Origin: Desertivirga xinjiangensis
Lineage (GTDB): Bacteria; Bacteroidota; Bacteroidia; Sphingobacteriales; Sphingobacteriaceae
Assembly (NCBI RefSeq): GCF_024436435.1
Contig: NZ_JAFMZP010000013.1
Location: 62,001-126,000 of the forward strand
Length of the DNA stretch: 64,000 nucleotides
Reading direction: 5' to 3'
In this document: positions 1 through 64,000 of the stretch, in pieces
Layout of the letters: each line of letters opens with the position of its first letter
Position numbering within the stretch: the stretch's first letter is position 1
The notes under the pieces: model-generated
Database searches by the model: none
Told to the model about the DNA's origin: nothing
Seen by the model: the letters and a program-made list of their open reading frames with translations, nothing else
Position numbers and translations under genes: made by a program

Positions 1-828
1 ACTAATCCCTACTTATATGAAATTATTCTGAAGCAGTATAACAAAGGAGGGTTGAAAGGGCAGCTTAGAGAGAGAGCTGGCTTCCGCATGTTCGAGCGCA
101 GGGGAGGAAACCTTTACCTGAACAATAAACCCATTTTCCTGAAAGGAATTGCAATTAACCCTCCGGGAAGAGGAATTCCGGACGAGCTGGAAACAAGCCG
201 GGAGTTTGCGCTTGACTACGTCAGGTATATGAAAAGCATAAATGTCAATATCATCCGGATTCCTGATGAAGAAGCCTGGTTTGACGTATGCGACGAATTA
301 GGAATGATGGTCTTCGGGGGTAATTACAGCGGTAAAGTTGCAGGCGGGGAAAAGGTAAAAAAGGTTGAAGCCGTAGGGGACGAGACAGACGGCGGTTTTC
401 CGAGCGATTATGACAGAGGAGTTTCCTGGTATCAGAACGATAAGCTGGGATTGATAGCTCATCATCCAAGCCTGATGGTTTATGCGATGACCAACGAAAC
501 CCCGTTTAAAGGCAGCCGGGCAGTGCAATGGGAGAAATTCCTTTCTTATGCCTTCGACAAATTAAAAAAATGGGATGAGACCCGTGTTTACATTGCAAAT
601 GCAGGATACGGCTATGGTAAAGCAGGTGATATATGCGACATTCACAGGTATTGGGGATGGTATTATAATTCACCTTATACCTTCTTAAATATTCGCGACA
701 ATTCTGCGATCATTCCCTTTCCTAAAAAAGACCAGCCAATAACATTTACAGAATGCGTAGGCAATTATACCGGACCTGATGGGCGCTACAATTTACACCA
801 TGGCACAAAAATCCAAGTTCTCAGTTAG
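1..828 (+). CDS. Glycoside hydrolase family 2, 5' part of a frameshifted gene (start outside window)
   Basis: The frame is open from base 1 (NPYLYEIILKQYN...), so the true start lies upstream; the Met at 52 is internal. The visible part begins at the end of a GH2 beta-sandwich region (P-x-LY) and runs into the GH2 TIM barrel: GFR, then FLKGIAINPP, then NIIRIPDEEAWFDVCDELGMMV. The predicted acid/base Glu is in YAMTNETP (near base 493) and the predicted nucleophile Glu in FTECVGNYTG (near base 750). GH2 enzymes are exo-acting beta-glycosidases (galactosidase, glucuronidase, mannosidase); the sequence does not decide which. Translation ends at a tag (826-828) only because one A appears to be missing from the A-run at 807-811; adding one A restores HGTKNPSSQLAWTGHE and joins the downstream frame. 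The family call is solid; the substrate is unknown. Confidence 0.85.
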   Translation, partial: TNPYLYEIILKQYNKGGLKGQLRERAGFRMFERRGGNLYLNNKPIFLKGIAINPPGRGIPDELETSREFALDYVRYMKSINVNIIRIPDEEAWFDVCDELGMMVFGGNYSGKVAGGEKVKKVEAVGDETDGGFPSDYDRGVSWYQNDKLGLIAHHPSLMVYAMTNETPFKGSRAVQWEKFLSYAFDKLKKWDETRVYIANAGYGYGKAGDICDIHRYWGWYYNSPYTFLNIRDNSAIIPFPKKDQPITFTECVGNYTGPDGRYNLHHGTKIQVLS

Positions 829-2636
829 CATGGACCGGACATGAACGGGAGGATCTGCAGTCACGCCTGGCTGACGAACATCAGAGTTCTACCTTAAGAC
901 AGGCCACAGAGACTTTTAGGCAGTTCAGGTTTGTGAATCCAGATCTGAGCGGTGTTTTTCCATTTACCATTCTGTTTTACAACTGGAACACAATTAAAAA
1001 ATTTGATGATATGAATCCCAAACCTGTTACAGAGCAGGTAAAGATCTCTTATCAGCCGGTTCTACTAAGCTGGGAATGCTGGACACCCAATGTTTTTGCA
1101 GGCTCTGTGATTAAACCTGTGGCCCATGTGATTAACGACGATGAAGATTTTAAGGATTTGAAGAATGCGGAACTAAACTACGAATTAAGGGATAAAGCCA
1201 ATTCGGTTGTATTCAGTTCTAACCTGAAATTAGCTGATGTTCCCTATTACGGGATTTCCAGTAAAGAGCTGGAAATTAAAATTCCGGATAATGTAAGCAC
1301 GGGTAATTATGAGCTCAGAGGGCAGATCGTAAGTGGAGGAAAAGTGGTTTCCAAGAACTTTTACAAAATATTTATAGCCAACAAGATCTATACGCAATCT
1401 GCTCCCAGATCAAAAGCACCATTAGTAGTCTATGATATTGCCGGCGGTACTAAAAAGTCCTTGACAGGGCTTAATATCGCCTATAAGGAAATAGGTGCAT
1501 TGAACCGTATCCCTTCAGAAAGTGTGCTTGTGATTGGAGAAAACTCAGCAGATAAAAACCTGGCCGATAATGCTGCGCAGGTTAAAAAGTTTATTGCTTC
1601 AGGCGGACGTGTCCTGGCTTTAAGGCAAGACAGCATTCATCTGGCGAATTTAAACGCGCTGCTTTCAAACCCCCTTGGAAATAACAATGTAGACATCGAT
1701 GATCCTCAATATCCTGTTGTGACAAAATCGCCCCGTACCGGATACTATGTAAACCCGGAACGTCCCGATCATCCTGTTTTTTCGGGTATACACAGGGAAA
1801 ACTTCCGGATCTGGTCTGACTATACCGGCTGGAATCCGAAATCTCAGGGACTCCCTAAAATTCAACCGGTTTCAGACGGATTTACATTTGAAAACAGTGA
1901 AGACGTGGGCTCAACAGCTATCCTTGCCAATTATAGCTCGGGCTTAAGGGGAGTTGCTTTGGCAGAACAGTTCTCCGGAAAAGGTAGTATTCTGATCAGC
2001 GGCTTTGACATCGCTTCGAGGACAAACATTGACCCTGTTGCGGCCAGATTTCTTCTAAACTTACTAAACTACACAGCTTCTCCTGTTGGCCATGAGCAGT
2101 ATCCTATAATCACAAGCCCGATTGTATGGGGAGAATATGAAACCGAAAAGGGTGTGGTTACTGATATCTACAGTGGCTTCCTGGTTAATTCTACGCCACG
2201 TTTACCTGAAAACTTTACGAAAGGTATAGTGGTGATGAAAGAAGGTTATCAGCTGGCAGGAGGTGCCCGTTCAGGTTTCAATACCAGGCCAGGTATACAG
2301 TATGTTGCAAACGGCAGACGCCCTTTCGGGCCATTTGTTCAAAGCTTTGGTGGTCAGCCTACTGTGATTGATAAGAAATCAACGGAAGGTATCGGTAAGT
2401 TCTGGTGCCGGATCCCTGAAGGACAGGATATGGCCAGTTCCCTGGTTTGGAATCCGGGAACTGAGCCACTCACTATAAAAATAAAGATTAATGACCTTCC
2501 AGAGGTTAGCAGAACAATCAACCCTGGAGAAAAGATAAGTGTGGACAGTCCTGTTGACTCTGGAAATGTAAATATGACCTATACCGGAGATCGCCGGCTG
2601 GTAATATTGGAAACAGCTTTCAGAAAGAAAATTTAA
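807..2636 (+). CDS. Glycoside hydrolase family 2, 3' part (same gene, other reading frame)
   Basis: This frame is open well upstream of its first ATG (933). It continues the GH2 protein with KNPSSQLAWTGHEREDLQSR and TFRQFRFVNPDLSGVFPFTI, which lack a start of their own. After the barrel come an Ig-like/beta-sandwich stretch (YELRDKANSVVFSSNLKLAD) and a Rossmann-like, amidotransferase/trimerisation-type fold (VLVIGENSADKN, FIASGGRVLALRQD, GKGSILISGFD), then a C-terminal beta domain ending at residue Ile before taa. The layout resembles large multidomain GH2 enzymes. It is the first gene of a run with the DUF2264 and GH88 genes downstream (20-bp gap to the next start). If the frameshift is real the product is dead; if it is a sequencing error the gene is intact. 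Confidence 0.82.
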   Translation, partial: KNPSSQLAWTGHEREDLQSRLADEHQSSTLRQATETFRQFRFVNPDLSGVFPFTILFYNWNTIKKFDDMNPKPVTEQVKISYQPVLLSWECWTPNVFAGSVIKPVAHVINDDEDFKDLKNAELNYELRDKANSVVFSSNLKLADVPYYGISSKELEIKIPDNVSTGNYELRGQIVSGGKVVSKNFYKIFIANKIYTQSAPRSKAPLVVYDIAGGTKKSLTGLNIAYKEIGALNRIPSESVLVIGENSADKNLADNAAQVKKFIASGGRVLALRQDSIHLANLNALLSNPLGNNNVDIDDPQYPVVTKSPRTGYYVNPERPDHPVFSGIHRENFRIWSDYTGWNPKSQGLPKIQPVSDGFTFENSEDVGSTAILANYSSGLRGVALAEQFSGKGSILISGFDIASRTNIDPVAARFLLNLLNYTASPVGHEQYPIITSPIVWGEYETEKGVVTDIYSGFLVNSTPRLPENFTKGIVVMKEGYQLAGGARSGFNTRPGIQYVANGRRPFGPFVQSFGGQPTVIDKKSTEGIGKFWCRIPEGQDMASSLVWNPGTEPLTIKIKINDLPEVSRTINPGEKISVDSPVDSGNVNMTYTGDRRLVILETAFRKKI

Positions 2637-2656
2637 AAGAGATTAATTGTTGAGCC

Positions 2657-3907
2657 ATGAATATAAAAGAAGTCTGTTGCGGTATCTTCAAGAAAATTTC
2701 ACTCGCTGTGATTTTCCTTCTTCCGCAATTAGCAATATCACAAACACAGAAGGGTGTGGCAAATGGCAAGATGCAGCGTACTTACTACGTCAAAACTCTG
2801 ACCCGTATAGCAGACCCTGTGTTGAATGCCCTCAGCACAAACCAGTTGAGAAAATTGATGCCGGTGGAAGCTAAAGTATCGCAGGACAGAGCATACAGCA
2901 CTTACCTGGAGGCCTTCGGTCGGCTGCTGGCAGGCATGGCGCCCTGGCTGGAACTCGGTCCCGATCAAACAGAAGAGGGCAAGCTCCGGGAGAAGTATAT
3001 CAATCTGGCCATAAAATGCATTAAGAACGGCACAGATCCCTCTTCGCCCGACTTTCTGAACTTCAATACAGGCAGGCAACCATTGGTCGATGCTGCATTT
3101 TTTGCGCAGGCATTGCTACGTTCTCCCAACCAGCTTTGGGGACGTTTAGACGATAATACGAAGAAAAACGTTCTGGCTGCCTTACGGTCTTCCAGGGTAA
3201 TCAGTCCATCGTATACCAACTGGCTGATGTTTAGTGCAACCGTTGAAGCCGCTTTGCAACGCTTTGATAAATCCGGGGACAATATGCGCCTGGACTACGC
3301 AATCAAACAACACCTGTTATGGTACAAGGGCGACGGAGCCTACGGTGACGGGCCGAACTTCCACTGGGATTATTATAATAGCTTCGTGATCCAGCCTATG
3401 CTTGTCGACGTTCTTAAAGTAATGAAGGATGCTAAGCTTGATCCTAAGAACAACTACGAACTGATATTAAAACGTGCGCAACGTTATGCCGCGGTGCAAG
3501 AAAGACTGATCTCGCCTGAGGGTACGTATCCTCCTCTGGGACGTTCCCTGACCTACAGATTTGGCGCTTTTCAGCTGTTGTCTCAAATGGCATTAATGCA
3601 TTCACTTCCCCAAGAAGTGAGTCCTCAGCAAGTTCGCTGTGCCCTGTATACTGTCATAAAGAGACAAGTTGAAGCACCAGGCACCTTTGATCAGAAGGGA
3701 TGGCTCCGGATCGGCTTCTACGGCCATCAACCTAACCTTGGTGAGAACTATATTTCTACCGGCAGTTTGTACTTGTGCTCCCAGGCTTTTCTCGTATTAG
3801 GTTTACCAGCTTCAGATCCCTTCTGGAAAGCTGAAGATGAGGATTGGACAGCAAGGAAAGTCTGGAATGGCGGTATAATACAGATTGACCATGCCATCGC
3901 AGATTGA
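2657..3907 (+). CDS. DUF2264 domain-containing protein, exported
   Basis: 416 aa. It has an N-terminal signal peptide (KKISLAVIFLLPQLAISQ). The rest fits the DUF2264 family: all-alpha barrel-like sequence with conserved aromatic/acidic segments YLEAFGRLLAGMAPWLEL, NWLMFSATVEAAL, WYKGDGAYGDGPNFHWDYYNS and PPLGRSLTYRFGAFQLLSQ. DUF2264 proteins have an (alpha/alpha)-barrel appearance like many lyases and unsaturated-sugar hydrolases; from memory, some relatives are classed as beta-glucuronidases, which would suit the GH88 neighbour, but I cannot verify that here. The ATG at 2657 directly precedes the signal peptide. It lies 20 bp after the GH2 gene and 108 bp before GH88, so the three are probably co-transcribed. 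Role: probably periplasmic breakdown of an acidic oligosaccharide (inference). Confidence 0.8.
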   Translation: MNIKEVCCGIFKKISLAVIFLLPQLAISQTQKGVANGKMQRTYYVKTLTRIADPVLNALSTNQLRKLMPVEAKVSQDRAYSTYLEAFGRLLAGMAPWLELGPDQTEEGKLREKYINLAIKCIKNGTDPSSPDFLNFNTGRQPLVDAAFFAQALLRSPNQLWGRLDDNTKKNVLAALRSSRVISPSYTNWLMFSATVEAALQRFDKSGDNMRLDYAIKQHLLWYKGDGAYGDGPNFHWDYYNSFVIQPMLVDVLKVMKDAKLDPKNNYELILKRAQRYAAVQERLISPEGTYPPLGRSLTYRFGAFQLLSQMALMHSLPQEVSPQQVRCALYTVIKRQVEAPGTFDQKGWLRIGFYGHQPNLGENYISTGSLYLCSQAFLVLGLPASDPFWKAEDEDWTARKVWNGGIIQIDHAIAD

Positions 3908-3940
3908 TTGAAAAAACACATATAAACAGATATGAAACCG

Positions 3941-3981
3941 GCATGAGCTGCCGCTCAAAAATTGAAATGAATAGCTCATGC
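3941..3981 (+). promoter_or_regulatory. Inverted repeat upstream of the first GH88 gene
   Basis: GCATGAGCT (3941-3949) and AGCTCATGC (3973-3981) form a perfect 9-bp dyad around a 23-base loop, 35 bp before the GH88 start. It could be an mRNA hairpin within the operon or an operator. There is no T-run, so it is not a classical terminator. Confidence 0.3.
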
Positions 3982-4015
3982 AAGGTTCATTACCTTTAAA
4001 AAACAAATTATTCAA

Positions 4016-5212
4016 ATGAAAATTAAATATTTAGCAGCAACAATGTTTTTGAGCATCCTTGCATATACGGGCAAAGCTCAAAACAACAAATTCAGACCGA
4101 AAGCGGATCTGGTTAACTTGATAGACAAGAACCTGAAAGAGGCGGCAGAACAATATAAGTTTTTAATGAAACACGTCCCGGCAGACAGCTTGCCTGAAAC
4201 CTTTGAAAAAAGCGGGAAATGGAAAAGTATTCCGGCTAAGAACTGGGTGAGCGGATTCTATCCCGGTACTTTATTTTACCTGTATCAGGCCACCAATGAT
4301 AAGGCTTTGTATGAGGAGGGGCTGAAAAGACTAACTGTGATGGAGCCAATCAAATATCTTGACTCGCACGATATTGGCTTTATGATGTATTGCAGCTTTG
4401 GAAATGCGAATAACATTAAGCCTGAGCCATCTTATAAAGATATTCTGCTTACCAGTGCAACTACCCTGACTAAACGTTTTAATCCAAATGTAGGTTGTAC
4501 CATGTCATGGTCGTCAAAACCCGGTGAGTTCAGGGTCATCATCGACAATATGATGAACCTGGAATTGTTGATGTGGGCCAGCAAAACAAGCGGAGACCCT
4601 TCATTTGCAAAAATGGCAGTGTCTCATGCAAACACTACTTTGAAAAATCATTTCAGACCAGATTATAGCTCTTTTCACCTGGTAAACTATAATTCAGGAA
4701 ATGGCCAGGTCATCAGGAAACAAACTGTTCAGGGCTTCGCCGATGAATCTGCCTGGGCCAGGGGACAGGGTTGGGGATTGTATGGCTTTACTATGATGTA
4801 CCGCGAAACAAAAGATCCGCAATATTTAAAGCAGGCAACCGGCATTGCCAATTTTATTTTAAACCATCCTAATCTTCCTACAGACAAAGTACCGTTTTGG
4901 GATTTTAACTCTCCCGGCATACCCAATGCTTTGAGGGACGCATCTGCTGGCGCTATTTATGCCTCCGCGCTCATTGAGCTGGCAGGTTATGTGGATGCAA
5001 AAGAAGGTAAGAAGTTTATTGCCGCGGCAGAAACCATTTTACGCAGCCTTTCTTCACCTCAGTTTAAGGCAGCCTACGGCGATAATGGCGGTTTTATTTT
5101 GAAACACAGTGTAGGACATCTTCCAAAAGGGGTGTTGATCGATGTTCCGCTTACCTACGCAGATTATTATTTCGTAGAAGCGATGCTTCGGTATAAGAAC
5201 CTTGGCAAATAA
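4016..5212 (+). CDS. GH88 unsaturated glucuronyl hydrolase (copy A)
   Basis: 398 aa with a signal peptide (LAATMFLSILAYTGKAQ). It is a GH88 (alpha/alpha)6-barrel enzyme: NWVSGFYPGTLFYLYQAT, SHDIGFMMYCSFGNA, EFRVIIDNMMNLELL, QGFADESAWARGQGWGLYGF and DVPLTYADYYFVEAMLRY. The two Asp residues expected for vinyl-ether hydration are visible at about residues 118 (HDIGF) and 176 (IIDNM). The family removes 4,5-unsaturated uronic acid from the non-reducing end of oligosaccharides made by polysaccharide lyases, so a lyase should act upstream; none of a clear family is in this segment. Length is normal. A close paralogue (roughly 70% identical by eye) lies at 34624. The gene is followed by a hairpin-rich spacer and a convergent histidine kinase gene. 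Confidence 0.93.
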   Translation: MKIKYLAATMFLSILAYTGKAQNNKFRPKADLVNLIDKNLKEAAEQYKFLMKHVPADSLPETFEKSGKWKSIPAKNWVSGFYPGTLFYLYQATNDKALYEEGLKRLTVMEPIKYLDSHDIGFMMYCSFGNANNIKPEPSYKDILLTSATTLTKRFNPNVGCTMSWSSKPGEFRVIIDNMMNLELLMWASKTSGDPSFAKMAVSHANTTLKNHFRPDYSSFHLVNYNSGNGQVIRKQTVQGFADESAWARGQGWGLYGFTMMYRETKDPQYLKQATGIANFILNHPNLPTDKVPFWDFNSPGIPNALRDASAGAIYASALIELAGYVDAKEGKKFIAAAETILRSLSSPQFKAAYGDNGGFILKHSVGHLPKGVLIDVPLTYADYYFVEAMLRYKNLGK

Positions 5213-5223
5213 AATATTCAGAG

Positions 5224-5420
5224 CACACGCGGCATGCGCGTGCTCACGTTCACGTACGTCTCTTGTGAATGTACAAATATCCCGAAACAGTTTTTCGGGA
5301 TATTCACCTGCTGGTGCATGAATGTCACGGTTCTTCACACTTCTTCGACATACTTATCCCGAAGCCCTATTGTAGGTTCTTCGACCCGCGCTTGCCGGCG
5401 CACGCGGTGCGGCGTGTGCC
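5224..5420. repeat. GC-rich palindromic repeat pair in a convergent spacer
   Basis: Two inverted copies of a GC-rich motif, CACACGCGGCA... at 5224-5243 and its reverse-complement relative at 5397-5420, flank about 150 bp between the convergent GH88 and histidine kinase genes. The left arm alone also folds (5221-5230 with 5236-5245, one mismatch). Related arms occur at 37427-37447 and 50826-50894. Its base composition stands out sharply from the AT-rich surroundings. Confidence 0.6.
5277..5303. terminator. Perfect 11-bp hairpin, likely bidirectional terminator
   Basis: ATATCCCGAAA (5277-5287) pairs exactly with TTTCGGGATAT (5293-5303) around a 5-base loop. It lies between two convergent genes (GH88 copy A and the histidine kinase). 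The flanking U-tract is poor, so terminator function is likely from position but not certain. Confidence 0.5.
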
Positions 5421-5444
5421 TTTAAATCAACCATCATCAATCAC

Positions 5445-7829
5445 TTACCCTTCACTCGCATTAAGCGGCAACGTAAACCAGAACGTACTGCCTTTCCCTG
5501 GTTGGCTATTAACACCGATCTTTCCTTCATGCCGTTGGATGATCTCCTTACAGATATACAAGCCGATACCAAAACCCGCAATCGACTTAGTTTCTTGCCC
5601 CTCTACCCGGTAAAAACGGTTGAAAAGCTTTTCCTGGTCTTGAGGGCGGATGCCAATACCCTCATCCGTCACGCTTAAATACGCGTAATTGCCTTTAGTG
5701 ACGCAGGCAATCTTAACAGAGGTATTGGGGGGTGAGTACTTAATGGCATTGCTGATAAAATTGTTGATTACTTGTTCAATCTTATCTTTATCAACATTAA
5801 CCCAAGTCTCTTCCACTGGCGCAAAAATTACCTGGTGCGAACTTGCTTCCGGCGTAACACCGTCCTCAACCTCTTTCACTAGTACCGCCATATCAAAGCG
5901 TTTCCTGTCAATGTGGATTTTGCCCGCCTCCAGGCGAGACACGTTTAAGAAGCCATTAATCAATGTGGTCATTTTCCCTAACTGCTTCTCAGCCCGCTGA
6001 AGCATTCCGGCTGTAAGTGTATCACCATTCGCTTCCGCTTTCCTCTGTGAAACCTGAACATAGCTGATCGTTGAAGTAAGCGGTGTTTTAAGTTCGTGGC
6101 TTACCATCGAGATAAAGTCATTTTTGCGTTGTTCGTTTTGCTTCTGCTCGGTAATGTCCAGGCAGGCCGTGATATAACCGGCAAACGTTCCGTCCGGATG
6201 GAACCTTGGGGGGGAGTTGGCCAAAAGCCAGCGGTAATTTCCCTCTTTCGTGAACACCCGGAACTCGCAGGAGAAAGGCTCACGCTGCTTGAAGGCAGTC
6301 AAATAGATCTCTTTATACCGTCTTCCGTCCTCCGGGTGTAAAAAATCTAACCAGCCAAATTTTAACATTTCTTCCACTGGTCTGCCCGTGAGATCTGTCC
6401 AGGCTTTACTAAAGTACGTGGCATTGCTGCTTTCATCAGCTACTGAAATCAGGATTCCTGAGCCTTCGGCCATCGCGCGGAAGCGATCTTCACTTTCAGC
6501 AACTGCACCTTCCGCCTTTCTAATATCCGTAATGTCACGTGTGGTACCCGCCACAGCGTCTACCTCGCCATTTTCGTTAATTACAGGTATAAGTATGTAG
6601 TCGTATATGCGTGTCCCCAAGGTGGCATGCGGAAAAGATACTTCTCCCCGGACAGATTGTTTTGTAGCTATAATGTGATCAATCTCGCGTTCGTGCATTT
6701 GAGCATGCCATTCTTCATATCCGTTTTCCCGCAGACCTTTGCCCACTGCCGTATTCCAGGTTTTGCCCCACATTACCAGCAAGGCTTTATTAGCGTAGGT
6801 GAACCTGTAGTTTAGATCGAACACGTACACAAGGTCAGGGGTAGCAGACATTATAGTTTCATACAACCGCCTTTGCTGCTCTGAATCATCACGTGTCTCC
6901 TTGAGTGCCTCTTCAAAACGCTTGCGCTCCGTAATGTCACTAAACATGCCAACCGCTCCGGTGATATGTCCCTCAGTGTTTGTGATAGGCGCTGCATTCA
7001 TGGTCAGATAGATACGATCGAGTCCCGGCCGTTCAATGGCAAATTCATAGTTGAACACAGGTTTTCCGGTAGCCATAGCGACCATTGTAGGATGTTCGTT
7101 GTCGCCCATGGGGCTGCCATCCAGGTGAATATTGAACCACTCTGCTGAATTGCTCTTTCTTTCAGGAAAGCGCTCGCTTTCAGTGCGGAGTATTTGATGC
7201 GCCATCGGGTTTGAGTAGACAATTTGGCCGGATGTATCTGTGATGCCAACCCCTTCGGCCATATGATCCAACACCCGTTTTAATTGCTGTTCGTTCTCTT
7301 GCAGTAACTGCCTGGCCCTCGTAGTCTCGGTACAAACCACAAAAATGCCTTCCGGCTTTCCTTTTTGTCCCCTGATTGCGCTATACGAAAAAGTCCAGTA
7401 CACCTCTTCTAGTTTGTTGTTTCGATAGATGGGAATAAGCTGGTCTTCCAGATGAACAGCTTCGCCGGTTTGCAGGACGCTCTCAATAAGCGGACCGATT
7501 GTTGGCCAGGCCTCAGTCCAGCATTCCTCAGCTCTTCGGCCCAGCGAACCTGGGTGCCCGCTGTTCTCGGCAGTGCCCAGGATTTGCCGGTAGGCATCAT
7601 TATAAAACTGAATATTATCTCCGCCCCACCAGATGAACATTGGAAAACTTGAATCCAGTGCGAGGTTCAGTGTTGTTATTAATGATTCCGGCCATACTGA
7701 TATAGGACCGATGGGTGTGACAGACCAGTTAAACGAACGGATTCTGTCGGCCATTTCGCCCTTAGCATATATAGGGTGAGTAACTTCCATTGAGTATTGC
7801 ATACAAGGTATTCTGGCAAAATATAACAA
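5445..7829 (-). CDS. Soluble multi-PAS sensor histidine kinase
   Basis: Up to 794 aa; the ATG codons at 7829 and 7802 are both plausible starts. There is no signal peptide or membrane segment, so it is probably cytoplasmic. Four PAS-type modules can be read in order: about 45-160 (FPMFIWWGGDNIQFYNDAYR), 180-300 (GVGITDTSGQIVYSNPMAHQ), 320-435 (DLVYVFDLNYRFTYANKALL) and 445-560 (ISVADESSNATYFSKAWTDL), each followed by a PAC-like stretch (DITERKRFEE, TTRDITDIRK, CLDITEQKQ). Then HisKA with SHELKTPLTS (phospho-His about residue 576) and a GHKL ATPase domain with NNFISNAIKYSPP, DEGIGI and GFGIGLYI. No response regulator lies beside it, so its partner is unknown. It could sense light, redox state or a small ligand. 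Confidence 0.92.
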   Translation of the reverse strand: MLYFARIPCMQYSMEVTHPIYAKGEMADRIRSFNWSVTPIGPISVWPESLITTLNLALDSSFPMFIWWGGDNIQFYNDAYRQILGTAENSGHPGSLGRRAEECWTEAWPTIGPLIESVLQTGEAVHLEDQLIPIYRNNKLEEVYWTFSYSAIRGQKGKPEGIFVVCTETTRARQLLQENEQQLKRVLDHMAEGVGITDTSGQIVYSNPMAHQILRTESERFPERKSNSAEWFNIHLDGSPMGDNEHPTMVAMATGKPVFNYEFAIERPGLDRIYLTMNAAPITNTEGHITGAVGMFSDITERKRFEEALKETRDDSEQQRRLYETIMSATPDLVYVFDLNYRFTYANKALLVMWGKTWNTAVGKGLRENGYEEWHAQMHEREIDHIIATKQSVRGEVSFPHATLGTRIYDYILIPVINENGEVDAVAGTTRDITDIRKAEGAVAESEDRFRAMAEGSGILISVADESSNATYFSKAWTDLTGRPVEEMLKFGWLDFLHPEDGRRYKEIYLTAFKQREPFSCEFRVFTKEGNYRWLLANSPPRFHPDGTFAGYITACLDITEQKQNEQRKNDFISMVSHELKTPLTSTISYVQVSQRKAEANGDTLTAGMLQRAEKQLGKMTTLINGFLNVSRLEAGKIHIDRKRFDMAVLVKEVEDGVTPEASSHQVIFAPVEETWVNVDKDKIEQVINNFISNAIKYSPPNTSVKIACVTKGNYAYLSVTDEGIGIRPQDQEKLFNRFYRVEGQETKSIAGFGIGLYICKEIIQRHEGKIGVNSQPGKGSTFWFTLPLNASEG

Positions 7830-7832
7830 AAC

Positions 7833-7846
7833 AGCAAATGTTTGCT
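7833..7846. promoter_or_regulatory. Short dyad upstream of the histidine kinase gene
   Basis: AGCAAA TG TTTGCT is a 6+6-bp dyad only 4 bp upstream of the first possible start of the kinase gene. It could be an operator; a dyad this short can also arise by chance. Confidence 0.2.
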
Positions 7847-8114
7847 ATTGTTGGTGCAAGTTTGTTTTTAATAATATGTAAGCGATGAGCTGGCACAGGG
7901 AAGACTTGCATGACTGAGCCGGGTTTATGTAAAGCAAAGATTGAGACATTATTTAGATCTTAGAAAAAAGTGACTTCTTAACCGCCGATCGTTGAGGTAG
8001 AGCTCCAGATCGCCACTGTTGTTATTCCTGTGAATTTTGTAACATTAACAAGAAGTTGTGTAACTTTTATGTTGGCTGAAACGGTAATTTTAATACTAAG
8101 ATAATTAAACGCTT

Positions 8115-8321
8115 ATGGAATTTACAGTAAATGTGGATGGTATTGATTACAACGTAAAAACCTCGCAAGGACAGGAACTACATTACCTGGTTGAACATAG
8201 TGGAAGAAAATACGAGCTTGTATTGAGTGATGATGCTGAATGGGTGGGTTTGAATATTCCTTCGGGAACTGAACCAATTCCTGTTGATGCCATCGGCGCA
8301 GCAATTAAGTCTAGGTTTTAA
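8115..8321 (+). CDS. Small hypothetical protein, 68 aa
   Basis: I do not recognise a family. The protein is acidic and looks like an all-beta small domain (MEFTVNVDGIDYNVKTSQG, YELVLSDDAEWVGLNIPSG, PIPVDAIGAAIKSRF). It has no signal peptide, so it is probably cytoplasmic. Codon use and an even, protein-like composition support a real gene. It stands alone: the divergent histidine kinase gene starts 285 bp upstream, and the MCE transporter begins about 560 bp downstream. The upstream stretch (7830-8114) contains no other gene that I can support. Confidence 0.6.
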   Translation: MEFTVNVDGIDYNVKTSQGQELHYLVEHSGRKYELVLSDDAEWVGLNIPSGTEPIPVDAIGAAIKSRF

Positions 8322-8406
8322 ACCCAAAGAAATATCTATATCGTTCTTTCCAAGTTAAATCAAATAGACGCAAAAGCACTGCGTAATAAATTCTTCTTCT
8401 ACTATT

Positions 8407-8550
8407 ATGAAAAACGTTCCCGAACCGGCACCGTTAGTACCGATCACCAGGCCCATCGCTGTCATTTTTCAGGGATGGCACATGATTATATTGCCTGATG
8501 GCGTCCGCTTGCGCTGTCGGCATATCGTTTATACTTCCCTGACCACTTAA
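8407..8550 (+). CDS. Possible 47-aa small protein before a terminator
   Basis: ATG at 8407 opens a 47-codon frame (starts MKNVPEPAPLVPITRPIAVI, ends VYTSLTT) closed by taa at 8550. A strong hairpin terminator follows 10 bp later, showing that something is transcribed through here in the plus direction. The product resembles nothing I know and there is no clear ribosome binding site. The alternative is that the terminator serves the 68-aa gene upstream or a small RNA. Confidence 0.3.
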   Translation: MKNVPEPAPLVPITRPIAVIFQGWHMIILPDGVRLRCRHIVYTSLTT

Positions 8551-8560
8551 CTGTTAACAA

Positions 8561-8599
8561 GACTTTCCAATCAAGTAACAGATTGGAAAGTCTCCTTTT
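8561..8599 (+). terminator. Rho-independent terminator
   Basis: GACTTTCCAATC (8561-8572) pairs perfectly with GATTGGAAAGTC (8581-8592) around an 8-base loop and is followed by TCCTTTT. It ends transcription of the small-gene region before the MCE operon. Confidence 0.8.
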
Positions 8600-8882
8600 A
8601 GATTTAGTCTTTCAGTTTGCTAAGTGCTCTAATTTCAAGAAATCCTCGTTCGCTTATAGGCCTGCTTAATTGGGTGAAGGTGTGATAATTCCGGGTACTC
8701 CTCAACTAAAACCAGCCTGTGAATGTTGCAATATATGCCCAAAATTATGTAACTCTTACACCTGATATAAGCGGATCTTTACTAAGCCCCGAGATCAAAC
8801 AATTGACATGTTTATACTCTGGATTAACCAGAAGCCTTGTATAATCGTTTTTCCCCTGGATAGCTTAACGTCTTAAACAGAT
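8600..8882. other. Spacer upstream of the MCE operon
   Basis: No gene, RNA or repeat is visible in these 283 bp. With the upstream terminator it presumably holds the promoter of the transporter operon, but no convincing TAnnTTTG box was found close to the start. Confidence 0.4.
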
Positions 8883-9656
8883 ATGACCGACTCGCCTACA
8901 ATATGGACCAAGCACTTTGCAGCTGCAGGAGATCAGATGATCTTCATGGGAGCTTTCTTCAGGAATATCTTCAGAAGTGGTTTTGAATGGAATGAACTGA
9001 TACGGCAGAGCTATATCATTGGATATAAATCGTTCTCCCTTGTGGGAATAACTGGCTTTATCCTTGGATTTGTGTTGACGCTCCAGTCAGAACCCACGCT
9101 GAAAGCGTTTGGCGCAGAGAGTTTTGTACCCAGCATGGTTGCTATATCAGTGATCAGGGAGATTGGCCCTGTTATTATAGCCCTTATTTGTGCCGGCAAG
9201 ATCTCCTCGAGCATCGGTGCGGAACTCGGAAGCATGAAAGTTAGTGAACAGATAGATGCTATGGAGGTTTCAGGTGCTAATCCAGTTCAATATCTGGTGG
9301 TAACCCGGATCCTGGCAAGCATCATTATGATACCCCTGCTTACCCTGATGGCTGATGCCCTCGCTATGTTAGGTGGTTTTGCAGCATCAAATATCAGCAA
9401 TGAAGTAAACATACAACTGTATTTCAGTAAGGCGTTTTCCGCACTGGGCTTTGCCGATCTCATTCCGGCGGTTAGTAAAACCATATTTTTTGGTTTCGCA
9501 ATAGGATTTGTAGGATGCTATAAAGGATATAACTCAGACCGCGGCACAGAGAGTGTAGGTGTGGCGGCGAACTCAGCCGTGGTATCTGCCTCGCTATGGA
9601 TCATTGTTTTAGATGCTATAGCAGTCCAGTTAACCTCTGTTTTTGCATATAATTAA
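8883..9656 (+). CDS. mlaE: MCE/Mla-type ABC transporter permease
   Basis: 257 aa membrane protein of the MlaE/YrbE permease family. Hydrophobic segments alternate with the conserved stretch GITGFILGFVLTLQSEPTLK, then VAISVIREIGPVIIALICAG, then the family signature GAELGSMKVSEQIDAMEVSG (EQIDAL-like) and VVTRILASIIMIPLLTLMAD. In the family, MlaE dimers form the inner-membrane core of a complex that moves phospholipids between inner membrane and cell envelope. It is the first gene of an operon with the ATPase (13 bp downstream of this stop) and the MCE protein. Length is typical. The substrate in Bacteroidota is not established by the sequence. Confidence 0.93.
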   Translation: MTDSPTIWTKHFAAAGDQMIFMGAFFRNIFRSGFEWNELIRQSYIIGYKSFSLVGITGFILGFVLTLQSEPTLKAFGAESFVPSMVAISVIREIGPVIIALICAGKISSSIGAELGSMKVSEQIDAMEVSGANPVQYLVVTRILASIIMIPLLTLMADALAMLGGFAASNISNEVNIQLYFSKAFSALGFADLIPAVSKTIFFGFAIGFVGCYKGYNSDRGTESVGVAANSAVVSASLWIIVLDAIAVQLTSVFAYN

Positions 9657-9669
9657 TAGGAACAACAAC

Positions 9670-10446
9670 ATGATACAAAATAGAGAATCTTTGGCAAATA
9701 AAGTGTCGGTCGGCTCAAAAGAAGCGGTTGTTTCAATACGGAACCTTAAAAAATCCTTTGGTTCGAAACACGTTCTGTCGGACATCAATATGGACCTTTT
9801 TAAAGGTGAGAATTTGGTAGTATTAGGGAAGTCGGGAACAGGGAAATCTGTAGCCATAAAATGCATGGTTGGTTTGCTCACACAGGAGTCCGGAAGTCTT
9901 AAAATATTTGGTAAAGAAGTAAAAGATCTTTCGGAAGAAGATTTGAAAAGCCTACGCATCAAGGTGGGCTTCCTGTTTCAAAGCGCTGCACTCTACGATT
10001 CCATGAGTGTAGAACAGAACCTGGAATTTCCTCTGACGAGGGTTCTCAAAATGACAGATAAAAACGAGATAAGGCACAGGATCGAAGAGCTGCTTGAGGG
10101 AGTGGGACTACTTGATGCTATAGATAAAATGCCTTCAGACCTCTCCGGCGGTATGCGTAAACGTGTGGGCCTGGCAAGAACTCTGATCATGAAACCGGAA
10201 ATAATGTTGTATGATGAGCCTACCACCGGTCTTGATCCGATCACTTCACGCGAGATCAGCGAGCTCATCCTCGAAATGCAACGAAAATACCATACCTCCT
10301 CGGTAATTATCACTCACGATATGGCCTGTGCACGAATAACGGCAGACAGGATGCTGGTGATGAGTAATGGAGAATTTATGGCTGAAGGTAATTACGAACA
10401 ATTAGAAAACGGCCCCAATGAATTGGTCCGTTCCTTTTTTAAATAG
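9670..10446 (+). CDS. mlaF: MCE/Mla-type ABC transporter ATP-binding protein
   Basis: The frame opens at 9643 inside mlaE, but the ATG at 9670 (MIQNRESLANK) avoids the overlap and is preferred, giving 258 aa. The ABC ATPase motifs are complete: Walker A GKSGTGKS (about residues 53-60), Q-loop in GFLFQSAALYDSMSV, signature LSGGMRKRVGLARTL, Walker B IMLYDEPTTGLDP and the switch His in VIITHDM. The GMRKRVGLAR form of the signature is typical of MlaF rather than of other importers. It powers lipid transport with the permease and MCE protein on either side; the next gene begins 6 bp after this stop. Confidence 0.94.
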   Translation: MIQNRESLANKVSVGSKEAVVSIRNLKKSFGSKHVLSDINMDLFKGENLVVLGKSGTGKSVAIKCMVGLLTQESGSLKIFGKEVKDLSEEDLKSLRIKVGFLFQSAALYDSMSVEQNLEFPLTRVLKMTDKNEIRHRIEELLEGVGLLDAIDKMPSDLSGGMRKRVGLARTLIMKPEIMLYDEPTTGLDPITSREISELILEMQRKYHTSSVIITHDMACARITADRMLVMSNGEFMAEGNYEQLENGPNELVRSFFK

Positions 10447-10452
10447 AAGATC

Positions 10453-11424
10453 ATGAAAACGAGCATCTCACAAAAAATAAAAATAGGCTTCTTTACCATA
10501 GCAGGTATACTCCTGTTTGTAGCCGGCATCTTCCTTATCGGAAGCAAGAAAAATATGTTTGACGACACCTTCATGATCTATGGAACCTTTAAAAATATAG
10601 GAGGTTTGGAAGTTGGCAACAATATCCGCTTCGCAGGTATCACTGTGGGGACTGTAAAAGATATCCGCATAGTATCAGATACGCTGATCAGGGTTGATAT
10701 GACCATGAAATCGGATGTCCGTCCTTTTTTGAAGAAGGATGCTCTGGCCTCTATTGGTTCTGATGGATTGATGGGAGACAAGCTGGTGACTATTGCATCC
10801 GGATCAGCCAACGAAGCAAGACTGCTAAGGTCGGGCTCGCAGATTATGACCGTGAACCCGGTTGATGTGGACAGAGTTGTAGGTAAATTGATCAATGTTG
10901 CAGGCAACGCAGAGATCATCACCCGCGAACTTGCAGGTATGGCCATGCAGATAAAGGATGGGAAGGGAAGTATCAGCAGTTTACTTTACACTGATAATTT
11001 ATCGAAAAGTTTGGAAGGGACCGCCAGAAATGCCGAAAACATCACTGGCTCGCTTGCTGGTATGGCCAGACAAATGCAGTCAGGTAAGGGCTCTATAGGT
11101 AACCTGATGTATACGAATGCTCTTTCAGACAGACTTGACAGCACTCTTACCAAGGCTAGTGCTGCCCTTGTGACTATTAACGAAGCCTCTTATGGTTTCA
11201 GTGAAAATATGAAAGCACTGCACGGCAATATTTTTTTCCGGGGATACTTCAGAAGGAAGGCTCGGGAAGCTGCCCAGAATGCCGATCTGAATAAGAGCGC
11301 GCTTAATAAGGATTACGTATCTGCAGACTTTGAGGCTTCTGATATGAATGAGGCTGAACTAAAAGAAATAATCTCGGAAGCACAAAAAGCGCTGGCTGCT
11401 AAGCAGCTTGACAAAAACAAGTAG
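10453..11424 (+). CDS. mlaD: MCE domain protein of a lipid ABC transporter (MlaD-like)
   Basis: 323 aa. One N-terminal membrane anchor (KIGFFTIAGILLFVAGIFLIG) is followed by a single MCE domain at about residues 38-120: YGTFKNIGGLEVGNNIRFAG, ITVGTVKDIRI, and GSDGLMGDKLVTIASGS. The remainder is a helical tail with repeated K(D/S)GKGSI(S/G)(S/N)L(L/M)YT motifs (about residues 170-230), common in longer MlaD-like proteins. In the family the MCE domain forms a periplasmic hexameric ring that carries lipids. No MlaB, MlaC or MlaA gene follows, so the operon is the minimal E-F-D set. The charged C-terminus (KALAAKQLDKNK) ends at tag 11422-11424. Confidence 0.9.
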   Translation: MKTSISQKIKIGFFTIAGILLFVAGIFLIGSKKNMFDDTFMIYGTFKNIGGLEVGNNIRFAGITVGTVKDIRIVSDTLIRVDMTMKSDVRPFLKKDALASIGSDGLMGDKLVTIASGSANEARLLRSGSQIMTVNPVDVDRVVGKLINVAGNAEIITRELAGMAMQIKDGKGSISSLLYTDNLSKSLEGTARNAENITGSLAGMARQMQSGKGSIGNLMYTNALSDRLDSTLTKASAALVTINEASYGFSENMKALHGNIFFRGYFRRKAREAAQNADLNKSALNKDYVSADFEASDMNEAELKEIISEAQKALAAKQLDKNK

Positions 11425-11763
11425 ATATACTCCCCAAAATGTACGAAAAATTATGAGAAGTGATAACGTACTACACCAGAAATCTTATTTGTTACTTCTT
11501 ATCCCCCTCAAGATTCATTCAGATCCTGGGGATCAGGGTATACTCTTACTTGTTTTCGTTCTATGGGGACTCTCATATTACAAATTTGATTCTAAGCTCT
11601 CTGCCTGAACTAGCCACCTATCAGGGGGATATTGGATATTGTTATTAACTTGGTTTACTATTACCTGGTGTATCGAACCTTTATCATATCTGAATTAAAA
11701 CTTTTTTCGTTTAAAATTGATTTTGATTAGTAATGGCTGTCAATCCCATTTCCAAGTAATACA
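11425..11763. other. Spacer without recognisable genes
   Basis: This 339-bp AT-rich stretch lies between the MCE operon and the AraC-type regulator. Short open frames here (for example 11408-11608) have no start signal or family resemblance. No strong terminator or promoter could be identified. Confidence 0.4.
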
Positions 11764-12327
11764 GTGAAGCTGTATATCAAAAATATGGTCTGCATCCGTT
11801 GCAAAATGGTGGTAAAACAGGAGTTAAAAAAACTTGGGCTTCATTTTATCATAGTTAACCTAGGCGAAGTAGAAGTCCTCGAAGATATAAGGCCTGATCA
11901 AAAGCAGGACTTTAAGATAGCTCTGGCAAAGTTTGGGCTCGAGTTAATGGATGATAAAAAAAGTATTTTGATTGAAAGGATCAAGAATGTAGTAATCGAG
12001 CTTATTCATTATACTGATGAAGAACTGAAAGTGAACTTCTCAGATCATTTGAGTGAAAAGCTGAACTATGATTATACCTATCTGGCTAATCTGTTTTCTG
12101 AAGTAGAAGGTACCACTATAGAACATTTTATCATCATACATAAAATTGAAAAGGTTAAAGAACTATTGGTTTACGACGAACTGTCCCTGAAAGAGATTTC
12201 TTATAAACTGCATTACAGTAGTGTGGCACACCTGTCTAACCAATTTAAAAAGATTACCGGATTGACGACCTCTCATTTTAAGCGCCTCAAAAATTATCGA
12301 CGTTCAGGACTCGTCGATCTATCGTAA
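11764..12327 (+). CDS. AraC-type regulator with N-terminal HMA-like CxxC motif
   Basis: 187 aa from a GTG start; the GTG is chosen because the N-terminal beta strand MKLYIKNMVCIRC would be lost at the next ATG. The first 65 residues resemble a heavy-metal-associated domain: NMVCIRCKMVVKQELKKLGL contains M-x-C-x-x-C, followed by VNLGEVEVLEDI. The C-terminus is an AraC HTH pair: NYDYTYLANLFSEVEGTTIE and LSLKEISYKLHYSSVAHLSN, then FKKITGLTTSHFKRLK. Regulators of this build are common in Bacteroidota, but I know of no defined signal; metal or thiol sensing is an inference from the motif. It is convergent with the lipoprotein gene at 12356 with only 28 bp between them. Confidence 0.8.
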   Translation: MKLYIKNMVCIRCKMVVKQELKKLGLHFIIVNLGEVEVLEDIRPDQKQDFKIALAKFGLELMDDKKSILIERIKNVVIELIHYTDEELKVNFSDHLSEKLNYDYTYLANLFSEVEGTTIEHFIIIHKIEKVKELLVYDELSLKEISYKLHYSSVAHLSNQFKKITGLTTSHFKRLKNYRRSGLVDLS

Positions 12328-12355
12328 TCGCATCAGATGTATTGATCCTGGCGTT

Positions 12356-13087
12356 TTATTTCGTTTTTACAGGCTTAAACAAACTGCTGATATTCGATTT
12401 AAGTCCGATATACACTGGAAAGACAAGGATTTTACGGTCTTGAAGTGATTTGAAGTTGTGAAGATGGGTACCTTCTGCAAAAACTACAAATTGCCCGATC
12501 TGATAGTCAAAGCCCAAACCGCCCTTTGCCGACCACGTGCTGCTTTTTTTGTTGTGTAAAACAGCTTCCTGACTATCCTCTCTCACGGAAATCCTGGGTT
12601 CGGCAACTACTCCTCCTCCAAATCCGGCAAACTGGTAGATCCTTAGCTTTCCTACAGATTTCCGGTACCCAAATGCCAGTGTAAATATTTTATAAGACGC
12701 TCTGGATTTTTGAGCACTATATAAATAGTTGTTATCAGCGATTTGCTGATCGTAACGGAAAGTCAACAGATCAGCGGAAGGATACAGGAAAAAGCTGCCA
12801 GCGCCTAAAGAAATGTCAAGACCGAGATTAGTAGAAAATCCGGGTTTTAACAAGTCGCCTGTTTCGCCGCCTGTAAATCCCAGTCCTATACCGCTAACGC
12901 TATAAACACTGCCTCTTTCATTTAATATCCTCTTGTCTGAGGTTACTTGTATCGAAGTGGTGTCTTCAGCCAAGTTATTTGGTCCATTATGAATGTTTGT
13001 TTGCTTTTGAGCGTGATGATAAGATGAACAGGCACTCATTAAAATCACTATCATCAGTAGTTGTTGCAATTTCAAAAAAGCTTTCAT
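12356..13087 (-). CDS. Lipoprotein with predicted beta-barrel-like body
   Basis: 243 aa. It has a lipoprotein signal peptide (LLMIVILMSAC, lipidated Cys about residue 20). The rest is rich in alternating, aromatic beta strands with glycine turns (SGIGLGFTGGETGDLL, SLGAGSFFLYPSADLLTFRY, YQFAGFGGGVVAEP, GGLGFDYQIGQFVVFAEGTH), as in small outer-membrane beta-barrel or porin-like domains. I do not recognise a named family. It sits alone on the minus strand between the AraC-type regulator and the cupin gene. Function unknown; an envelope location is likely. Confidence 0.65.
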   Translation of the reverse strand: MKAFLKLQQLLMIVILMSACSSYHHAQKQTNIHNGPNNLAEDTTSIQVTSDKRILNERGSVYSVSGIGLGFTGGETGDLLKPGFSTNLGLDISLGAGSFFLYPSADLLTFRYDQQIADNNYLYSAQKSRASYKIFTLAFGYRKSVGKLRIYQFAGFGGGVVAEPRISVREDSQEAVLHNKKSSTWSAKGGLGFDYQIGQFVVFAEGTHLHNFKSLQDRKILVFPVYIGLKSNISSLFKPVKTK

Positions 13088-13223
13088 GAGGCTATTATTG
13101 GAAGATTCCCTGTATTGGTAACCTATTATATACTGTTTAAATATACGGGCATATCATACCGAAAGGGTTACATAAATTTATGTTAAAATTACATGATTCA
13201 CGGCTGTTAATGGGTAAGGGGGA

Positions 13224-13589
13224 TCATTCGTAGCCGCTCTTGATGACAGTTGAAATCATTTTAAAGCGCTCATTTGGCTTAATGTAATTGGGGACATGAG
13301 CCGGAACAATAATGGCATGCCCGGTTTCGAGCTGATTGCAAATAGAATCTATAACTATTTCAGCCCTACCTTCTATGATTTGAATAAAAGTGTCGAATGG
13401 CGAAGTTTTCTCATTTAACCCTTCTCCGCTATCAAAAGACATGACACTTATATTTCCGGTAGATTTTTTAATGATCGTTTTAACTACAACCGCATTCGAT
13501 ACATATTCAATAATCTCAACTGTTATATGTGGCTTGGATTTTTCAAGTTCTGCCCTGTCATAATTGTCGTTGTTGCCTACGTTTTCCAT
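13224..13589 (-). CDS. Small cupin-domain protein
   Basis: 121 aa single-domain cupin. The second cupin motif is visible (GHAIIVPAHVPNYIKPNERF) after the strand FDTFIQIIEGRAEIVID. The first motif (STGNISVMSFDSGEGLNEKT) lacks the usual HxH metal ligands and has FDSGEG instead, so metal binding may be weak or absent. There is no signal peptide. It is downstream of, and probably co-transcribed with, the 64-aa gene (24-bp gap). Such small cupins often bind small ligands or act as accessory regulators; no specific role is evident. Confidence 0.75.
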   Translation of the reverse strand: MENVGNNDNYDRAELEKSKPHITVEIIEYVSNAVVVKTIIKKSTGNISVMSFDSGEGLNEKTSPFDTFIQIIEGRAEIVIDSICNQLETGHAIIVPAHVPNYIKPNERFKMISTVIKSGYE

Positions 13590-13613
13590 GTGCTGAGACT
13601 CTTAAGTATATAC

Positions 13614-13808
13614 CTATAAAGGTCCGATGATCTGCCGATGTATTATTACAGAATTTTCTGAAGAACTTACATGATTCATATCTCCGCGATTCAGGAGTCG
13701 TGACATCTCTGCAATAGAGCTCATAACATCAAGTGGGCATCCGCTACAACGATAAATCACCTGGAAAGCCGGCGATAAAGCTATGTTCTTGCTTACTCGA
13801 TTTGCCAT
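13614..13808 (-). CDS. Small hypothetical protein with CSGCP motif, 64 aa
   Basis: The 64-aa product has no signal peptide. Its one striking element is the pair of cysteines in IYRCSGCPLDVMSSIAEMSR, which could bind a metal or form a redox pair. A good Bacteroidota -7 box (TAAATTTG) sits on the minus strand at 13820-13813, only four bases from the ATG, so the message may be leaderless. The cupin gene follows 24 bp downstream on the same strand. I do not recognise the family. Confidence 0.45.
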   Translation of the reverse strand: MANRVSKNIALSPAFQVIYRCSGCPLDVMSSIAEMSRLLNRGDMNHVSSSENSVIIHRQIIGPL

Positions 13809-13812
13809 AAAA

Positions 13813-13820
13813 CAAATTTA
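13813..13820 (-). promoter_or_regulatory. Bacteroidota -7 box for the CSGCP/cupin pair
   Basis: TAAATTTG on the minus strand matches TAnnTTTG exactly. It is four bases upstream of the ATG at 13808, which implies a start of transcription at or next to the ATG. No clear -33 element was seen. Confidence 0.35.
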
Positions 13821-14210
13821 CCGACCCAAAAAGAAACATATTCTTTTTTGATGATTTATCTTGTAACAGGTATATATGAACGAATAGACAGGTTCTAATT
13901 AGGTGTTTAAAGCCTAATATTGGCTATTCATTAATGATCACGGTGATAGGTTCAGGTCATGTGTATACTGATCTGACGCAAGCAAAGATATAAACCCAAT
14001 ATTAACCAATAAACTAAAACAGTATGATCAAAAGAATACTCCTGCAATAGCCTCTGGTGCTGTAGATTCTGTCTCACAAAACTGGCAAACGCATTTTTAT
14101 TAATGTACTGCATTCACAGAACCTATATCAGCTATACCGTTTTGATTTAATGATTATTCCTACCAGAGTAGTCATGTAGTCACATCCATACGATTATTTA
14201 TTAAAACATT
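13821..14210. other. Regulatory spacer upstream of the xylan locus
   Basis: About 390 bp with no gene. A small dyad ATTAGG/CCTAAT lies at 13898-13918. The promoter of the SusC-SusD series must lie here, but no exact TAnnTTTG box was found near 14211. This divergent region is where a xylan-responsive regulator would be expected to bind. Confidence 0.4.
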
Positions 14211-17021
14211 ATGTATAACTATTACTTAAGAAGGATAATACACTCATTTTTTATATTGGGACTCGTTTCTGGAAGCACATCTGTTTTTTCACAAAACAGT
14301 AAAGCTGAAAGTGAGGTTGATACGCTTTTAGGTTCGAAGAGCATTAATCTATTGAATAAATCGCAACCTAAGAAAAATTTGCTTCAGGCTACATCGACGG
14401 TTTACACCAATTCATTAGTTACAACACCAGCTCCTTCATTCTTGCAAGCGCTTTCCGGAAAACTTTCAGGTCTATATACAAGACAACGTAGCGGTATACA
14501 GGATACCGATAATCCGACCTCTGTTATGGAATTTAAAATCCGTGGCCAGGTCCCTTTGATTTTAATTGATGGTGTTCCGAGGGACTTTGCCTCAATTGAA
14601 CCTGAATCTATAGAATCGATCACAATATTGAAAGATGCCTTGGGAACCGTTATGTTTGGGCAGCGTTCGTCCTCTAATATCATCCAGGTCACAACAAAGA
14701 GACCGACTGTTACACCATTTAAATTATCGTTCACTGCACAACATGGTCTACAGGAGCAATTAAACAGGTCTAAAGCGGTAAATGCAGCCGAGTACGCTAT
14801 TTTATACAATGAAGCGAGAAACAATGATGGTTTACCCCCGGTATATACCCCAGCAGATATCCTGGCTTACCGGAATGGCTCCGACCCTTTATTCCACCCC
14901 GATAATGATTACCGGAAATTGTTTCTTAAAAAGAATGCAACGTTAGACAGGTACAACCTGAATGTGCAAAGCGGGAATGAAATTGCGAGATTTTACGTGG
15001 CGATGGATTACCAGAAGGAAGGTGGCTTTTTCAATACAGCAGATCTAAATGAATACGATACAAATTCAAGTGTAGACAGGTATATCATCCGTTCAAATGT
15101 GAGTGTAGATTTAACCAAAGCTTTAAACGTTAGCCTGAACATTTTTGGAAGGATACAGAATGCCAACGAACCCGGAGGAGATGTTTCGAACAACTCTTCG
15201 GCCACGACTAATATTTACGAGGCCATTAATAACACGCCGAATAATGCCTACAGTATTTTTAATCCGGATGGCTCCCTGGCTGGTAACAGTACATTCTCTA
15301 ACAATATCTATGGGATGCTTAATAATGCCGGATATAATAAGGCTACTTCGAGAGATTTGGCGGCAGATATAGAAGTTACGCAAAAATTAGATAAGCTTTT
15401 ACCGGGGTTGTGGGCCAAGGCTACTGTTTCTTATAACAATACAGTGGATCAAAGTGTGGATAGGGCCAAGAATTTTGCTGTTTACAGTTTAAACATCGGT
15501 TCTGGACTACCCGTATATTCTCAAATTGGAACTAATACAAATCAGCCAAATGAGCTATCGCTTTCTGCACGCAGAACATATTTATACGAAAAATTGAGTT
15601 TCGGCTACGGTCAATCATTTGGTGAGCATAATTTAAATTTATTGTTGTTAGGAGATAACCAGGCGACAACACTCGATTTAGACCTGCCAAGTAAGTTCAC
15701 CAATCTGGCAGGAAGTGCTACCTACAATTACAAGGAAAAGTATTTTGCGGAAGCTGCTTTAAGTTATGGGGGCTATAACCGTTTTGCGCCAGGAAAGAGA
15801 TTTGGCTTGTTCTATGCCGCCGCCTTAGGCTGGGACTTAGCACAGGAAGATTTTTTAAAAGATATAAAATGGATTAGTACGCTCAAACCAAGGATCAACT
15901 TTGGTAGAACGGGAAATGCCAACGTAGGCTACTATGTGTATGATCAATATTATGGCACCACAAGTCCTGCATCACCTTATTATTTTGGTGTTACCCCCAC
16001 GGCAGTGCGCGGTTACGAGGAAAAGGATCTGTCAAATCCTAACGCAACATGGGAAAAAGCAAACAAGCTAAACATCGGGCTAGATGCAGGATTTTTCAAT
16101 AATAGGTTGAAAATTTCATCTGAATATTTTAGAGACAGCTATTACGATCTGATGCAAGTAAGGGGTAATTCTATTCAACTTATCGGACAAACTTTTACCG
16201 AAGAAAACCTTGGAAAGAATAGGTTCACAGGCTTTGAGAACAATATATCCTGGAATGGTAGATCCAGTTCTGTAGGGTATTTTGTAAATGGAAACATTTC
16301 TGTACTTCGCTCAAAAGTAGTATTCCAGGATGAAGTGTATCGGGAATTCGATTACCAGAGACGGACTGGTTTACCTGTGGGGTATAACCTGGGCTACATA
16401 GCAGATGGGTTTTTCCAGTCACAGGCAGAAATAGATGCAAGTCCGGTAGTAGATGGATACACTCCGAAACCTGGCGATCTGAAATACCGCGATTTGAATG
16501 ACGATGGTATCATTAATCAGTTCGATATTACTTCTATCGGTACGAAGAAGCCAATGATTTACTATGGTCTTACTACAGGATTCAATGTCAAACGCTTTGA
16601 TTTAACAGTTTCTATACAAGGTGTAGCTAACCGCGATATTGTTTTGACGGGAGCGCAGGAATGGGAATTTCAAAGCTCAGGAAATGGGCAGGCTTATGAA
16701 CATCATTTAAATAGATGGACTCCAACTAATTCAGCCAATGCTACTTATCCCAGGCTTTCTATTGGTTCAAATGCAAATAACCAGAGAAATTCGACTTTTT
16801 GGGTGCGATCTGCAGCTTATCTACGCCTGCAAAATGTCGATTTGGGCTATACTATTCCAGGCAGAGTCACTCAAAAGATCAAGTTAAACAATGTTCGCGT
16901 TTTTGCCAATGGGTTTAATCTCTATTCGTTTGACTCCCTGGATCATAACGACGCTGAAAACAACAATTCTATTTTCCCATTGCGCCGGACATTCAACCTG
17001 GGGCTGAATATTAAATTATAA
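14211..17021 (+). CDS. SusC-like TonB-dependent outer-membrane receptor, first of the xylan locus
   Basis: 936 aa. A signal peptide (FFILGLVSGSTSVFSQ) is followed directly by a TonB plug (APSFLQALSGKLSGLYTRQR, FKIRGQVPLILIDGVPRDF, SIESITILKDALGTVMFGQR) and a long 22-strand-type barrel ending in an aromatic-containing terminus (RRTFNLGLNIKL). It lacks the carboxypeptidase-regulatory-like N-terminal domain and the usual NEVVVVG-type linker of SusC proteins, which the second SusC (18774) has. SusC proteins import oligosaccharides through the outer membrane together with a SusD lid. Its SusD partner follows 11 bp downstream. Position 1 of SusC-SusD-SusC-SusD-XusE-GH10 corresponds to XusA of xylan systems. 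Confidence 0.92.
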   Translation: MYNYYLRRIIHSFFILGLVSGSTSVFSQNSKAESEVDTLLGSKSINLLNKSQPKKNLLQATSTVYTNSLVTTPAPSFLQALSGKLSGLYTRQRSGIQDTDNPTSVMEFKIRGQVPLILIDGVPRDFASIEPESIESITILKDALGTVMFGQRSSSNIIQVTTKRPTVTPFKLSFTAQHGLQEQLNRSKAVNAAEYAILYNEARNNDGLPPVYTPADILAYRNGSDPLFHPDNDYRKLFLKKNATLDRYNLNVQSGNEIARFYVAMDYQKEGGFFNTADLNEYDTNSSVDRYIIRSNVSVDLTKALNVSLNIFGRIQNANEPGGDVSNNSSATTNIYEAINNTPNNAYSIFNPDGSLAGNSTFSNNIYGMLNNAGYNKATSRDLAADIEVTQKLDKLLPGLWAKATVSYNNTVDQSVDRAKNFAVYSLNIGSGLPVYSQIGTNTNQPNELSLSARRTYLYEKLSFGYGQSFGEHNLNLLLLGDNQATTLDLDLPSKFTNLAGSATYNYKEKYFAEAALSYGGYNRFAPGKRFGLFYAAALGWDLAQEDFLKDIKWISTLKPRINFGRTGNANVGYYVYDQYYGTTSPASPYYFGVTPTAVRGYEEKDLSNPNATWEKANKLNIGLDAGFFNNRLKISSEYFRDSYYDLMQVRGNSIQLIGQTFTEENLGKNRFTGFENNISWNGRSSSVGYFVNGNISVLRSKVVFQDEVYREFDYQRRTGLPVGYNLGYIADGFFQSQAEIDASPVVDGYTPKPGDLKYRDLNDDGIINQFDITSIGTKKPMIYYGLTTGFNVKRFDLTVSIQGVANRDIVLTGAQEWEFQSSGNGQAYEHHLNRWTPTNSANATYPRLSIGSNANNQRNSTFWVRSAAYLRLQNVDLGYTIPGRVTQKIKLNNVRVFANGFNLYSFDSLDHNDAENNNSIFPLRRTFNLGLNIKL

Positions 17022-17032
17022 ACTTCTAAGAC

Positions 17033-18739
17033 ATGAAAAAATATTGTTATTCATTAACAATCCTCACTTTCGCAGCAGCCCTGTTCACGGCCTGTCAGGA
17101 AATGGAGGATAGGCCCTTAGAGAAAGTTACAGACAGTTACTTATGGGATCCGAATGATCCGACTGGCACAAACGCCAGCTTTTTTCTAAATAGCATTTAT
17201 GCAGATTTACCAACCGGATATAATAGAATAGGAAGTAACCTGCTCTGTGCAGCCAGTGATGATGCGGTTCCGTCTGCAGATAACACAGCCATTGCACTTT
17301 TTACAAATGGAGGCTATAATGCAAATGCAAATGATGACAACTCATGGGCCAGCAATTATGAAAGCATTAGAAAGTGTAATCTTTTTGTTCAGAATATTGA
17401 CCGGATAAATTTAAGATCAGATATAGCCCAGCAAGGCATCTACTGGAGAGCAGAGAATCGTTTTCTAAGGGCGATGTTCTACTATGAATTAATTAAACGT
17501 TATGGCGGTGTACCATTACTTGGCGACCGGGTATTAACTATCAATGATGATCTGAAATTGCCTCGTAATAGCTACGACGAATGTGTAAATTATATTGTTA
17601 GTGAATGCGATGCGATTACGCCAGACTTAAGGCCAGATCCACTGGGAACGGCTAATGCAGGCGAATATGGAAGGATTACTAAAATGGCCGCACTAACATT
17701 AAAAGCAAAGACATTATTGTACGCAGCAAGTCCGCTGAATAACCCCTCAAATGATCAAAGCAAATGGATAAAGGCAAAAAATGCGCTGGCTGAAGCTATT
17801 AGATATGGCGAACAAGGTGGGTTCGCTTTAGAGCCTTCCTTCACGAACGTATTTCTAGCGCGCCAGAACAAAGAAATTATTTTGGCCTATCAACGTCAGG
17901 TTACCTTTGATGTTGAGACAAATAATGCACCCGTAGGCTATGTAGGTGGCAATACCACAAGTAACGGCAGAACAAGTCCCACGCAGGAGCTGGTAGATGC
18001 CTTTACAACAATTAAAGGTCTCCCCATTTCGGTTGATGTTAAATCGGGAAGTAATTTAACTGGTTACGACTCAAACCTTCCTTATGCAAACAGGGATCCG
18101 CGCTTAAGCTATACTGTTTTCTATAATGGAGCGCAATGGTTAGGCAGGGGAGTGGAAACATTTACCGGTGGCTTAGACAGACCAGGAGGCTCACGTACCC
18201 AGACTAAAACAGGCTACTATATGAGCAAGTTCATGGGGAATTTTGCAGGGACAACGTCTTATGCGAATCAAACGCACAATTTTCCAATTTTTAGATACGC
18301 TGATGTTATGCTGATGTTCGCGGAGGCTAAAAATGAGGTAGATGGTCCGGGCAGTGGAACAGATTCCGTTTACAACTTCATCAGAGCAATCAGGGCCAGG
18401 GCTGGTATAGCCCTTGGTTCAGCACCTAATACCTATGGGGTAGCAGACGGGTTAAACACTGCTCAAATGAGAGAATTAATCAGGAATGAGCGAAGGGTTG
18501 AAATGGCTTTCGAAGAGCAGCGCTTTTGGGATATCCGCCGGTGGAAGATTGCAGAGACTGTTTATAATAGACCGCTTCATGGAATGAGGATCACCAGATC
18601 TGGTAATAATTTGACCTATCAGGTTGAAGAATTGGGTACACCATTTCGATTCATTGCTCCAAGAATGTATCGTTATGCGATCCCCTTTTCAGAGATTTCT
18701 AAAAACCCCAATTTAACCCAGAATCAAGGTTATCAATAA
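17033..18739 (+). CDS. SusD/RagB-like surface glycan-binding lipoprotein, first of the xylan locus
   Basis: 568 aa with a lipobox (FAAALFTACQE, Cys about residue 21). SusD features are clear: NRFLRAMFYYELIKRYGGVP, the TPR-like GRITKMAALTLKAKTLLYAA, and the C-terminal RNERRVEMAFEEQRFWDIRRW with a final NPNLTQNQGY. SusD proteins bind glycans and close the SusC barrel. It is encoded directly behind its SusC partner and matches XusB by position. Length is normal for the family and there are no signs of damage. Confidence 0.94.
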   Translation: MKKYCYSLTILTFAAALFTACQEMEDRPLEKVTDSYLWDPNDPTGTNASFFLNSIYADLPTGYNRIGSNLLCAASDDAVPSADNTAIALFTNGGYNANANDDNSWASNYESIRKCNLFVQNIDRINLRSDIAQQGIYWRAENRFLRAMFYYELIKRYGGVPLLGDRVLTINDDLKLPRNSYDECVNYIVSECDAITPDLRPDPLGTANAGEYGRITKMAALTLKAKTLLYAASPLNNPSNDQSKWIKAKNALAEAIRYGEQGGFALEPSFTNVFLARQNKEIILAYQRQVTFDVETNNAPVGYVGGNTTSNGRTSPTQELVDAFTTIKGLPISVDVKSGSNLTGYDSNLPYANRDPRLSYTVFYNGAQWLGRGVETFTGGLDRPGGSRTQTKTGYYMSKFMGNFAGTTSYANQTHNFPIFRYADVMLMFAEAKNEVDGPGSGTDSVYNFIRAIRARAGIALGSAPNTYGVADGLNTAQMRELIRNERRVEMAFEEQRFWDIRRWKIAETVYNRPLHGMRITRSGNNLTYQVEELGTPFRFIAPRMYRYAIPFSEISKNPNLTQNQGYQ

Positions 18740-18773
18740 TCATTACCGGTGATTATAAATTAAAGATATAGAT

Positions 18774-21686
18774 ATGAAGAAATTATTACAGATACTCTCG
18801 ATAACATGCTGTTTATTACCTGCTGTTGGTTTTGCACAAACAGTTATTCGTGGTATGATTAAGGATAAAGTAGGAGTGCTTCCTGGCGTAAGTGTGGTAG
18901 AAAAAGATGTACGTGGAAATGGAACGACAACTAATGAGAAAGGAGAGTTTATAATTACTCTGAAAGGGACTTCCAATATTTTAGAAATCAGTGCAGTAGG
19001 TTATATCAAACAGACTGTAAACGTTAGAAACAGAACGAGGGTCGATGTGACTCTTGTCGATGATGCCAAAGAATTGAACGAAGTAGTTGTAGTAGGATTT
19101 GGAACAACTAAGAAAATTACCAATACGGGAGCAATAAGCACCGTTTCTGCCGCTGATATCCGAAACACGCCTACGCCAAATATTCAGAATACTCTGGCAG
19201 GCAGAGCTCCTGGATTTATTTCGCAGCAGCGTTCCGGTCAACCTGGAAGGAGTGGAGCCGAGTTTTTTATCAGGGGGGTAAATTCGCTGTCATCCGAATC
19301 ACAAAAGCCACTCATCATCGTTGATGATGTGGAATACACCTACGATCAGGTAGCTCAAATAGATGCGAATGAAATTGAATCCTTCACGATCTTAAAAGAT
19401 GCTTCTACCACTGCTGTTTACGGGATAAAGGGTGCAAATGGTGTGCTGGTAATTACCACCAGGAGAGGGAAAATAGGCAAACCCAGGGTGAATTTTAATA
19501 CCGAGTCTGGCTTGCAATCTGCAGTGAACACACCTAACTTCCTGGATGCATTTACAGTTGCTTCTTTAAGAAATGAGGCGTTCAGAAACGATGGCCTTGC
19601 TCCTGAGTTTACAGACGAAGATCTGGAACATTGGAGAACTGGTGATGATCCTTATGGTCATCCGGACGTCGATTGGTATAATGAAGTTTTCAAAAAGAAC
19701 GCCTTTCAGACACGCAATAACATTGATATCTCAGGTGGAAGTGAAAAGATTAAATACTTTATTTCCACCGGGCATGTTTTTCAGGAAGGACTTTTAAGGG
19801 ATTTCAGTACAGGAGGTTACGAAGCTCCAAAAAATAACTATGCTTATGAACGTTTTACTTTCCGTTCAAATCTGGACATGCAGGCAACTAACGACCTTGC
19901 GCTTCGCCTGGACGTAACCGGCAGGATAGGAAATATTACTGAACCGCACATTAGCACTTCACCCTTAAGTACGGTATATAGTTTTCAACGTTTACCGCCA
20001 TACTCCCAGCCTTTGCTTAATCCGGATGGAAGTTATCCATGGGGATTCAGGTCGAGGCAGGGCTTTCAGGAAACGAGTTTAATTGGTCGTTTAGCTCTGC
20101 AAGGCTACGACAAGACGTTCAGAAATGAATTCAACGTATTGGTAAGTGCCAATCATAAATTAAACTTCATTACCCCTGGCTTGTCTGTTTTGGGCAGAAT
20201 ATCTTATGCAGGTGATGTTTCCTACGACAGAAATCTTTATAGGTCAAATATTCCTGCATTTTACTATAATCCTGCTTCAAATACTTATACCGTTCACAGC
20301 AATAACCTATATCGTTTAGAACCCCTAACCCGTAGCAGTTCTGCGAATAATACAATCACCAGGAGGACAGTAAATTCCCTCGCAAAAATTGACTACAACA
20401 GGACCTTTGGCAATCATACCGCTTATGGTTTTATATTATATAATTTAAATGATGTAATTAGAGGAGATTACAATACAACTGATGATCTTAACCGATTACA
20501 GGAATATGCCCCTGTCGCATCCCAAGGATACACTTTCAAAGCGGGGTATGACTATAAGCAACGCTATCTTATTGATTTTAGTGGGGCCTATAATGGAACA
20601 AGTCAATTTGTTGGAAAGAAAACCAAGGGATTTTTTCCTGCTGTTTCCGTGGGGTGGAATATCGCTGAAGAGCCGTTTATTAAAAACAGGTTCGAATTTC
20701 TGGACTTGTTAAAGCTAAGGGGCTCTTATGGTTTAACTGGCTCTGATGTTACCCGAGGAAACACCTACAAAACAGAGCAGGTTTATACTATAGGCGACAA
20801 TTACAATTTTGGAGAAACCAGTACCACTTCCCCAAGTATCCAGGAGGGATCTTTAGGTAACTCAGATATCACCTGGGAAAAATCTAAAAAGACAGATGTC
20901 GGCCTGGACGCGCAGTTGTTTAGAGGCAAGCTCAATTTTACAGTCGATTATTTTTATGATTACAGGTACGATCAGCTATTTATTAAAAACGATGTATTAA
21001 ATATCATCGGTGTTACACTTCCCTATACCAACTCAGCTATTACAGAAAACAAGGGTTGGGATGGGCAGGTCAGTTACCGCAATAAAATTGGAAATATAAA
21101 TTACAACGCCGCATTTACATTTTCTACTGCCGTAAATAAAATTGTTTACCAGGGAGAGGCAGCACCCCGATATGCCTATCTCGCTAAAACAGGCAGACCC
21201 ATAGGACAACCTTTTGGCTATAATTCTCTAGGCTTTTTCCAGACGCAAGAGGAAGTAGATAACTATGCGCACTTACCTAATGCAAGACCGGGGGATATAA
21301 AATATGAAGATATAAATATGGATGGCGTGATTGATTTAGAAGATCAGCGCGCTATCGGTAAGCCGAATTTACCACAAACCGTATTGGGGACGAATTTTGG
21401 GTTCGAATATAAAGGGCTTAGTCTAAGCGTATTGTTTCAGGGAAGTTTTGATTACAGTTACCGGATTGCTACTGCTGGCGTTATTCCTTTCCAGGGAAAT
21501 TTACAAGAAGTAACCTTGAAACGTTGGACTCCGGAAACAGCAGCAACCGCAACTTATCCGCGGTTGAGCAGTAACCTCGCCGGACCAAGCAGCCCCTCGA
21601 ATGCTTCGTCATTCTGGTTAGTAAATGCTAAATACGTCCGGCTTAAATCTGTTGATATTGGCTACCGTTTACCTAAAAAATACTAA
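18774..21686 (+). CDS. SusC-like TonB-dependent receptor, second of the xylan locus (3' frameshift)
   Basis: 970 aa as read. It has a signal peptide, a carboxypeptidase-regulatory-like domain (VIRGMIKDKVGVLPGVSVVE, TTTNEKGEFIITL), the linker LNEVVVVGFGT, a plug (NTLAGRAPGFISQQRSG, IESFTILKDASTTAVYG) and the barrel. The reading frame stops at taa 21684-21686 after DIGYRLPKKY, about 55 residues short of a proper terminus. Adding one A to the six-A run at 21675-21680 restores KKILSAIKINTARIYVSGYD and continues to VYNVGLQVGF, stop at 21853, which is a normal SusC ending. Without the last strands the barrel could not assemble. Either the sequence has an indel error or this strain carries a broken XusC-like importer. 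The SusD partner follows. Confidence 0.9.
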   Translation: MKKLLQILSITCCLLPAVGFAQTVIRGMIKDKVGVLPGVSVVEKDVRGNGTTTNEKGEFIITLKGTSNILEISAVGYIKQTVNVRNRTRVDVTLVDDAKELNEVVVVGFGTTKKITNTGAISTVSAADIRNTPTPNIQNTLAGRAPGFISQQRSGQPGRSGAEFFIRGVNSLSSESQKPLIIVDDVEYTYDQVAQIDANEIESFTILKDASTTAVYGIKGANGVLVITTRRGKIGKPRVNFNTESGLQSAVNTPNFLDAFTVASLRNEAFRNDGLAPEFTDEDLEHWRTGDDPYGHPDVDWYNEVFKKNAFQTRNNIDISGGSEKIKYFISTGHVFQEGLLRDFSTGGYEAPKNNYAYERFTFRSNLDMQATNDLALRLDVTGRIGNITEPHISTSPLSTVYSFQRLPPYSQPLLNPDGSYPWGFRSRQGFQETSLIGRLALQGYDKTFRNEFNVLVSANHKLNFITPGLSVLGRISYAGDVSYDRNLYRSNIPAFYYNPASNTYTVHSNNLYRLEPLTRSSSANNTITRRTVNSLAKIDYNRTFGNHTAYGFILYNLNDVIRGDYNTTDDLNRLQEYAPVASQGYTFKAGYDYKQRYLIDFSGAYNGTSQFVGKKTKGFFPAVSVGWNIAEEPFIKNRFEFLDLLKLRGSYGLTGSDVTRGNTYKTEQVYTIGDNYNFGETSTTSPSIQEGSLGNSDITWEKSKKTDVGLDAQLFRGKLNFTVDYFYDYRYDQLFIKNDVLNIIGVTLPYTNSAITENKGWDGQVSYRNKIGNINYNAAFTFSTAVNKIVYQGEAAPRYAYLAKTGRPIGQPFGYNSLGFFQTQEEVDNYAHLPNARPGDIKYEDINMDGVIDLEDQRAIGKPNLPQTVLGTNFGFEYKGLSLSVLFQGSFDYSYRIATAGVIPFQGNLQEVTLKRWTPETAATATYPRLSSNLAGPSSPSNASSFWLVNAKYVRLKSVDIGYRLPKKY

Positions 21687-21863
21687 GTGCGATCAAGATA
21701 AATACTGCAAGGATCTATGTAAGTGGGTATGACTTATTTACCTGGGCTAATTTCGATTTATATAGTCAGGATCCGGAGATAGCCAGTCTGGGTAGTGCAG
21801 GAACATATCCTGTTCAAAAAGTATATAATGTCGGGTTACAAGTTGGATTTTAACAGGAAAATC

Positions 21864-23579
21864 ATGAATAAAAAAATAATATTGTTAATCGCAGTTTTTA
21901 CAGGTATAATGATGATCTCCTGTAAAAAGAATGGGATCCTGGATCAGGTTAAAACTACCGATCTGAGTGAAGAAAGTACTTTTGCCGACAGTGCCAGAAC
22001 CATGCAGTTTTTAACACGGATGTATACCGATATTGGTTTCAGTGCTGATCCGAAGAGGTTTGCAGATTTAGGGAGTAGTGTTGGAATTTATACTTTGGGT
22101 GATGAGGTAGAATCAAACCTGCAAAGTGCAAATGCATTTAATATCATCTTTCAAACGGGGGCAGTAAGCTCTTTGAACATTCCAACAGACTCCTGGACAA
22201 AGCCTTATCAGAATATCAGAAGAGCAAATGTTTTTTTAAGTCACCTTTCAAATACCCCGCTTTCATCGAAACTAAGAACAAGAACAGCGGCAGAGGCTCG
22301 GTTTCTACGGGCATGGTATTATTTTATCCTGCTTAAACACTATGGCGGGGTGCCATTGGTGGGGGATGTTGTATATGCGGCGACAGATCCTGTACCAGGG
22401 AAAAGGGCAACCTTTGAAGAGGTTGTAGACTATATTGAATCAGAGTGTAATGCCGTTGCACCTCTTTTACCACCAATTCACGAATCGTCAGACTATGGCA
22501 GAATTACACGGGGAGCGGCCTTAGCACTTAAATCTAGGTTGTTGCTGTATGCGGCTAGCCCATTATTTAACGGCAGAGATGAAATGGGCGGAATTTTAGG
22601 CTACCCGACCTACGACGCAACGCGTTGGAACAAAGCAGCAATAGCTGCATTGAATGTAATCAATCTTCAGGCCTATTCTCTTTATGAATTGGCCAATGGC
22701 GAGGGTTTTCAAAAAGTATTTAACTTACGTAAGAACAGCGAATACATCCTGGCCACCATGGCCGGTAATAACAGAACCCTGGAGGCTATATGGGATCCAC
22801 CGAGCCGGACAGGGAGTGGGAGCGTTATGCCTTATCAGGAATTAGTAGATGCCTTCGGTACCATCAACGGAAAGCCTATTACCGAAGATCTTAAAACACC
22901 TGCCAATCCAACCGGCTATGATCCTGCGAAGCCATACGAAAATAGAGATCCGAGATTTAAGTGGACAATTTTGTTCAACGAAGCAGAAAGGCTGAATACG
23001 AGTAGAACTATATCGAAAGTGTATACTTATCAAGGTGCAGAAAAAGATGGTATGCCGATTACTAAAACAGGCTATTATTTAAGGAAAATGTTAAACGAGA
23101 CCACCATCGCAAGTACCACTTCTTCTACAACAGAGCGTTGTTTCCCGCTTATCCGCTATGCGGAAATATTATTAAACTATGCAGAAGCTAGTAATGAAGC
23201 AGACGATATAGAAACGGCTTACGAACAGATCATTGCTATTCGAAAGCGTGCAGGAATTTTGCCAGGTCCGGATGGCGATTATGGTATTCCGGCTAACCTG
23301 ACACAGGAAGAAATGAGGGCCTTGATACAGAATGAAAGAAGAGTAGAACTGGCTATTGAGGAGCATCGGTACTGGGATGTCAGAAGATGGAAAATTGCAG
23401 AAAAAGTATCGAACAAAACCTTGCACGGTATGCGCATTACGCCAGATGGGACTGGATATAAATACGAATTAATTAATATCAGAACACCTGTATTCGTAGC
23501 GCCAAAATGGTATCTGTGGCCAATTCCACAAGGTGAGGTAAATAAAACTTTTGAATTAGAACAAAACCCAGGGTGGTAA
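21864..23579 (+). CDS. SusD/RagB-like surface glycan-binding lipoprotein, second of the xylan locus
   Basis: 571 aa from the ATG at 21864 (MNKKIILLIAVFTGIMMISC), which gives a correct lipoprotein signal; the frame is open from 21795 but that part overlaps the restored SusC terminus. SusD hallmarks: EARFLRAWYYFILLKHYGGV, GRITRGAALALKSRLLLYAA, IRYAEILLNYAEASNEA, NERRVELAIEEHRYWDVRRW and FELEQNPGW at the end. It lies 10 bp after the frame-corrected SusC stop. By position it matches XusD. It would act as the lid of the second SusC importer. Confidence 0.94.
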   Translation: MNKKIILLIAVFTGIMMISCKKNGILDQVKTTDLSEESTFADSARTMQFLTRMYTDIGFSADPKRFADLGSSVGIYTLGDEVESNLQSANAFNIIFQTGAVSSLNIPTDSWTKPYQNIRRANVFLSHLSNTPLSSKLRTRTAAEARFLRAWYYFILLKHYGGVPLVGDVVYAATDPVPGKRATFEEVVDYIESECNAVAPLLPPIHESSDYGRITRGAALALKSRLLLYAASPLFNGRDEMGGILGYPTYDATRWNKAAIAALNVINLQAYSLYELANGEGFQKVFNLRKNSEYILATMAGNNRTLEAIWDPPSRTGSGSVMPYQELVDAFGTINGKPITEDLKTPANPTGYDPAKPYENRDPRFKWTILFNEAERLNTSRTISKVYTYQGAEKDGMPITKTGYYLRKMLNETTIASTTSSTTERCFPLIRYAEILLNYAEASNEADDIETAYEQIIAIRKRAGILPGPDGDYGIPANLTQEEMRALIQNERRVELAIEEHRYWDVRRWKIAEKVSNKTLHGMRITPDGTGYKYELINIRTPVFVAPKWYLWPIPQGEVNKTFELEQNPGW

Positions 23580-23597
23580 TAATAAAAATCCAGCATT

Positions 23598-25103
23598 ATG
23601 AATTTAATGATTTCACAGTTATCAAGCATCAAATCACGAATTATCTTAGCGATAATGATGATTGGAATTGGGCTTAATTCTTGTCAAAAAGACAAACTAA
23701 CCATACCTGGCAATGTAGGCACGGTCAGATTTGTGTCCAATGCCTACACTATCGAAAACAATACACTTGATCCTTTGATAGTAACCTTGCCGTTTTCTTT
23801 GCCTATAGAAGAAGATGCAATAGTTAAAATTAGTATTGATGACCAAAGTACCCTCTTACCTGGTGAATATACTATTACACCGGCTATCCCTGCGGGAGGT
23901 TTAAGCATAAACGTGCCAGAGGGAAGTACAGAGTTATCGTTTAAAGTGAGTTCACTTAATAATTTTGATGGTGAGCGCAGCCTGATATTAAAAATTGAAT
24001 CTGCAGCAGGCGGCTTATCGGTAGCAAATGTAGATGCCAGCACTTCGATCACGGTAAAAGGGAATCCAATTATTAATCCAGAGCTGAGGACTTCTCAAAC
24101 AGACATCGCTTTTGGAAGTGTAACTACAAATACAACTTCTGAATCAAAAAATTATGTTTTAACCAGTGTTAAGCTAACCGCTGATGTAGTAGTTACAGCC
24201 TCTGAAAACTTCGAAGTGTCTCTGGATAATGTCAGTTTTGCAACAACACTAACAATCCCGTTTGCAACAGCAAATCTTTCACCCATTAGTATTTATGCCC
24301 GGGCTGTCGCAAATACAGGTACAAACCAAACACTATCAGGAACCATCACCCATGTGTCGGGAACTTTACCAGTGGCGAACATTAACCTAAGTGCCGTAGA
24401 ATATGGTAATGCAGCACCAGGGGTATTGCTAAAAAGTGAAAACCTTAATTATACTACGCCTGGAGCACTGATAACAGCGAGCGGCGGAGCGTGGAAGGGG
24501 TTTTCGGGCATCGGCTCTAACCCTATTCAATATATCAGCTCGGGTTTAACTTATACAGGTTATACGAGCTCTAACGTAGGGGGCGCATTGGTAATGCAAA
24601 ATAGCAAAGCTTCATCTGAGGACGCAGGACTGGATTTTCCGGAACAAACCAGTGGAGTAATTTATGTCGCACAGATGATAAATATAGCGTCCGCACCTAC
24701 CAGTGCCGATTTCTTTGCCTCATTGGGTAATGGAGCTGCAGGTACAACACCTGCGTATTACAACAGGATTTATGCTAAAGCAAGCGGTGCGCAATATTCA
24801 CTCGGTTTGAGCAGAAATGCATCTACATCGCCTGTATATCTTGCTACTAATCTGGAATATGGAAAAACTTACCTCGTAGTAACTAAATATGAATTTGCAA
24901 CAAATAATTCATCCATGTATGTATTAAGTGCCGGAATTCCATCTGCGGAACCTCCTGTGCCAAGCGCCACATCCAATGGCGGAGCCGCTGATCCATCATC
25001 GATGACCAGGATTGTAATCAGGCAAAGTACCAACACGCCATTAGAAGCAACAATAGATGGATATAGAATTGCCACTTCCTGGAAAGAAGCAGTAGGCTTA
25101 TAA
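23598..25103 (+). CDS. XusE-like surface lipoprotein, first copy
   Basis: 501 aa with a lipoprotein signal (IMMIGIGLNSC). The N-terminal third looks like a Calx-beta/DUF1735-type domain (TIENNTLDPLIVTLPFSLPI, EDAIVKISIDDQSTLLPGEY, STELSFKVSSLNNFDGERSL). A middle Ig-like domain follows (YVLTSVKLTADVVVTASENF), then a concanavalin-like C-terminus (SGVIYVAQMINIASAPTSAD, ATIDGYRIATSWKEAV). The position after the tandem SusC/SusD pairs and before GH10 is that of XusE in Bacteroidota xylan clusters, where it is thought to bind the polysaccharide at the surface. The next gene is a paralogue with the same domain order. Confidence 0.8.
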   Translation: MNLMISQLSSIKSRIILAIMMIGIGLNSCQKDKLTIPGNVGTVRFVSNAYTIENNTLDPLIVTLPFSLPIEEDAIVKISIDDQSTLLPGEYTITPAIPAGGLSINVPEGSTELSFKVSSLNNFDGERSLILKIESAAGGLSVANVDASTSITVKGNPIINPELRTSQTDIAFGSVTTNTTSESKNYVLTSVKLTADVVVTASENFEVSLDNVSFATTLTIPFATANLSPISIYARAVANTGTNQTLSGTITHVSGTLPVANINLSAVEYGNAAPGVLLKSENLNYTTPGALITASGGAWKGFSGIGSNPIQYISSGLTYTGYTSSNVGGALVMQNSKASSEDAGLDFPEQTSGVIYVAQMINIASAPTSADFFASLGNGAAGTTPAYYNRIYAKASGAQYSLGLSRNASTSPVYLATNLEYGKTYLVVTKYEFATNNSSMYVLSAGIPSAEPPVPSATSNGGAADPSSMTRIVIRQSTNTPLEATIDGYRIATSWKEAVGL

Positions 25104-25182
25104 GTGAACTATCAGCTCTCTGATATTAAAGCAGGGAGCTGAAGCATAAATTAGAATAAGATACGATTCAATTTGACTTTCG

Positions 25183-26667
25183 ATGAATAGAAACATATTA
25201 ATTTTTACGAAATCTGCACCCCGTTTTTGCATAAGTATCGCCATTGCAATTCTGAACCTGTTGCTGGTTACTTCCTGTACTGATGAAGAACAATTTCCAG
25301 CAATGATTATTCCTACAAGGGTGAGCTTTAGCGAGGCGGTGTTTTACATTGCAAAAGACAAAGCTGGCGCCAGTGAAATTACTCTCACATTGGCACGTCC
25401 GCTAGAAAAAGATGGGTCCATTACTATTCAGCAAATTGATGCTGGTACCACAGCAAGGGCTGAGCAATTCTCGTTAGATCCGGCATTTAAAGATGGTAAA
25501 CTAAAGATTAATCTACCTCAAGGAACTAAAGAGGCTTCCTTTAAGTTGACCTCCCTGCATAATTTTGATAACGATCAAACCATTGCTTTTAAAGTTGTGG
25601 CAGCAACAGGTGGTGCAGTTTTAAATAATGAAAAACTTGAGACCATAGTAACTATGCGTGGCAATCTTTATATTGAGTCAACGATTTCAACCTCGGTAAG
25701 CACACTTGATGATTTTGGGGTTTTAACGATAAATGCAAGTTCCGCTTCAAAATCATATGTGCTATCAGGTCTTAACTTGCCTGGAGCCGTAACGGTGGCA
25801 GCTCCAAGCCACTTCAAGGTATCCTTAGATAACGTCAATTTCACTTCGACCGTTTCTGCAGATGTCAATAATAAAAATGCGACGGTCTATGTAAAGTTCA
25901 ATCCTGCACTTGAAACTAATTTAGATGTAGTTGCTAGTATCACGCATACAGTTACTGGTGTGGCGAATGTGTCGGTTGGTGTATCAGGTAAAATAGAATA
26001 TACTCCCGAAGTACCCTTGTTAAACGAAAACTTTGATTATGGAACTACTTCAGATTTTCTGGCCAGATTAACAAATGACTGGACAGCCTATTCAGCTGCG
26101 GGCTCGATCCCGGTAACCTATATTCCGCAAGGATTGACATTTAACCGGTACGCTGGCTCAAATATTGGCGGAGCGGTTAAGATGGAAAATGGTGAGTTCT
26201 CCAGGGAGGATGTGGCGCGGACCTTCCCTCAGAAAACAGCTGGAACTATATATGTTGCTGTTTTAGTGAATTTATCAAAAACCGGCACCGGAGAGTTCTT
26301 CCTTGCTACACGTGAAGGAGGTACGTTCTTTAACCGTGTATACGTAAAAGATGCTGGAGCAAATAACCTGACATTCGGCATTGGCAAAAATGCAAGCGTT
26401 CAATATGCAACAATCAACCACAAATACAACACTACATACCTGGTAGTGGCAAAATATGATTTCACTTCGAAGATCTCATCAATGTATGTGTTTGATGGAA
26501 CTTTTCCCGATGCAGAGCCAGCCGCTCCGTTAGCTGTTTCCCTGGCCACAGGTTTATCACCTGCCAGTTTGAATGACTTAGCTATACGGCAGGCAGAAAC
26601 GGAGGTTGGGGCAACGATCGACGGGCTTAGGATTGCAACTACCTGGAGGGGCGTACTGGGTTACTAA
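25183..26667 (+). CDS. XusE-like surface lipoprotein, second copy
   Basis: 494 aa. Lipobox at AILNLLLVTSC (Cys about residue 32). It has the same three-part build as the preceding protein: Calx-beta-like (FYIAKDKAGASEITLTLARP, EASFKLTSLHNFDNDQTIAF), Ig-like (SKSYVLSGLNLPGAVTVAAP) and concanavalin-like (AGTIYVAVLVNLSKTGTGEF, ATIDGLRIATTWRGVLGY). The two genes probably arose by tandem duplication. The gap to the previous gene is 79 bp and the gap to GH10 is 17 bp. A surface glycan-binding role is inferred from position and architecture; the ligand would be xylan. Confidence 0.78.
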   Translation: MNRNILIFTKSAPRFCISIAIAILNLLLVTSCTDEEQFPAMIIPTRVSFSEAVFYIAKDKAGASEITLTLARPLEKDGSITIQQIDAGTTARAEQFSLDPAFKDGKLKINLPQGTKEASFKLTSLHNFDNDQTIAFKVVAATGGAVLNNEKLETIVTMRGNLYIESTISTSVSTLDDFGVLTINASSASKSYVLSGLNLPGAVTVAAPSHFKVSLDNVNFTSTVSADVNNKNATVYVKFNPALETNLDVVASITHTVTGVANVSVGVSGKIEYTPEVPLLNENFDYGTTSDFLARLTNDWTAYSAAGSIPVTYIPQGLTFNRYAGSNIGGAVKMENGEFSREDVARTFPQKTAGTIYVAVLVNLSKTGTGEFFLATREGGTFFNRVYVKDAGANNLTFGIGKNASVQYATINHKYNTTYLVVAKYDFTSKISSMYVFDGTFPDAEPAAPLAVSLATGLSPASLNDLAIRQAETEVGATIDGLRIATTWRGVLGY

Positions 26668-26684
26668 TTGATAAAATTAAAGTG

Positions 26685-28442
26685 ATGAAATTAAAAAAGA
26701 ACTACAAAGTACAGTTAATCCCAATTGCGATAGCAATATGCATATTCGGTTCCTGTAAGAAAAACAGCCTTTTCGGTGATGATGAAGCACGTACTTACAG
26801 TAACAAGGTAGATTCGGTACATACATTCTCTGGCAATAACAGGATAAAAGTACTGATCGCCGTTCCGAATAAGGAAATCGTCCGAGCGAAGGTTTTTTGG
26901 AATAACCGTAAGGAATTTAAGGAAGTACCCATTAGCCTCAGCAGCTGGCCGGATACTACCAGCACCATCATCGGTCCTTTGTCGGAGGGAAGCTACGACT
27001 TTGAGATAATTACCTATAATGCAAACGGCATTGCGTCCAGTCCGATCAGGACCCCTGGTACAGTGCTGGGCGCAGACTTTAGCCACGGTTTGGCTAACCG
27101 TCCGGTTAGTGATATTTACTACGAGAACGGTACAGCAACTATTTACTGGGGTCCAGCTGCTGATGAGGTGGCCACCCATATCATTTATACCGACAAGGAT
27201 GGCAATATTAAAAAGCGCCGGGTCGCCTTCGGGAAAGACACAACCAGGATCGACAATTTCAAGCCTGGTGCGCTATCGACCACCCTTCAATATCAAACTT
27301 CTTACAGGCCGGTGGCCGCAATAGATACCTTTTACGCCGATCTAAAGACAGAGACGGTGATTACCGCCAGTTTAAAAGAATTGGCAACAGCTAAAGGAAT
27401 ATTATTTGGAAGTTTGATCAGTTATGGAAGTGCGGCAACTCATGGGGTAGTGAATGACGGATCACCAAATGGCATCTATACAAGAATCTGTAAAAACGAA
27501 TTTAACTTCGGTCAAGCGTCCTGGGGCGGAACAAGGTGGAGACAAACACCTCCCTCAGACTTCAATGATGTAAATGCTGTCATCAATTTTAACAAAGCAA
27601 ACTATGAGAAGGTCTTCGCGCAGTTAATAGTAGGACCTAATGTCTATATGCCAGATTGGTTTAAAACCGGAACATTCACCCCCGCTCAAATGGATGTACT
27701 CTTAAGAGGTCTTGTGCAGGAATTTATGGAAACTAACGATAATAAAAGTAAAGTGGGTTTCTGGGGAGTAGCCAATGAAGTATTTAATAATGAGGGTACG
27801 TATCGTGCAGCTAGTGATATGAAGTGGGCTGATATGGGCTGGGAGGATGATGCTTCTGGTTTGACAGGAACGGATAAAGTGAATTTGAAACACCCTGTGT
27901 TTATTGGAAAAGCTTTTGAATATAGCAGGTTATACACTAATGCAAAATTGGAACTAAGAGACTATAACTTTGAGTTTAATACTCCATTATCTGCTTATCA
28001 AACTAAACATAAGGCGTTCTACCAGTTGGTAAAACATTTAAAAGCAAAGGGGTATCCCGTAGATGCGGTTGGTATACAATGCCACAACAATCTAGGGAGT
28101 TTATTGCCAGGGGGAGTAGAGACATTTAAAAATACCATTAAGAAGTTTAAGGATCTGGGCGTTAACGTTTACCTTACCGAATTAGATGTGATCACTCCCA
28201 AAGTAAATTCTGCTGTACAAGTGTTTACACCTCAGCTCGCAGAATTACAAAAACAAGAATATTACACTATTGTAAAAGCGGCGATCGAAGCCGGAGTGGA
28301 TCTTATTTCACTTTGGGGAGTTAGAGACAATAATGATCCGGGATGGCGGTTCGGACAAGCTCCATTATTGTTCGATGAAAACTATAATAGAAAGCCAGCT
28401 TACTACGGCGTACAAAAAGCGCTTTTTGACGCTAAAAAATAA
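26685..28442 (+). CDS. GH10 endo-beta-1,4-xylanase-like lipoprotein with N-terminal DUF4998-type domain
   Basis: 585 aa from the ATG at 26685 (the preceding in-frame GTG is less likely). It has a lipoprotein signal (IAICIFGSCKK). About residues 25-230 form two fibronectin-like beta domains (KVLIAVPNKEIVRAKVFWNN, TSTIIGPLSEGSYDFEIITY), resembling DUF4998. The GH10 barrel follows: acid/base Glu in FWGVANEVFN (about residue 363), VDAVGIQCHNN, nucleophile Glu in NVYLTELDVITP (about residue 499), and LISLWGVRDNNDPGWR. GH10 enzymes cut internal xylan linkages. The lipid anchor suggests surface cleavage next to the SusCD importers. The expected WDVVNE is WGVANE here, but the catalytic residues are present. 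Confidence 0.92.
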   Translation: MKLKKNYKVQLIPIAIAICIFGSCKKNSLFGDDEARTYSNKVDSVHTFSGNNRIKVLIAVPNKEIVRAKVFWNNRKEFKEVPISLSSWPDTTSTIIGPLSEGSYDFEIITYNANGIASSPIRTPGTVLGADFSHGLANRPVSDIYYENGTATIYWGPAADEVATHIIYTDKDGNIKKRRVAFGKDTTRIDNFKPGALSTTLQYQTSYRPVAAIDTFYADLKTETVITASLKELATAKGILFGSLISYGSAATHGVVNDGSPNGIYTRICKNEFNFGQASWGGTRWRQTPPSDFNDVNAVINFNKANYEKVFAQLIVGPNVYMPDWFKTGTFTPAQMDVLLRGLVQEFMETNDNKSKVGFWGVANEVFNNEGTYRAASDMKWADMGWEDDASGLTGTDKVNLKHPVFIGKAFEYSRLYTNAKLELRDYNFEFNTPLSAYQTKHKAFYQLVKHLKAKGYPVDAVGIQCHNNLGSLLPGGVETFKNTIKKFKDLGVNVYLTELDVITPKVNSAVQVFTPQLAELQKQEYYTIVKAAIEAGVDLISLWGVRDNNDPGWRFGQAPLLFDENYNRKPAYYGVQKALFDAKK

Positions 28443-28458
28443 CTTTAAGAAAAAATAA

Positions 28459-29949
28459 ATGATGAAGATAACTAAGAATTTGTTGGGCCTTTCGCTGGTA
28501 ATTAGTTTGGGTCTCGGTTGCGCCAAAAATAGCCCGCAACCTGCAATACCTGATATGCCTGCATTGACCGGAAGCAATGGAGGAGCTGTATCAAACGCAG
28601 TGCTTACCATTGATTGTGGACAGCAACAGGGTGATGTAATGAGAATTGAGCAGGCAAACGTTCATTCTACTACTTCTGCGCTGCCGGGAGAGCAGGCCAG
28701 AAAGTGGTTGCAGGCTTTGAAGCACAAGACTGTAAGAACCTGGCTGGCCTTGAGAACGATAAATAATGAAGGCTACAATTACAAATATAGTGGAAATGTA
28801 GGTGCCGAAACTTCATTGGCTTATTATTCCACTGTAGCCGACTCGCTATTAATTGCCTTAACGGCTTATACGCCATCTGCAAATGCTCCACTTCCTGGAA
28901 ATGGAAAGGGAGTCGCTTTCCAGAATTTCATTAAGCAAACGATCATTTATTACAAAAACAAATTCCCTAAAATTAAATACATTCAGGCAGGTAATGAACC
29001 GGACTATAACGGGGAAACAGCGGTAGATTATTATGAGGTTTATAAAGATTATTACAAAGCCATCAATGCTGCAAATGCCGAATTAGGCTTGGCCGGTTCC
29101 GAGAGAATTATGCTCAGTAACGGGGCATTTACCAGTACTACTAACTTTGCTGCTCTAGTAGCTTATACTAATCAATTTTTAGCCCTTTACGCAGCAGATA
29201 CAGATCCTAACAAAAGGCTGGACTTCTTTAGCATGAACTGTTACACGGAGCAAACTAATCCAAAACTTTTTGAAACCGCTAAACCACAAATTACAGCCGC
29301 CCTAAATGCAAAAGGGCTCACAGCAAAACAAGTTTTTGTAACAGAATATGGATTGTCTGGCGGGACGTTTATTCCAGCGGCCTGGGTGCAGGCACAATTA
29401 ATGACTGCCTGGGCGCCGGCACAACTTGCAAAAGCGTTTTATCTGTATGAAGGTGGAGTTGACCGGGTGTTCAATTGGGCAATTAGCCATGGCGAGATAA
29501 TCCATAAAAGCGAGTTGGCAGACTTGAACAATGCCTATCCGAATCCTTACGGTTATATGTTAATGTTTGGCAGAGAAATTTCTGACAGGGGTACTCGGGT
29601 CAAGGCCACTTCAACCAGATTATCTGCGCAAGGATTGGGAATTAATGCATTGGCCTCAATGGGCAATGGAAAAGGAGTTGCCGTTTTGGTATGGAATTAT
29701 AACTATACCAACTTTACCCCCGACCAGGAGATTAATGTCCAAATCAATAATATTCCAAAAGAAAACTTCCCCGACAAGATCAATGCGAAGATTTATTACA
29801 TTGACTCAAAGAACAATAATATTTATAGTCATCCGTCGCAAACTTCCCTTTCCACGGCTTCAGAACAGGCCCTTGATTATTCAGCCAACCTATCTGTACC
29901 CTTAAAGCTGGAAGGGAATTCTGTCGCGCTCATCGTGCTTAATCCATAA
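28459..29949 (+). CDS. Clan GH-A glycosidase-like lipoprotein
   Basis: 496 aa with a lipobox (LVISLGLGCAKN). It reads as a TIM-barrel retaining glycosidase: QARKWLQALKHKTVRTWLAL, acid/base Glu in YIQAGNEPDYNG (about residue 179), DFFSMNCYTEQ and nucleophile Glu in VFVTEYGLSGG (about residue 295), followed by a C-terminal beta-sandwich (KGVAVLVWNYNYTNF, LKLEGNSVALIVLN). This is reminiscent of GH39 and related families, but I cannot assign the family with certainty. It is the last gene of the xylan operon, 16 bp after GH10, and is followed by a strong terminator. A role on xylan or its side chains is an inference from context. Confidence 0.75.
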   Translation: MMKITKNLLGLSLVISLGLGCAKNSPQPAIPDMPALTGSNGGAVSNAVLTIDCGQQQGDVMRIEQANVHSTTSALPGEQARKWLQALKHKTVRTWLALRTINNEGYNYKYSGNVGAETSLAYYSTVADSLLIALTAYTPSANAPLPGNGKGVAFQNFIKQTIIYYKNKFPKIKYIQAGNEPDYNGETAVDYYEVYKDYYKAINAANAELGLAGSERIMLSNGAFTSTTNFAALVAYTNQFLALYAADTDPNKRLDFFSMNCYTEQTNPKLFETAKPQITAALNAKGLTAKQVFVTEYGLSGGTFIPAAWVQAQLMTAWAPAQLAKAFYLYEGGVDRVFNWAISHGEIIHKSELADLNNAYPNPYGYMLMFGREISDRGTRVKATSTRLSAQGLGINALASMGNGKGVAVLVWNYNYTNFTPDQEINVQINNIPKENFPDKINAKIYYIDSKNNNIYSHPSQTSLSTASEQALDYSANLSVPLKLEGNSVALIVLNP

Positions 29950-29963
29950 AAAATCATATATAT

Positions 29964-30009
29964 ATAATAATAAATCCCTGCAGCGTGTGCTACAGGGATT
30001 TATTATTAT
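29964..30009. terminator. Strong bidirectional terminator between convergent operons
   Basis: A 17-bp perfect stem pairs 29964-29980 (ending AAATCCCTG) with 29993-30009 (starting CAGGGATTT) around a 12-base loop. A/T-rich flanks on both sides give U-tracts in both directions. It separates the plus-strand xylan operon from the minus-strand GH115 operon. Confidence 0.88.
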
Positions 30010-30051
30010 TCTTCAACTATTTCAAACTATTACCCGAACCATATATAAGAA

Positions 30052-32274
30052 TTAGTAAGTTGCTTTTACTTGTTCAGCATCTTCTAAAAATTTACTCCAG
30101 AGCTTAGCGCCTTCTATGTTATGTCCAAAGGTCATCTTCGGTTTAACAGGCGTTTTGGCGCCGTTTGTAGTAATAAATTCTCTAAGCTGGGTATATGAAC
30201 GATGAATATTTAAAGGGGAAACAGGTGTTCGGATCCATGTTGAAATATACCATTTGTCAAAAGGCGGTCTTTCGGCGCGGGATATTTCCAACTCTAATTT
30301 CTCTAATGGAACGATAGCTTCGGCAATTAAGTCCCATGCTTTTGAATCGTCTGGTTCTGCCATGGCCTTCAATAAGATCAAAGCAGCCTCAGTCGGCCGC
30401 TGATCAACCCTTAGTCCAAATGCGACATGTTCAAAAAAGAATTGTTTTTGCTCTCTTTTCAGCTTAGACAATATAAAGCTAATATTTTCGAAAGCCAGGT
30501 CATATTGTTTCGCTCTCCGTGTTAACTCCTCGATTTTTTCCTGATCTAATTTTTTAATGGTTTTCTTGGTAAGCCTTTGGTGCAATTGTTGTAAAATAAG
30601 CTCAAACTGTTCAGCACCAAAATAAGTCTTTTCAGACCCATTTATTAGTTTATAGTAATCATGATAGGCATTGAAAATTGCATCAGCAATGTTGGCATCA
30701 AAATATTCATGAATCCACCAGTTTATATAAGCTACATCTGGCTTTGGCTTATCAAAGAACGTTTTAGCATCCCAACAGATATCAGCGATCATTCGCGCTT
30801 CCATAACATGTTCGCGAAGTTCTGATACATTTACCAACATAAATTCTGTCGCTCCTGCATCAACAATCCGCTTAAATTGCCCGGCTACCCGCATCGGCGT
30901 TATTACATGGGTGCCCTGTTTGGTTGGCGGACCTCCAAAATACGCTAAGTGGTAATAAACGCCATGCTTCCATTTATCCTTTTCTGCAGGTAGATCTCTC
31001 ATCACACCATCATTGTTATCCGGCCATACTAAGATCACATCTTCCGGCACTTTAAAATCTTCGGGATGTTTCCTGTATTTTTCAAGCATCTCGGTATATA
31101 GAGTAAAGTGAAACGCTGGTTTTTCGGAACTTGGAACGAGGTCCTTAACTGTTTTTACCTGGGCGTCAATTGCATCTTTAAAAACTTTTGCCTGTTCTTT
31201 TTCAGATGTACCTTTTGGGAATTTATAAGCGTGGTCATCCGTGCCTCGTAAACCTACCGGCCAAACCGCATGAACATCCTTGTTTTCCTCGACACCACCA
31301 CGCCAGTACCGGATCATGTTTTCTTTGTTGCTAAACCAATCCCAGGAAGTTGTTACGCCCCTTCTTTCTGCCAGATGGAAACGCTCAATTCCGAAAGGAT
31401 TGGAAAGTAAGATGTCATAATGATGAGAGGTGAAAAATAAGCCCCAGTCGCTTGCGCATTTCTGAACTTCATAGCGTCTATGGACTCTGACGTAAGGCGC
31501 CACCATATTCATGCGTAGGCGTAGTGCTGTTTCAAAAAAGCGCTGGTACCAGACCAAAGGCACATCGCCGATACGTAAAGGGAAGCCATATTTATCGAAT
31601 GGCCGAGGTAAAACATCCTCATCATCGTGGAAAAAGCCACGATATTTTACCGTCGGACTATCAGCAAAGTAATCTGTTTTCTTTAATGTTAATGAGGCGT
31701 TTTTTAAGGGTTCATAACCCGTCCATAAATACAAGGGGTCTATTCCGATTCTTTCGCTTAAGGTGTATGCTGCAAAGGCTGTACCCCTGAAATCAGCACC
31801 GGCCAACCATACCGAATCTCCGGAAGTAAAGATTTGGAAGGCCTCACGTTTGTTTTTTAAACCAGCAACTTTTATGCCTTTAGGCACGGTATCGCCCAGC
31901 GTGCTTAAAATAATGCTAACCCGATCGGACTGTTTTAAACTGTTGACCGGCGGTTTGTGACCAGTGATTTTAAATATATCATCTGCCAAAAATAAGGCCG
32001 CCTGTTGTACTGCGCTATTTTCTTCTTTACCCACAACAATCTGGCACCTGTGCAGCTCCACATCACCTGTTTGAGCAATGCCCTTACGCACCCATGAACC
32101 CCTGATTTTTGAGGAAGCCTCAATTTTACCAGCTTGATCAAATCCTTTATAAAATTCATCCTTTTCAGTAGTTGGATTTGCCAACAGGTCTGGCAGGCCA
32201 ATTCCAATTAAGCCTAAGGTGGCAGAGCAGCTTTTGATAAAGTTTTTACGAGAGAGTCTGTTTTTTTCAGTCAT
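30052..32274 (-). CDS. GH115 xylan alpha-glucuronidase-like protein
   Basis: 740 aa. The N-terminus SRKNFIKSCSATLGLIGIG resembles a Tat signal with RK in place of RR. GH115 features follow: KGIKVAGLKNKREAFQIFTS, WLAGADFRGTAFAAYTLSER, IDPLYLWTGYEP, VKYRGFFHDDEDVLPRPFDK, FETALRLRMNMVAPYVR, HAVWPVGLRGTDDHAY and VILVWPDNNDGVMRDLP. GH115 removes (4-O-methyl)glucuronic acid from xylan. The protein lacks much of the C-terminal domain found in many longer GH115 members. It is third in an operon with ribokinase and a sugar porter (5-bp gap), and faces the xylan operon, which supports a glucuronoxylan role. Confidence 0.88.
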   Translation of the reverse strand: MTEKNRLSRKNFIKSCSATLGLIGIGLPDLLANPTTEKDEFYKGFDQAGKIEASSKIRGSWVRKGIAQTGDVELHRCQIVVGKEENSAVQQAALFLADDIFKITGHKPPVNSLKQSDRVSIILSTLGDTVPKGIKVAGLKNKREAFQIFTSGDSVWLAGADFRGTAFAAYTLSERIGIDPLYLWTGYEPLKNASLTLKKTDYFADSPTVKYRGFFHDDEDVLPRPFDKYGFPLRIGDVPLVWYQRFFETALRLRMNMVAPYVRVHRRYEVQKCASDWGLFFTSHHYDILLSNPFGIERFHLAERRGVTTSWDWFSNKENMIRYWRGGVEENKDVHAVWPVGLRGTDDHAYKFPKGTSEKEQAKVFKDAIDAQVKTVKDLVPSSEKPAFHFTLYTEMLEKYRKHPEDFKVPEDVILVWPDNNDGVMRDLPAEKDKWKHGVYYHLAYFGGPPTKQGTHVITPMRVAGQFKRIVDAGATEFMLVNVSELREHVMEARMIADICWDAKTFFDKPKPDVAYINWWIHEYFDANIADAIFNAYHDYYKLINGSEKTYFGAEQFELILQQLHQRLTKKTIKKLDQEKIEELTRRAKQYDLAFENISFILSKLKREQKQFFFEHVAFGLRVDQRPTEAALILLKAMAEPDDSKAWDLIAEAIVPLEKLELEISRAERPPFDKWYISTWIRTPVSPLNIHRSYTQLREFITTNGAKTPVKPKMTFGHNIEGAKLWSKFLEDAEQVKATY

Positions 32275-32279
32275 TACAT

Positions 32280-33278
32280 CTAATTTCGTGCAGCGATTAA
32301 TAAGATAATTCCAGCAACGTATAAGGCTAACATTACATAGAGCTGGTTATTTGTACTGCGGTCTGCATTTTTGAATTCTTTCCATATGAATATACCCCAT
32401 ATAGCAGCGATAACAGTGGCTCCTTGTCCGAGGCCGTATGATACTGCGGGACTCGCTTTTCCAGCTGCCAGGATATTAAGAGCCATTCCTAGACACCAAA
32501 TTGCTCCGCCGATAATTCCCATCGTATGATCTTTAAATGAACCTTTAAACCATGCATGCCACTTAATTGGAGCACCTGCGATAGGCTTGTACATAATAAA
32601 ACCATTAAAGAAAAAATTGCTGGCAAAAATGCCTATTGCAAAAAATACCAATGCAGTATAAGGGGTCAATTTTCCTGCTAGGGGATGAGCAGGGTCTGGA
32701 GCCATGGATATTGCTACATACTTATAAAAAAAGCCGAGCAAAACACCTGCAATAATCGCTATAATTAACCCTTTCATCGAAAAGTTACTTGTAGCTTTGT
32801 TTAGCCTCTTATAGGCGTTGGCATTAAGCACTATGGCAACAGCGATTAGTAATACACCCGAAAATAAGATCAATGGATCTCCTTCCGGCCGTGCCAGATA
32901 ATTGACTATTACGCCAAGAATTAAGGCAATACCAATTCCCGTAGGAAAGGCAACAGACATGCCGGCAATGGAGATGGCAGCGACCAATAGGATATTAGCC
33001 AGATTAAACAATACGCCTCCTAAAATAGCAGATCCCAAATTATCTGAGTCCGCTTGTGCAAGGTCTGCTAAAAATGGTCTTCCCAAACTACCGCTGCTAC
33101 CTGCTGTAAAGGCGAGAATTAGAGCAATGAAGAGGATTCCAATGACATAGTCCCAATAAAACAACTCGAACCGCCATGATTGGGAATTTAATTTTTGCAT
33201 GTTTGCCCACGATCCCCAACAAATCATGGTAATTATACAGAAGGCAATAGCAATGGTGTAAGTTTCTACAATAAACAT
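32280..33278 (-). CDS. GRP-family (DMT superfamily) sugar porter
   Basis: 332 aa integral membrane protein with about ten hydrophobic helices, for example AIAFCIITMICWGSWANMQK, YVIGILFIALILAFTAGSSG, AILGGVLFNLANILLVAAIS, VAFPTGIGIALILGVIVNYL, and LGQGATVIAAIWGIFIWKEF. This matches the glucose/ribose porter and ureide-permease-like group of the drug/metabolite superfamily. It is encoded 10 bp after ribokinase and 5 bp before GH115, so the three genes are one transcript. The likely role is inner-membrane uptake of a monosaccharide; ribose is suggested by the kinase, but a sugar released from xylan side chains is also possible. Confidence 0.82.
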   Translation of the reverse strand: MFIVETYTIAIAFCIITMICWGSWANMQKLNSQSWRFELFYWDYVIGILFIALILAFTAGSSGSLGRPFLADLAQADSDNLGSAILGGVLFNLANILLVAAISIAGMSVAFPTGIGIALILGVIVNYLARPEGDPLILFSGVLLIAVAIVLNANAYKRLNKATSNFSMKGLIIAIIAGVLLGFFYKYVAISMAPDPAHPLAGKLTPYTALVFFAIGIFASNFFFNGFIMYKPIAGAPIKWHAWFKGSFKDHTMGIIGGAIWCLGMALNILAAGKASPAVSYGLGQGATVIAAIWGIFIWKEFKNADRSTNNQLYVMLALYVAGIILLIAARN

Positions 33279-33288
33279 CTAATATAAG

Positions 33289-34188
33289 TTAATTTAGTTC
33301 TTTAGCAGTGGGGGCGGAAGCCTGTGCACCCACACGGGTTACAGAAATTGCAGCTACTTTGCAGGCATAATCTACGGCTGCAATCCAATCTTGTGTTAGA
33401 GAAAGACTATAACTTAACGCACCATTAAAAATGTCGCCTGCTGCAGTGGTATCAATAGCTTCTACTTTTGGAGCTGGCACCAAACAGTTGTAAACCCCTG
33501 CGCATACCCAGGCTCCTTTACTGCCCAAAGTAATGATGACATTGGCTACACCAAGACTTTTCAGTTTTTCGGCAGCCTTGCTGGCTGTTTCCTCATCAGT
33601 AACAGCAATTCCCGTTAGCATTTCCGCTTCAGTTTCATTAGGAGTAATTAAGTAAAGCCCTTCTAGTAAAGATTGAGGAAGCTCACGTGCCGGGGCGGGA
33701 TTCAAAATCACCTTTTTATCTGCGTGTTTTGCCAGAGTTGCTGCGTACATTACCGTTTCTAAGGGAATTTCCAATTGCATGAGCAAAAGTTCACATTGCG
33801 ATAACTGTTCGTCCAGGGTTGTTAAATCGGAAGGAATCAGATAATCGTTCGCTCCTGGCGCAACAACAATTGTATTCTCTCCCTCGCCGTTCACTGTTAT
33901 TAACGCTGTACCTGAAGCCTTCTCGGTGTCAAAAATCAGTTGGGTCACATCAATACCTTCCTTAACAAAACCTTCTAAAGCTGTTTTTCCGAACAGATCA
34001 TTTCCCAATCTGGAAATAAAAGAAACTTGTGCCCCTAACCTGGCTGCGGCAACGGCCTGATTTGCACCTTTTCCCCCCGGATTTAATAAAAAAGTTCCAC
34101 CAATTATGGTTTCCCCAGGTTTAGGAAAACGATCGGTTAAAATAACCATGTCAGTATTTGAACTGCCAATAACTAAAATCTTACTCAT
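33289..34188 (-). CDS. rbsK: Ribokinase (PfkB family)
   Basis: 299 aa from the ATG at 34188 (MSKILVIGSSNTDMVILTDR); the frame is open back to 34263 but the upstream part is not ribokinase-like. Family motifs: the N-terminal substrate loop GGTFLLNPGGKGANQAVAAA, then LLMQLEIPLETVMYAA, LNPAPARELP, ITPNETEAEMLTG, VIITLGSKGAWVC and the catalytic-base/anion-hole motif DTTAAGDIFNGAL. Ribokinase phosphorylates D-ribose at O5 in the cytoplasm. As first gene of the operon with a sugar porter and GH115, it may instead act on another sugar; ribokinase-like kinases vary in substrate. Confidence 0.9.
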   Translation of the reverse strand: MSKILVIGSSNTDMVILTDRFPKPGETIIGGTFLLNPGGKGANQAVAAARLGAQVSFISRLGNDLFGKTALEGFVKEGIDVTQLIFDTEKASGTALITVNGEGENTIVVAPGANDYLIPSDLTTLDEQLSQCELLLMQLEIPLETVMYAATLAKHADKKVILNPAPARELPQSLLEGLYLITPNETEAEMLTGIAVTDEETASKAAEKLKSLGVANVIITLGSKGAWVCAGVYNCLVPAPKVEAIDTTAAGDIFNGALSYSLSLTQDWIAAVDYACKVAAISVTRVGAQASAPTAKELN

Positions 34189-34623
34189 ATAATTTATTAA
34201 TAAAAAGAGGCAAGTATAATTGGCTTCGTAGTTACACAGTAACCGTTCGAACTTTGCGCGCAAAGGTTAACTAAGATTCGCCCAACAATACTATTCACAT
34301 TGCCTTGTGAGTATCGCTTGGTACCCATTTTGATGTGCTCGCACCAAATGGATTGGCTAAACCGTAAAGATAGTCTACGAAATAGTGTACCTATAAGACA
34401 TATCGTACAAGTTTGCCTGATAATTGTGTCGACAAAAGAGTTTGGCTCAGTTTCCTGCTGGATAGTTTTTGAAGCATTTATCCTGTACTAATGAAGTAAT
34501 CATCATGTTTTCTTTAATATTGGGCTTGTTAACTTTAGCTTGCCAGCAACCATAAATTAAAATCTGGCAAATAGTGCTAATCAGACCAACTAATCAACCT
34601 GCTTTCACAAACCATCGAATTAT
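34189..34623. promoter_or_regulatory. Divergent control region between rbsK and GH88 copy B, with two dyads
   Basis: A perfect 14-bp palindrome CTTTGCGCGCAAAG lies at 34252-34265, and a longer imperfect dyad centred on GTGCTCGCAC spans 34325-34351 (CCATTT and AAATGG outer arms). Both lie between two divergent transcripts and may be operators. A weak -7-like box for rbsK (TATACTTG, minus strand, 34218-34211) is one base off consensus. No gene is present; small frames here look random. Confidence 0.4.
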
Positions 34624-35829
34624 ATGAGATATTGTTCTGTATCTGTATTAATAGTCGCTCTCTTACTTTCACCAGGTATCAGTTCTGCACAACAGCAGAC
34701 TAAATTAAAGGCAAAACCGGATCTGGTAAAAATCATCGACCGGAATTTAAAGGACGCTGTCAAACAATACAAGATCCTGATGCCGCATATTCCAGAAGAC
34801 AGCCTTCCTGAAACGTTTGAAAAAGGCCAGTGGACCAGTAACCCGCCTAAAAGCTGGATCTCGGGGTTTTACCCGGGTACTTTACTTTATCTTTATGAAG
34901 CTACAAAAGACAAAGCTTTGTATGACGAGGCGATGAGCAAACTCAAAGTTCTGGAGGAACAGAAGTTTGCCAATTCGCATGATATTGGGTTTATGATGTT
35001 CTGCAGCTACGGCAACGCCAATCGCATTAAACCTCAGGCACCTTACAAGGATATTTTACTTACCAGTGCAGCTACCTTATCAAAACGGTTTAATCCAAAT
35101 GTAGGTTGCACCATGTCCTGGGGATCCAAACCCGGCGAATTCAGGGTGATCATTGACAATATGATGAACCTGGAACTTCTTACCTGGGCAAGCAAAGCCA
35201 GCGGAGATCCGTACTTTGCTAATATTGCCATCACTCATGCTAATACTACCATGAAGAACCATTTCAGGCCTGATTACAGTACCTATCACCTGGTAAACTA
35301 TAATTCTGAAACAGGGGAGGTGATCCGGAGACAGACAGTTCAGGGTGCGGCCGACGAGTCAGCCTGGGCCAGGGGGCAGTCATGGGGACTGTATGGTTAT
35401 ACCATGATGTACAGGGAGACTGGAAAAACAGAGTATCTGCAACAAGCAAAGAACATTGCCAACTTCCTGCTTTCCCATCCAAACCTTCCGGAAGATAAGA
35501 TACCTTACTGGGATTATAATGCCCCGGGAATCCCAAATACTTACCGGGATGCATCTGCCGCAGCAATTATGGCATCTGCCTTAATTGAACTGGCCGGATA
35601 CAGCGATGCGACAGATTCAAAGCGTTATCTTGAAACTTCAGAAACTATTTTACGATCCTTGTCAGGCGAAATCTATAAAGCAAAAAAAGGAGAAAACGGA
35701 GGTTATCTTTTAAAACACAGTGTGAGTCATTTACCGAGAGGAAACAAGATCGACGTACCGCTTACTTACGCCGATTACTACTTTGTAGAGGCCATGATGA
35801 GGTATAAAAATCTACCTTCAAAAAACTAA
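34624..35829 (+). CDS. GH88 unsaturated glucuronyl hydrolase (copy B)
   Basis: 401 aa with a signal peptide (SVLIVALLLSPGISSAQQ). It is a full GH88 barrel closely matching copy A at 4016: SWISGFYPGTLLYLYEAT, SHDIGFMMFCSYGNA, EFRVIIDNMMNLELL, QGAADESAWARGQSWGLYGY and DVPLTYADYYFVEAMMRY. The two catalytic Asp residues are at about 119 and 177. It acts on unsaturated uronyl oligosaccharides produced by a lyase. GH39 follows 3 bp downstream. Retention of two similar copies suggests different oligosaccharide substrates or a recent duplication of the locus that now lies on both sides of the xylan genes. Confidence 0.93.
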   Translation: MRYCSVSVLIVALLLSPGISSAQQQTKLKAKPDLVKIIDRNLKDAVKQYKILMPHIPEDSLPETFEKGQWTSNPPKSWISGFYPGTLLYLYEATKDKALYDEAMSKLKVLEEQKFANSHDIGFMMFCSYGNANRIKPQAPYKDILLTSAATLSKRFNPNVGCTMSWGSKPGEFRVIIDNMMNLELLTWASKASGDPYFANIAITHANTTMKNHFRPDYSTYHLVNYNSETGEVIRRQTVQGAADESAWARGQSWGLYGYTMMYRETGKTEYLQQAKNIANFLLSHPNLPEDKIPYWDYNAPGIPNTYRDASAAAIMASALIELAGYSDATDSKRYLETSETILRSLSGEIYKAKKGENGGYLLKHSVSHLPRGNKIDVPLTYADYYFVEAMMRYKNLPSKN

Positions 35830-35832
35830 CTT

Positions 35833-37392
35833 ATGAAAAGAATTTGTTGCTATTTATTGCTGGCTGTGTTGTTCAGTAATGCGGCTGTTGCGCAATCTCT
35901 TCCTGAAAGGATTATAAAGACAAACGTAAACCAGGTTGCCGGAAAGAAGTCTACGGTTTTTAATGAGTGTATCGGTGCAGGGAGGGCTAACGAAGGCCTT
36001 CGGGCCGACTGGCAACAGCAGCTGGCAATGGTTAAAAAAGATATTGGGTTCAGATATATTCGCTTTCATGGCCTGCTTCATGATGATATGGCTGTTTATA
36101 CTTTGGATAAACAGGGGAAACTTATTTATAACTGGCAATATGTCGATAAGCTGTTTGATTACTTGCTGAGTATCAATATGAAGCCTTTCGTAGAGTTCAG
36201 TTTTATGCCTGCTGCCCTGGCTTCGGGACCAAAAACGATATTCTGGTGGAAGGGAAATGTAACTAAACCAAAATCTTATAATGAATGGGATGAACTTATC
36301 CGCAGGCTCGTTACTCACTGGCAGGACAGGTACGGCAAAGATGAAGTGAAAACCTGGTACTTTGAGGTTTGGAACGAGCCGGATCTAAGAGGTTTCTTTG
36401 ATGCAACCCAGGCAGATTATTTTGAATTGTATGCTCATACAGTGAAAGCGGTAAAAAGTGTATCGGCTGATTACAGGGTAGGAGGCCCCGCTACTTCTGC
36501 TACAAAATGGATCGGCGATTTCCTGGCGCATTGTGAGAGCAATAATTTACCTGTCGATTTTGTAAGTACCCATGATTATGGAACTACTTCTGTTCTGGAT
36601 GAGCTTGGAACTAAGAAACAGAAATTGAAAAATAATCAGGATACCATTGCGATAAATGTTAAAAAAGTGCGCGAGCAGATCAATGCCTCGAAGTTTAAAG
36701 ATGCAGAATTGCATTTTACTGAATGGAACACTTCTCCATCTTCCCGCGATCCTATTCATGACACTTATCAAAATGCCACTTACATTTTGAATACGCTAAA
36801 AAAGGCTCAAGCGAACAGTAATTCCATGTCGTACTGGACCTTTACCGATATCTTCGAAGAGGCTGGTCCGGGACCAACTCCCTTTCATGGAGGTTTCGGG
36901 TTGCTGAACCTTCAGGATATCCGGAAGCCTTCTTATTATGCGTATAAATTTATGAATGAGTTGGGAGAGAATGAGCTAAAGAATTCGGATGCGTCTTCAT
37001 ATATATGTAAATCAAATAACAGCAATGTACAGGCTTTAATATGGAATTATACTTTCGCAAGCACTGAAAAAGAATATAACCAGGGATATTTTATTAAAGA
37101 TCAGCCCTCTCGTGCAAAAGAAATGGTGTATTTTGAAATTGAAAACCTGGATAAAGGCCAGTACCGGGCAGAAGTTTACCAGGTAGGGTATAAAATAAAC
37201 GATCCTTTTACAAAGTACATTGAGATGGGCAGCCCTTCAGATGTCTCTTTGGCTCAAATGGCAGAGCTTAAGAAAGCTTCTGCAGGAGTACCTGTAAGTA
37301 GTAGTACAGTCTCTGTTAAGAATGGTACTTTCAAAAAGTCTTTCGAGCTGAGGGAAAATGATATTTATTTTATTAAGCTGGTAAAGTTGTAA
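35833..37392 (+). CDS. GH39 glycosidase (beta-xylosidase / alpha-L-iduronidase family)
   Basis: 519 aa with a signal peptide (LLLAVLFSNAAVAQ). It is a GH39 TIM barrel: FRYIRFHGLLHDDMAVYTLD, FEFS-like FVEFSFMPAALASG, acid/base Glu in YFEVWNEPDLRGFF (about residue 181), VDFVSTHDYGTT, nucleophile Glu in LHFTEWNTSPSSRD (about residue 297) and MSYWTFTDIFEE. A C-terminal beta-sandwich ends at YFIKLVKL. GH39 contains exo-enzymes for xylose, iduronic acid and arabinose linkages. With a GH88 and a sulfatase as neighbours, either a uronic-acid or a xylose-bearing acidic glycan is possible. Translationally linked to GH88 copy B. Confidence 0.9.
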   Translation: MKRICCYLLLAVLFSNAAVAQSLPERIIKTNVNQVAGKKSTVFNECIGAGRANEGLRADWQQQLAMVKKDIGFRYIRFHGLLHDDMAVYTLDKQGKLIYNWQYVDKLFDYLLSINMKPFVEFSFMPAALASGPKTIFWWKGNVTKPKSYNEWDELIRRLVTHWQDRYGKDEVKTWYFEVWNEPDLRGFFDATQADYFELYAHTVKAVKSVSADYRVGGPATSATKWIGDFLAHCESNNLPVDFVSTHDYGTTSVLDELGTKKQKLKNNQDTIAINVKKVREQINASKFKDAELHFTEWNTSPSSRDPIHDTYQNATYILNTLKKAQANSNSMSYWTFTDIFEEAGPGPTPFHGGFGLLNLQDIRKPSYYAYKFMNELGENELKNSDASSYICKSNNSNVQALIWNYTFASTEKEYNQGYFIKDQPSRAKEMVYFEIENLDKGQYRAEVYQVGYKINDPFTKYIEMGSPSDVSLAQMAELKKASAGVPVSSSTVSVKNGTFKKSFELRENDIYFIKLVKL

Positions 37393-37426
37393 AACCAGCT
37401 TTGTTCTTAAAATCCAATTTCTCAGG

Positions 37427-37447
37427 CACAGGCGGCACGCATGCGCC
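37427..37447. repeat. Single copy of the GC-rich palindromic repeat
   Basis: CACAGGCGGCACGCATGCGC plus one C matches 19 of 21 bases of the arm at 50874-50894 (reverse complement). It sits in the 78-bp gap between the convergent GH39 and sulfatase genes, the same kind of place as the pair at 5224-5420. Confidence 0.6.
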
Positions 37448-37470
37448 AACATGGTAGAGCGTTGAATACC

Positions 37471-39198
37471 TTACTTCCCCGGCTTCGGCAATACCTTATT
37501 TTTTACCGCCCATTCATTCCACAAAACCTCAAGCTCCTTAACCTTTTCAGGATACTTTGCGGCCAGATTGACCGTTTCGGTACTGCCTGCCTTGTAAAGT
37601 TCCCAGGGATCTTCTGGTTTAAGTTTTACTAGTTTCCAATCGGAGCTCCTAACAGATCTGCTGTAAGCATGCTCGTTAAATAAGGTGCGGTCTTGCTTCT
37701 GTTGGGAGCTGGTTATAGCAGATAATAAACTAACTCCGCTAGTCGGCGTAATCTTTCTGCCTTGATACGTTGTCGGATACTTTGTCTGCGCCAGTTCAAC
37801 GAAGGTAGCCATGAAATCCATTACATGTCCTAAATGCGAGCTAACTTTATTTCCCGACTTATCCTTTATGCCTTTTGGCCAGTAAGCAATCATGGGAGTT
37901 CGTACTCCTCCCTCATACGATTCCCTTTTCCAGTAACGAAACGGTGTGTTTGAAACATTCGCCCATTCTTTCCCTATGCCCGCGAATACTGTTTGCGGAC
38001 CAGGCAAAACTTCTTTATTTTTAGGATAAACAATCGGCTTTCCATCCCGGGTTTCTCCGGGACGGTCAAAACCGGGAATCAGGGTATGCGCTTCTTCCGG
38101 ACTGGCGCCGTTATCACTTAAAAACACAATGAGGGTGTTTTCCAGGCGACCGGTCTCTTTTAGAACTTGTATGATTCTTCCAATCCCTTGATCCATCCTG
38201 TCAATCATGGCAGCATGCACAGCCATCACCCTGGCATCCCATTCTTTATGAGGGTTGTTGTTCCAATCAATGTCATACGAAGCAGCGGATAGAGGATGAG
38301 TATCAGCATTTATAAGCCCTAGTTTAAGCATCTTTTCATAGCGGGACTTCCTGATCGCATCCCAGCCCACTTTATAGGTATTTTTATATTTCTCAATATC
38401 TTCAGGCAAAGCCTGAACCGGCCAATGCGGAGCATTGTGTGCTACATACAGGAAAAAAGGCGCCTTGCTGGCACTGAACTGCTTCACGTAAGAGGCAGCA
38501 GTGTCATTGATGGCATCGGTATGATAATAATTCACAGGAAGCCTCTTCACCGGCTTCGTACCATTCACTAAACTGAAAGGATCATAAAAATCAATCACTC
38601 CCCATAAAGTTCCATAGAACCTTTCAAATCCCCGGTTAGTAGGGTATTGCGATAGGGGTGAAAACGCCGGATGCTCGCTCTGATGGTTTAGCCACTTAAG
38701 TTGCTCTTGTGGCCCGTCCTGTTCAATGGTATTAGAAACATGCCATTTGCCAACCATGCCGGTATGGTAGCCAGCTTGCTTTAAAACCTCGGCAAGTGTC
38801 ACTGTATTTTCTGTGAGATAGCCCCGGTAGGCGGGAAGCTTCTGATCCCTGGTCATACTTCCGATTCCCGCTTGCTGGTTGTATAAACCAGTGAGGAGGG
38901 AAGCCCTGGTAGGGCAACATCTTGAGGTATTATAGAATTGCGAAAATCGTATTCCTTCTTTTGCCAGGTAATCCAGATTGGGAGTATTAATCTCTCCTCC
39001 GTAACAACCCAGATCGGAATAGCCCATATCATCGGCCATGATGACAATAATGTTGGGCCGGGAATCGCTTTTTTTCGTGCCGGTCTGACTAGAGCCTGGA
39101 TTTATACAGCTTAGCAGGAGCAGAAACGATGCAGCCGAAGAGCGCCCGGAATGTTTTCTATGTGAAGTAAGTTTTCTACACGAGGTTTTGATCATCAT
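37471..39198 (-). CDS. Sulfatase, S1 (arylsulfatase) family
   Basis: 575 aa. The N-terminus has a lipoprotein-type signal (SAASFLLLLSC). S1 sulfatase motifs: NIIVIMADDMGYSDLGCYGG (metal-binding DD), the maturation site RCCPTRASLLTG in which the first Cys (about residue 94) is the formylglycine precursor of C-x-P-x-R, GKWHVSN, and VFLSDNGASPEEAHT. The C-terminus carries SSDWKLVKLKPEDPWELY. The enzyme hydrolyses sulfate esters after conversion of Cys to formylglycine by a maturase that is not in this window. It is encoded behind the beta-helix gene (9-bp gap), suggesting a sulfated glycan as target of this locus. Confidence 0.93.
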   Translation of the reverse strand: MMIKTSCRKLTSHRKHSGRSSAASFLLLLSCINPGSSQTGTKKSDSRPNIIVIMADDMGYSDLGCYGGEINTPNLDYLAKEGIRFSQFYNTSRCCPTRASLLTGLYNQQAGIGSMTRDQKLPAYRGYLTENTVTLAEVLKQAGYHTGMVGKWHVSNTIEQDGPQEQLKWLNHQSEHPAFSPLSQYPTNRGFERFYGTLWGVIDFYDPFSLVNGTKPVKRLPVNYYHTDAINDTAASYVKQFSASKAPFFLYVAHNAPHWPVQALPEDIEKYKNTYKVGWDAIRKSRYEKMLKLGLINADTHPLSAASYDIDWNNNPHKEWDARVMAVHAAMIDRMDQGIGRIIQVLKETGRLENTLIVFLSDNGASPEEAHTLIPGFDRPGETRDGKPIVYPKNKEVLPGPQTVFAGIGKEWANVSNTPFRYWKRESYEGGVRTPMIAYWPKGIKDKSGNKVSSHLGHVMDFMATFVELAQTKYPTTYQGRKITPTSGVSLLSAITSSQQKQDRTLFNEHAYSRSVRSSDWKLVKLKPEDPWELYKAGSTETVNLAAKYPEKVKELEVLWNEWAVKNKVLPKPGK

Positions 39199-39207
39199 TT
39201 CTGTTTT

Positions 39208-40569
39208 TTAGAACTGAAAGGCTCCTATATCAGGAGATCCTGATTCAACGGGGTAATTATCGATATCTACTGTATAACCCAGCTTTGCACCTTTACCTCT
39301 GGCCGGGCTCTTTTTGGTCAGTCGGAAATTCCGGTTTTCAGGATCTGCAAAAAGAGGGTTTGCAATGATATCGCCTTTACCTGCAGAAATGCCTATCGGA
39401 TCCGGATTTCCAGGTGAGTAGTATAAATTATGATCATGAGGGTGTTCGCCGATCGGTGTGCGTACGTGACCAATAGGCTTTTTATAAGGACCAAAGACCT
39501 TCATGTCTTTTGGGATCACAAATATGTTGTTCCTGACAACATAGCTACTGCCTTCCGGGTAAAATGTCCAGAAGACATGGCGATCTACATTCGGTTCGCG
39601 GGTTCTGATCACCGTATTATTGATCACCCGGACATTTTTCATAGAGCCGCCTCCAATAAACTGGTTTTTATCATCACTGAGGTTGTAGGCGACTGTAATA
39701 TTCTCGACGTTTCTGGCTGCTATCTCAAGAAAACCGTGGTTATTGATCGAAATGTTATGATGGATATTGACATTGTTGGCCTGGAAGTCATCGTCGACAC
39801 CGTCTAATTCAATAACGCCGCCATCCGAGCCATAGGGCCCTCCATAAGCTCCATAATTTTCAATTTTGTTCCAGGATATTTCGTTGTCTCCTTTTACGAT
39901 CATTATGGCAATAGGCCCCCAGGAATAAGCCATCATGATATTAGCGTCGCGAAAGTAATTGCGGGTGATCAGATTGTGATTGCCTTTCACCTTAACTCCT
40001 ACGGGAGTATGGAAAAATTCGCAGTTCTTAAGCGTATTATGATGAGTTCCCAGGGCGAAGTATACTGCACCCAGTTTTTGTACATTTTTTGTTTTTTTAT
40101 CTGAGCCGGGCGGGTTGGTGTTGTCATGGAAATAAAGACCGTCGATAACAATATAGCTTCCCAGGATTCTGAAGATATTTCCGTTTAACACGCTCCAATC
40201 GGGGTTGGTGAACGAAGGAGCAGGACCAGCGCCATATTTTTCAAACAAAGGACTCAGTTCTTTGCGGTCAGTATTAAGAATTATATCCGCGCCTACGCTG
40301 TAAGATGAAAAAACGATCGGTGCTTTTTCGGTACCCGAACTGCTGAAAACAAACCCACCCTTATAAGAAGAGCCTTTAGCAAAAAGAATACTATCACCTG
40401 GCAGAAACTTATGCTCTTCCAGGTTTTGTAAGCTTTTCCAAGCCTGGTCTTTATTTGTTCCGTTGTTAGAATCAGAACCCGTCCGGCTGTTGATATAATA
40501 GTTAGCAGCTTTCAGTTGTGCAGACGCTGTCAGACATAGTAATAAAATGCTCCACGAAATAAACTTCAT
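39208..40569 (-). CDS. Secreted right-handed beta-helix protein (possible polysaccharide lyase or hydrolase)
   Basis: 453 aa from the ATG at 40569 (MKFISWSILLLCLTASAQLK), which gives a clean signal peptide; the longer frame to 40632 is less likely. After YYINSRTGSDSNNGTNKDQA (DUF1565-like entry) come parallel beta-helix coils: YIVIDGLYFHDN, NTLKNCEFFHTPVGVKVKGN, NLITRNYFRDAN, NEISWNKIENYG, NVNIHHNISINNHGFLEIAA and NVRVINNTVIRT, then the end cap SPARGKGAKLGYTVDIDNYP and GSPDIGAFQF. Many lyases and glycosidases share this fold. A lyase here would supply the unsaturated sugars needed by the GH88 enzymes, but no catalytic triad can be assigned. Confidence 0.8.
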   Translation of the reverse strand: MKFISWSILLLCLTASAQLKAANYYINSRTGSDSNNGTNKDQAWKSLQNLEEHKFLPGDSILFAKGSSYKGGFVFSSSGTEKAPIVFSSYSVGADIILNTDRKELSPLFEKYGAGPAPSFTNPDWSVLNGNIFRILGSYIVIDGLYFHDNTNPPGSDKKTKNVQKLGAVYFALGTHHNTLKNCEFFHTPVGVKVKGNHNLITRNYFRDANIMMAYSWGPIAIMIVKGDNEISWNKIENYGAYGGPYGSDGGVIELDGVDDDFQANNVNIHHNISINNHGFLEIAARNVENITVAYNLSDDKNQFIGGGSMKNVRVINNTVIRTREPNVDRHVFWTFYPEGSSYVVRNNIFVIPKDMKVFGPYKKPIGHVRTPIGEHPHDHNLYYSPGNPDPIGISAGKGDIIANPLFADPENRNFRLTKKSPARGKGAKLGYTVDIDNYPVESGSPDIGAFQF

Positions 40570-40684
40570 ATTCAATTTTTGAAATATAAAGTTATTCCAA
40601 CTCCTCGCATTACAGCCAGAGTTTTCGTGCAAATTAGCCTGAGTAATGAATCAAACCGAATAAAACACTTGAAACGCTAAATAC

Positions 40685-43600
40685 TTATGATACTTTTTCA
40701 GCATTCTGAGCATACTCTTTCGGAGTATAACCATACTGTTCTTTGAAGCATCTTCTGAAATAGTCGATATCCATAAAACCAACCATGTAAGCGATTTCAC
40801 TTACATTCAATTTGTTTTGCTCCAATAACTGTGCAGCTCTTTTTAACCGGATGGTCCTGATAAACTCCACTGCCGATTGGTTAGTCAGCGCTTTGATCTT
40901 TCGATACAAGGTTACCCGGCTCATGCCTACTTCTCTTCCCAGATCTTCCACACTCAGATTAGATTCGGCGATATTCTTTTCAATATAACTCATCGCCTTA
41001 CTCAGGAATTTCTCATCGGGAGAGGTAATTGCCACATTAACAGGCTGCAGGTTGATCTCTTTGCGATACCTTTCACGGAGAAGCTGCCGGGATTCCAGGA
41101 GATTCCATACACGCGCTTCGAGGATATTAAGGTTAAATGGCTTGGTTATATAATCATCGGCACCTGTTTCCAGTCCTTCAATCTTAAATATCAGCGGAGT
41201 ACGGGCAGTAAGCAGTATTACAGGGATGTGGCTGGTGCGTGCATCACTCTTTAACTTGGTGCATAAGGTTGTCCCCGTCATTTCAGGCATCATCACGTCA
41301 CTAATGATAATATCCGGAATAAACTGAAGGGCTTTTTCAAGGCCATGTACCCCGTTGGTTGCGGTTTGTATCTCGAAATCGTCTTCAAAGTGCGAGCCTA
41401 CAAAGTTTAGAACTTCTTCGTTATCTTCCACAATGAGCATAATTAGCTTCTCTTTATCATTGCTGCTGGTAACATGTTGCTTTCGTTCAATCAGTTTAAC
41501 ACTTGCACTGAGGGGTATTTCTGTTTCAGAATAGGCGCTTATATTTTCGCTGTCCTTATAATTTTGTATAATCTCGGTCTCTGCAAGGTGTTTTTTGCCA
41601 AGAGGAAGTTTAATGGAAAAGCAGGTTAATCCTTTCCCACCGGCAACCGCAGGCGTGCTCTCAACCCGGATCTCTCCATGATGTAATTCGACCAGGCCCT
41701 TCGAGAAGGATAGACCTATACCCGTGCCGTTAGGATTTACGCCGCTTTGATCAAAATGATTAAAGGGATCAAATATTTTTTTGATGTTCTCGGGAGCTAT
41801 ACCCACACCGTCGTCTTCCACCTCAATAATGACAGAGCCTGCTCCGTCTTCTCCTTTTTCAGTTCTGATACGAACGTTTACTGTGCCGTTCTCCTGGGTG
41901 AACTTGAGCGCATTGGAAAGCAGGTTATAGATAACCTTTTCCATCTTATCGCGATCAAACCAAAGACGGATGCGGTCTTTTTCAGTGCTCAGCGATATTT
42001 TAACCTTTCTATTTTTAGCATAAGAATCAAAGGCCAGGAGTACTTCCTTGATAAAGCGAACAATATTGCCTTCGGCTGCCTCCAGTGCCATACTTCCCGT
42101 CTCAAATTTCCTGAAGTCGAGCAATTGATTAATTAAGCGTATCAAACGTTCTCCATTACGCTGCATCAGCATCAACTGGTTCTGTATCTTATTATTGCCA
42201 TCATCCATTCCTATCAGCTTTTCGATAGGAGCGAGGATGAGTGTGAGCGGAGTTTTAATCTCGTGCGAAATATTAGTAAAGAAACTCAGCTTTCGTTGTG
42301 CCAGTTCCTGATCTTTTTCATGACTCATGTGCTCAAAAACGAGGTCGTTTTTCAGTTTAGCCGTTTTAAGAGAGTAATAATAGAACAGGTAAAGCAAGCC
42401 GGCGATGATCAAGGTATACATCAGGTAGGCATACCAGGTTTTCCACCAGGGCGGAAGAACATGGATCGTAATTTCTCTTACTTCATCATTCCATACACCA
42501 TCGTTATTGGAAGCCTTTACCTGAAATACATATTTTCCTGCATCAAGATTAGTATAAGTGGCTGTACGCTGATTTCCCACATAGTGCCAGTCGTCGTCGG
42601 CAAAACCATTCAGTTTATAAGCGTATTCGTTTTTATCCGAATTCTCATAGTTCAGTGCTGCAAATCTGAAGGTGATGAAGGCCTGATCGTGTGTTAAGGT
42701 GATACTTTCAGTTTCTGTTATCGGTTTTTGGAGAGGCGAATCCCCTGAATTATTTTTACCAACAGTTACCGGATTGTTTTTTATAAGAAAATCAGTGATT
42801 ACAACGTTTGGCTTAAAGCGATTTTTGATGATCTTGTCAGGATAAAAGGCAGTGATGCCGTTGATCCCGCCGAAGAACAGCTCGCCATTGCTGCCCGCTT
42901 CGGCAGAACCGGTTGAAAACTGGTTGCTTTGTAAACCATCCTCTACCGTGTAATTTAGAATTTCAAGGTTCTCTTTCCGGAAAGGAAGACTCGCCCCTTT
43001 AAATAAGATCTTGCTGAGGCCCTTATTACTGCTTAACCACAGGCTGCCAGATTTATCTTGTCTTATCGCATGAATCACGTTGTTGGCAAGGCCCTGGTTC
43101 TCTGTAATCGAGTAAAAACGATTGGAAGCTCTATCATACAAATTCAAACCACCACCTTCAGTACCGATCCACATCCGATTCTGATTGTCAAAAAATAAGG
43201 AGATAACGGAGTTGTGACTGAGACTATAAGGGTCGTTCACATTATTCAGGTACTGGGTGAATTTTTTGGTTTTCTTGTTGAAATAGTTAAGGCCTCTTTC
43301 TGTGCCGATCCAAATATTATTTTGCTTATCCTTTTTTAAGGTGATAATACTGTTGTTACTGATCGTTTCTTTGTTTTTAGGATTGTGCACATAGGTAGCT
43401 TTTTGCTTGCCTTGCTCGTCTATAAAGTTAAGCCCACGGCCATCCGTACCAATCCATACGCCGCCCTCATCTGCCGCCAGGGCATAGATCTGGTTATTGC
43501 CCGGTTTCTCATCGTTCTCCGGGATATTAAAGTTCTTGAATGTTCCTGTTTTCGTATTAAGATGACTTAAGCCGTCGTAGGTTCCTATCCAGATGTTACC

Positions 43601-44884
43601 ATTTTTATCTTTTGCCAGCGACTTTACGATATTCTGCTGTCGGCTATTGATTACGTAACTTTTGTAAATGGAGGATTTTCTGTCGATATAATTTAATCCC
43701 CCGCCTTCTGTTCCTATCCATAAGACACCATTATCTGCTACCAGTATGGAGCTTACAACCCTGTGGCTGAGGCCTGCCTGTCTGCCCACCTGTTCGCCAA
43801 TATGGTAGAAATTTTTACCGCTCGAATGAAATATATTGATACCTCCCGCAAAGGTGCCGATCCATATATTCCCCGCTTTATCCTTCATTATATTCCGAAC
43901 AGAGTTGTGGCTTAACGTCTTCGGATCATAAGGGTTATACTGGTAATTTGAAAAAACTTCTGTTTCAGGATTAAAAATACTCAGGCCTTCACGTGTCCCA
44001 ACCCATATTTCGCTGTTCGAAACTACAAATAGCTCCCGAACAATGCTGATAGGCAGGCTGTTATTGTTTCCCTGAATGTGTTTGTAGGTCCGGAAAGAAA
44101 GCGAATGAGGATCAAATTTGAACAATCCAGAGGTTTCCGTTCCGAACCAGAAGTTTCCTTTCGTGTCTTGCCGTATTACCCTGACGGTACTTCTCCGAAG
44201 TTCGTTATTTTGAGCCAGGGCTTGCGGAAGATCGGCGAACTTCTTCTCGACCGGATTGAAGCGTTTCAGATCTTTACCGATACTGACCCACAAGACCTGA
44301 TCCTTGTCTTCATAAATGGTTTGTATTTTGTTGCTTCCAGCTACATTAGATGCGGCAGGGAGTTTGTAGGAACTAACCTTTTTTGTTCTATAATCGAAGC
44401 GTTTCAAGCCCTCTGTGGTTCCTATCCATAGGTTATTACGGCTATCCTGGAATAAGCAGGTTATAAAATCAGTGGCTTCTGACATTCTATTAGCCCTGGT
44501 ATTGATTCTGGTAAATGTCTCTTTTTCCCGGTTGAATATGTTCAAGCCATCCGAGGTACCTATCCATAGGTTACCATATTTATCTTCGAGAAGCGCATTG
44601 ATCTGACTATTACTTAAAGTGGAGGGATTTGCGTTCTCATGCTTATAAATATTGAACTTATAACCGTCATATTTATTCAAACCATCTTCAGTGCCGGCCC
44701 AGATAAAGCCATGCCTGTCTTGTATGATACAAAAAACAGCATTCTGTGATAAGCCCTCATCAATAGTGAGCCGTGCGAAACTTATTTGATTTTGTGCATT
44801 TACAGCGTTAAAGCCCAAAATCATCAGCATCATCAAAAATGAATGAATCAGGTAGCCTGTCCGGTTTATTCGTTTAGTGGTCAA
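40685..44884 (-). CDS. Hybrid two-component system sensor/regulator (HTCS)
   Basis: About 1399 aa from a TTG at 44884. That start is chosen because AGGAGGA (plus strand 44894-44900, TCCTCCT) lies 9 bases upstream and yields a good signal peptide (HSFLMMLMILGFNAVNAQ). The periplasmic sensor has about 13 Reg_prop propeller repeats (GNLWIGTSDGLNIF, NNIWIGTERGLNYF and so on), then a Y_Y_Y domain (YAYKLNGFADDDWHYVGNQR) and a membrane helix (YAYLMYTLIIAGLLYLFYYY). Cytoplasmic parts: HisKA (NISHEIKTPLTLIL, His about 874), GHKL ATPase (LLSNALKFT), receiver (DIIISDVMMPEMTG, Asp about 1195) and AraC HTH (VSEIAYMVGFMDIDYFRRCF). HTCS proteins bind oligosaccharides directly and switch on neighbouring loci; the likely target is the GH88/GH39/sulfatase group. 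Confidence 0.95.
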   Translation of the reverse strand: MTTKRINRTGYLIHSFLMMLMILGFNAVNAQNQISFARLTIDEGLSQNAVFCIIQDRHGFIWAGTEDGLNKYDGYKFNIYKHENANPSTLSNSQINALLEDKYGNLWIGTSDGLNIFNREKETFTRINTRANRMSEATDFITCLFQDSRNNLWIGTTEGLKRFDYRTKKVSSYKLPAASNVAGSNKIQTIYEDKDQVLWVSIGKDLKRFNPVEKKFADLPQALAQNNELRRSTVRVIRQDTKGNFWFGTETSGLFKFDPHSLSFRTYKHIQGNNNSLPISIVRELFVVSNSEIWVGTREGLSIFNPETEVFSNYQYNPYDPKTLSHNSVRNIMKDKAGNIWIGTFAGGINIFHSSGKNFYHIGEQVGRQAGLSHRVVSSILVADNGVLWIGTEGGGLNYIDRKSSIYKSYVINSRQQNIVKSLAKDKNGNIWIGTYDGLSHLNTKTGTFKNFNIPENDEKPGNNQIYALAADEGGVWIGTDGRGLNFIDEQGKQKATYVHNPKNKETISNNSIITLKKDKQNNIWIGTERGLNYFNKKTKKFTQYLNNVNDPYSLSHNSVISLFFDNQNRMWIGTEGGGLNLYDRASNRFYSITENQGLANNVIHAIRQDKSGSLWLSSNKGLSKILFKGASLPFRKENLEILNYTVEDGLQSNQFSTGSAEAGSNGELFFGGINGITAFYPDKIIKNRFKPNVVITDFLIKNNPVTVGKNNSGDSPLQKPITETESITLTHDQAFITFRFAALNYENSDKNEYAYKLNGFADDDWHYVGNQRTATYTNLDAGKYVFQVKASNNDGVWNDEVREITIHVLPPWWKTWYAYLMYTLIIAGLLYLFYYYSLKTAKLKNDLVFEHMSHEKDQELAQRKLSFFTNISHEIKTPLTLILAPIEKLIGMDDGNNKIQNQLMLMQRNGERLIRLINQLLDFRKFETGSMALEAAEGNIVRFIKEVLLAFDSYAKNRKVKISLSTEKDRIRLWFDRDKMEKVIYNLLSNALKFTQENGTVNVRIRTEKGEDGAGSVIIEVEDDGVGIAPENIKKIFDPFNHFDQSGVNPNGTGIGLSFSKGLVELHHGEIRVESTPAVAGGKGLTCFSIKLPLGKKHLAETEIIQNYKDSENISAYSETEIPLSASVKLIERKQHVTSSNDKEKLIMLIVEDNEEVLNFVGSHFEDDFEIQTATNGVHGLEKALQFIPDIIISDVMMPEMTGTTLCTKLKSDARTSHIPVILLTARTPLIFKIEGLETGADDYITKPFNLNILEARVWNLLESRQLLRERYRKEINLQPVNVAITSPDEKFLSKAMSYIEKNIAESNLSVEDLGREVGMSRVTLYRKIKALTNQSAVEFIRTIRLKRAAQLLEQNKLNVSEIAYMVGFMDIDYFRRCFKEQYGYTPKEYAQNAEKVS

Positions 44885-44920
44885 AATGGTAATTCCTCCT
44901 GGAATTTTGGTTAGTCTATA

Positions 44921-44928
44921 CAAAACTA
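44921..44928 (-). promoter_or_regulatory. Bacteroidota -7 box upstream of the HTCS gene
   Basis: On the minus strand TAGTTTTG matches TAnnTTTG exactly, 36 bases upstream of the TTG start and its ribosome binding site. The placement supports the TTG start over the longer frame. A convincing -33 element was not found. Confidence 0.45.
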
Positions 44929-45066
44929 ATAAATACAGGAGAGATCTGGAAACGAATAGTTTTGTGTTTCTACAAATTATGCCCCTTTTATGATTTCGTT
45001 TAATAATTCCTCATTATGAATGCGGATGGTTTTTCCAGATAATTCGATGATGTTTTGATTTGTTAG

Positions 45067-45303
45067 TTAGCAAAGGCTGTTGCGTTGATGTCGAGCTATG
45101 AAGAGGAGTTCCTGCCGGTAGTTTCCCCTGCGGAAGAGAATGTGGTTATTGGTCTCCTTACGTACAAGGAAGTACTTAACGCCTATAAGTTACAGTTAAA
45201 GGAAGATCTCGAAGCTTCGACAAACCTATCCTTAAAACGGCAAAGGATGAAGATTGTGCTGCGCGGCAGGCAATTGATGGAACCGAAGAAGGTTAAGATT
45301 TAA
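45067..45303 (+). pseudogene. C-terminal remnant of a CBS-domain protein (probably a ClC-type chloride channel)
   Basis: The 78-codon open stretch has no proper start and begins right after a tag codon. Its sequence is the end of a CBS domain: MSSYEEEFLPVVSPAEENVV followed by IGLLTYKEVLNAYKLQL and a basic tail (LSLKRQRMKIVLRGRQLMEP), as found after the CBS pair of bacterial ClC channels. The rest of the channel gene is absent; the neighbouring upstream bases carry stops in this frame. It therefore looks like a fragment left after deletion or rearrangement near the HTCS gene, though it could be translated from the TTG at 45085. Confidence 0.5.
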
Positions 45304-45527
45304 ATTTTCGTATTGACATAGCTGTCTTGTGAGTAGGCTTAATGCGGCTGGTGATTACCGATTATCCAACATTTCTCTGTGACCTCTGTGGTTGAAAAAC
45401 TTCCCAACCAACCCACGATTTACATAAAGATAATCTGAACTTTACTTTCATCACATTTCTCACCCATACTTTCGGTTCCAACTTAAATACCTCTCTTGAA
45501 ACACATGAGAGAATCAAACCAAAACAT
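45304..45527. other. Spacer before the propeller-protein gene
   Basis: 224 bp without a gene I can support. An open frame on the minus strand (45362-45562) overlaps the next gene's start and has no family features. Confidence 0.4.
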
Positions 45528-48500
45528 ATGAAGAAACTTTTACTCTTTTTTATTGGCTCCATTTTCGCGAATGCTCATGCTCAAACTCAATTTCAGCCGG
45601 GAGATCTTGTCCCTGTTGCTTACAGAATGAGCGCCCTGGGTACAGAAGATGAAATTGCACTTTTAACTCTGGTAGACATTCTGCCGGGTACAACCATCAC
45701 TATTACAGACGCCAAATACACCGCTAATACAATCGCCCAGTGCGATGGAGGCTTGGTGTGGACTGCGCCGGCGACAGGTTTAGGTGCAGGCAATGTTATA
45801 CGGATTGAAAATGATATACCGAAGGTTTCAGTTGGAACAATTGCCGGCAAGAAGTTTGGATTGAGTTCAGGCGGAGATCAGGTTATTGTCTATGCAGGAA
45901 CTGCGCAAACCCCAACTTATATAACTGCAATGAGTGCAAACAACTGGGAGCTAACTAATACGGAATGTACCGGCGGTAAATCTATGCGCCCGGCAACATT
46001 AGAGGATGGAAAATCCTCCATACAGTTAAGCTCTGCACCGGGTAATGCAGCTGGAGTCAGTGCAAATGCGTTTTATAACGGAGCTCAGCAGGGAAGCCCT
46101 GCCGAACTAAGAGCTTTGATCTTAAATCCGGCAAACTGGGTGACAAGCAATAAAGACACCGCGCCGCAAACATGGCCTGCATTTGCTTTTCCGGGAAGTT
46201 CAATACCAGGAAATACCAGTACTATCGCATTCAAAGATAAGTTCCTTTCGGTCGACGAAGGGGCCGGTTCGGTTACAGTAACACTGTTACTGGAGAATCC
46301 GGATGCCGGAACAGCAAGCCTGGTGATAAAAGATGCACCCTTTAGCACTACCGATGCGTCTGACTTCAATATCAGCAACAAGTCACTTAACTTCAGCGCT
46401 GGAAGTTTAACAACACAAACCGTCACAATTTCAATAGATGACGACAATGTTCAGGAGATGGATGAGTACTTTGTACTTAGTCTTGAAGATCTTATCGGTG
46501 TAAGTTTAAAAGGAAGCCAATATCTGACCGTTTATATCCGCGATAACGATCGCAAGGCACCTGTGGCCACTCAGGAAATCCAGTTAAACTATGTAAACAG
46601 CTTTAAGCCTAACAGCACCACAGGAAGTACTACCGAAATAGTGGTTTACGATCCGCAAACACAACGTCTGTTCATGACCAGTGCCGTGCAGGATCGTTTA
46701 GACATTGCAGATTTCTCTGACCCTGCTGCCATTAAACTTATCAAGGATATTGACATGAGCAGCTATGGAGGCGTTACTAGTGTTGCTGTGAAAAATGGGA
46801 TTGTAGCTGTAGCTAGTCCCGCATCTCCTGAGCATAATAATGGATCGGTGGTCTTTTTTAACACTGACGGCGATTTTCAAAATCAAGTTACAGTAGGTGC
46901 ACTGCCTGATATGATCACGTTTTCGCCCGACGGGAACAAAATTATGACTGCGAACGAAGGACAGCCAAACACAGATTATTCTATCGACCCTGAAGGTTCT
47001 GTCAGTATCATCGATATTTCCGGCGGCTTGTCTTCCGTGGATCAATCCAAGGTTACTACTCTTGATTTTACTACTTTTAATTCGCAGGAAGCTGCTTTGA
47101 TCGCATCGGGAATAAGAAAAACTAAAGCTAGCAGTACCCTTTCCCAGGATTTCGAACCAGAGTATATTACTATTTCGGAAGACTCTAAAAAAGCATGGGT
47201 TACACTCCAGGAAAACAACGCGGTAGCTGAAGTCAACCTTGAAACCAATGCAATAAGCAGTATCTGGCCATTGGGTAAAAAAGATTTTAATGTAAATGGC
47301 AGCGGCTTAGATGCATCTGATAACAGTGGCTTTGTGCATATATCTAACTACCCTGTTAAAGGATATTTTATGCCGGATGCTATTGCAAGCTTCACTGCAA
47401 ATGGTAAAACCTACCTCGTATCAGCCAATGAAGGCGATGAAAAAGAATATGAAGGTTTTGAAGAGCGTACAACGGTAAGCGCCGTAAACCTGGATCCAGC
47501 CACTTTTCCTAACGCAGAAGTATTAAAAGAAGCCCATAATATTGGTCGCTTGCGTATAACCAGTTTGAATGGAGATACAGACAATGATGGCGATTATGAT
47601 GAACTGATCATGGTTGGACCGCGCTCATTTTCCATTTGGGATGCCGATACCAAGACAATTGTTTATGATAGTAAAGACGATTTTGAGCTGATCACTTCGC
47701 AACACCCTCTCTTTGCAGGCTTGTTTAATTCAGACAGTGAAAGTAATGGACTAAAGAACAGAAGTCGCTCAAAAGGACCAGAGCCTGAAGGACTAACTGT
47801 GGCAACTATTCAAGGCAATACTTATGCCTTTGTTGGATTGGAGCGTATCGGAGGTGTGATGGTATATAATATTACTGATCCGGCTAACGTCAAATTCGTA
47901 GATTATAAAAATAACCGTAGTACTACATCTTATGCTGGAGATCATGGTCCGGAAGGAATCATCTATATCTCCGCAGATAAAAGTCCTGACAACAAGCCTT
48001 ATCTGCTGGTAGCTAATGAGATAAGTGGCAGTGTAAGTGTATTTGGAATGGGTGGCTCTGTACTGCCGGTCGACATGTTAAGCTTTGATGCAGATTTAGA
48101 AAAGAGCGGAGTTGTTACTTTGAAATGGTCGACAGCATCGGAGCAAAATAACGATTACTTCAGCATTGAGAAGAGCAGCGATGGTAAAAACTTCGTTTTG
48201 CTGGCAAAAGTTCTGGCAAAAGGCGATGGAAAAAGCTCTCAGGAATACCAGGTTACCGATCATAATCCGTCAACAGGAATAAACTACTATAGATTGACCC
48301 AGACCGATAAAGACGGTACACGAACTGAGCCGCGTACTAAATGGATAAATGTAGCATCGCTTGCGGACCAGCAGGCTCTTGTGGTGTATCCGAATCCTTT
48401 AAGGGGAACTACTCTGAACCTGGAATTGAAAAAGTCTTCGCAAGTTACGAGTGCGGTAAGCCTTTATGATTTAAGCGGAAAATTAATATATAGCAATGTT

Positions 48501-48614
48501 TTGGATACGAATAACGGACGTGCAGAATTGAAATTACAACAGAAACTCAGCCAGGGAACATATATCCTTTCGGTTGCAGGAGCTGGCTCACAAAAGATAG
48601 TTGTGCAGGATTAA
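45528..48614 (+). CDS. T9SS-exported choice-of-anchor I type beta-propeller protein with Calx-beta domain
   Basis: 1028 aa with a signal peptide (LLLFFIGSIFANAHAQ). Domains in order: a lamin-tail-like N-terminal beta domain (about 20-220; TTITITDAKYTANTIAQCDG), a Calx-beta domain (about 235-345; FLSVDEGAGSVTVTLLLENP, QEMDEYFVLSLEDL), a long WD/YVTN-like propeller of the choice-of-anchor I family (MITFSPDGNKIMTANEGQPN, RSRSKGPEPEGLTVATIQGN, SYAGDHGPEGIIYISADKS), and at the end a type IX secretion sorting domain (VVYPNPLRGTTLNLELKK to SVAGAGSQKIVVQD). Such proteins are secreted or cell-surface attached; some relatives have phosphatase or esterase activity, but no catalytic site is evident here. 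Single-gene unit with its own terminator. Confidence 0.87.
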   Translation: MKKLLLFFIGSIFANAHAQTQFQPGDLVPVAYRMSALGTEDEIALLTLVDILPGTTITITDAKYTANTIAQCDGGLVWTAPATGLGAGNVIRIENDIPKVSVGTIAGKKFGLSSGGDQVIVYAGTAQTPTYITAMSANNWELTNTECTGGKSMRPATLEDGKSSIQLSSAPGNAAGVSANAFYNGAQQGSPAELRALILNPANWVTSNKDTAPQTWPAFAFPGSSIPGNTSTIAFKDKFLSVDEGAGSVTVTLLLENPDAGTASLVIKDAPFSTTDASDFNISNKSLNFSAGSLTTQTVTISIDDDNVQEMDEYFVLSLEDLIGVSLKGSQYLTVYIRDNDRKAPVATQEIQLNYVNSFKPNSTTGSTTEIVVYDPQTQRLFMTSAVQDRLDIADFSDPAAIKLIKDIDMSSYGGVTSVAVKNGIVAVASPASPEHNNGSVVFFNTDGDFQNQVTVGALPDMITFSPDGNKIMTANEGQPNTDYSIDPEGSVSIIDISGGLSSVDQSKVTTLDFTTFNSQEAALIASGIRKTKASSTLSQDFEPEYITISEDSKKAWVTLQENNAVAEVNLETNAISSIWPLGKKDFNVNGSGLDASDNSGFVHISNYPVKGYFMPDAIASFTANGKTYLVSANEGDEKEYEGFEERTTVSAVNLDPATFPNAEVLKEAHNIGRLRITSLNGDTDNDGDYDELIMVGPRSFSIWDADTKTIVYDSKDDFELITSQHPLFAGLFNSDSESNGLKNRSRSKGPEPEGLTVATIQGNTYAFVGLERIGGVMVYNITDPANVKFVDYKNNRSTTSYAGDHGPEGIIYISADKSPDNKPYLLVANEISGSVSVFGMGGSVLPVDMLSFDADLEKSGVVTLKWSTASEQNNDYFSIEKSSDGKNFVLLAKVLAKGDGKSSQEYQVTDHNPSTGINYYRLTQTDKDGTRTEPRTKWINVASLADQQALVVYPNPLRGTTLNLELKKSSQVTSAVSLYDLSGKLIYSNVLDTNNGRAELKLQQKLSQGTYILSVAGAGSQKIVVQD

Positions 48615-48630
48615 AGCATTTTAGTCGCAT

Positions 48631-48664
48631 AAAAGCACCCTCCTGTTTAGGAAGGGTGCTTTTT
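48631..48664 (+). terminator. Rho-independent terminator after the propeller-protein gene
   Basis: AAAAGCACCCT (48631-48641) pairs with AGGGTGCTTTT (48653-48663) around an 11-base loop, ending in a T-run. It also argues against any start of the next gene before 48665. Confidence 0.88.
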
Positions 48665-48713
48665 GCGTAAAATCATTTTTACATTTTTAATATATACAAT
48701 AGTCTTTTTAATC

Positions 48714-50462
48714 ATGAAAGTTATTACTGAAAAGGAATTCGCGAAAGCTGTTCATCTGGATAAGCTCCAACTGGCCGGCCTCACTTCATTTTTGATGGAA
48801 ATAACCAAGATCAATGAGGTAAACGAGGTATTAAACGCTACGAGACATCTGGACGGACTCGACTTTATTGACAAGCTTTTGGAAATCCTCCAGGTAAAAA
48901 TTGAAGTGAACGAGCAGGAGCTGAAAAAGAACATACCACTTTCGGGGGCATTTATCGCAATAGCTAATCATCCTTATGGAGGCATTGAGGGATTAATCCT
49001 TTTGAAAGTCTTGTGTATGATACGGCCAGAGACGAAGCTGATAGCCAATTTCCTGTTAAAACGAATTCCCAATATTAGTAAACATCTGATTGCTGTAAAT
49101 CCCTTTGATAAGATAGATCATCCCTCCAGTATCAGCGGTATAAAGTCGGCTTTGAGGTTGTTAAATCAAGATGTTCCCATTGCGATATTTCCTGCAGGGG
49201 AGGTTTCTGCTTTTCAGCACGGAGTACAGCAGATCACAGATAAACAATGGCATCCGGTTGCTGGAAAACTGATCAACAAAGCCGGAGTCCCTGTGCTGCC
49301 CGTTTATTTTCATGGAAATAATGGCTTGTTGTTTAATTTATTAGGCCTCATTCATCCGGCTTTGCGTACAGCCAAACTTCCTTCTGAGCTTTTTAACAAG
49401 CAGGGTCATACCATAAGGCTCAGGATTGGCAAACCGGTGCAGACATCAGAACAGGAACAGCATACAAACGCCCGCGATCTGTTAAATTATCTTAGAGCCC
49501 GGACCTATGTGTTGGGCATAGGACTGGAAGGTCAGAAGCGCCTTTTTAGTAATAAGTACTTGTTTAAGATCCGTAAGAAACCAGAAGATATTGTGCCACC
49601 CCAGGATGTCAGCTTACTCAGGACCGAGATAGAGGGCTTACGCTCGTTCAGAAAGGTCATGCAGGAGAAAAATTACGAGATCTTTATTTCACCTGCATCA
49701 GAAATACCTGTTGTTTTACAGGAAATAGGTCGTCTGAGAGAAATTACCTTCCGGGAAGTTGGAGAGGGAACCAACAAGTCGATAGATCTGGATAAGTACG
49801 ATATTTATTATAACCACCTGTTTATCTGGGACTCGGAGGCTGAGTTGCTGGTAGGTGCTTACCGTATTGGCAAAGGCAATGAAATAACATATAGCCTGGG
49901 TAAAAAAGGATTTTATGTGGCAGAACTTTTTAAGGTAAAAAAGGAACTCTTGCCTTTATTAAGCCAGAGCCTCGAACTGGGGCGGTCCTGGGTGCGCAAG
50001 GAGTACCAGCAAAAAGCGCTTCCAATGTTCCTTTTATGGAAAGGAATCATGAAGTATCTGCTTGCCAATCCCCGTTATAGCTATCTTATTGGCCCCGTCA
50101 GCATAAGCAACAAGTTCTCTAGCTTCTCAAAGTCACTGATGGTGAACTATATCTTAAAGCATCATTTTGATGCAGAGTTGTCAAAATTAGTTAAGCCCAG
50201 AAAAAAGTTCAGAGCAGATTTTTCGAAGATAGACGGGGAGGTACTGCTGGAAACAAAAAAGACGCTGAAGGATGTGGATAGCCTGATCACAGAACTTGAA
50301 CTTTCAAACATGAAAGTTCCTGTGTTGCTTCGGCATTACATAGCCTTAAATGCTAAAATTATCTGTTTCAATATAGATCCTAAATTCTCAGATAGCCTGG
50401 ATGGTTTCCTGGTTTTAGATCTGAAGAACGTGCCCGCCGAAATGATGGAGAAGCTGAAGTGA
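48714..50462 (+). CDS. olsF: Bifunctional acyltransferase, OlsF-like aminolipid (ornithine/glycine lipid) synthase
   Basis: 582 aa from the ATG at 48714 (MKVITEKEFAKAV); the open frame to 48663 runs into a terminator and is rejected. The N-terminal half is a PlsC-type O-acyltransferase: AIANHPYGGIEGL (NHx4-type motif with Glu, about residue 84), KHLIAVNPFDKIDHPSSISG, IAIFPAGEVSAF (about 159) and VPVLPVYFHGNNG. The C-terminal half is an OlsB-like N-acyltransferase (hemolysin/GNAT fold): LREITFREVGEGTNKSIDLD, YDIYYNHLFIWDSEAELLVG, AYRIGKG, and ELGRSWVRKEYQQKALPMFL. Fused enzymes of this kind (OlsF, including one from Flavobacterium johnsoniae) make ornithine lipids; which amino acid is used here is not known. 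It is probably membrane associated. Confidence 0.85.
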   Translation: MKVITEKEFAKAVHLDKLQLAGLTSFLMEITKINEVNEVLNATRHLDGLDFIDKLLEILQVKIEVNEQELKKNIPLSGAFIAIANHPYGGIEGLILLKVLCMIRPETKLIANFLLKRIPNISKHLIAVNPFDKIDHPSSISGIKSALRLLNQDVPIAIFPAGEVSAFQHGVQQITDKQWHPVAGKLINKAGVPVLPVYFHGNNGLLFNLLGLIHPALRTAKLPSELFNKQGHTIRLRIGKPVQTSEQEQHTNARDLLNYLRARTYVLGIGLEGQKRLFSNKYLFKIRKKPEDIVPPQDVSLLRTEIEGLRSFRKVMQEKNYEIFISPASEIPVVLQEIGRLREITFREVGEGTNKSIDLDKYDIYYNHLFIWDSEAELLVGAYRIGKGNEITYSLGKKGFYVAELFKVKKELLPLLSQSLELGRSWVRKEYQQKALPMFLLWKGIMKYLLANPRYSYLIGPVSISNKFSSFSKSLMVNYILKHHFDAELSKLVKPRKKFRADFSKIDGEVLLETKKTLKDVDSLITELELSNMKVPVLLRHYIALNAKIICFNIDPKFSDSLDGFLVLDLKNVPAEMMEKLK

Positions 50463-50479
50463 CGATAACTATTGAATTT

Positions 50480-50771
50480 CACTGTTGTCCGGTAAGGTTT
50501 TAAGTAGCATTTAAAAACCCTTATTCTGGCCTCCAATGAGGCCTTTTTTGTTCATACTAGATTCCAAGCCCCCGAAATCTTAAAAATTACAATCGTATTT
50601 AAAATTCGGCTGTCCGGTAAACATTTAACCAAATCACACCTTTTTTCTGCGTTTGACCGCTTATGGTTGCCATACAGCACTTTCAAAGGTTTTTATCGCA
50701 GAATATCGCAGCCATTTTGATTCCGGCTGTCCGGTAAACATTTTACGAAAATCTTTTACCGGACAACAGTG
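50480..50771. repeat. 292-bp element bounded by 16-bp perfect inverted repeats, with internal direct repeats
   Basis: CACTGTTGTCCGGTAA (50480-50495) is exactly inverted at 50756-50771. Inside are two more copies of the core in direct orientation: GGCTGTCCGGTAAACATTT at 50608-50626 and 50725-50743, 117 bp apart. All four share TGTCCGGTAA. No transposase or other coding sequence is inside. It resembles a MITE, an IS remnant, or a cluster of protein-binding sites. The olsF terminator lies within it. Confidence 0.65.
50528..50549 (+). terminator. Terminator of the olsF-like gene
   Basis: A short GGCCT/AGGCC stem (50528-50532 with 50539-50543) is followed by TTTTTT. It lies 66 bp after the olsF stop codon and inside the inverted-repeat element. 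Confidence 0.65.
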
Positions 50772-50825
50772 ATTGAATTTTGTCGTTTGGTAGCTATTAT
50801 GGTAGTCTGAAACTCAATTCCATGG

Positions 50826-50894
50826 CACACGCGGGTACGCGTGCGCTAGCAAACTCGGATAGCAGGCCCTGCTGGCGCACGCGTGCCGCGTGTG
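50826..50894. repeat. Long GC-rich hairpin, third site of the palindromic repeat
   Basis: The arm at 50826-50850 (CACACGCGGGTACGCGTGCG...) pairs with 50871-50894 with one mismatch and one bulge; the loop holds a nested hairpin AGCAGG-C-CCTGCT (50861-50873). The arms match those at 5224-5420 and 37427-37447. It lies between the inverted-repeat element and the ECF sigma promoter. Confidence 0.65.
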
Positions 50895-50969
50895 ATTACC
50901 TTCAAACTATAAGAAGTCAAATAAATGAATTAACCTGTTCCAGAGAATTGTCAGAAAAACCTTCCCCTA

Positions 50970-51000
50970 TTGTTCTGCTGACAGATAAACATTATTTTTG
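50970..51000 (+). promoter_or_regulatory. Bacteroidota-type promoter of the ECF sigma gene
   Basis: TATTTTTG (50993-51000) matches the -7 consensus TAnnTTTG, and a TTG (50970-50972) lies 20 bases upstream where the -33 element is expected. The ECF sigma ATG is 49 bases downstream. Confidence 0.5.
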
Positions 51001-51049
51001 ATAGGTTTAGTTAAGGATCTATTAATTTTAGGTGAGCAGGGTTTTGAAT

Positions 51050-51586
51050 ATGTCCCATACCACTATTGGTTCGTTTGAAGAATTGTTCCGGGACAAATAC
51101 CGAAAGCTTTGCTATTTCGCTGTGCAGCTTATCAAGGACGAAGACTCAGCTAAAGATATCGTTCAGGAAGTATTTGTTACTTACTGGAATACCAAAGACA
51201 CCTTGCCTGAAGATATGTCGGCGAATGGCTTTCTATATGCTTCAGTGCGAAATGCCTGCTTAAACTGGTTAAGAAGACAGAAACTGGAACATACCTACCT
51301 CAACAAGCAAAGTCTCGACCCTTCCGAAGATGCAGTAGCTCTTAATTCCATTATTCGCTCAGAAGTGCTTGGTGAAATTCATAAACACATCAGCGCTCTG
51401 CCACCTAATTGCCAGATCGTTTTCAGAATGGGATATCTTGAAGGATTAAAAAATCCTCAGATTGCTGAAAAGCTGGGAATCTCAGTAAATACGGTAAAAA
51501 CTCAGAAAAAAAGAGGACTTCAGTTGCTTAAAATGCGCATGAACCCAGACAGCTTCGCTATTTTTCTGTTCTTTTTTCTAAAATAA
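51050..51586 (+). CDS. ECF (sigma-70 family) RNA polymerase sigma factor
   Basis: 178 aa from the ATG at 51050 (MSHTTIGSFEELFRDKYRKL); an in-frame GTG lies at 51032. Region 2 is clear (LIKDEDSAKDIVQEVFVTYW) and so is region 4 with its HTH (GYLEGLKNPQIAEKLGISVN, TVKTQKKRGLQLLK). Sigma factors of this group act with a membrane FecR anti-sigma and an STN-bearing TonB receptor: ligand binding at the outer membrane releases the sigma factor. The FecR gene follows at 51724 and the receptor at 53091, so the whole set is present. The targets are presumably the downstream genes. The C-terminal tail FAIFLFFFLK is unusually hydrophobic. Confidence 0.95.
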   Translation: MSHTTIGSFEELFRDKYRKLCYFAVQLIKDEDSAKDIVQEVFVTYWNTKDTLPEDMSANGFLYASVRNACLNWLRRQKLEHTYLNKQSLDPSEDAVALNSIIRSEVLGEIHKHISALPPNCQIVFRMGYLEGLKNPQIAEKLGISVNTVKTQKKRGLQLLKMRMNPDSFAIFLFFFLK

Positions 51587-51723
51587 CTCTCTTTTTGAAC
51601 TTTTTTAAAAAAAAAGTTCCTTTCGTTTCACCCACTTTCATTTTTCAAGTTTTATATATACAAATTGACCCGGATACTGGATGCTAATCTGGAGTACAAT
51701 TGAATCAGAGTTTAGAGATCTTC

Positions 51724-52917
51724 ATGGAAAAGCAGGAAAACGTTGTTTATACAACCGGACAAATTTTAAAATATCTCAGGGATGAGCTGACGGAATCGGA
51801 GGAGCAATCCTTCGTGCAATGGCTCAATGAAGATCCTTCAAACAGGGAATTGGTGGAATCTTTCAGAGATACGGCCAAAGTTCAAAAAGAAATTGATTTT
51901 ATTGATTCTCTCGATGTTGATGCAGAATGGAAAGGGCTTTCAGATCGCCTGTTTGATAGTAAAGAAATGTTTTATCAATCCCGCAGATTTTGGTATTACA
52001 GCAGCGCTGCTGTTCTGCTCTTATCATTAGGAATAAGCTTGTGGTCGCAAAAAAATAAGTACACTACTAATAATCCCACCACAGCACGTAAAAACAAAAC
52101 AGTCGACATTCAAGCCGGAGGCCAGAAAGCAATTCTTCAGCTTGCAGACGGATCGCAGGTTGAGTTAGGGAACAACGAAGTTCACTTAAAGGAAAAAGAC
52201 GGTACCATTATAGATGGTGAAAAAGGTGTATTGTCTTATGAAGACAAAGCCGGTCACAAGATAGCCGGCAATATTTTTAACACGCTTATCATTCCCCGTG
52301 GAGGTCAATACAAAATGATCCTTCCCGACGGATCAAAGGTATGGTTGAATTCCGGATCAGTACTTAAATACCCTGTAAGTTTTTCTGGCGCTGAAAGACG
52401 GATCGAACTACAAGGCGAAGCTTATTTTGAAGTTGCAGAAATACTGAACAAGAAGGACAACAAAAAAGCTCCGTTCATCATAAACTTTAATAACACAGAG
52501 GTTGAAGTTCTCGGAACCCGCTTCAATATTAATTCCTACTCCCCAGTAAGTAAGACCACATTACTTGACGGATCAGTGCGGATCAGCAAAGGTAAAGAAA
52601 GCGAATTGCTGAAACCTGGCTACCAGGCCATCGCTTCCGGTTCAGCAATTAGTGTCGCCGAAGCCGATACTTACAAAGCCATTGCCTGGAAAGAAGGCAT
52701 CTTCTACTTCAACGAAGACAACTTAAGGGAAATTATGGAAAAGGTTGAGCGTTGGTACGACGTTAAGGCGGAATGGAAAGGCGATCCCGGCAACCGCAAA
52801 TTCAGCGGAACTATCCGCATGCAGGCCAGCCTTCAACAAGTTTTAGAGATGCTCCACCTGGTAAGCGGAGCCAGTTTTGAGCTTAATGACAGAATTGTCG
52901 AAATAGATTTTAAGTAA
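51724..52917 (+). CDS. FecR-family anti-sigma factor
   Basis: 397 aa from the ATG at 51724 (MEKQENVVYTTGQILKYLRD); the open TTG frame from 51700 is less likely. Cytoplasmic N-terminus of about 87 residues (LTESEEQSFVQWLNEDPSNR) to hold the sigma factor, one membrane helix (FWYYSSAAVLLLSLGISLW, about 89-107), a periplasmic FecR domain (NTLIIPRGGQYKMILPDGSK, RRIELQGEAYFEVAE, VEVLGTRFNINSY) and a C-terminal DUF4974-like STN-type domain (FNEDNLREIMEKVERWYDVK). It transmits the state of the SusC receptor to the sigma factor encoded upstream. Confidence 0.95.
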   Translation: MEKQENVVYTTGQILKYLRDELTESEEQSFVQWLNEDPSNRELVESFRDTAKVQKEIDFIDSLDVDAEWKGLSDRLFDSKEMFYQSRRFWYYSSAAVLLLSLGISLWSQKNKYTTNNPTTARKNKTVDIQAGGQKAILQLADGSQVELGNNEVHLKEKDGTIIDGEKGVLSYEDKAGHKIAGNIFNTLIIPRGGQYKMILPDGSKVWLNSGSVLKYPVSFSGAERRIELQGEAYFEVAEILNKKDNKKAPFIINFNNTEVEVLGTRFNINSYSPVSKTTLLDGSVRISKGKESELLKPGYQAIASGSAISVAEADTYKAIAWKEGIFYFNEDNLREIMEKVERWYDVKAEWKGDPGNRKFSGTIRMQASLQQVLEMLHLVSGASFELNDRIVEIDFK

Positions 52918-53090
52918 CATAAAATAAGTATGATGAGTATACAGAAAAGAAAGGAAGGGTGTAATATGAGTTAACTTTACTTTGGTCTGACCCCGAAACA
53001 GACCTGATGATTTTTCGAGGATGGCGGGATGGAATATGCTGTTGCCCGGATGATGAGAATAGAAATAAAAATTTAACACCCCTTATTGGT

Positions 53091-56000
53091 ATGAAACAAA
53101 CTCTTCCCTGCATGAGCAGGGAGACATGCATGTTATTGATTAAAAAATCAGGATTGATTATGAGGCTAACACTCTTTTTATTGATCGCAGGATGTCTTAC
53201 TGTAAACGCTTCAGGACTTGCTCAGGTAGTAAGTATGTCGTATAAAAACACAAGCTTAGAACAAGTATGTCTTGCTGTACAGAAACAAACCGGTTACTTT
53301 TTTCTGTATGACAAGGATGTACTTAAAAAAGCAGGTAATGTTACTGTTAACATTAAAAATCTCGAGCTTAATGATGCTCTAAAGGCCATCACCGCCGGAA
53401 AGCCCTTGACTTATAAGATCATCGATAAAACGGTGATCATCTCAGAACTTAAAGTGCAGAATAACAACTTAAGTCAGGAAGAGATCACGGTGAAAGGTAC
53501 TGTGAGGTATAAAAACCAATCAGGAACTTTCGAAAGTTTGCCAGGAGTTAGTGTTACCCTGAAAGGAACCAGGAGAGCTGCAAATACGGATGTTAATGGC
53601 AACTATGTGATTAAAGTACCTTCAAACGCTACTTTGATATTCAACATGGTCGGCTTTACCGTAAGGGAAATCCCAGTGAATGGCAGGACATCGATTGATG
53701 TGGATCTGGAAGAATCAATGACTAAGCTGAATGAGGTTATCATCACTGGTTATGGAACCTCTGAGAGGAAAGAAAACCAGGTAGGTAGTGCTTTTCAGGT
53801 GACTTCAAAGGATCTGGAGATGAAGCCATTGGACAGGGTAGACAGGTTGCTGGAAGGTGTGGTGCCTGGTTTAGAGTTCAATCTTCAAGACAATTCAACT
53901 AGCAGTGCAAGACCTCGTTTTGAAACCAGAATTCGGGGAGAAGCTTCTTTTTCTGCTGCTAATGATCCGCTTTGGGTAGTTGACGGAGTGCCTCTCAATA
54001 CCGGAGACGAAACTAATATGATACTGGGTGTAGAGACCAGCATTAGCCCTTTAACCTACTTAAATCCCGCAGACATTGAGTCTATTGTTGTATTGAAGGA
54101 TGCAACCGCCACCTCAATTTATGGAGCCAACGGTTCAAATGGTGTAATATTAATTACAACCAAAAAGGGAAAAGCAGGCGCTAACCGGATAAACTATTCA
54201 TTTAGAGGAGGAATTAGTTCCGTGACAGATAACCGTTTTAAAGTTCTTAGTTATGCAGATTATGTTATGCTTTATAACGAGGCGCTGGCGAACAACCCTG
54301 ATTCGAAAGAAAAGCCATTGCAAATGGTTGGAGAAGGCACAGATTGGTATGATCTTTATTTCCAGACCGGTGTAAATACCAATCACGATTTGTCTTTCTC
54401 GGGAGGTAACGAAAAAAATCACTATTACGTTTCGGGGTCCTATTTTAAACAGAAGGACATCATGATCAAGAATACAACAGACCGGTTTTCTACACGGGTT
54501 AATCTTGACAAGACGATCAACAAATCTTTAAACCTTTTTTTCCAGATAGGAGCCTCTTATAACATTAACAATATGTTTACTCCTAATGATACCTACTATA
54601 CGAACCGACCAACTTTAAGTCCTTACGATCCTACCGGACTTTATACCATTGCATTCTATAATAAACTTCCGGATGCAGAATATAATGATAACAGGCAAAA
54701 CGCTGCAGCTCTTTTAGGGAATATAGGCGGAACTTTAAAGTTCTTTCCATGGCTGAAATACACCACCACCAACGGTGTAGACTTTTCGTCTGTCAGTGAA
54801 AACAGATATACCTCGGAACGTACTTTTTCCGGGCGGTCAGACGCGTATGCCTATAAGTCGCAAAGCAACAGTTTCAACTGGACCAGCATGCACCGGGTGA
54901 ATTTTGACAAGCAATATAAGAAGAATGACATTTCCTTAATGCTAGGGGGAGAGGCTATCGAACGGTCACGTCGATCTGTCGGATCAACCGGATGGAGTTT
55001 TCCTAATGATGATATACGAGAAGTTACCTATGCCGTAAACACTGAAGGAAGAAGCAGTGGCAATGAACAGGCAAGCTTATCCTACTATGGGCAACTAAAC
55101 TATTCTTTTGACAGAAGATATAGTCTGATCGCAAGTTTTCGTAATGATGGAAATTCAGACTTTGGTAGCGATGTAAAATGGGCAAGCTTTAGGTCTGCGG
55201 GTGTAGCTTGGACAATAAGCAACGAAAAGTTCTGGAAGCTTAAACCGATTAATTTCGCGAAGCTCAAATTCAGTTATGGAACTAATGGAAACTCCCGGAT
55301 TGGCGCTTATGTTTCAAAGGGTATCTATGACTTCAGTGTAGACAATAATTACAACGGAGAATCAGGTGCGATAATGTCCAAAGGCGAGAATCCAATCCTA
55401 TCATGGGAGAAAACTTATTTGCTGAACACCGGACTGACTCTTGGATTCTTCGAGAATAGAATTTCCGTCGAAGCCGAATATTACCGCAATACCACAAAAG
55501 ATATACTGGATGATGTTTCTGTATCATGGACGTCTGGAACCAGAAGAATCTTGCAAAATGTGGGATCAGTGAGGAATAGTGGCATTGAGCTTACACTGAA
55601 TACAAAAAATATCTCCAATGAAACATTTGAATGGAGCACGAATTTTAACATAGCTCACAATAGTAATCGTGTACTTGAACTTTATAATAATAATGATCGT
55701 GTACTTGATACTAAAATAAGAAGAGTTGGCATGGATGTAAACTCTTGGTATCTTATTCGTTGGGCTGGCGTTGATCCACGCGATGGTGCTGGAATGTGGT
55801 ATGACACAAGAGGGAATCTTACAAGAAATTATAACGCGGCCAACAGGGTAGTTGCTGGAACCGCTACACCCGATGCTTTCGGTGGAATGACAAATACATT
55901 TAGTTATAAAGGAATTTCTTTAAGAGCACTTGTTGCGTACACTGTTGGTGGTAAAGAGTTCAGCAGGCTGGAAAGAGAGACAGAATCAGATGGAGCTCAT

Positions 56001-56354
56001 TTGGATGAGGATAATCAGTCTGTTAATCAACTTGACCGTTGGAGAGAGCCGGGAGAACTAGCAAAATCGCCAAAACAAGTACTAGATGGTACAGCCCAAT
56101 ACACGATGAATTCAACGAGGTTTTTGCATAGCAAAAGCAACCTGAGACTACAAAACATCAGTATGAGTTATGTAATTCCTCAGAAGTTCGCTAATCGCAT
56201 AAAGTTGAATAATGTCAGTGTTTATGCTCAGGCAGATAACCTTGGAATCTGGACTCCATACAGAATTGCCGATAATCGCAATAGTTATGCGAACTCTTTC
56301 AGAGCTTACCCGAATCCTCTTACTATTTCATTCGGATTAAATGCCGGTTTTTAA
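53091..56354 (+). CDS. SusC-like TonB-dependent receptor with STN signalling domain
   Basis: 1087 aa from the ATG at 53091 (MKQTLPCMSRETCMLLIKKS), a start typical of this FecA-type group; the frame is open from 53007. Signal peptide (LTLFLLIAGCLTVNASGLAQ), then STN domain (YKNTSLEQVCLAVQKQTGYF, LKAITAGKPLTYKIIDKTVI), carboxypeptidase-regulatory-like domain (LPGVSVTLKGTRRAANTDVN), linker LNEVIITGYGT, plug (IESIVVLKDATATSIYGANG) and barrel ending FGLNAGF. The STN domain is what contacts FecR, so this receptor both imports and signals. It is followed 6 bp later by its SusD. The ligand is not evident; the M16 protease gene downstream hints at a peptide or protein. Confidence 0.94.
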   Translation: MKQTLPCMSRETCMLLIKKSGLIMRLTLFLLIAGCLTVNASGLAQVVSMSYKNTSLEQVCLAVQKQTGYFFLYDKDVLKKAGNVTVNIKNLELNDALKAITAGKPLTYKIIDKTVIISELKVQNNNLSQEEITVKGTVRYKNQSGTFESLPGVSVTLKGTRRAANTDVNGNYVIKVPSNATLIFNMVGFTVREIPVNGRTSIDVDLEESMTKLNEVIITGYGTSERKENQVGSAFQVTSKDLEMKPLDRVDRLLEGVVPGLEFNLQDNSTSSARPRFETRIRGEASFSAANDPLWVVDGVPLNTGDETNMILGVETSISPLTYLNPADIESIVVLKDATATSIYGANGSNGVILITTKKGKAGANRINYSFRGGISSVTDNRFKVLSYADYVMLYNEALANNPDSKEKPLQMVGEGTDWYDLYFQTGVNTNHDLSFSGGNEKNHYYVSGSYFKQKDIMIKNTTDRFSTRVNLDKTINKSLNLFFQIGASYNINNMFTPNDTYYTNRPTLSPYDPTGLYTIAFYNKLPDAEYNDNRQNAAALLGNIGGTLKFFPWLKYTTTNGVDFSSVSENRYTSERTFSGRSDAYAYKSQSNSFNWTSMHRVNFDKQYKKNDISLMLGGEAIERSRRSVGSTGWSFPNDDIREVTYAVNTEGRSSGNEQASLSYYGQLNYSFDRRYSLIASFRNDGNSDFGSDVKWASFRSAGVAWTISNEKFWKLKPINFAKLKFSYGTNGNSRIGAYVSKGIYDFSVDNNYNGESGAIMSKGENPILSWEKTYLLNTGLTLGFFENRISVEAEYYRNTTKDILDDVSVSWTSGTRRILQNVGSVRNSGIELTLNTKNISNETFEWSTNFNIAHNSNRVLELYNNNDRVLDTKIRRVGMDVNSWYLIRWAGVDPRDGAGMWYDTRGNLTRNYNAANRVVAGTATPDAFGGMTNTFSYKGISLRALVAYTVGGKEFSRLERETESDGAHLDEDNQSVNQLDRWREPGELAKSPKQVLDGTAQYTMNSTRFLHSKSNLRLQNISMSYVIPQKFANRIKLNNVSVYAQADNLGIWTPYRIADNRNSYANSFRAYPNPLTISFGLNAGF

Positions 56355-56360
56355 TTTTTT

Positions 56361-57815
56361 ATGAAAAAAATAATTTTTAAAATCAGTATCCTTTTCATAA
56401 TTAGCGTTTTCTATTCTTGTGAAAAATTTCTTGAAAGGGAGCCTATTGGAAGAATAGGTAAAGAAGCATTGTTCTCAGATGTGAACGGTGCAAGACTAGC
56501 ACTTAACGGATCTTACAACCATATGCTTTCTTACTACAGGAAGGAGTACGGGATGTATGCAGATATTGCCTCTGACAATGTATTCAAAAGAGTAGATGGC
56601 CCTGCTGTGATGTTAAGTCAATTTGATTTTGTTAGTAATCCTGAAGAGGATGAAGCGGCAGTTGGGCACATCTGGCAATCTATCCTTGAGAGTCTTAACA
56701 ATGTTAATAATGTTCTAAATGCACTTCCCGGGCTTGCATCGACCTATCCTAATCAAATAGCCGAAATAGAACGCATAAAAGGCCAGGCTTTAGTATTGAG
56801 AGCTATTTGTCACTTCGACCTCTGTAAGACATTTGCTCAACCTTATAATTTTACCTCAGATGCTTCTCATCCAGGCGTTCCGGTACTTTTAAAAACTCCG
56901 GCTCCGGGAACCTTGATTTCAAGGGAGCCTGTAAAGAATGTTTACAATCAAATTATTGCCGATTTGAACGAATCTTTACCCCTGCTTAAAACTCACTTTA
57001 GCAAAGATCAGGCTATTGTCAACTATTATGCAGCTGTTGGCTTACTTTCACGTGTCTATCTGTATATGGGAGAATCTGATAAGTGTATTGCCGCTGCAAA
57101 TGAAGTAATAGCTGACAACGTTTTTTCGCTTGCAAGTGCAACAGAATATGCAGAGGTGTTTCTTAAAGAGACCATACCGGGACCATCAAAAGAGGTATTG
57201 TTCCACCTTTCAGGAAAGGGAATTCCAAATACAATATCTAGCATGGATATTAATTCGGCGTTCTCAGACTCTTCTGGTGCTTATATAGCTTCAAATAAAT
57301 TGATTGAGCTTTTCGATGAAAATGACATCAGGAAGTCAACGATGTTTACAGTCAGAAAGACGCCGGGAGTAAATTATGGCACCATGTCTACTAAGAAGTA
57401 TGCTAATGGAAAGGTGTCTAAGGATGATCCTTTTTATGTGAAGGTCATTCGATTGTCGGAGGTTTATTTAAACCGGGCTGAAGCCAAATTTCAGAAAGGA
57501 TTATATCCTGAGGCTGCTGAAGATATTCGTATCATTTCTCAAAGGTCTCATCCAAGTCAGACGATATCAATAACTTACAATACGCCACAGGAATTGGAAC
57601 AAATTATACAGAATGAACGCAACAGGGAACTTTGTTTTGAGGGACACAGATTGTTTGATCTAACCCGTACTAAGAAAGATCTGGTTAGAGGTGCTGGATG
57701 TAATTCGTCTGTATGTCTTCTGACATACCCTAACAACAAATTTATTTTACCTATCCCAAGACCGGAATTAGATGCAAATAAGGGTATGAAACAGAATCCT
57801 GGTTATGACAATTAA
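56361..57815 (+). CDS. SusD/RagB-like nutrient-binding lipoprotein of the protease-linked locus
   Basis: 484 aa with a lipobox (FIISVFYSCEKF, Cys about residue 20). SusD features are seen in KGQALVLRAICHFDLCKTFA, AVGLLSRVYLYMGESDKC, VIRLSEVYLNRAEAKFQKGL, IIQNERNRELCFEGHRLFDL and the terminal IPRPELDANKGMKQNPGYD. It is shorter than the two xylan SusD proteins and more like the RagB branch, whose best-known member binds peptides in Porphyromonas; that parallel is only suggestive. It forms a pair with the STN-type SusC upstream. Confidence 0.93.
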   Translation: MKKIIFKISILFIISVFYSCEKFLEREPIGRIGKEALFSDVNGARLALNGSYNHMLSYYRKEYGMYADIASDNVFKRVDGPAVMLSQFDFVSNPEEDEAAVGHIWQSILESLNNVNNVLNALPGLASTYPNQIAEIERIKGQALVLRAICHFDLCKTFAQPYNFTSDASHPGVPVLLKTPAPGTLISREPVKNVYNQIIADLNESLPLLKTHFSKDQAIVNYYAAVGLLSRVYLYMGESDKCIAAANEVIADNVFSLASATEYAEVFLKETIPGPSKEVLFHLSGKGIPNTISSMDINSAFSDSSGAYIASNKLIELFDENDIRKSTMFTVRKTPGVNYGTMSTKKYANGKVSKDDPFYVKVIRLSEVYLNRAEAKFQKGLYPEAAEDIRIISQRSHPSQTISITYNTPQELEQIIQNERNRELCFEGHRLFDLTRTKKDLVRGAGCNSSVCLLTYPNNKFILPIPRPELDANKGMKQNPGYDN

Positions 57816-57826
57816 GAACTGAAGAG

Positions 57827-58303
57827 ATGAAGACAAGATATATATTACAAATTTTAACGATAACAATAATCTCTTTTTTGTCATCCTGTTCAAAAGAGGA
57901 GGTTACACCGTTTGACCATCCTTTTTTTCACATTCATGTAGACAATCAGGACAGAGTTTCAGTAGCTTCTATCCGGAGAGACACAACAGATTATAATGTT
58001 TATTTAAGTGCGAAGTTACAGTTTGAGCCAATTGATGTTCAATATGAGATTGTACCTGGTGACGGACTTGAGGCTGGACGGGACTACGAGCTTGTAACCA
58101 CCAGTAATACCTTAAGGTTCGCTCAGGGGATCTTTGAACGGCCTATTAGTATTGCCTGGAAAGAGTCGGTTCTTGATCCGGAAAAAAATAATACGCTAAC
58201 AATTAGGTTGTTAAGTAATAGTAAGGGCTACACTATTGGGCTTCCTGGACCGGATAAGATACAAAGCATGTTAGTAATAACTAAAGTGCAAGTTGGTAAA
58301 TAA
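57827..58303 (+). CDS. Small lipoprotein (DUF4843-like), accessory to the SusCD pair
   Basis: 158 aa. Lipobox at ITIISFLSSCSKEE. The mature part is a single beta-sandwich-like domain (FFHIHVDNQDRVSVASIRRD, YNVYLSAKLQFEPIDVQYEI, IFERPISIAWKESVLDPEKN, TLTIRLLSN). Proteins of this size with the segment DYELVTTSNTLRFAQG followed by a T-L-T-I-R-L strand are common behind SusD genes. Its stop codon is directly before the M16 start (58305), so translation is probably coupled. A role in binding or in holding the SusCD complex is an inference. Confidence 0.7.
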   Translation: MKTRYILQILTITIISFLSSCSKEEVTPFDHPFFHIHVDNQDRVSVASIRRDTTDYNVYLSAKLQFEPIDVQYEIVPGDGLEAGRDYELVTTSNTLRFAQGIFERPISIAWKESVLDPEKNNTLTIRLLSNSKGYTIGLPGPDKIQSMLVITKVQVGK

Positions 58304-58304
58304 T

Positions 58305-61130
58305 ATGAGAAAAGATTTAAAGTTTCTTATTCTCCTGTTCATAGGTTCGTCTCTCAGCGTCAGATCTTTTGCTCAGAAATTACAGCAAGATCCCAACCTT
58401 GTAAAAGGAAAGCTTAAGAACGGCTTTACCTATTACATTTACAAAAATCCGAAAGCAGCCGGTCAATCCGTGCTGCGGCTTTTTGTAAACGCCGGTTCGC
58501 TTCAGGAGGATGAAGATCAGAGAGGGCTTGCGCACTTCATAGAGCATATGGCCTTCAATGGTACCAAGCACTATGCAAAAAATGACGTTATCGAGTTCCT
58601 CGAATCAAAAGGTGTAAAGTTTGGTGCGGATCTAAACGCGCATACCAGCTTTGACGAGACGATCTATAAGATCAGCTTGAATACCAAAGAAGAAAAAAAC
58701 CTTGAGAAAGCTATTGATATCATGGCCGATTGGGGATTCGGGATCACTTTTGATTCGTTGGAAATAGAGAAGGAGAGAGGAGTAGTTCTCGAAGAATGGC
58801 GTAGCAAACAGGGAGCTGACACGCGTTTAAGAGAACAGTACCTTCCGGTGTTGTTTAATCAGTCGCGTTATGCAGAACGTATGCCAATTGGTAAGGTAGA
58901 GGTCTTGAGACACGCCTCCAGGCAGCGCATCGTTGATTTTTATAAGAAATGGTACAGGCCAGATCTGATGGGAATTGCTATCGTTACAGATACAGATCCG
59001 CGTTTAGTAGAATCTTATATAAAGAAGGAGTTCAGCCAGTACAAACCGGCTGTTAAACCATCAAAGGCTCCAAGGGTTTACTATGATCTGCCAAAGCATC
59101 AGGATACATTATTCTCGATAATTACTGATAAAGAAGCACGTTCGGTAGAATTAAGCTTTTTTAATAAAATTCCTTCTTTCAGAGGCATTCGTACTCAGCA
59201 GGATTACTATCAGCAACTTGTCAGAATGTTTTTCAATGGCCTGGTTAAACAACGCTTTAGCCGGATATCTCAATTGCAGGACTCATTTAAGGACGGTGGT
59301 TTCTCTGTAAGTAATATCACCTTGAAAAATGGTGTGGTTGCAGGAGGTGTTGGCTTATACCAGGACCAGATCACCGAAGGGATTAGCTCTTATTTGCATG
59401 AAGTTCAACGAATTGTTCGTTATGGATTTACTTCCCAGGAGGTAGAAAAGTTCAAAAACGAATATATGTCGCTGATCCAGAGGTCGTTGAAAAATGAAGA
59501 TAAAACGGAGTCCTCAACTTATGCAGACTATATCCGCAATGATTTCTACGACAAGGATGTTGTCCAGGCTAAAACCGAGCGGAATAATCTGGCGCTTAAG
59601 CTGGCACCTGGTATCGATTCTTTGAGATTGATCAATTACCTGCGTTCTGTATATCATCAGGGCAATACAGTTATTTTGCTTACAGCACCAGAAAATCTTG
59701 CAGCTTCGGTTCCCGGTAAGGAGCAGTTGAAACAGCTTTTCACTGAAGCTACGTTGAAACCTGCTCTGCCATGGAAGGATGATCTGAATATCCCATCCAA
59801 ACTTCTTGCTAAGGAGCCTGCTGCCGGAAAGGTACTAAAGGAACAAAGAATACCAGAATTGGATTTGATCAAGTGGAACCTTTCCAACGGTACTACCGTT
59901 TACCTGAAGAAGACCACAGAAAAGAAGAACTATATCTCCCTTTCTGGATTCCGTGACGGCGGTATTTACGCATTGGATTCGAACCTTTTCGTTGCCTCAC
60001 AGTTTGTGAAGCCTGTGACAGGCTTAAGTGGAGCCGGAGAGTTCAGCCGTGCTGCGTTAACTCAATTTCTGACAGGCAACTCCGCTTCAGCGACACTTGC
60101 CTTGTCGAATACCCGCGAAGGTGTGGTAGCGAGCTCTGATTGGAAAGATGCGAAAACAATGTTTCAGCTGATGTATTTGAAATGGATGTTTCCTAATGCA
60201 GACTCGGTTACATTTGAACAGAGTAAGCGTAAAACTATCGAATCCGCCGAGTCTGCCAAGCTTTCCCCTCAGTACGAATATAATAAAGCAATCAGCAAAC
60301 TGCTTAAAGGTGAAGATGACTATCCTTCTGATCTTAGCGCCGAACGTATAAAGGCTGAGTTGAAATTCGAAGATATCATACCGGTATTTAAAAGTCGTTT
60401 TGGCTCGGCTAAAGACTTCCAGTTTGTTGTTGTTGGCGATTTTGAGGCAGATAGCATTCGTCCGCTGATCGAACAGTACATCGGAGGCTTACCAGCCGGT
60501 GAATATAAGAATGACTATGAGTATAAAGGCCCTGTTGGTGGTGATGAACAAAAAGGTGTTTTGATCTATGCAGGTCAGGCTCCAAAAAGTACGGTGAACT
60601 TGTTTTACCAAAGTAATGCGATAAAACATGATTACCCTGAAATCGCAGTTGAAAAACTTCTTCAGGAAGTATTGAAAGTGAAGTTACGTTTAAACCTTCG
60701 CGAGCAGAATTCAGGTGTTTACGGAGTTGGAGTAGCTATTTCTTCTACAAGTAAGCCTTCACCTCTGATCCGTACCCGTATTTCATTTACCTGCGCCCCT
60801 GAGGTTGCAGATTTTTTGACTCATCAGGCTAAACTGGAAATTGAGAAGGTAGCCAAAGACCCGGATTACTTTAAATCGGAATTGGCGAATATAAAGGTTC
60901 AGGAGATTGAAGGCTACAAGAAAGATAAAGAGAAAAATCTTTTTTGGAGCGCCGGATTACGTAATCAGTTCTATTATGGATTTAAAGATTATACGTATCT
61001 GAATAATTATGAAAGCCTGATCGAAAAGATCACGGCCAAAGACATAGCTTCGTTTGCTAAAAAATATCTTGTTAATACACCCGCAATTAAAGCGGTGTTA
61101 ATGCCCGAAAATTTTAAGACATTAAATTAA
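58305..61130 (+). CDS. M16-family zinc metalloprotease (PqqL-like, two-domain)
   Basis: 941 aa from the ATG at 58305 (MRKDLKFLILLFIGSSLSVR), which starts a signal peptide. The inverted zincin motif H-x-x-E-H is visible in LAHFIEHMAFNGTKHYAKND (about residue 76), with the distal Glu ligand in KERGVVLEEWRSKQG. The second half repeats the M16 fold (inactive half, ELDLIKWNLSNGTTVYLKKT and VVGDFEADSIRPLIEQYIGG). Full-length M16 clamshell enzymes degrade peptides and small unfolded proteins in the periplasm. In gamma-proteobacteria, TonB receptors for protein import are paired with M16 proteases (Fus system, PqqL). Here the gene is within a SusCD operon, 2 bp after the small lipoprotein gene, and overlaps the next gene by one base. 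Confidence 0.93.
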   Translation: MRKDLKFLILLFIGSSLSVRSFAQKLQQDPNLVKGKLKNGFTYYIYKNPKAAGQSVLRLFVNAGSLQEDEDQRGLAHFIEHMAFNGTKHYAKNDVIEFLESKGVKFGADLNAHTSFDETIYKISLNTKEEKNLEKAIDIMADWGFGITFDSLEIEKERGVVLEEWRSKQGADTRLREQYLPVLFNQSRYAERMPIGKVEVLRHASRQRIVDFYKKWYRPDLMGIAIVTDTDPRLVESYIKKEFSQYKPAVKPSKAPRVYYDLPKHQDTLFSIITDKEARSVELSFFNKIPSFRGIRTQQDYYQQLVRMFFNGLVKQRFSRISQLQDSFKDGGFSVSNITLKNGVVAGGVGLYQDQITEGISSYLHEVQRIVRYGFTSQEVEKFKNEYMSLIQRSLKNEDKTESSTYADYIRNDFYDKDVVQAKTERNNLALKLAPGIDSLRLINYLRSVYHQGNTVILLTAPENLAASVPGKEQLKQLFTEATLKPALPWKDDLNIPSKLLAKEPAAGKVLKEQRIPELDLIKWNLSNGTTVYLKKTTEKKNYISLSGFRDGGIYALDSNLFVASQFVKPVTGLSGAGEFSRAALTQFLTGNSASATLALSNTREGVVASSDWKDAKTMFQLMYLKWMFPNADSVTFEQSKRKTIESAESAKLSPQYEYNKAISKLLKGEDDYPSDLSAERIKAELKFEDIIPVFKSRFGSAKDFQFVVVGDFEADSIRPLIEQYIGGLPAGEYKNDYEYKGPVGGDEQKGVLIYAGQAPKSTVNLFYQSNAIKHDYPEIAVEKLLQEVLKVKLRLNLREQNSGVYGVGVAISSTSKPSPLIRTRISFTCAPEVADFLTHQAKLEIEKVAKDPDYFKSELANIKVQEIEGYKKDKEKNLFWSAGLRNQFYYGFKDYTYLNNYESLIEKITAKDIASFAKKYLVNTPAIKAVLMPENFKTLN

Positions 61131-62884
61131 TGGTTATGACAAAAAAAATAAACTTCGCCTTGCTGTTGCTGCTCTTCATTGCTGCAGTTTCAGGCTGTAA
61201 AAAAGACGATAGGGTTTACCCCAAAGAATTCGTTTCTTTTTCGTTCACTGAGAAGGATGAACAAGGGGCGGTTAAGGAATACTCTGGAACCATCATTGGT
61301 GATGAGATCGTTGTAGATCTGCCAACTGAAGTGGATGTTACTAACGTAGTTCCGGAATTTGAAGTGATCAACCCACGCACCATCGTACAGGTCGGAAAAG
61401 TTGTACAGGAAAGTGGCGTGTCTGTAATGGATTTTACAGAGCCGGTTACTTATACGGTTAGGGCTGAAGATAAGAGCACTAAATCTTATAACGTACGGTT
61501 CGAAAAAAAGATTGCTATAAAAAGCTATGGATTCTTTAAAGAGGATAACCCGAGCCTAACCGCAGATTATGCTGGAAAAATCAAGGGCAAAAAGATTGAA
61601 ATCGGAGTACCTGAATCAATTGATCAGACTCAATTAGTAGCTCGTTTTGAAACAACCAGTGGTGTTGTATTAAAAGTTAGCGGAGCAGACCAAGAAAGTA
61701 AAGTGAGCAAAAATAATTTTACGAGTGAGGTGCTGTATTCATTAAATGATGCTGGGCTTCTAGCTCCAATTGAGATTAAAGCTAAAACATATATCCTTGG
61801 TGCTAAGTGGATAATGATAGGGGATGAAAACATTATCGTACCAACGGCTTCTGGAATAAAAATGGCCATACATCCGATTTCCAATTTGCCATATTTAGTT
61901 TATCAAAGAACGGGGGTAGATGAGAGTAAGGTTGCGATTCCAGATGCTGAAAGAAAGATAGCCGTTATACGGTATACCGAAGAAGGTTGGGAACATTTAG
62001 GAGCGAAGACGGGAGTCAGTGACTCGAGAGCAGATGTACCTTCAATCTCATTTGATCAGGCAGGAGTCCCTTACATTAGCTTTAGAGATTTTGCGAGCAA
62101 AAGACCTACTGTATTGAAATATGTGAATTCTGGCTGGGCAGTTCAGGGACCGAAGAACTTTGGCCCGGTCAAAGTCGACAAACAGAGCTTTATAATTAAC
62201 AACAATAATGAACCTGTGGTATCTATTGTTAGTGACAACGGTCCAGCGCCATTTGTCAATCGCCAGTTGTACATCACCCATTTTGCGGCGAATCAGTGGT
62301 CAAATAATTCGCCTCTATCATCCATGTTGGTAGTTGCGGCAAATTTGTTTAACGGACTTGATGGAAAAACCTATCTTGCAACAATGGATAGGACTACAAA
62401 TGCCAATAAGTTGACTATGTTGAAGCTTAACGGTAATGTTTGGACACCTGTTGGGCCGACTTCATTCACGACTGCAGATAATGCATTGGGATTTACAAGC
62501 GCATATGGAGCAGCAGACAAAGAAGGGCAAGTATATATTATATTCCAGCAAAATCTGTCAAGCATAAGAAGAAACCGTATTCTCAAGTTTAACGGATCGA
62601 TGTGGGATGAGTTACCAATGCCAGCCACCAGTGAAAGTAAAAGTGATATGTATTGTATTGCTACTCATCCTGACGGTACCTTATACTACGCTTATGTAAA
62701 TAATTCCGGTCTTTACTTCCAAACGTTCAATAAAGCAACCAATAATTGGAACGCAAGCAGGTTAATTGTTTCGGGAGCTATTAACGGTTTTGATATGAAA
62801 ATTTCAAACACTGGAATCCCTTACCTTGCAGTAAGTGTTGGTGGGTCAAACAAAACATTCGTATATAAATACACAACTGAATAA
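61130..62884 (+). CDS. Surface lipoprotein with DUF5018-like domains and beta-propeller
   Basis: 584 aa (582 if ATG 61136 is used). The start overlaps the M16 stop (taatg). Lipobox: LLLFIAAVSGCKKD. Two Ig-like repeats of DUF5018 type occupy about residues 30-215 (VSVMDFTEPVTYTVRAEDKS, then SKVSKNNFTSEVLYSLNDAG). The rest is a six- or seven-bladed propeller with repeated blades (GIKMAIHPISNLPYLVYQRT, SISFDQAGVPYISFRDFASK, FIINNNNEPVVSIVSDNG, YCIATHPDGTLYYAYVNN, FDMKISNTGIPYLAVSVGGS). No catalytic residues are evident. It is probably a surface ligand-binding partner of the SusCD pair; the paralogous layout to XusE-type binders is only general. Confidence 0.8.
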   Translation: MVMTKKINFALLLLLFIAAVSGCKKDDRVYPKEFVSFSFTEKDEQGAVKEYSGTIIGDEIVVDLPTEVDVTNVVPEFEVINPRTIVQVGKVVQESGVSVMDFTEPVTYTVRAEDKSTKSYNVRFEKKIAIKSYGFFKEDNPSLTADYAGKIKGKKIEIGVPESIDQTQLVARFETTSGVVLKVSGADQESKVSKNNFTSEVLYSLNDAGLLAPIEIKAKTYILGAKWIMIGDENIIVPTASGIKMAIHPISNLPYLVYQRTGVDESKVAIPDAERKIAVIRYTEEGWEHLGAKTGVSDSRADVPSISFDQAGVPYISFRDFASKRPTVLKYVNSGWAVQGPKNFGPVKVDKQSFIINNNNEPVVSIVSDNGPAPFVNRQLYITHFAANQWSNNSPLSSMLVVAANLFNGLDGKTYLATMDRTTNANKLTMLKLNGNVWTPVGPTSFTTADNALGFTSAYGAADKEGQVYIIFQQNLSSIRRNRILKFNGSMWDELPMPATSESKSDMYCIATHPDGTLYYAYVNNSGLYFQTFNKATNNWNASRLIVSGAINGFDMKISNTGIPYLAVSVGGSNKTFVYKYTTE

Positions 62885-62890
62885 ACAATC

Positions 62891-62918
62891 TAAAGTCTGA
62901 GCCCTTGCCCAGACTTTA
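62891..62918 (+). terminator. Weak terminator between the propeller lipoprotein and the phosphoesterase
   Basis: TAAAGTCTG (62891-62899) pairs with CAGACTTTA (62910-62918) around a 10-base loop, followed by TTCTG. The U-tract is poor, so it may only reduce transcription into the next gene. Confidence 0.5.
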
Positions 62919-62933
62919 TTCTGACGCTTCATC

Positions 62934-64000
62934 ATGAACAAATCATTCTTAATAGCCCTAACCGGGCTATTTTTTTCAGTATCAGCCTTTAGCCAGTCTA
63001 AAGCAAAAGGCTATGTTTTCAACGACCAAAACTCGAACAGTACAAAAGACAGCAACGAAAAAGGAATCGGTGGCATTGCTGTAACCAATGGCGCTGAGGT
63101 TGTCCTTACGGATAAAACGGGCTATTACGAACTGCCTGTAGGCAATGACAATATCATCTCCGTGATTAAGCCAACGGGTTACCAGGTTCCCAAAAACTCA
63201 GACAATCTTCCCCAGTTCTTTTTCATCCACAAACCTGCCGGATCTCCGCGAATACTTAAATACAGAGGAGTATCTCCAACCGGACCTTTGCCAGAGCTTA
63301 TCAATTTTCCCCTCACAAAATCGAAAGAAAAAGATAACTATACGGCTCTTATTTTCGGAGACCCACAGGTGTACAATGAAGAACAGGTAGATTACTTTAC
63401 CCGCGGTGTGATCAAAGAGGTTGAAGGAATTAAGGGCGTCGCCTTTGGCTTAAGCATGGGCGACGAGGTAGGGGATAAGCTGACCCTTTTTCCGCAATAT
63501 GCCTCAGCCGTAAAACGTGTAGGAATTCCCTGGTACAACATGGTAGGAAACCACGATATCAATATGGATGTCAAAGCTGATTCACTATCAGATGAAAGCT
63601 TTGAAGCATTTTTTGGCCCTTCAAGTTACGCCTTTAACTATGGAAAAACTCACTTCATCGTTCTGAATGATGTGTTGTACCCTGATCCACGCAATGGAAT
63701 TGGCTATTTCGGCGGACTAAGACAAGATCAGTTCAAGTTTATTGAAAATGATCTGAAGTTCGTGCCTAAAGATTACCTTGTGGTAGTAACATTGCATATC
63801 CCGATCAGTGAACCTGGCTCTCTTTTCCGCGCTGAAGATCGCGTGAAGCTTTTTGAGCTCTTGGAAGACTTTCCTCATACACTTTCTATATCTGCCCATA
63901 CCCACATGCAGCGTCATGATTTTTATAGTTCCGGTAATGAATGGAAGCAGGATAAGCCTCATCACCATTTCAATATTGGAACAGCTTCTGGCGATTTTTA
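62934..64000 (+). CDS. Calcineurin-like metallophosphoesterase, exported (cut by window end)
   Basis: The first 355 codons are visible. Signal peptide: SFLIALTGLFFSVSAFSQ. An N-terminal metallophosphatase domain with carboxypeptidase-regulatory-like fold follows (GIGGIAVTNGAEVVLTDKTG). The calcineurin-like catalytic domain has the metal-ligand motifs GDPQVYN (about residue 141), GDEVGD (about 175), GNHD (about 203), TLHIPI (about 285) and AHTHMQ (about 321). Such proteins hydrolyse phosphomono- or diesters in the periplasm or at the surface. The usual first motif GDxH is GDPQ here, as in several bacterial relatives. Same strand as the SusCD/M16 operon and 50 bp after it, so a linked role (phosphate removal from the imported substrate) is possible. 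Confidence 0.9.
   Translation, partial: MNKSFLIALTGLFFSVSAFSQSKAKGYVFNDQNSNSTKDSNEKGIGGIAVTNGAEVVLTDKTGYYELPVGNDNIISVIKPTGYQVPKNSDNLPQFFFIHKPAGSPRILKYRGVSPTGPLPELINFPLTKSKEKDNYTALIFGDPQVYNEEQVDYFTRGVIKEVEGIKGVAFGLSMGDEVGDKLTLFPQYASAVKRVGIPWYNMVGNHDINMDVKADSLSDESFEAFFGPSSYAFNYGKTHFIVLNDVLYPDPRNGIGYFGGLRQDQFKFIENDLKFVPKDYLVVVTLHIPISEPGSLFRAEDRVKLFELLEDFPHTLSISAHTHMQRHDFYSSGNEWKQDKPHHHFNIGTASGDF

Follow-up and report, generated by a model that had tools for sequence, protein, structure and literature searches.

Protease-associated import clusters have been described for Proteobacteria, in an account whose excerpted text refers to SusC solely in a figure legend, where it serves as an outgroup (PMC6793856). 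In these Fus systems (FusA-FusC and YddB-PqqL), a gene cluster around a TonB-dependent transporter contains a dedicated single-chain M16 protease, and import precedes digestion. Among SusCD systems, RagAB and BT2263-2264 are named as oligopeptide importers in the excerpted text of one source (PMC10132118), and peptidase-bearing loci include B. theta BT4240-50 (M60-like, glycopeptides) and Flavobacterium collinsii TRV642_0198-0209 (S9, S37, M24 and M43), for which the excerpts propose or show (glyco)peptide handling (PMC10132118, PMC11992087). Other described systems have single features in common with the locus presented here: the levan utilisome SGBP has N-terminal Ig-like domains, XusB and BtuG are seven-bladed propeller lipoproteins beside TonB-dependent transporters, and PusCD of Flavobacterium combines SusCD with a FecR-type regulator and a phosphoesterase. 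An M16-annotated Sphingobacterium protein is listed in PMC4666044, the excerpted text of which makes no mention of such a SusCD-M16 locus; among the literature matches listed, which cover few subscription journals, SusCD with M16 is undescribed as a Bacteroidota import system.

In silico analysis of the window (the whole 64,000-nucleotide stretch of Desertivirga xinjiangensis DNA) places eight genes between 51032 and 64000, all on the + strand. An earlier note, made from the letters alone, had claimed this gene set and order, and Pfam and NCBIfam matches together with predicted models confirm all eight:

51032..51586, + strand: ECF sigma factor of Bacteroidota type (TIGR02985, 156 bits), cassette gene 1 in 23/23 family loci
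51700..52917, + strand: FecR-type anti-sigma factor (FecR and FecR_C domains, Pfam)
53007..56354, + strand: SusC-type TonB-dependent transporter (TIGR04056, E 3.9e-208) with N-terminal STN (2.5e-9)
56361..57815, + strand: SusD lipoprotein, putative lid (SusD_RagB / SusD-like_3, PF07980/PF14322)
57827..58303, + strand: small lipoprotein (slp) with predicted Calx-beta/DUF1735-like fold (Cys21 and predicted model)
58305..61130, + strand: single-chain M16 zinc protease, PqqL/FusC-related by sequence, with signal peptide (PF00675, E 3.2e-31, and two PF05193 stretches)
61130..62884, + strand: lipoprotein with two Ig-like domains and a predicted seven-bladed beta-propeller (AlphaFold2 model and alignment)
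62934..64000, + strand: metallophosphoesterase, truncated by the window end (MetallophosN-Metallophos-MetallophosC)

The true start of SusC is probably an internal ATG, and that of M16 is probably ATG 58305 rather than TTG 58293, where the reading frame was called. The entire phosphoesterase gene encodes 522 aa, with its 3' end 502 bases beyond the window, and is followed by a convergent gene judged by eye to be SDR-like. The adjacent SusC (TIGR04056) and SusD (PF07980/PF14322) give the locus the gene pair that marks SusCD nutrient importers. No CAZyme family, the mark of a polysaccharide utilisation locus, was detected by Pfam or NCBIfam in the window's eight proteins, as the claim that the locus holds no glycosidase had anticipated; outside the window, the scan covered the L043 propeller and phosphoesterase and the L118 propeller.

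Of 351 genomes in the same family, 23 have the seven genes from sigma to propeller in identical order, and the cassette is also present in two further Sphingobacterium metagenome-assembled genomes (L065, L066) and one genome outside the family (G681). Carriers include Sphingobacterium faecium, S. siyangense and Pedobacter xixiisoli. Given this retained order and the near-abutment of the genes from SusC through propeller, the grouping is not attributable to chance. The linkage of SusCD to the protease, on which the earlier note had staked its proposal, is strongly conserved. Searches anchored on the propeller (three candidates scored per genome) and on the M16 profile (two candidates) recovered the same 23 family genomes, with score gaps that are partly by construction because profiles A2 and A6 include sequences later recovered by them. 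A similar gap appears with the window M16 as a single query against 100 genomes: G052 scored 981 bits at 48% identity and the next match at most 511 bits. At eight opened loci with weaker propeller matches (L121-L128), the fetched stretch contained no SusC, SusD, slp or M16. Weak slp matches occur in G498 and G452. In G104, the sigma gene is followed by one reading frame in which about 70 FecR residues are fused to the part of the propeller protein that begins near residue 163; a sensor fusion was rejected, and the frame is interpreted as a remnant left by an internal deletion, since no obvious membrane segment is visible by eye and the operon order is intact.

The M16 protein is full-length, with the HFIEH claimed earlier, here placed at residues 81-85, and has Glu161. 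The HxxEH motif is intact in 22/22 uninterrupted copies (codon 89 of the L112 gene is an in-frame stop), and Glu161, Arg803 and Tyr810 are kept in 23/23. Its best solved match is the M16 peptidase 9ldy (E 2.7e-110), followed by PqqL 6ofs (E 2.1e-75, residues 30-938) and FusC 6b03 (4.8e-44); by sequence comparison, its relationship to PqqL and FusC extends across the entire protein. In an M16 tree that omits L103 (a near copy of L101), L065 and L066, a 100/100 branch separates the 23 cassette proteins from 17 encoded outside SusCD operons and two from other SusCD loci. As judged from sequence, the cassette lineage is confined to the cassette among the genomes searched, and M16 paralogues elsewhere stand apart. 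A SusD match lies near only two of 35 non-cassette M16 loci (in flanks of up to 1.5 kb, beyond which a SusD would be missed), so pairing with SusCD is not a general M16 property. The M16 proteins of L117-L120 are 31-33% identical to that of the window, similar to non-cassette paralogues, and were considered as possible replacements; this is unlikely, as the tree places all four on the cassette side (100/100). Their long branch adjoins the long branch of L133, and the tree program flags a possible false join there, as it does for the grouping of L041 with L059. A signal cleavage step A/G/S-Q, without a lipobox, is present in 22/22 uninterrupted copies, and by analogy with known families the protease would reside in the periplasm. 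As the sole cassette protease has a signal peptide and lacks a lipobox, digestion should follow import.

The cassette thus resembles the Fus systems in joining a TonB-dependent transporter cluster to a dedicated single-chain FusC/PqqL-related M16 and in the proposed sequence of import first and digestion second. It differs in that SusC, with SusD as lid and another two lipoproteins, takes the place of FusA, that no FusB (TonB-like) gene is among the eight cassette genes, and that control is by sigma and FecR. The 11 PDB sequence matches of SusC are all named SusC/RagA-type or TonB-linked receptor chains and include neither FusA nor YddB. The best reading is that the cassette works like proteobacterial Fus but is built on SusCD, and hence is not a member of the Fus family. 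The earlier interpretation is partly supported: a Bacteroidota counterpart to Fus is the favoured reading as to function, backed by the conserved linkage, the related M16, its soluble signal peptide and the lack of any CAZyme match in the eight proteins. A particular kinship with RagAB, which the earlier note had cited as a peptide importer, is weakened, as neither RagA nor RagB is the closest solved relative: SusC is closest to 8aa4 (E 1.6e-101), with RagA second (1.9e-86) and BT2264 far weaker (2.2e-26), and SusD best matches 3mcx and 3kez (best 3e-38), with RagB far lower (E 1.6e-12). RagAB and BT2263-2264 share with the cassette the SusC and SusD families and, as proposed here, peptide import, but the cassette's SusCD is not especially close to theirs and is accompanied by its own M16 and propeller lipoprotein. 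It differs from other peptidase-bearing SusCD loci in that no CAZyme family was detected in the eight window proteins, and specifically from BT4244, which in the excerpted source is M60-like and cuts at the cell surface, whereas the cassette's sole protease belongs to family M16 and has a soluble signal peptide.

On balance, these features favour, if only somewhat, a self-contained import-then-digest system with a putative small-polypeptide substrate. From what is known of the families, SusC, its SusD lid, slp and the Ig-propeller protein would form a surface complex capturing a peptide or small protein, which SusC would carry into the periplasm, powered by TonB. There, the clamshell M16 would cut the polypeptide, and phosphoesterase, where present, may remove phosphate esters. 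The fragments would be suited to uptake of peptides or amino acids across the inner membrane; among the eight genes, none encodes a cytoplasmic peptidase or a peptide transporter of the inner membrane. Occupancy of SusC would be signalled through STN to FecR, freeing sigma and turning the operon on.

The two lipoproteins, likely exposed at the cell surface by analogy with known families, bear on the main rival explanation: that the cassette imports glycopeptides or glycoprotein fragments, with the lectin-like propeller or slp binding sugar, SusCD importing, M16 removing the peptide and enzymes of other loci removing the sugar. The propeller fold is indicated by the predicted model of the Ig-propeller protein (pLDDT 87.4, pTM 0.67; strands before residue 224, propeller beyond) and also by seven invariant Trp in the alignment; Pfam matches are all sub-cutoff, and the lipobox Cys is present in 23/23. 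The N-terminus of the protein matches that of the levan SGBP 8aa2_G (22% identity over 200 columns), but the cassette differs from the levan SGBP and XusB/BtuG in joining Ig-like domains and propeller in one protein, beside SusD and M16. In XusAB and BtuBG, the propeller serves as lid without SusD, whereas SusD is present in 23/23 family cassettes; XusB and BtuG are not among the fold matches listed for the propeller protein, which is no evidence of absence. The best fold matches of the propeller are fucose-binding lectins and glycan enzymes. For the propeller domain, PLL4 lectin comes first (Z 28.4, rmsd 2.9, 297 aligned), and GH145 BT3686 at Z 26.1 and the ulvan lyase of PL25 at Z 25.0 also match, but identity is 11% and the lectin lead is modest because unrelated WD40 propellers reach Z 23-24. 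GH145 has a catalytic His. The title of 7esn names a His mutant of rhamnose-glucuronate lyase, and the propeller has no conserved His column (best 14/23), which disfavours a lyase. For slp, no Pfam model matched, Cys21 is invariant in 24/24 aligned rows, and the predicted model (pLDDT 91.1) resembles NCX1 CBD2 (Z 12.9) and Bacteroides DUF1735-type domains (Z 8-10), one of them from an endo-N-acetylglucosaminidase. Glycoside hydrolases (GH20, GH92, GH20) occur at three of the five opened SusCD loci of the same genome that come closest in SusD or SusC sequence (10 ORFs scanned from four loci), a result that slightly lowers confidence in the polypeptide reading but is given little weight as these loci are only about 27-34% identical to the cassette SusCD. 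There is precedent in BT4240-50, where mucin glycopeptides are handled by a peptidase, SusCD and an SGBP according to the excerpted source (PMC11992087). With no CAZyme family among the eight window proteins, a glycopeptide substrate is judged unlikely, though it deserves more credence than any other rival.

Appreciably less probable is piracy of metalloproteins or peptide siderophores, in which Fus-like digestion of an imported protein would free iron or haem. Control through sigma, FecR and STN is the classical arrangement for ferric ligands, but in Bacteroidota it serves many substrates. The top NCBIfam match of FecR is the ferric-citrate FecR, far under cut-off, and the eight cassette genes include none for iron, haem or siderophores. 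Excerpted accounts tie the M16 kin PqqL and FusC to iron supply (PMC6793856) and describe XusB and BtuG as delivering siderophore and B12 (PMC13142918, PMC10404256).

It is improbable that M16 has a non-nutritional role, either maturing or clearing cassette proteins or breaking down a bacteriocin or antibiotic peptide taken up through SusC. Some M16 enzymes process peptide precursors (AlbF/AlbE, PqqF; excerpt of PMC12731061), and full-length M16 paralogues are common in the family, the 17 opened lying outside SusCD operons; however, a separate lineage whose gene lies in an uptake operon linked to a sigma factor, flanked by genes for two lipoproteins, would be odd for quality control. The phosphoesterase adjoins 18 of the 23 family cassettes, on the same strand in 14 and on the opposite strand, hence outside the operon, in four; it was not found beside the other five or beside G681, and is an optional member where M16 is constant. 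The phosphorylated substrate that the earlier note had considered is accordingly weakly supported. Scavenging of organic phosphorus with the phosphoesterase as main enzyme, for which the invariant metal-ligand motifs of 17 aligned copies (L103, L065 and L066 omitted) and the pairing of SusCD with phosphatases in Flavobacterium PusCD loci (excerpt of PMC8115612) might speak, is very improbable, given this optional standing.

Returning to import followed by digestion, a broader proposal is advanced tentatively, at slightly less than even confidence: that Bacteroidota possess an independently assembled class of protein-import-and-digest systems, in which a SusCD utilisome, a propeller lipoprotein for capture and a PqqL/FusC-related M16 dedicated to it in the periplasm form a cassette that has moved between genera and brings in one particular small protein or peptide whole before digesting it inside, with M16 recruited to SusCD at least twice (in this cassette and separately in the L041/L059 type). 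For many SusCD loci that lack glycan enzymes, no substrate has been assigned, and an exclusive protease partner provides a handle on what they import. The named carriers, Sphingobacterium faecium, S. siyangense and Pedobacter xixiisoli, make a direct test possible. If the proposal is true, protease-associated import would reach a second phylum beyond Proteobacteria, with a different transporter.

Eight consecutive genes on the + strand of the 5.5 Mb Desertivirga xinjiangensis genome, which holds 77 SusD-like_3 matches, encode an ECF sigma factor, FecR, an STN-bearing SusC, SusD, a small lipoprotein (slp), an M16 protease, a propeller lipoprotein and a metallophosphoesterase, confirming the single run described in the earlier note. 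The last four are as follows.

slp: + strand, 158-aa lipoprotein, between SusD and M16
M16 protease: from ATG 58305, + strand, 941 aa, cassette gene 6
Propeller lipoprotein: + strand, 584 aa, 3' of M16
Metallophosphoesterase: + strand, 522 aa in full (complete beyond the window), last of the eight genes

A convergent gene, SDR-like by eye, lies 3' of the phosphoesterase, and the operon therefore ends there; upstream, an acyltransferase gene stops 569 bases 5' of the sigma gene. The latter (48663-50462) fuses an acyltransferase domain to a GNAT-type Acetyltransf_5 domain, a layout that we take to resemble bifunctional ornithine-lipid synthases. Positions 45528-48614 encode a secreted 1028-aa protein with Calx-beta, choice-of-anchor I and type IX secretion sorting domains.

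The first seven genes recur as a cassette. A profile built from two rows of propeller lipoprotein sequence matched 24 of 351 family genomes at E 2.4e-53 or better (next match 9.0e-26), and 23 of these (the window, L043 and 21 fetched loci) carry the complete sigma-FecR-SusC-SusD-slp-M16-propeller order. The 24th, G104, is without the complete order and looks like a deletion remnant: at L134:533-2774 its sigma gene is followed by an ORF in which the N-terminal part of FecR is fused to the C-terminal portion of the propeller lipoprotein, apparently what an internal deletion left of the operon. The same 23 genomes exceeded 1,300 bits, before a drop to 743, with an M16 profile that had the cassette M16s themselves among its sequences, but a similar step was seen with the window M16 as single query against 100 genomes (981 bits and 48% identity in G052, the remainder at most 511 bits). 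Searching with slp led to eight named loci, each of which has all seven genes (Sphingobacterium litopenaei, S. bovistauri, S. siyangense, S. faecium, two Sphingobacterium MAGs, Pedobacter ureilyticus and P. xixiisoli), six of them belonging to the 23 family cassette genomes. Among 395 genomes of the class, the slp search found the complete order in G681, from another family, and the M16 profile exceeded 1,000 bits only there and in the window's genome. For the co-occurrence survey proposed earlier, SusCD, M16 and propeller are linked in 23/351 family genomes, plus two further Sphingobacterium MAGs and G681.

From SusC through the propeller gene, neighbouring genes of the 21 loci measured generally touch or overlap, except for M16-propeller gaps of 88, 88 and 70 and a slp-M16 gap of 308 in L112 (taken as P. 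ureilyticus). The M16 frame of L112 (6765-9575) is interrupted by a single in-frame TAG at codon 89, shortly after HFVEH (codons 76-80), reflecting a pseudogene or a sequencing error. L107 has a second slp copy directly upstream of sigma (1730-2212), adjoining a divergent SusC-like ORF that is truncated at the stretch end, and L113 an additional, divergent FecR-sigma pair (1-1623) upstream of the sigma gene that belongs to the cassette.

HxxEH is kept in the 22 uninterrupted cassette M16s aligned, and Glu161, Arg803 and Tyr810 in 23/23. By sequence search, the solved relatives of the window M16 are M16 peptidase 9ldy (E 2.7e-110), PqqL (2.1e-75, residues 30-938) and FusC (4.8e-44), the latter two being atypical M16B enzymes in which one chain holds both halves (PMC12731061, in part). 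The leader is hydrophobic, ends in A, G or S before Gln and has no lipobox in 22/22, fitting the Bacteroidetes Q-rule (PMC10653852, in part). A 100/100 branch in the tree, which covers 42 M16s, separates the cassette proteins (18 casA, 4 casB, one out-of-family) from 17 M16s outside SusCD operons and those of two other SusCD loci, L041 and L059; placement of casB, L133, L041 and L059, on long branches, is less certain. A SusD match occurs within flanks of up to 1.5 kb in only 2/35 non-cassette M16 loci (L183, L194), so the SusCD pairing is special rather than a general M16 trait. Another SusCD locus of the Desertivirga genome, L041 (2054-11250), encodes an M16 (29% identical) immediately 3' of SusD; this M16 groups with the paralogues found outside cassettes, suggesting that M16 was recruited to SusCD loci on more than one occasion. 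In L059 (1-10321, genome G001), SusC-SusD, two DUF4369/thioredoxin-type proteins and an M16 follow one another, a layout perhaps for disulfide-bearing peptides.

The family searched (f1) is Sphingobacteriaceae, within which Desertivirga belongs to a different genus (g1) from the Sphingobacterium (g16) and Pedobacter (g13) carriers. The M16s of two of seven g13 cassettes (G143 and G328, Pedobacter records) nest within the g16 group, which together with patchy carriage suggests transfer of the cassette between genera; the window M16 clusters with the remaining five g13 copies, the identity reaching 70%. Two cassettes have ORFs nearby that look by eye like transposases (L043:14115-15512, L133:18077-18964), which is in keeping with mobility.

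The cassette is probably a SusCD-based system that imports and then digests polypeptides. A polypeptide substrate is favoured on three counts: a protease is the only enzyme that is always present, its M16 lineage was seen nowhere but in the cassette among the genomes searched, and no glycan enzyme turned up in the cassette genes, in agreement with the earlier reading that the locus has no glycosidase. Propeller, slp and SusD would capture the substrate at the surface, TonB-driven SusC would import it, M16 would digest it in the periplasm, and an STN-FecR-sigma relay would act as the switch. The sole protease has a soluble signal peptide, which points to import before digestion, as in the proteobacterial Fus system. 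The propeller lipobox Cys is present in 23/23, residues after the lipid Cys include CSKEE and CKKDD, presumably resembling the Bacteroidota lipoprotein export signal, and we infer from sequence that slp and propeller sit at the cell surface.

The chief rival is a glycopeptide importer, towards which the lectin-like propeller fold points. The predicted structure (pLDDT 87) best matches, in its C-terminal propeller, the lectin PLL4 (Z 28.4, rmsd 2.9, 297 aligned, 11% identity), then CylK (28.3), GH145 (26.1) and PL25 (25.0), against Z 23-24 for ordinary WD40 propellers; levan utilisome chain 8aa2_G matches the protein over 200 columns at 22%. Seven Trp are invariant, and the best His column reaches at most 14/23. 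The slp model (pLDDT 91) matches a Calx-beta-like fold (Z 12.9, rmsd 2.3, 113 aligned), followed at Z 8-10 by DUF1735-type domains from Bacteroides proteins. Of the five SusCD loci in the same genome whose SusD or SusC comes closest, three also carry glycoside hydrolases (GH20, GH92, GH20), though at only about 27-34% identity in SusD or SusC. Iron piracy is possible, given the link of PqqL and FusC with iron supply, though none of the eight genes is an iron gene.

The phosphoesterase looks like an accessory. It lies 3' on the same strand in 14/23 family loci, adjoins the cassette on the opposite strand in four (L112-L115) and is absent from the stretch fetched in five (L105, L106, L108, L110, L111), as in that of G681; its metal-ligand motifs GD.Q, GD, GNHD, H288 and H322.H324 are invariant across 17 aligned copies. 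In all, the gene is beside the cassette in 18/23 loci. Its accessory-like character weakens the earlier suggestion of a phosphorylated peptide or protein substrate.

The proposal of a Bacteroidota counterpart of Fus is favoured for the mode of working, probably import then digestion by an M16 with a soluble signal peptide, but does not hold for membership, since the transporter is SusC rather than FusA and FusB is absent. Kinship with RagAB lost ground, as RagA and RagB were not the nearest solved relatives of SusC and SusD by sequence search. The literature searched yielded no account of SusCD paired with an M16 of its own: the available part of PMC6793856 mentions neither Bacteroidetes nor SusD, and SusC once, as outgroup in a figure legend, and that of the M16 review PMC12731061 neither Bacteroid- nor SusC. 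The B. theta peptidase BT4244 cleaves at the cell surface, ahead of import (PMC11992087, in part), whereas the cassette M16 would act after it. SusCD loci with peptidases are already known or proposed for peptides (PMC10132118, in part) and glycopeptides (PMC11992087, in part), and the cassette is therefore a variant of such a system and not a wholly new kind.
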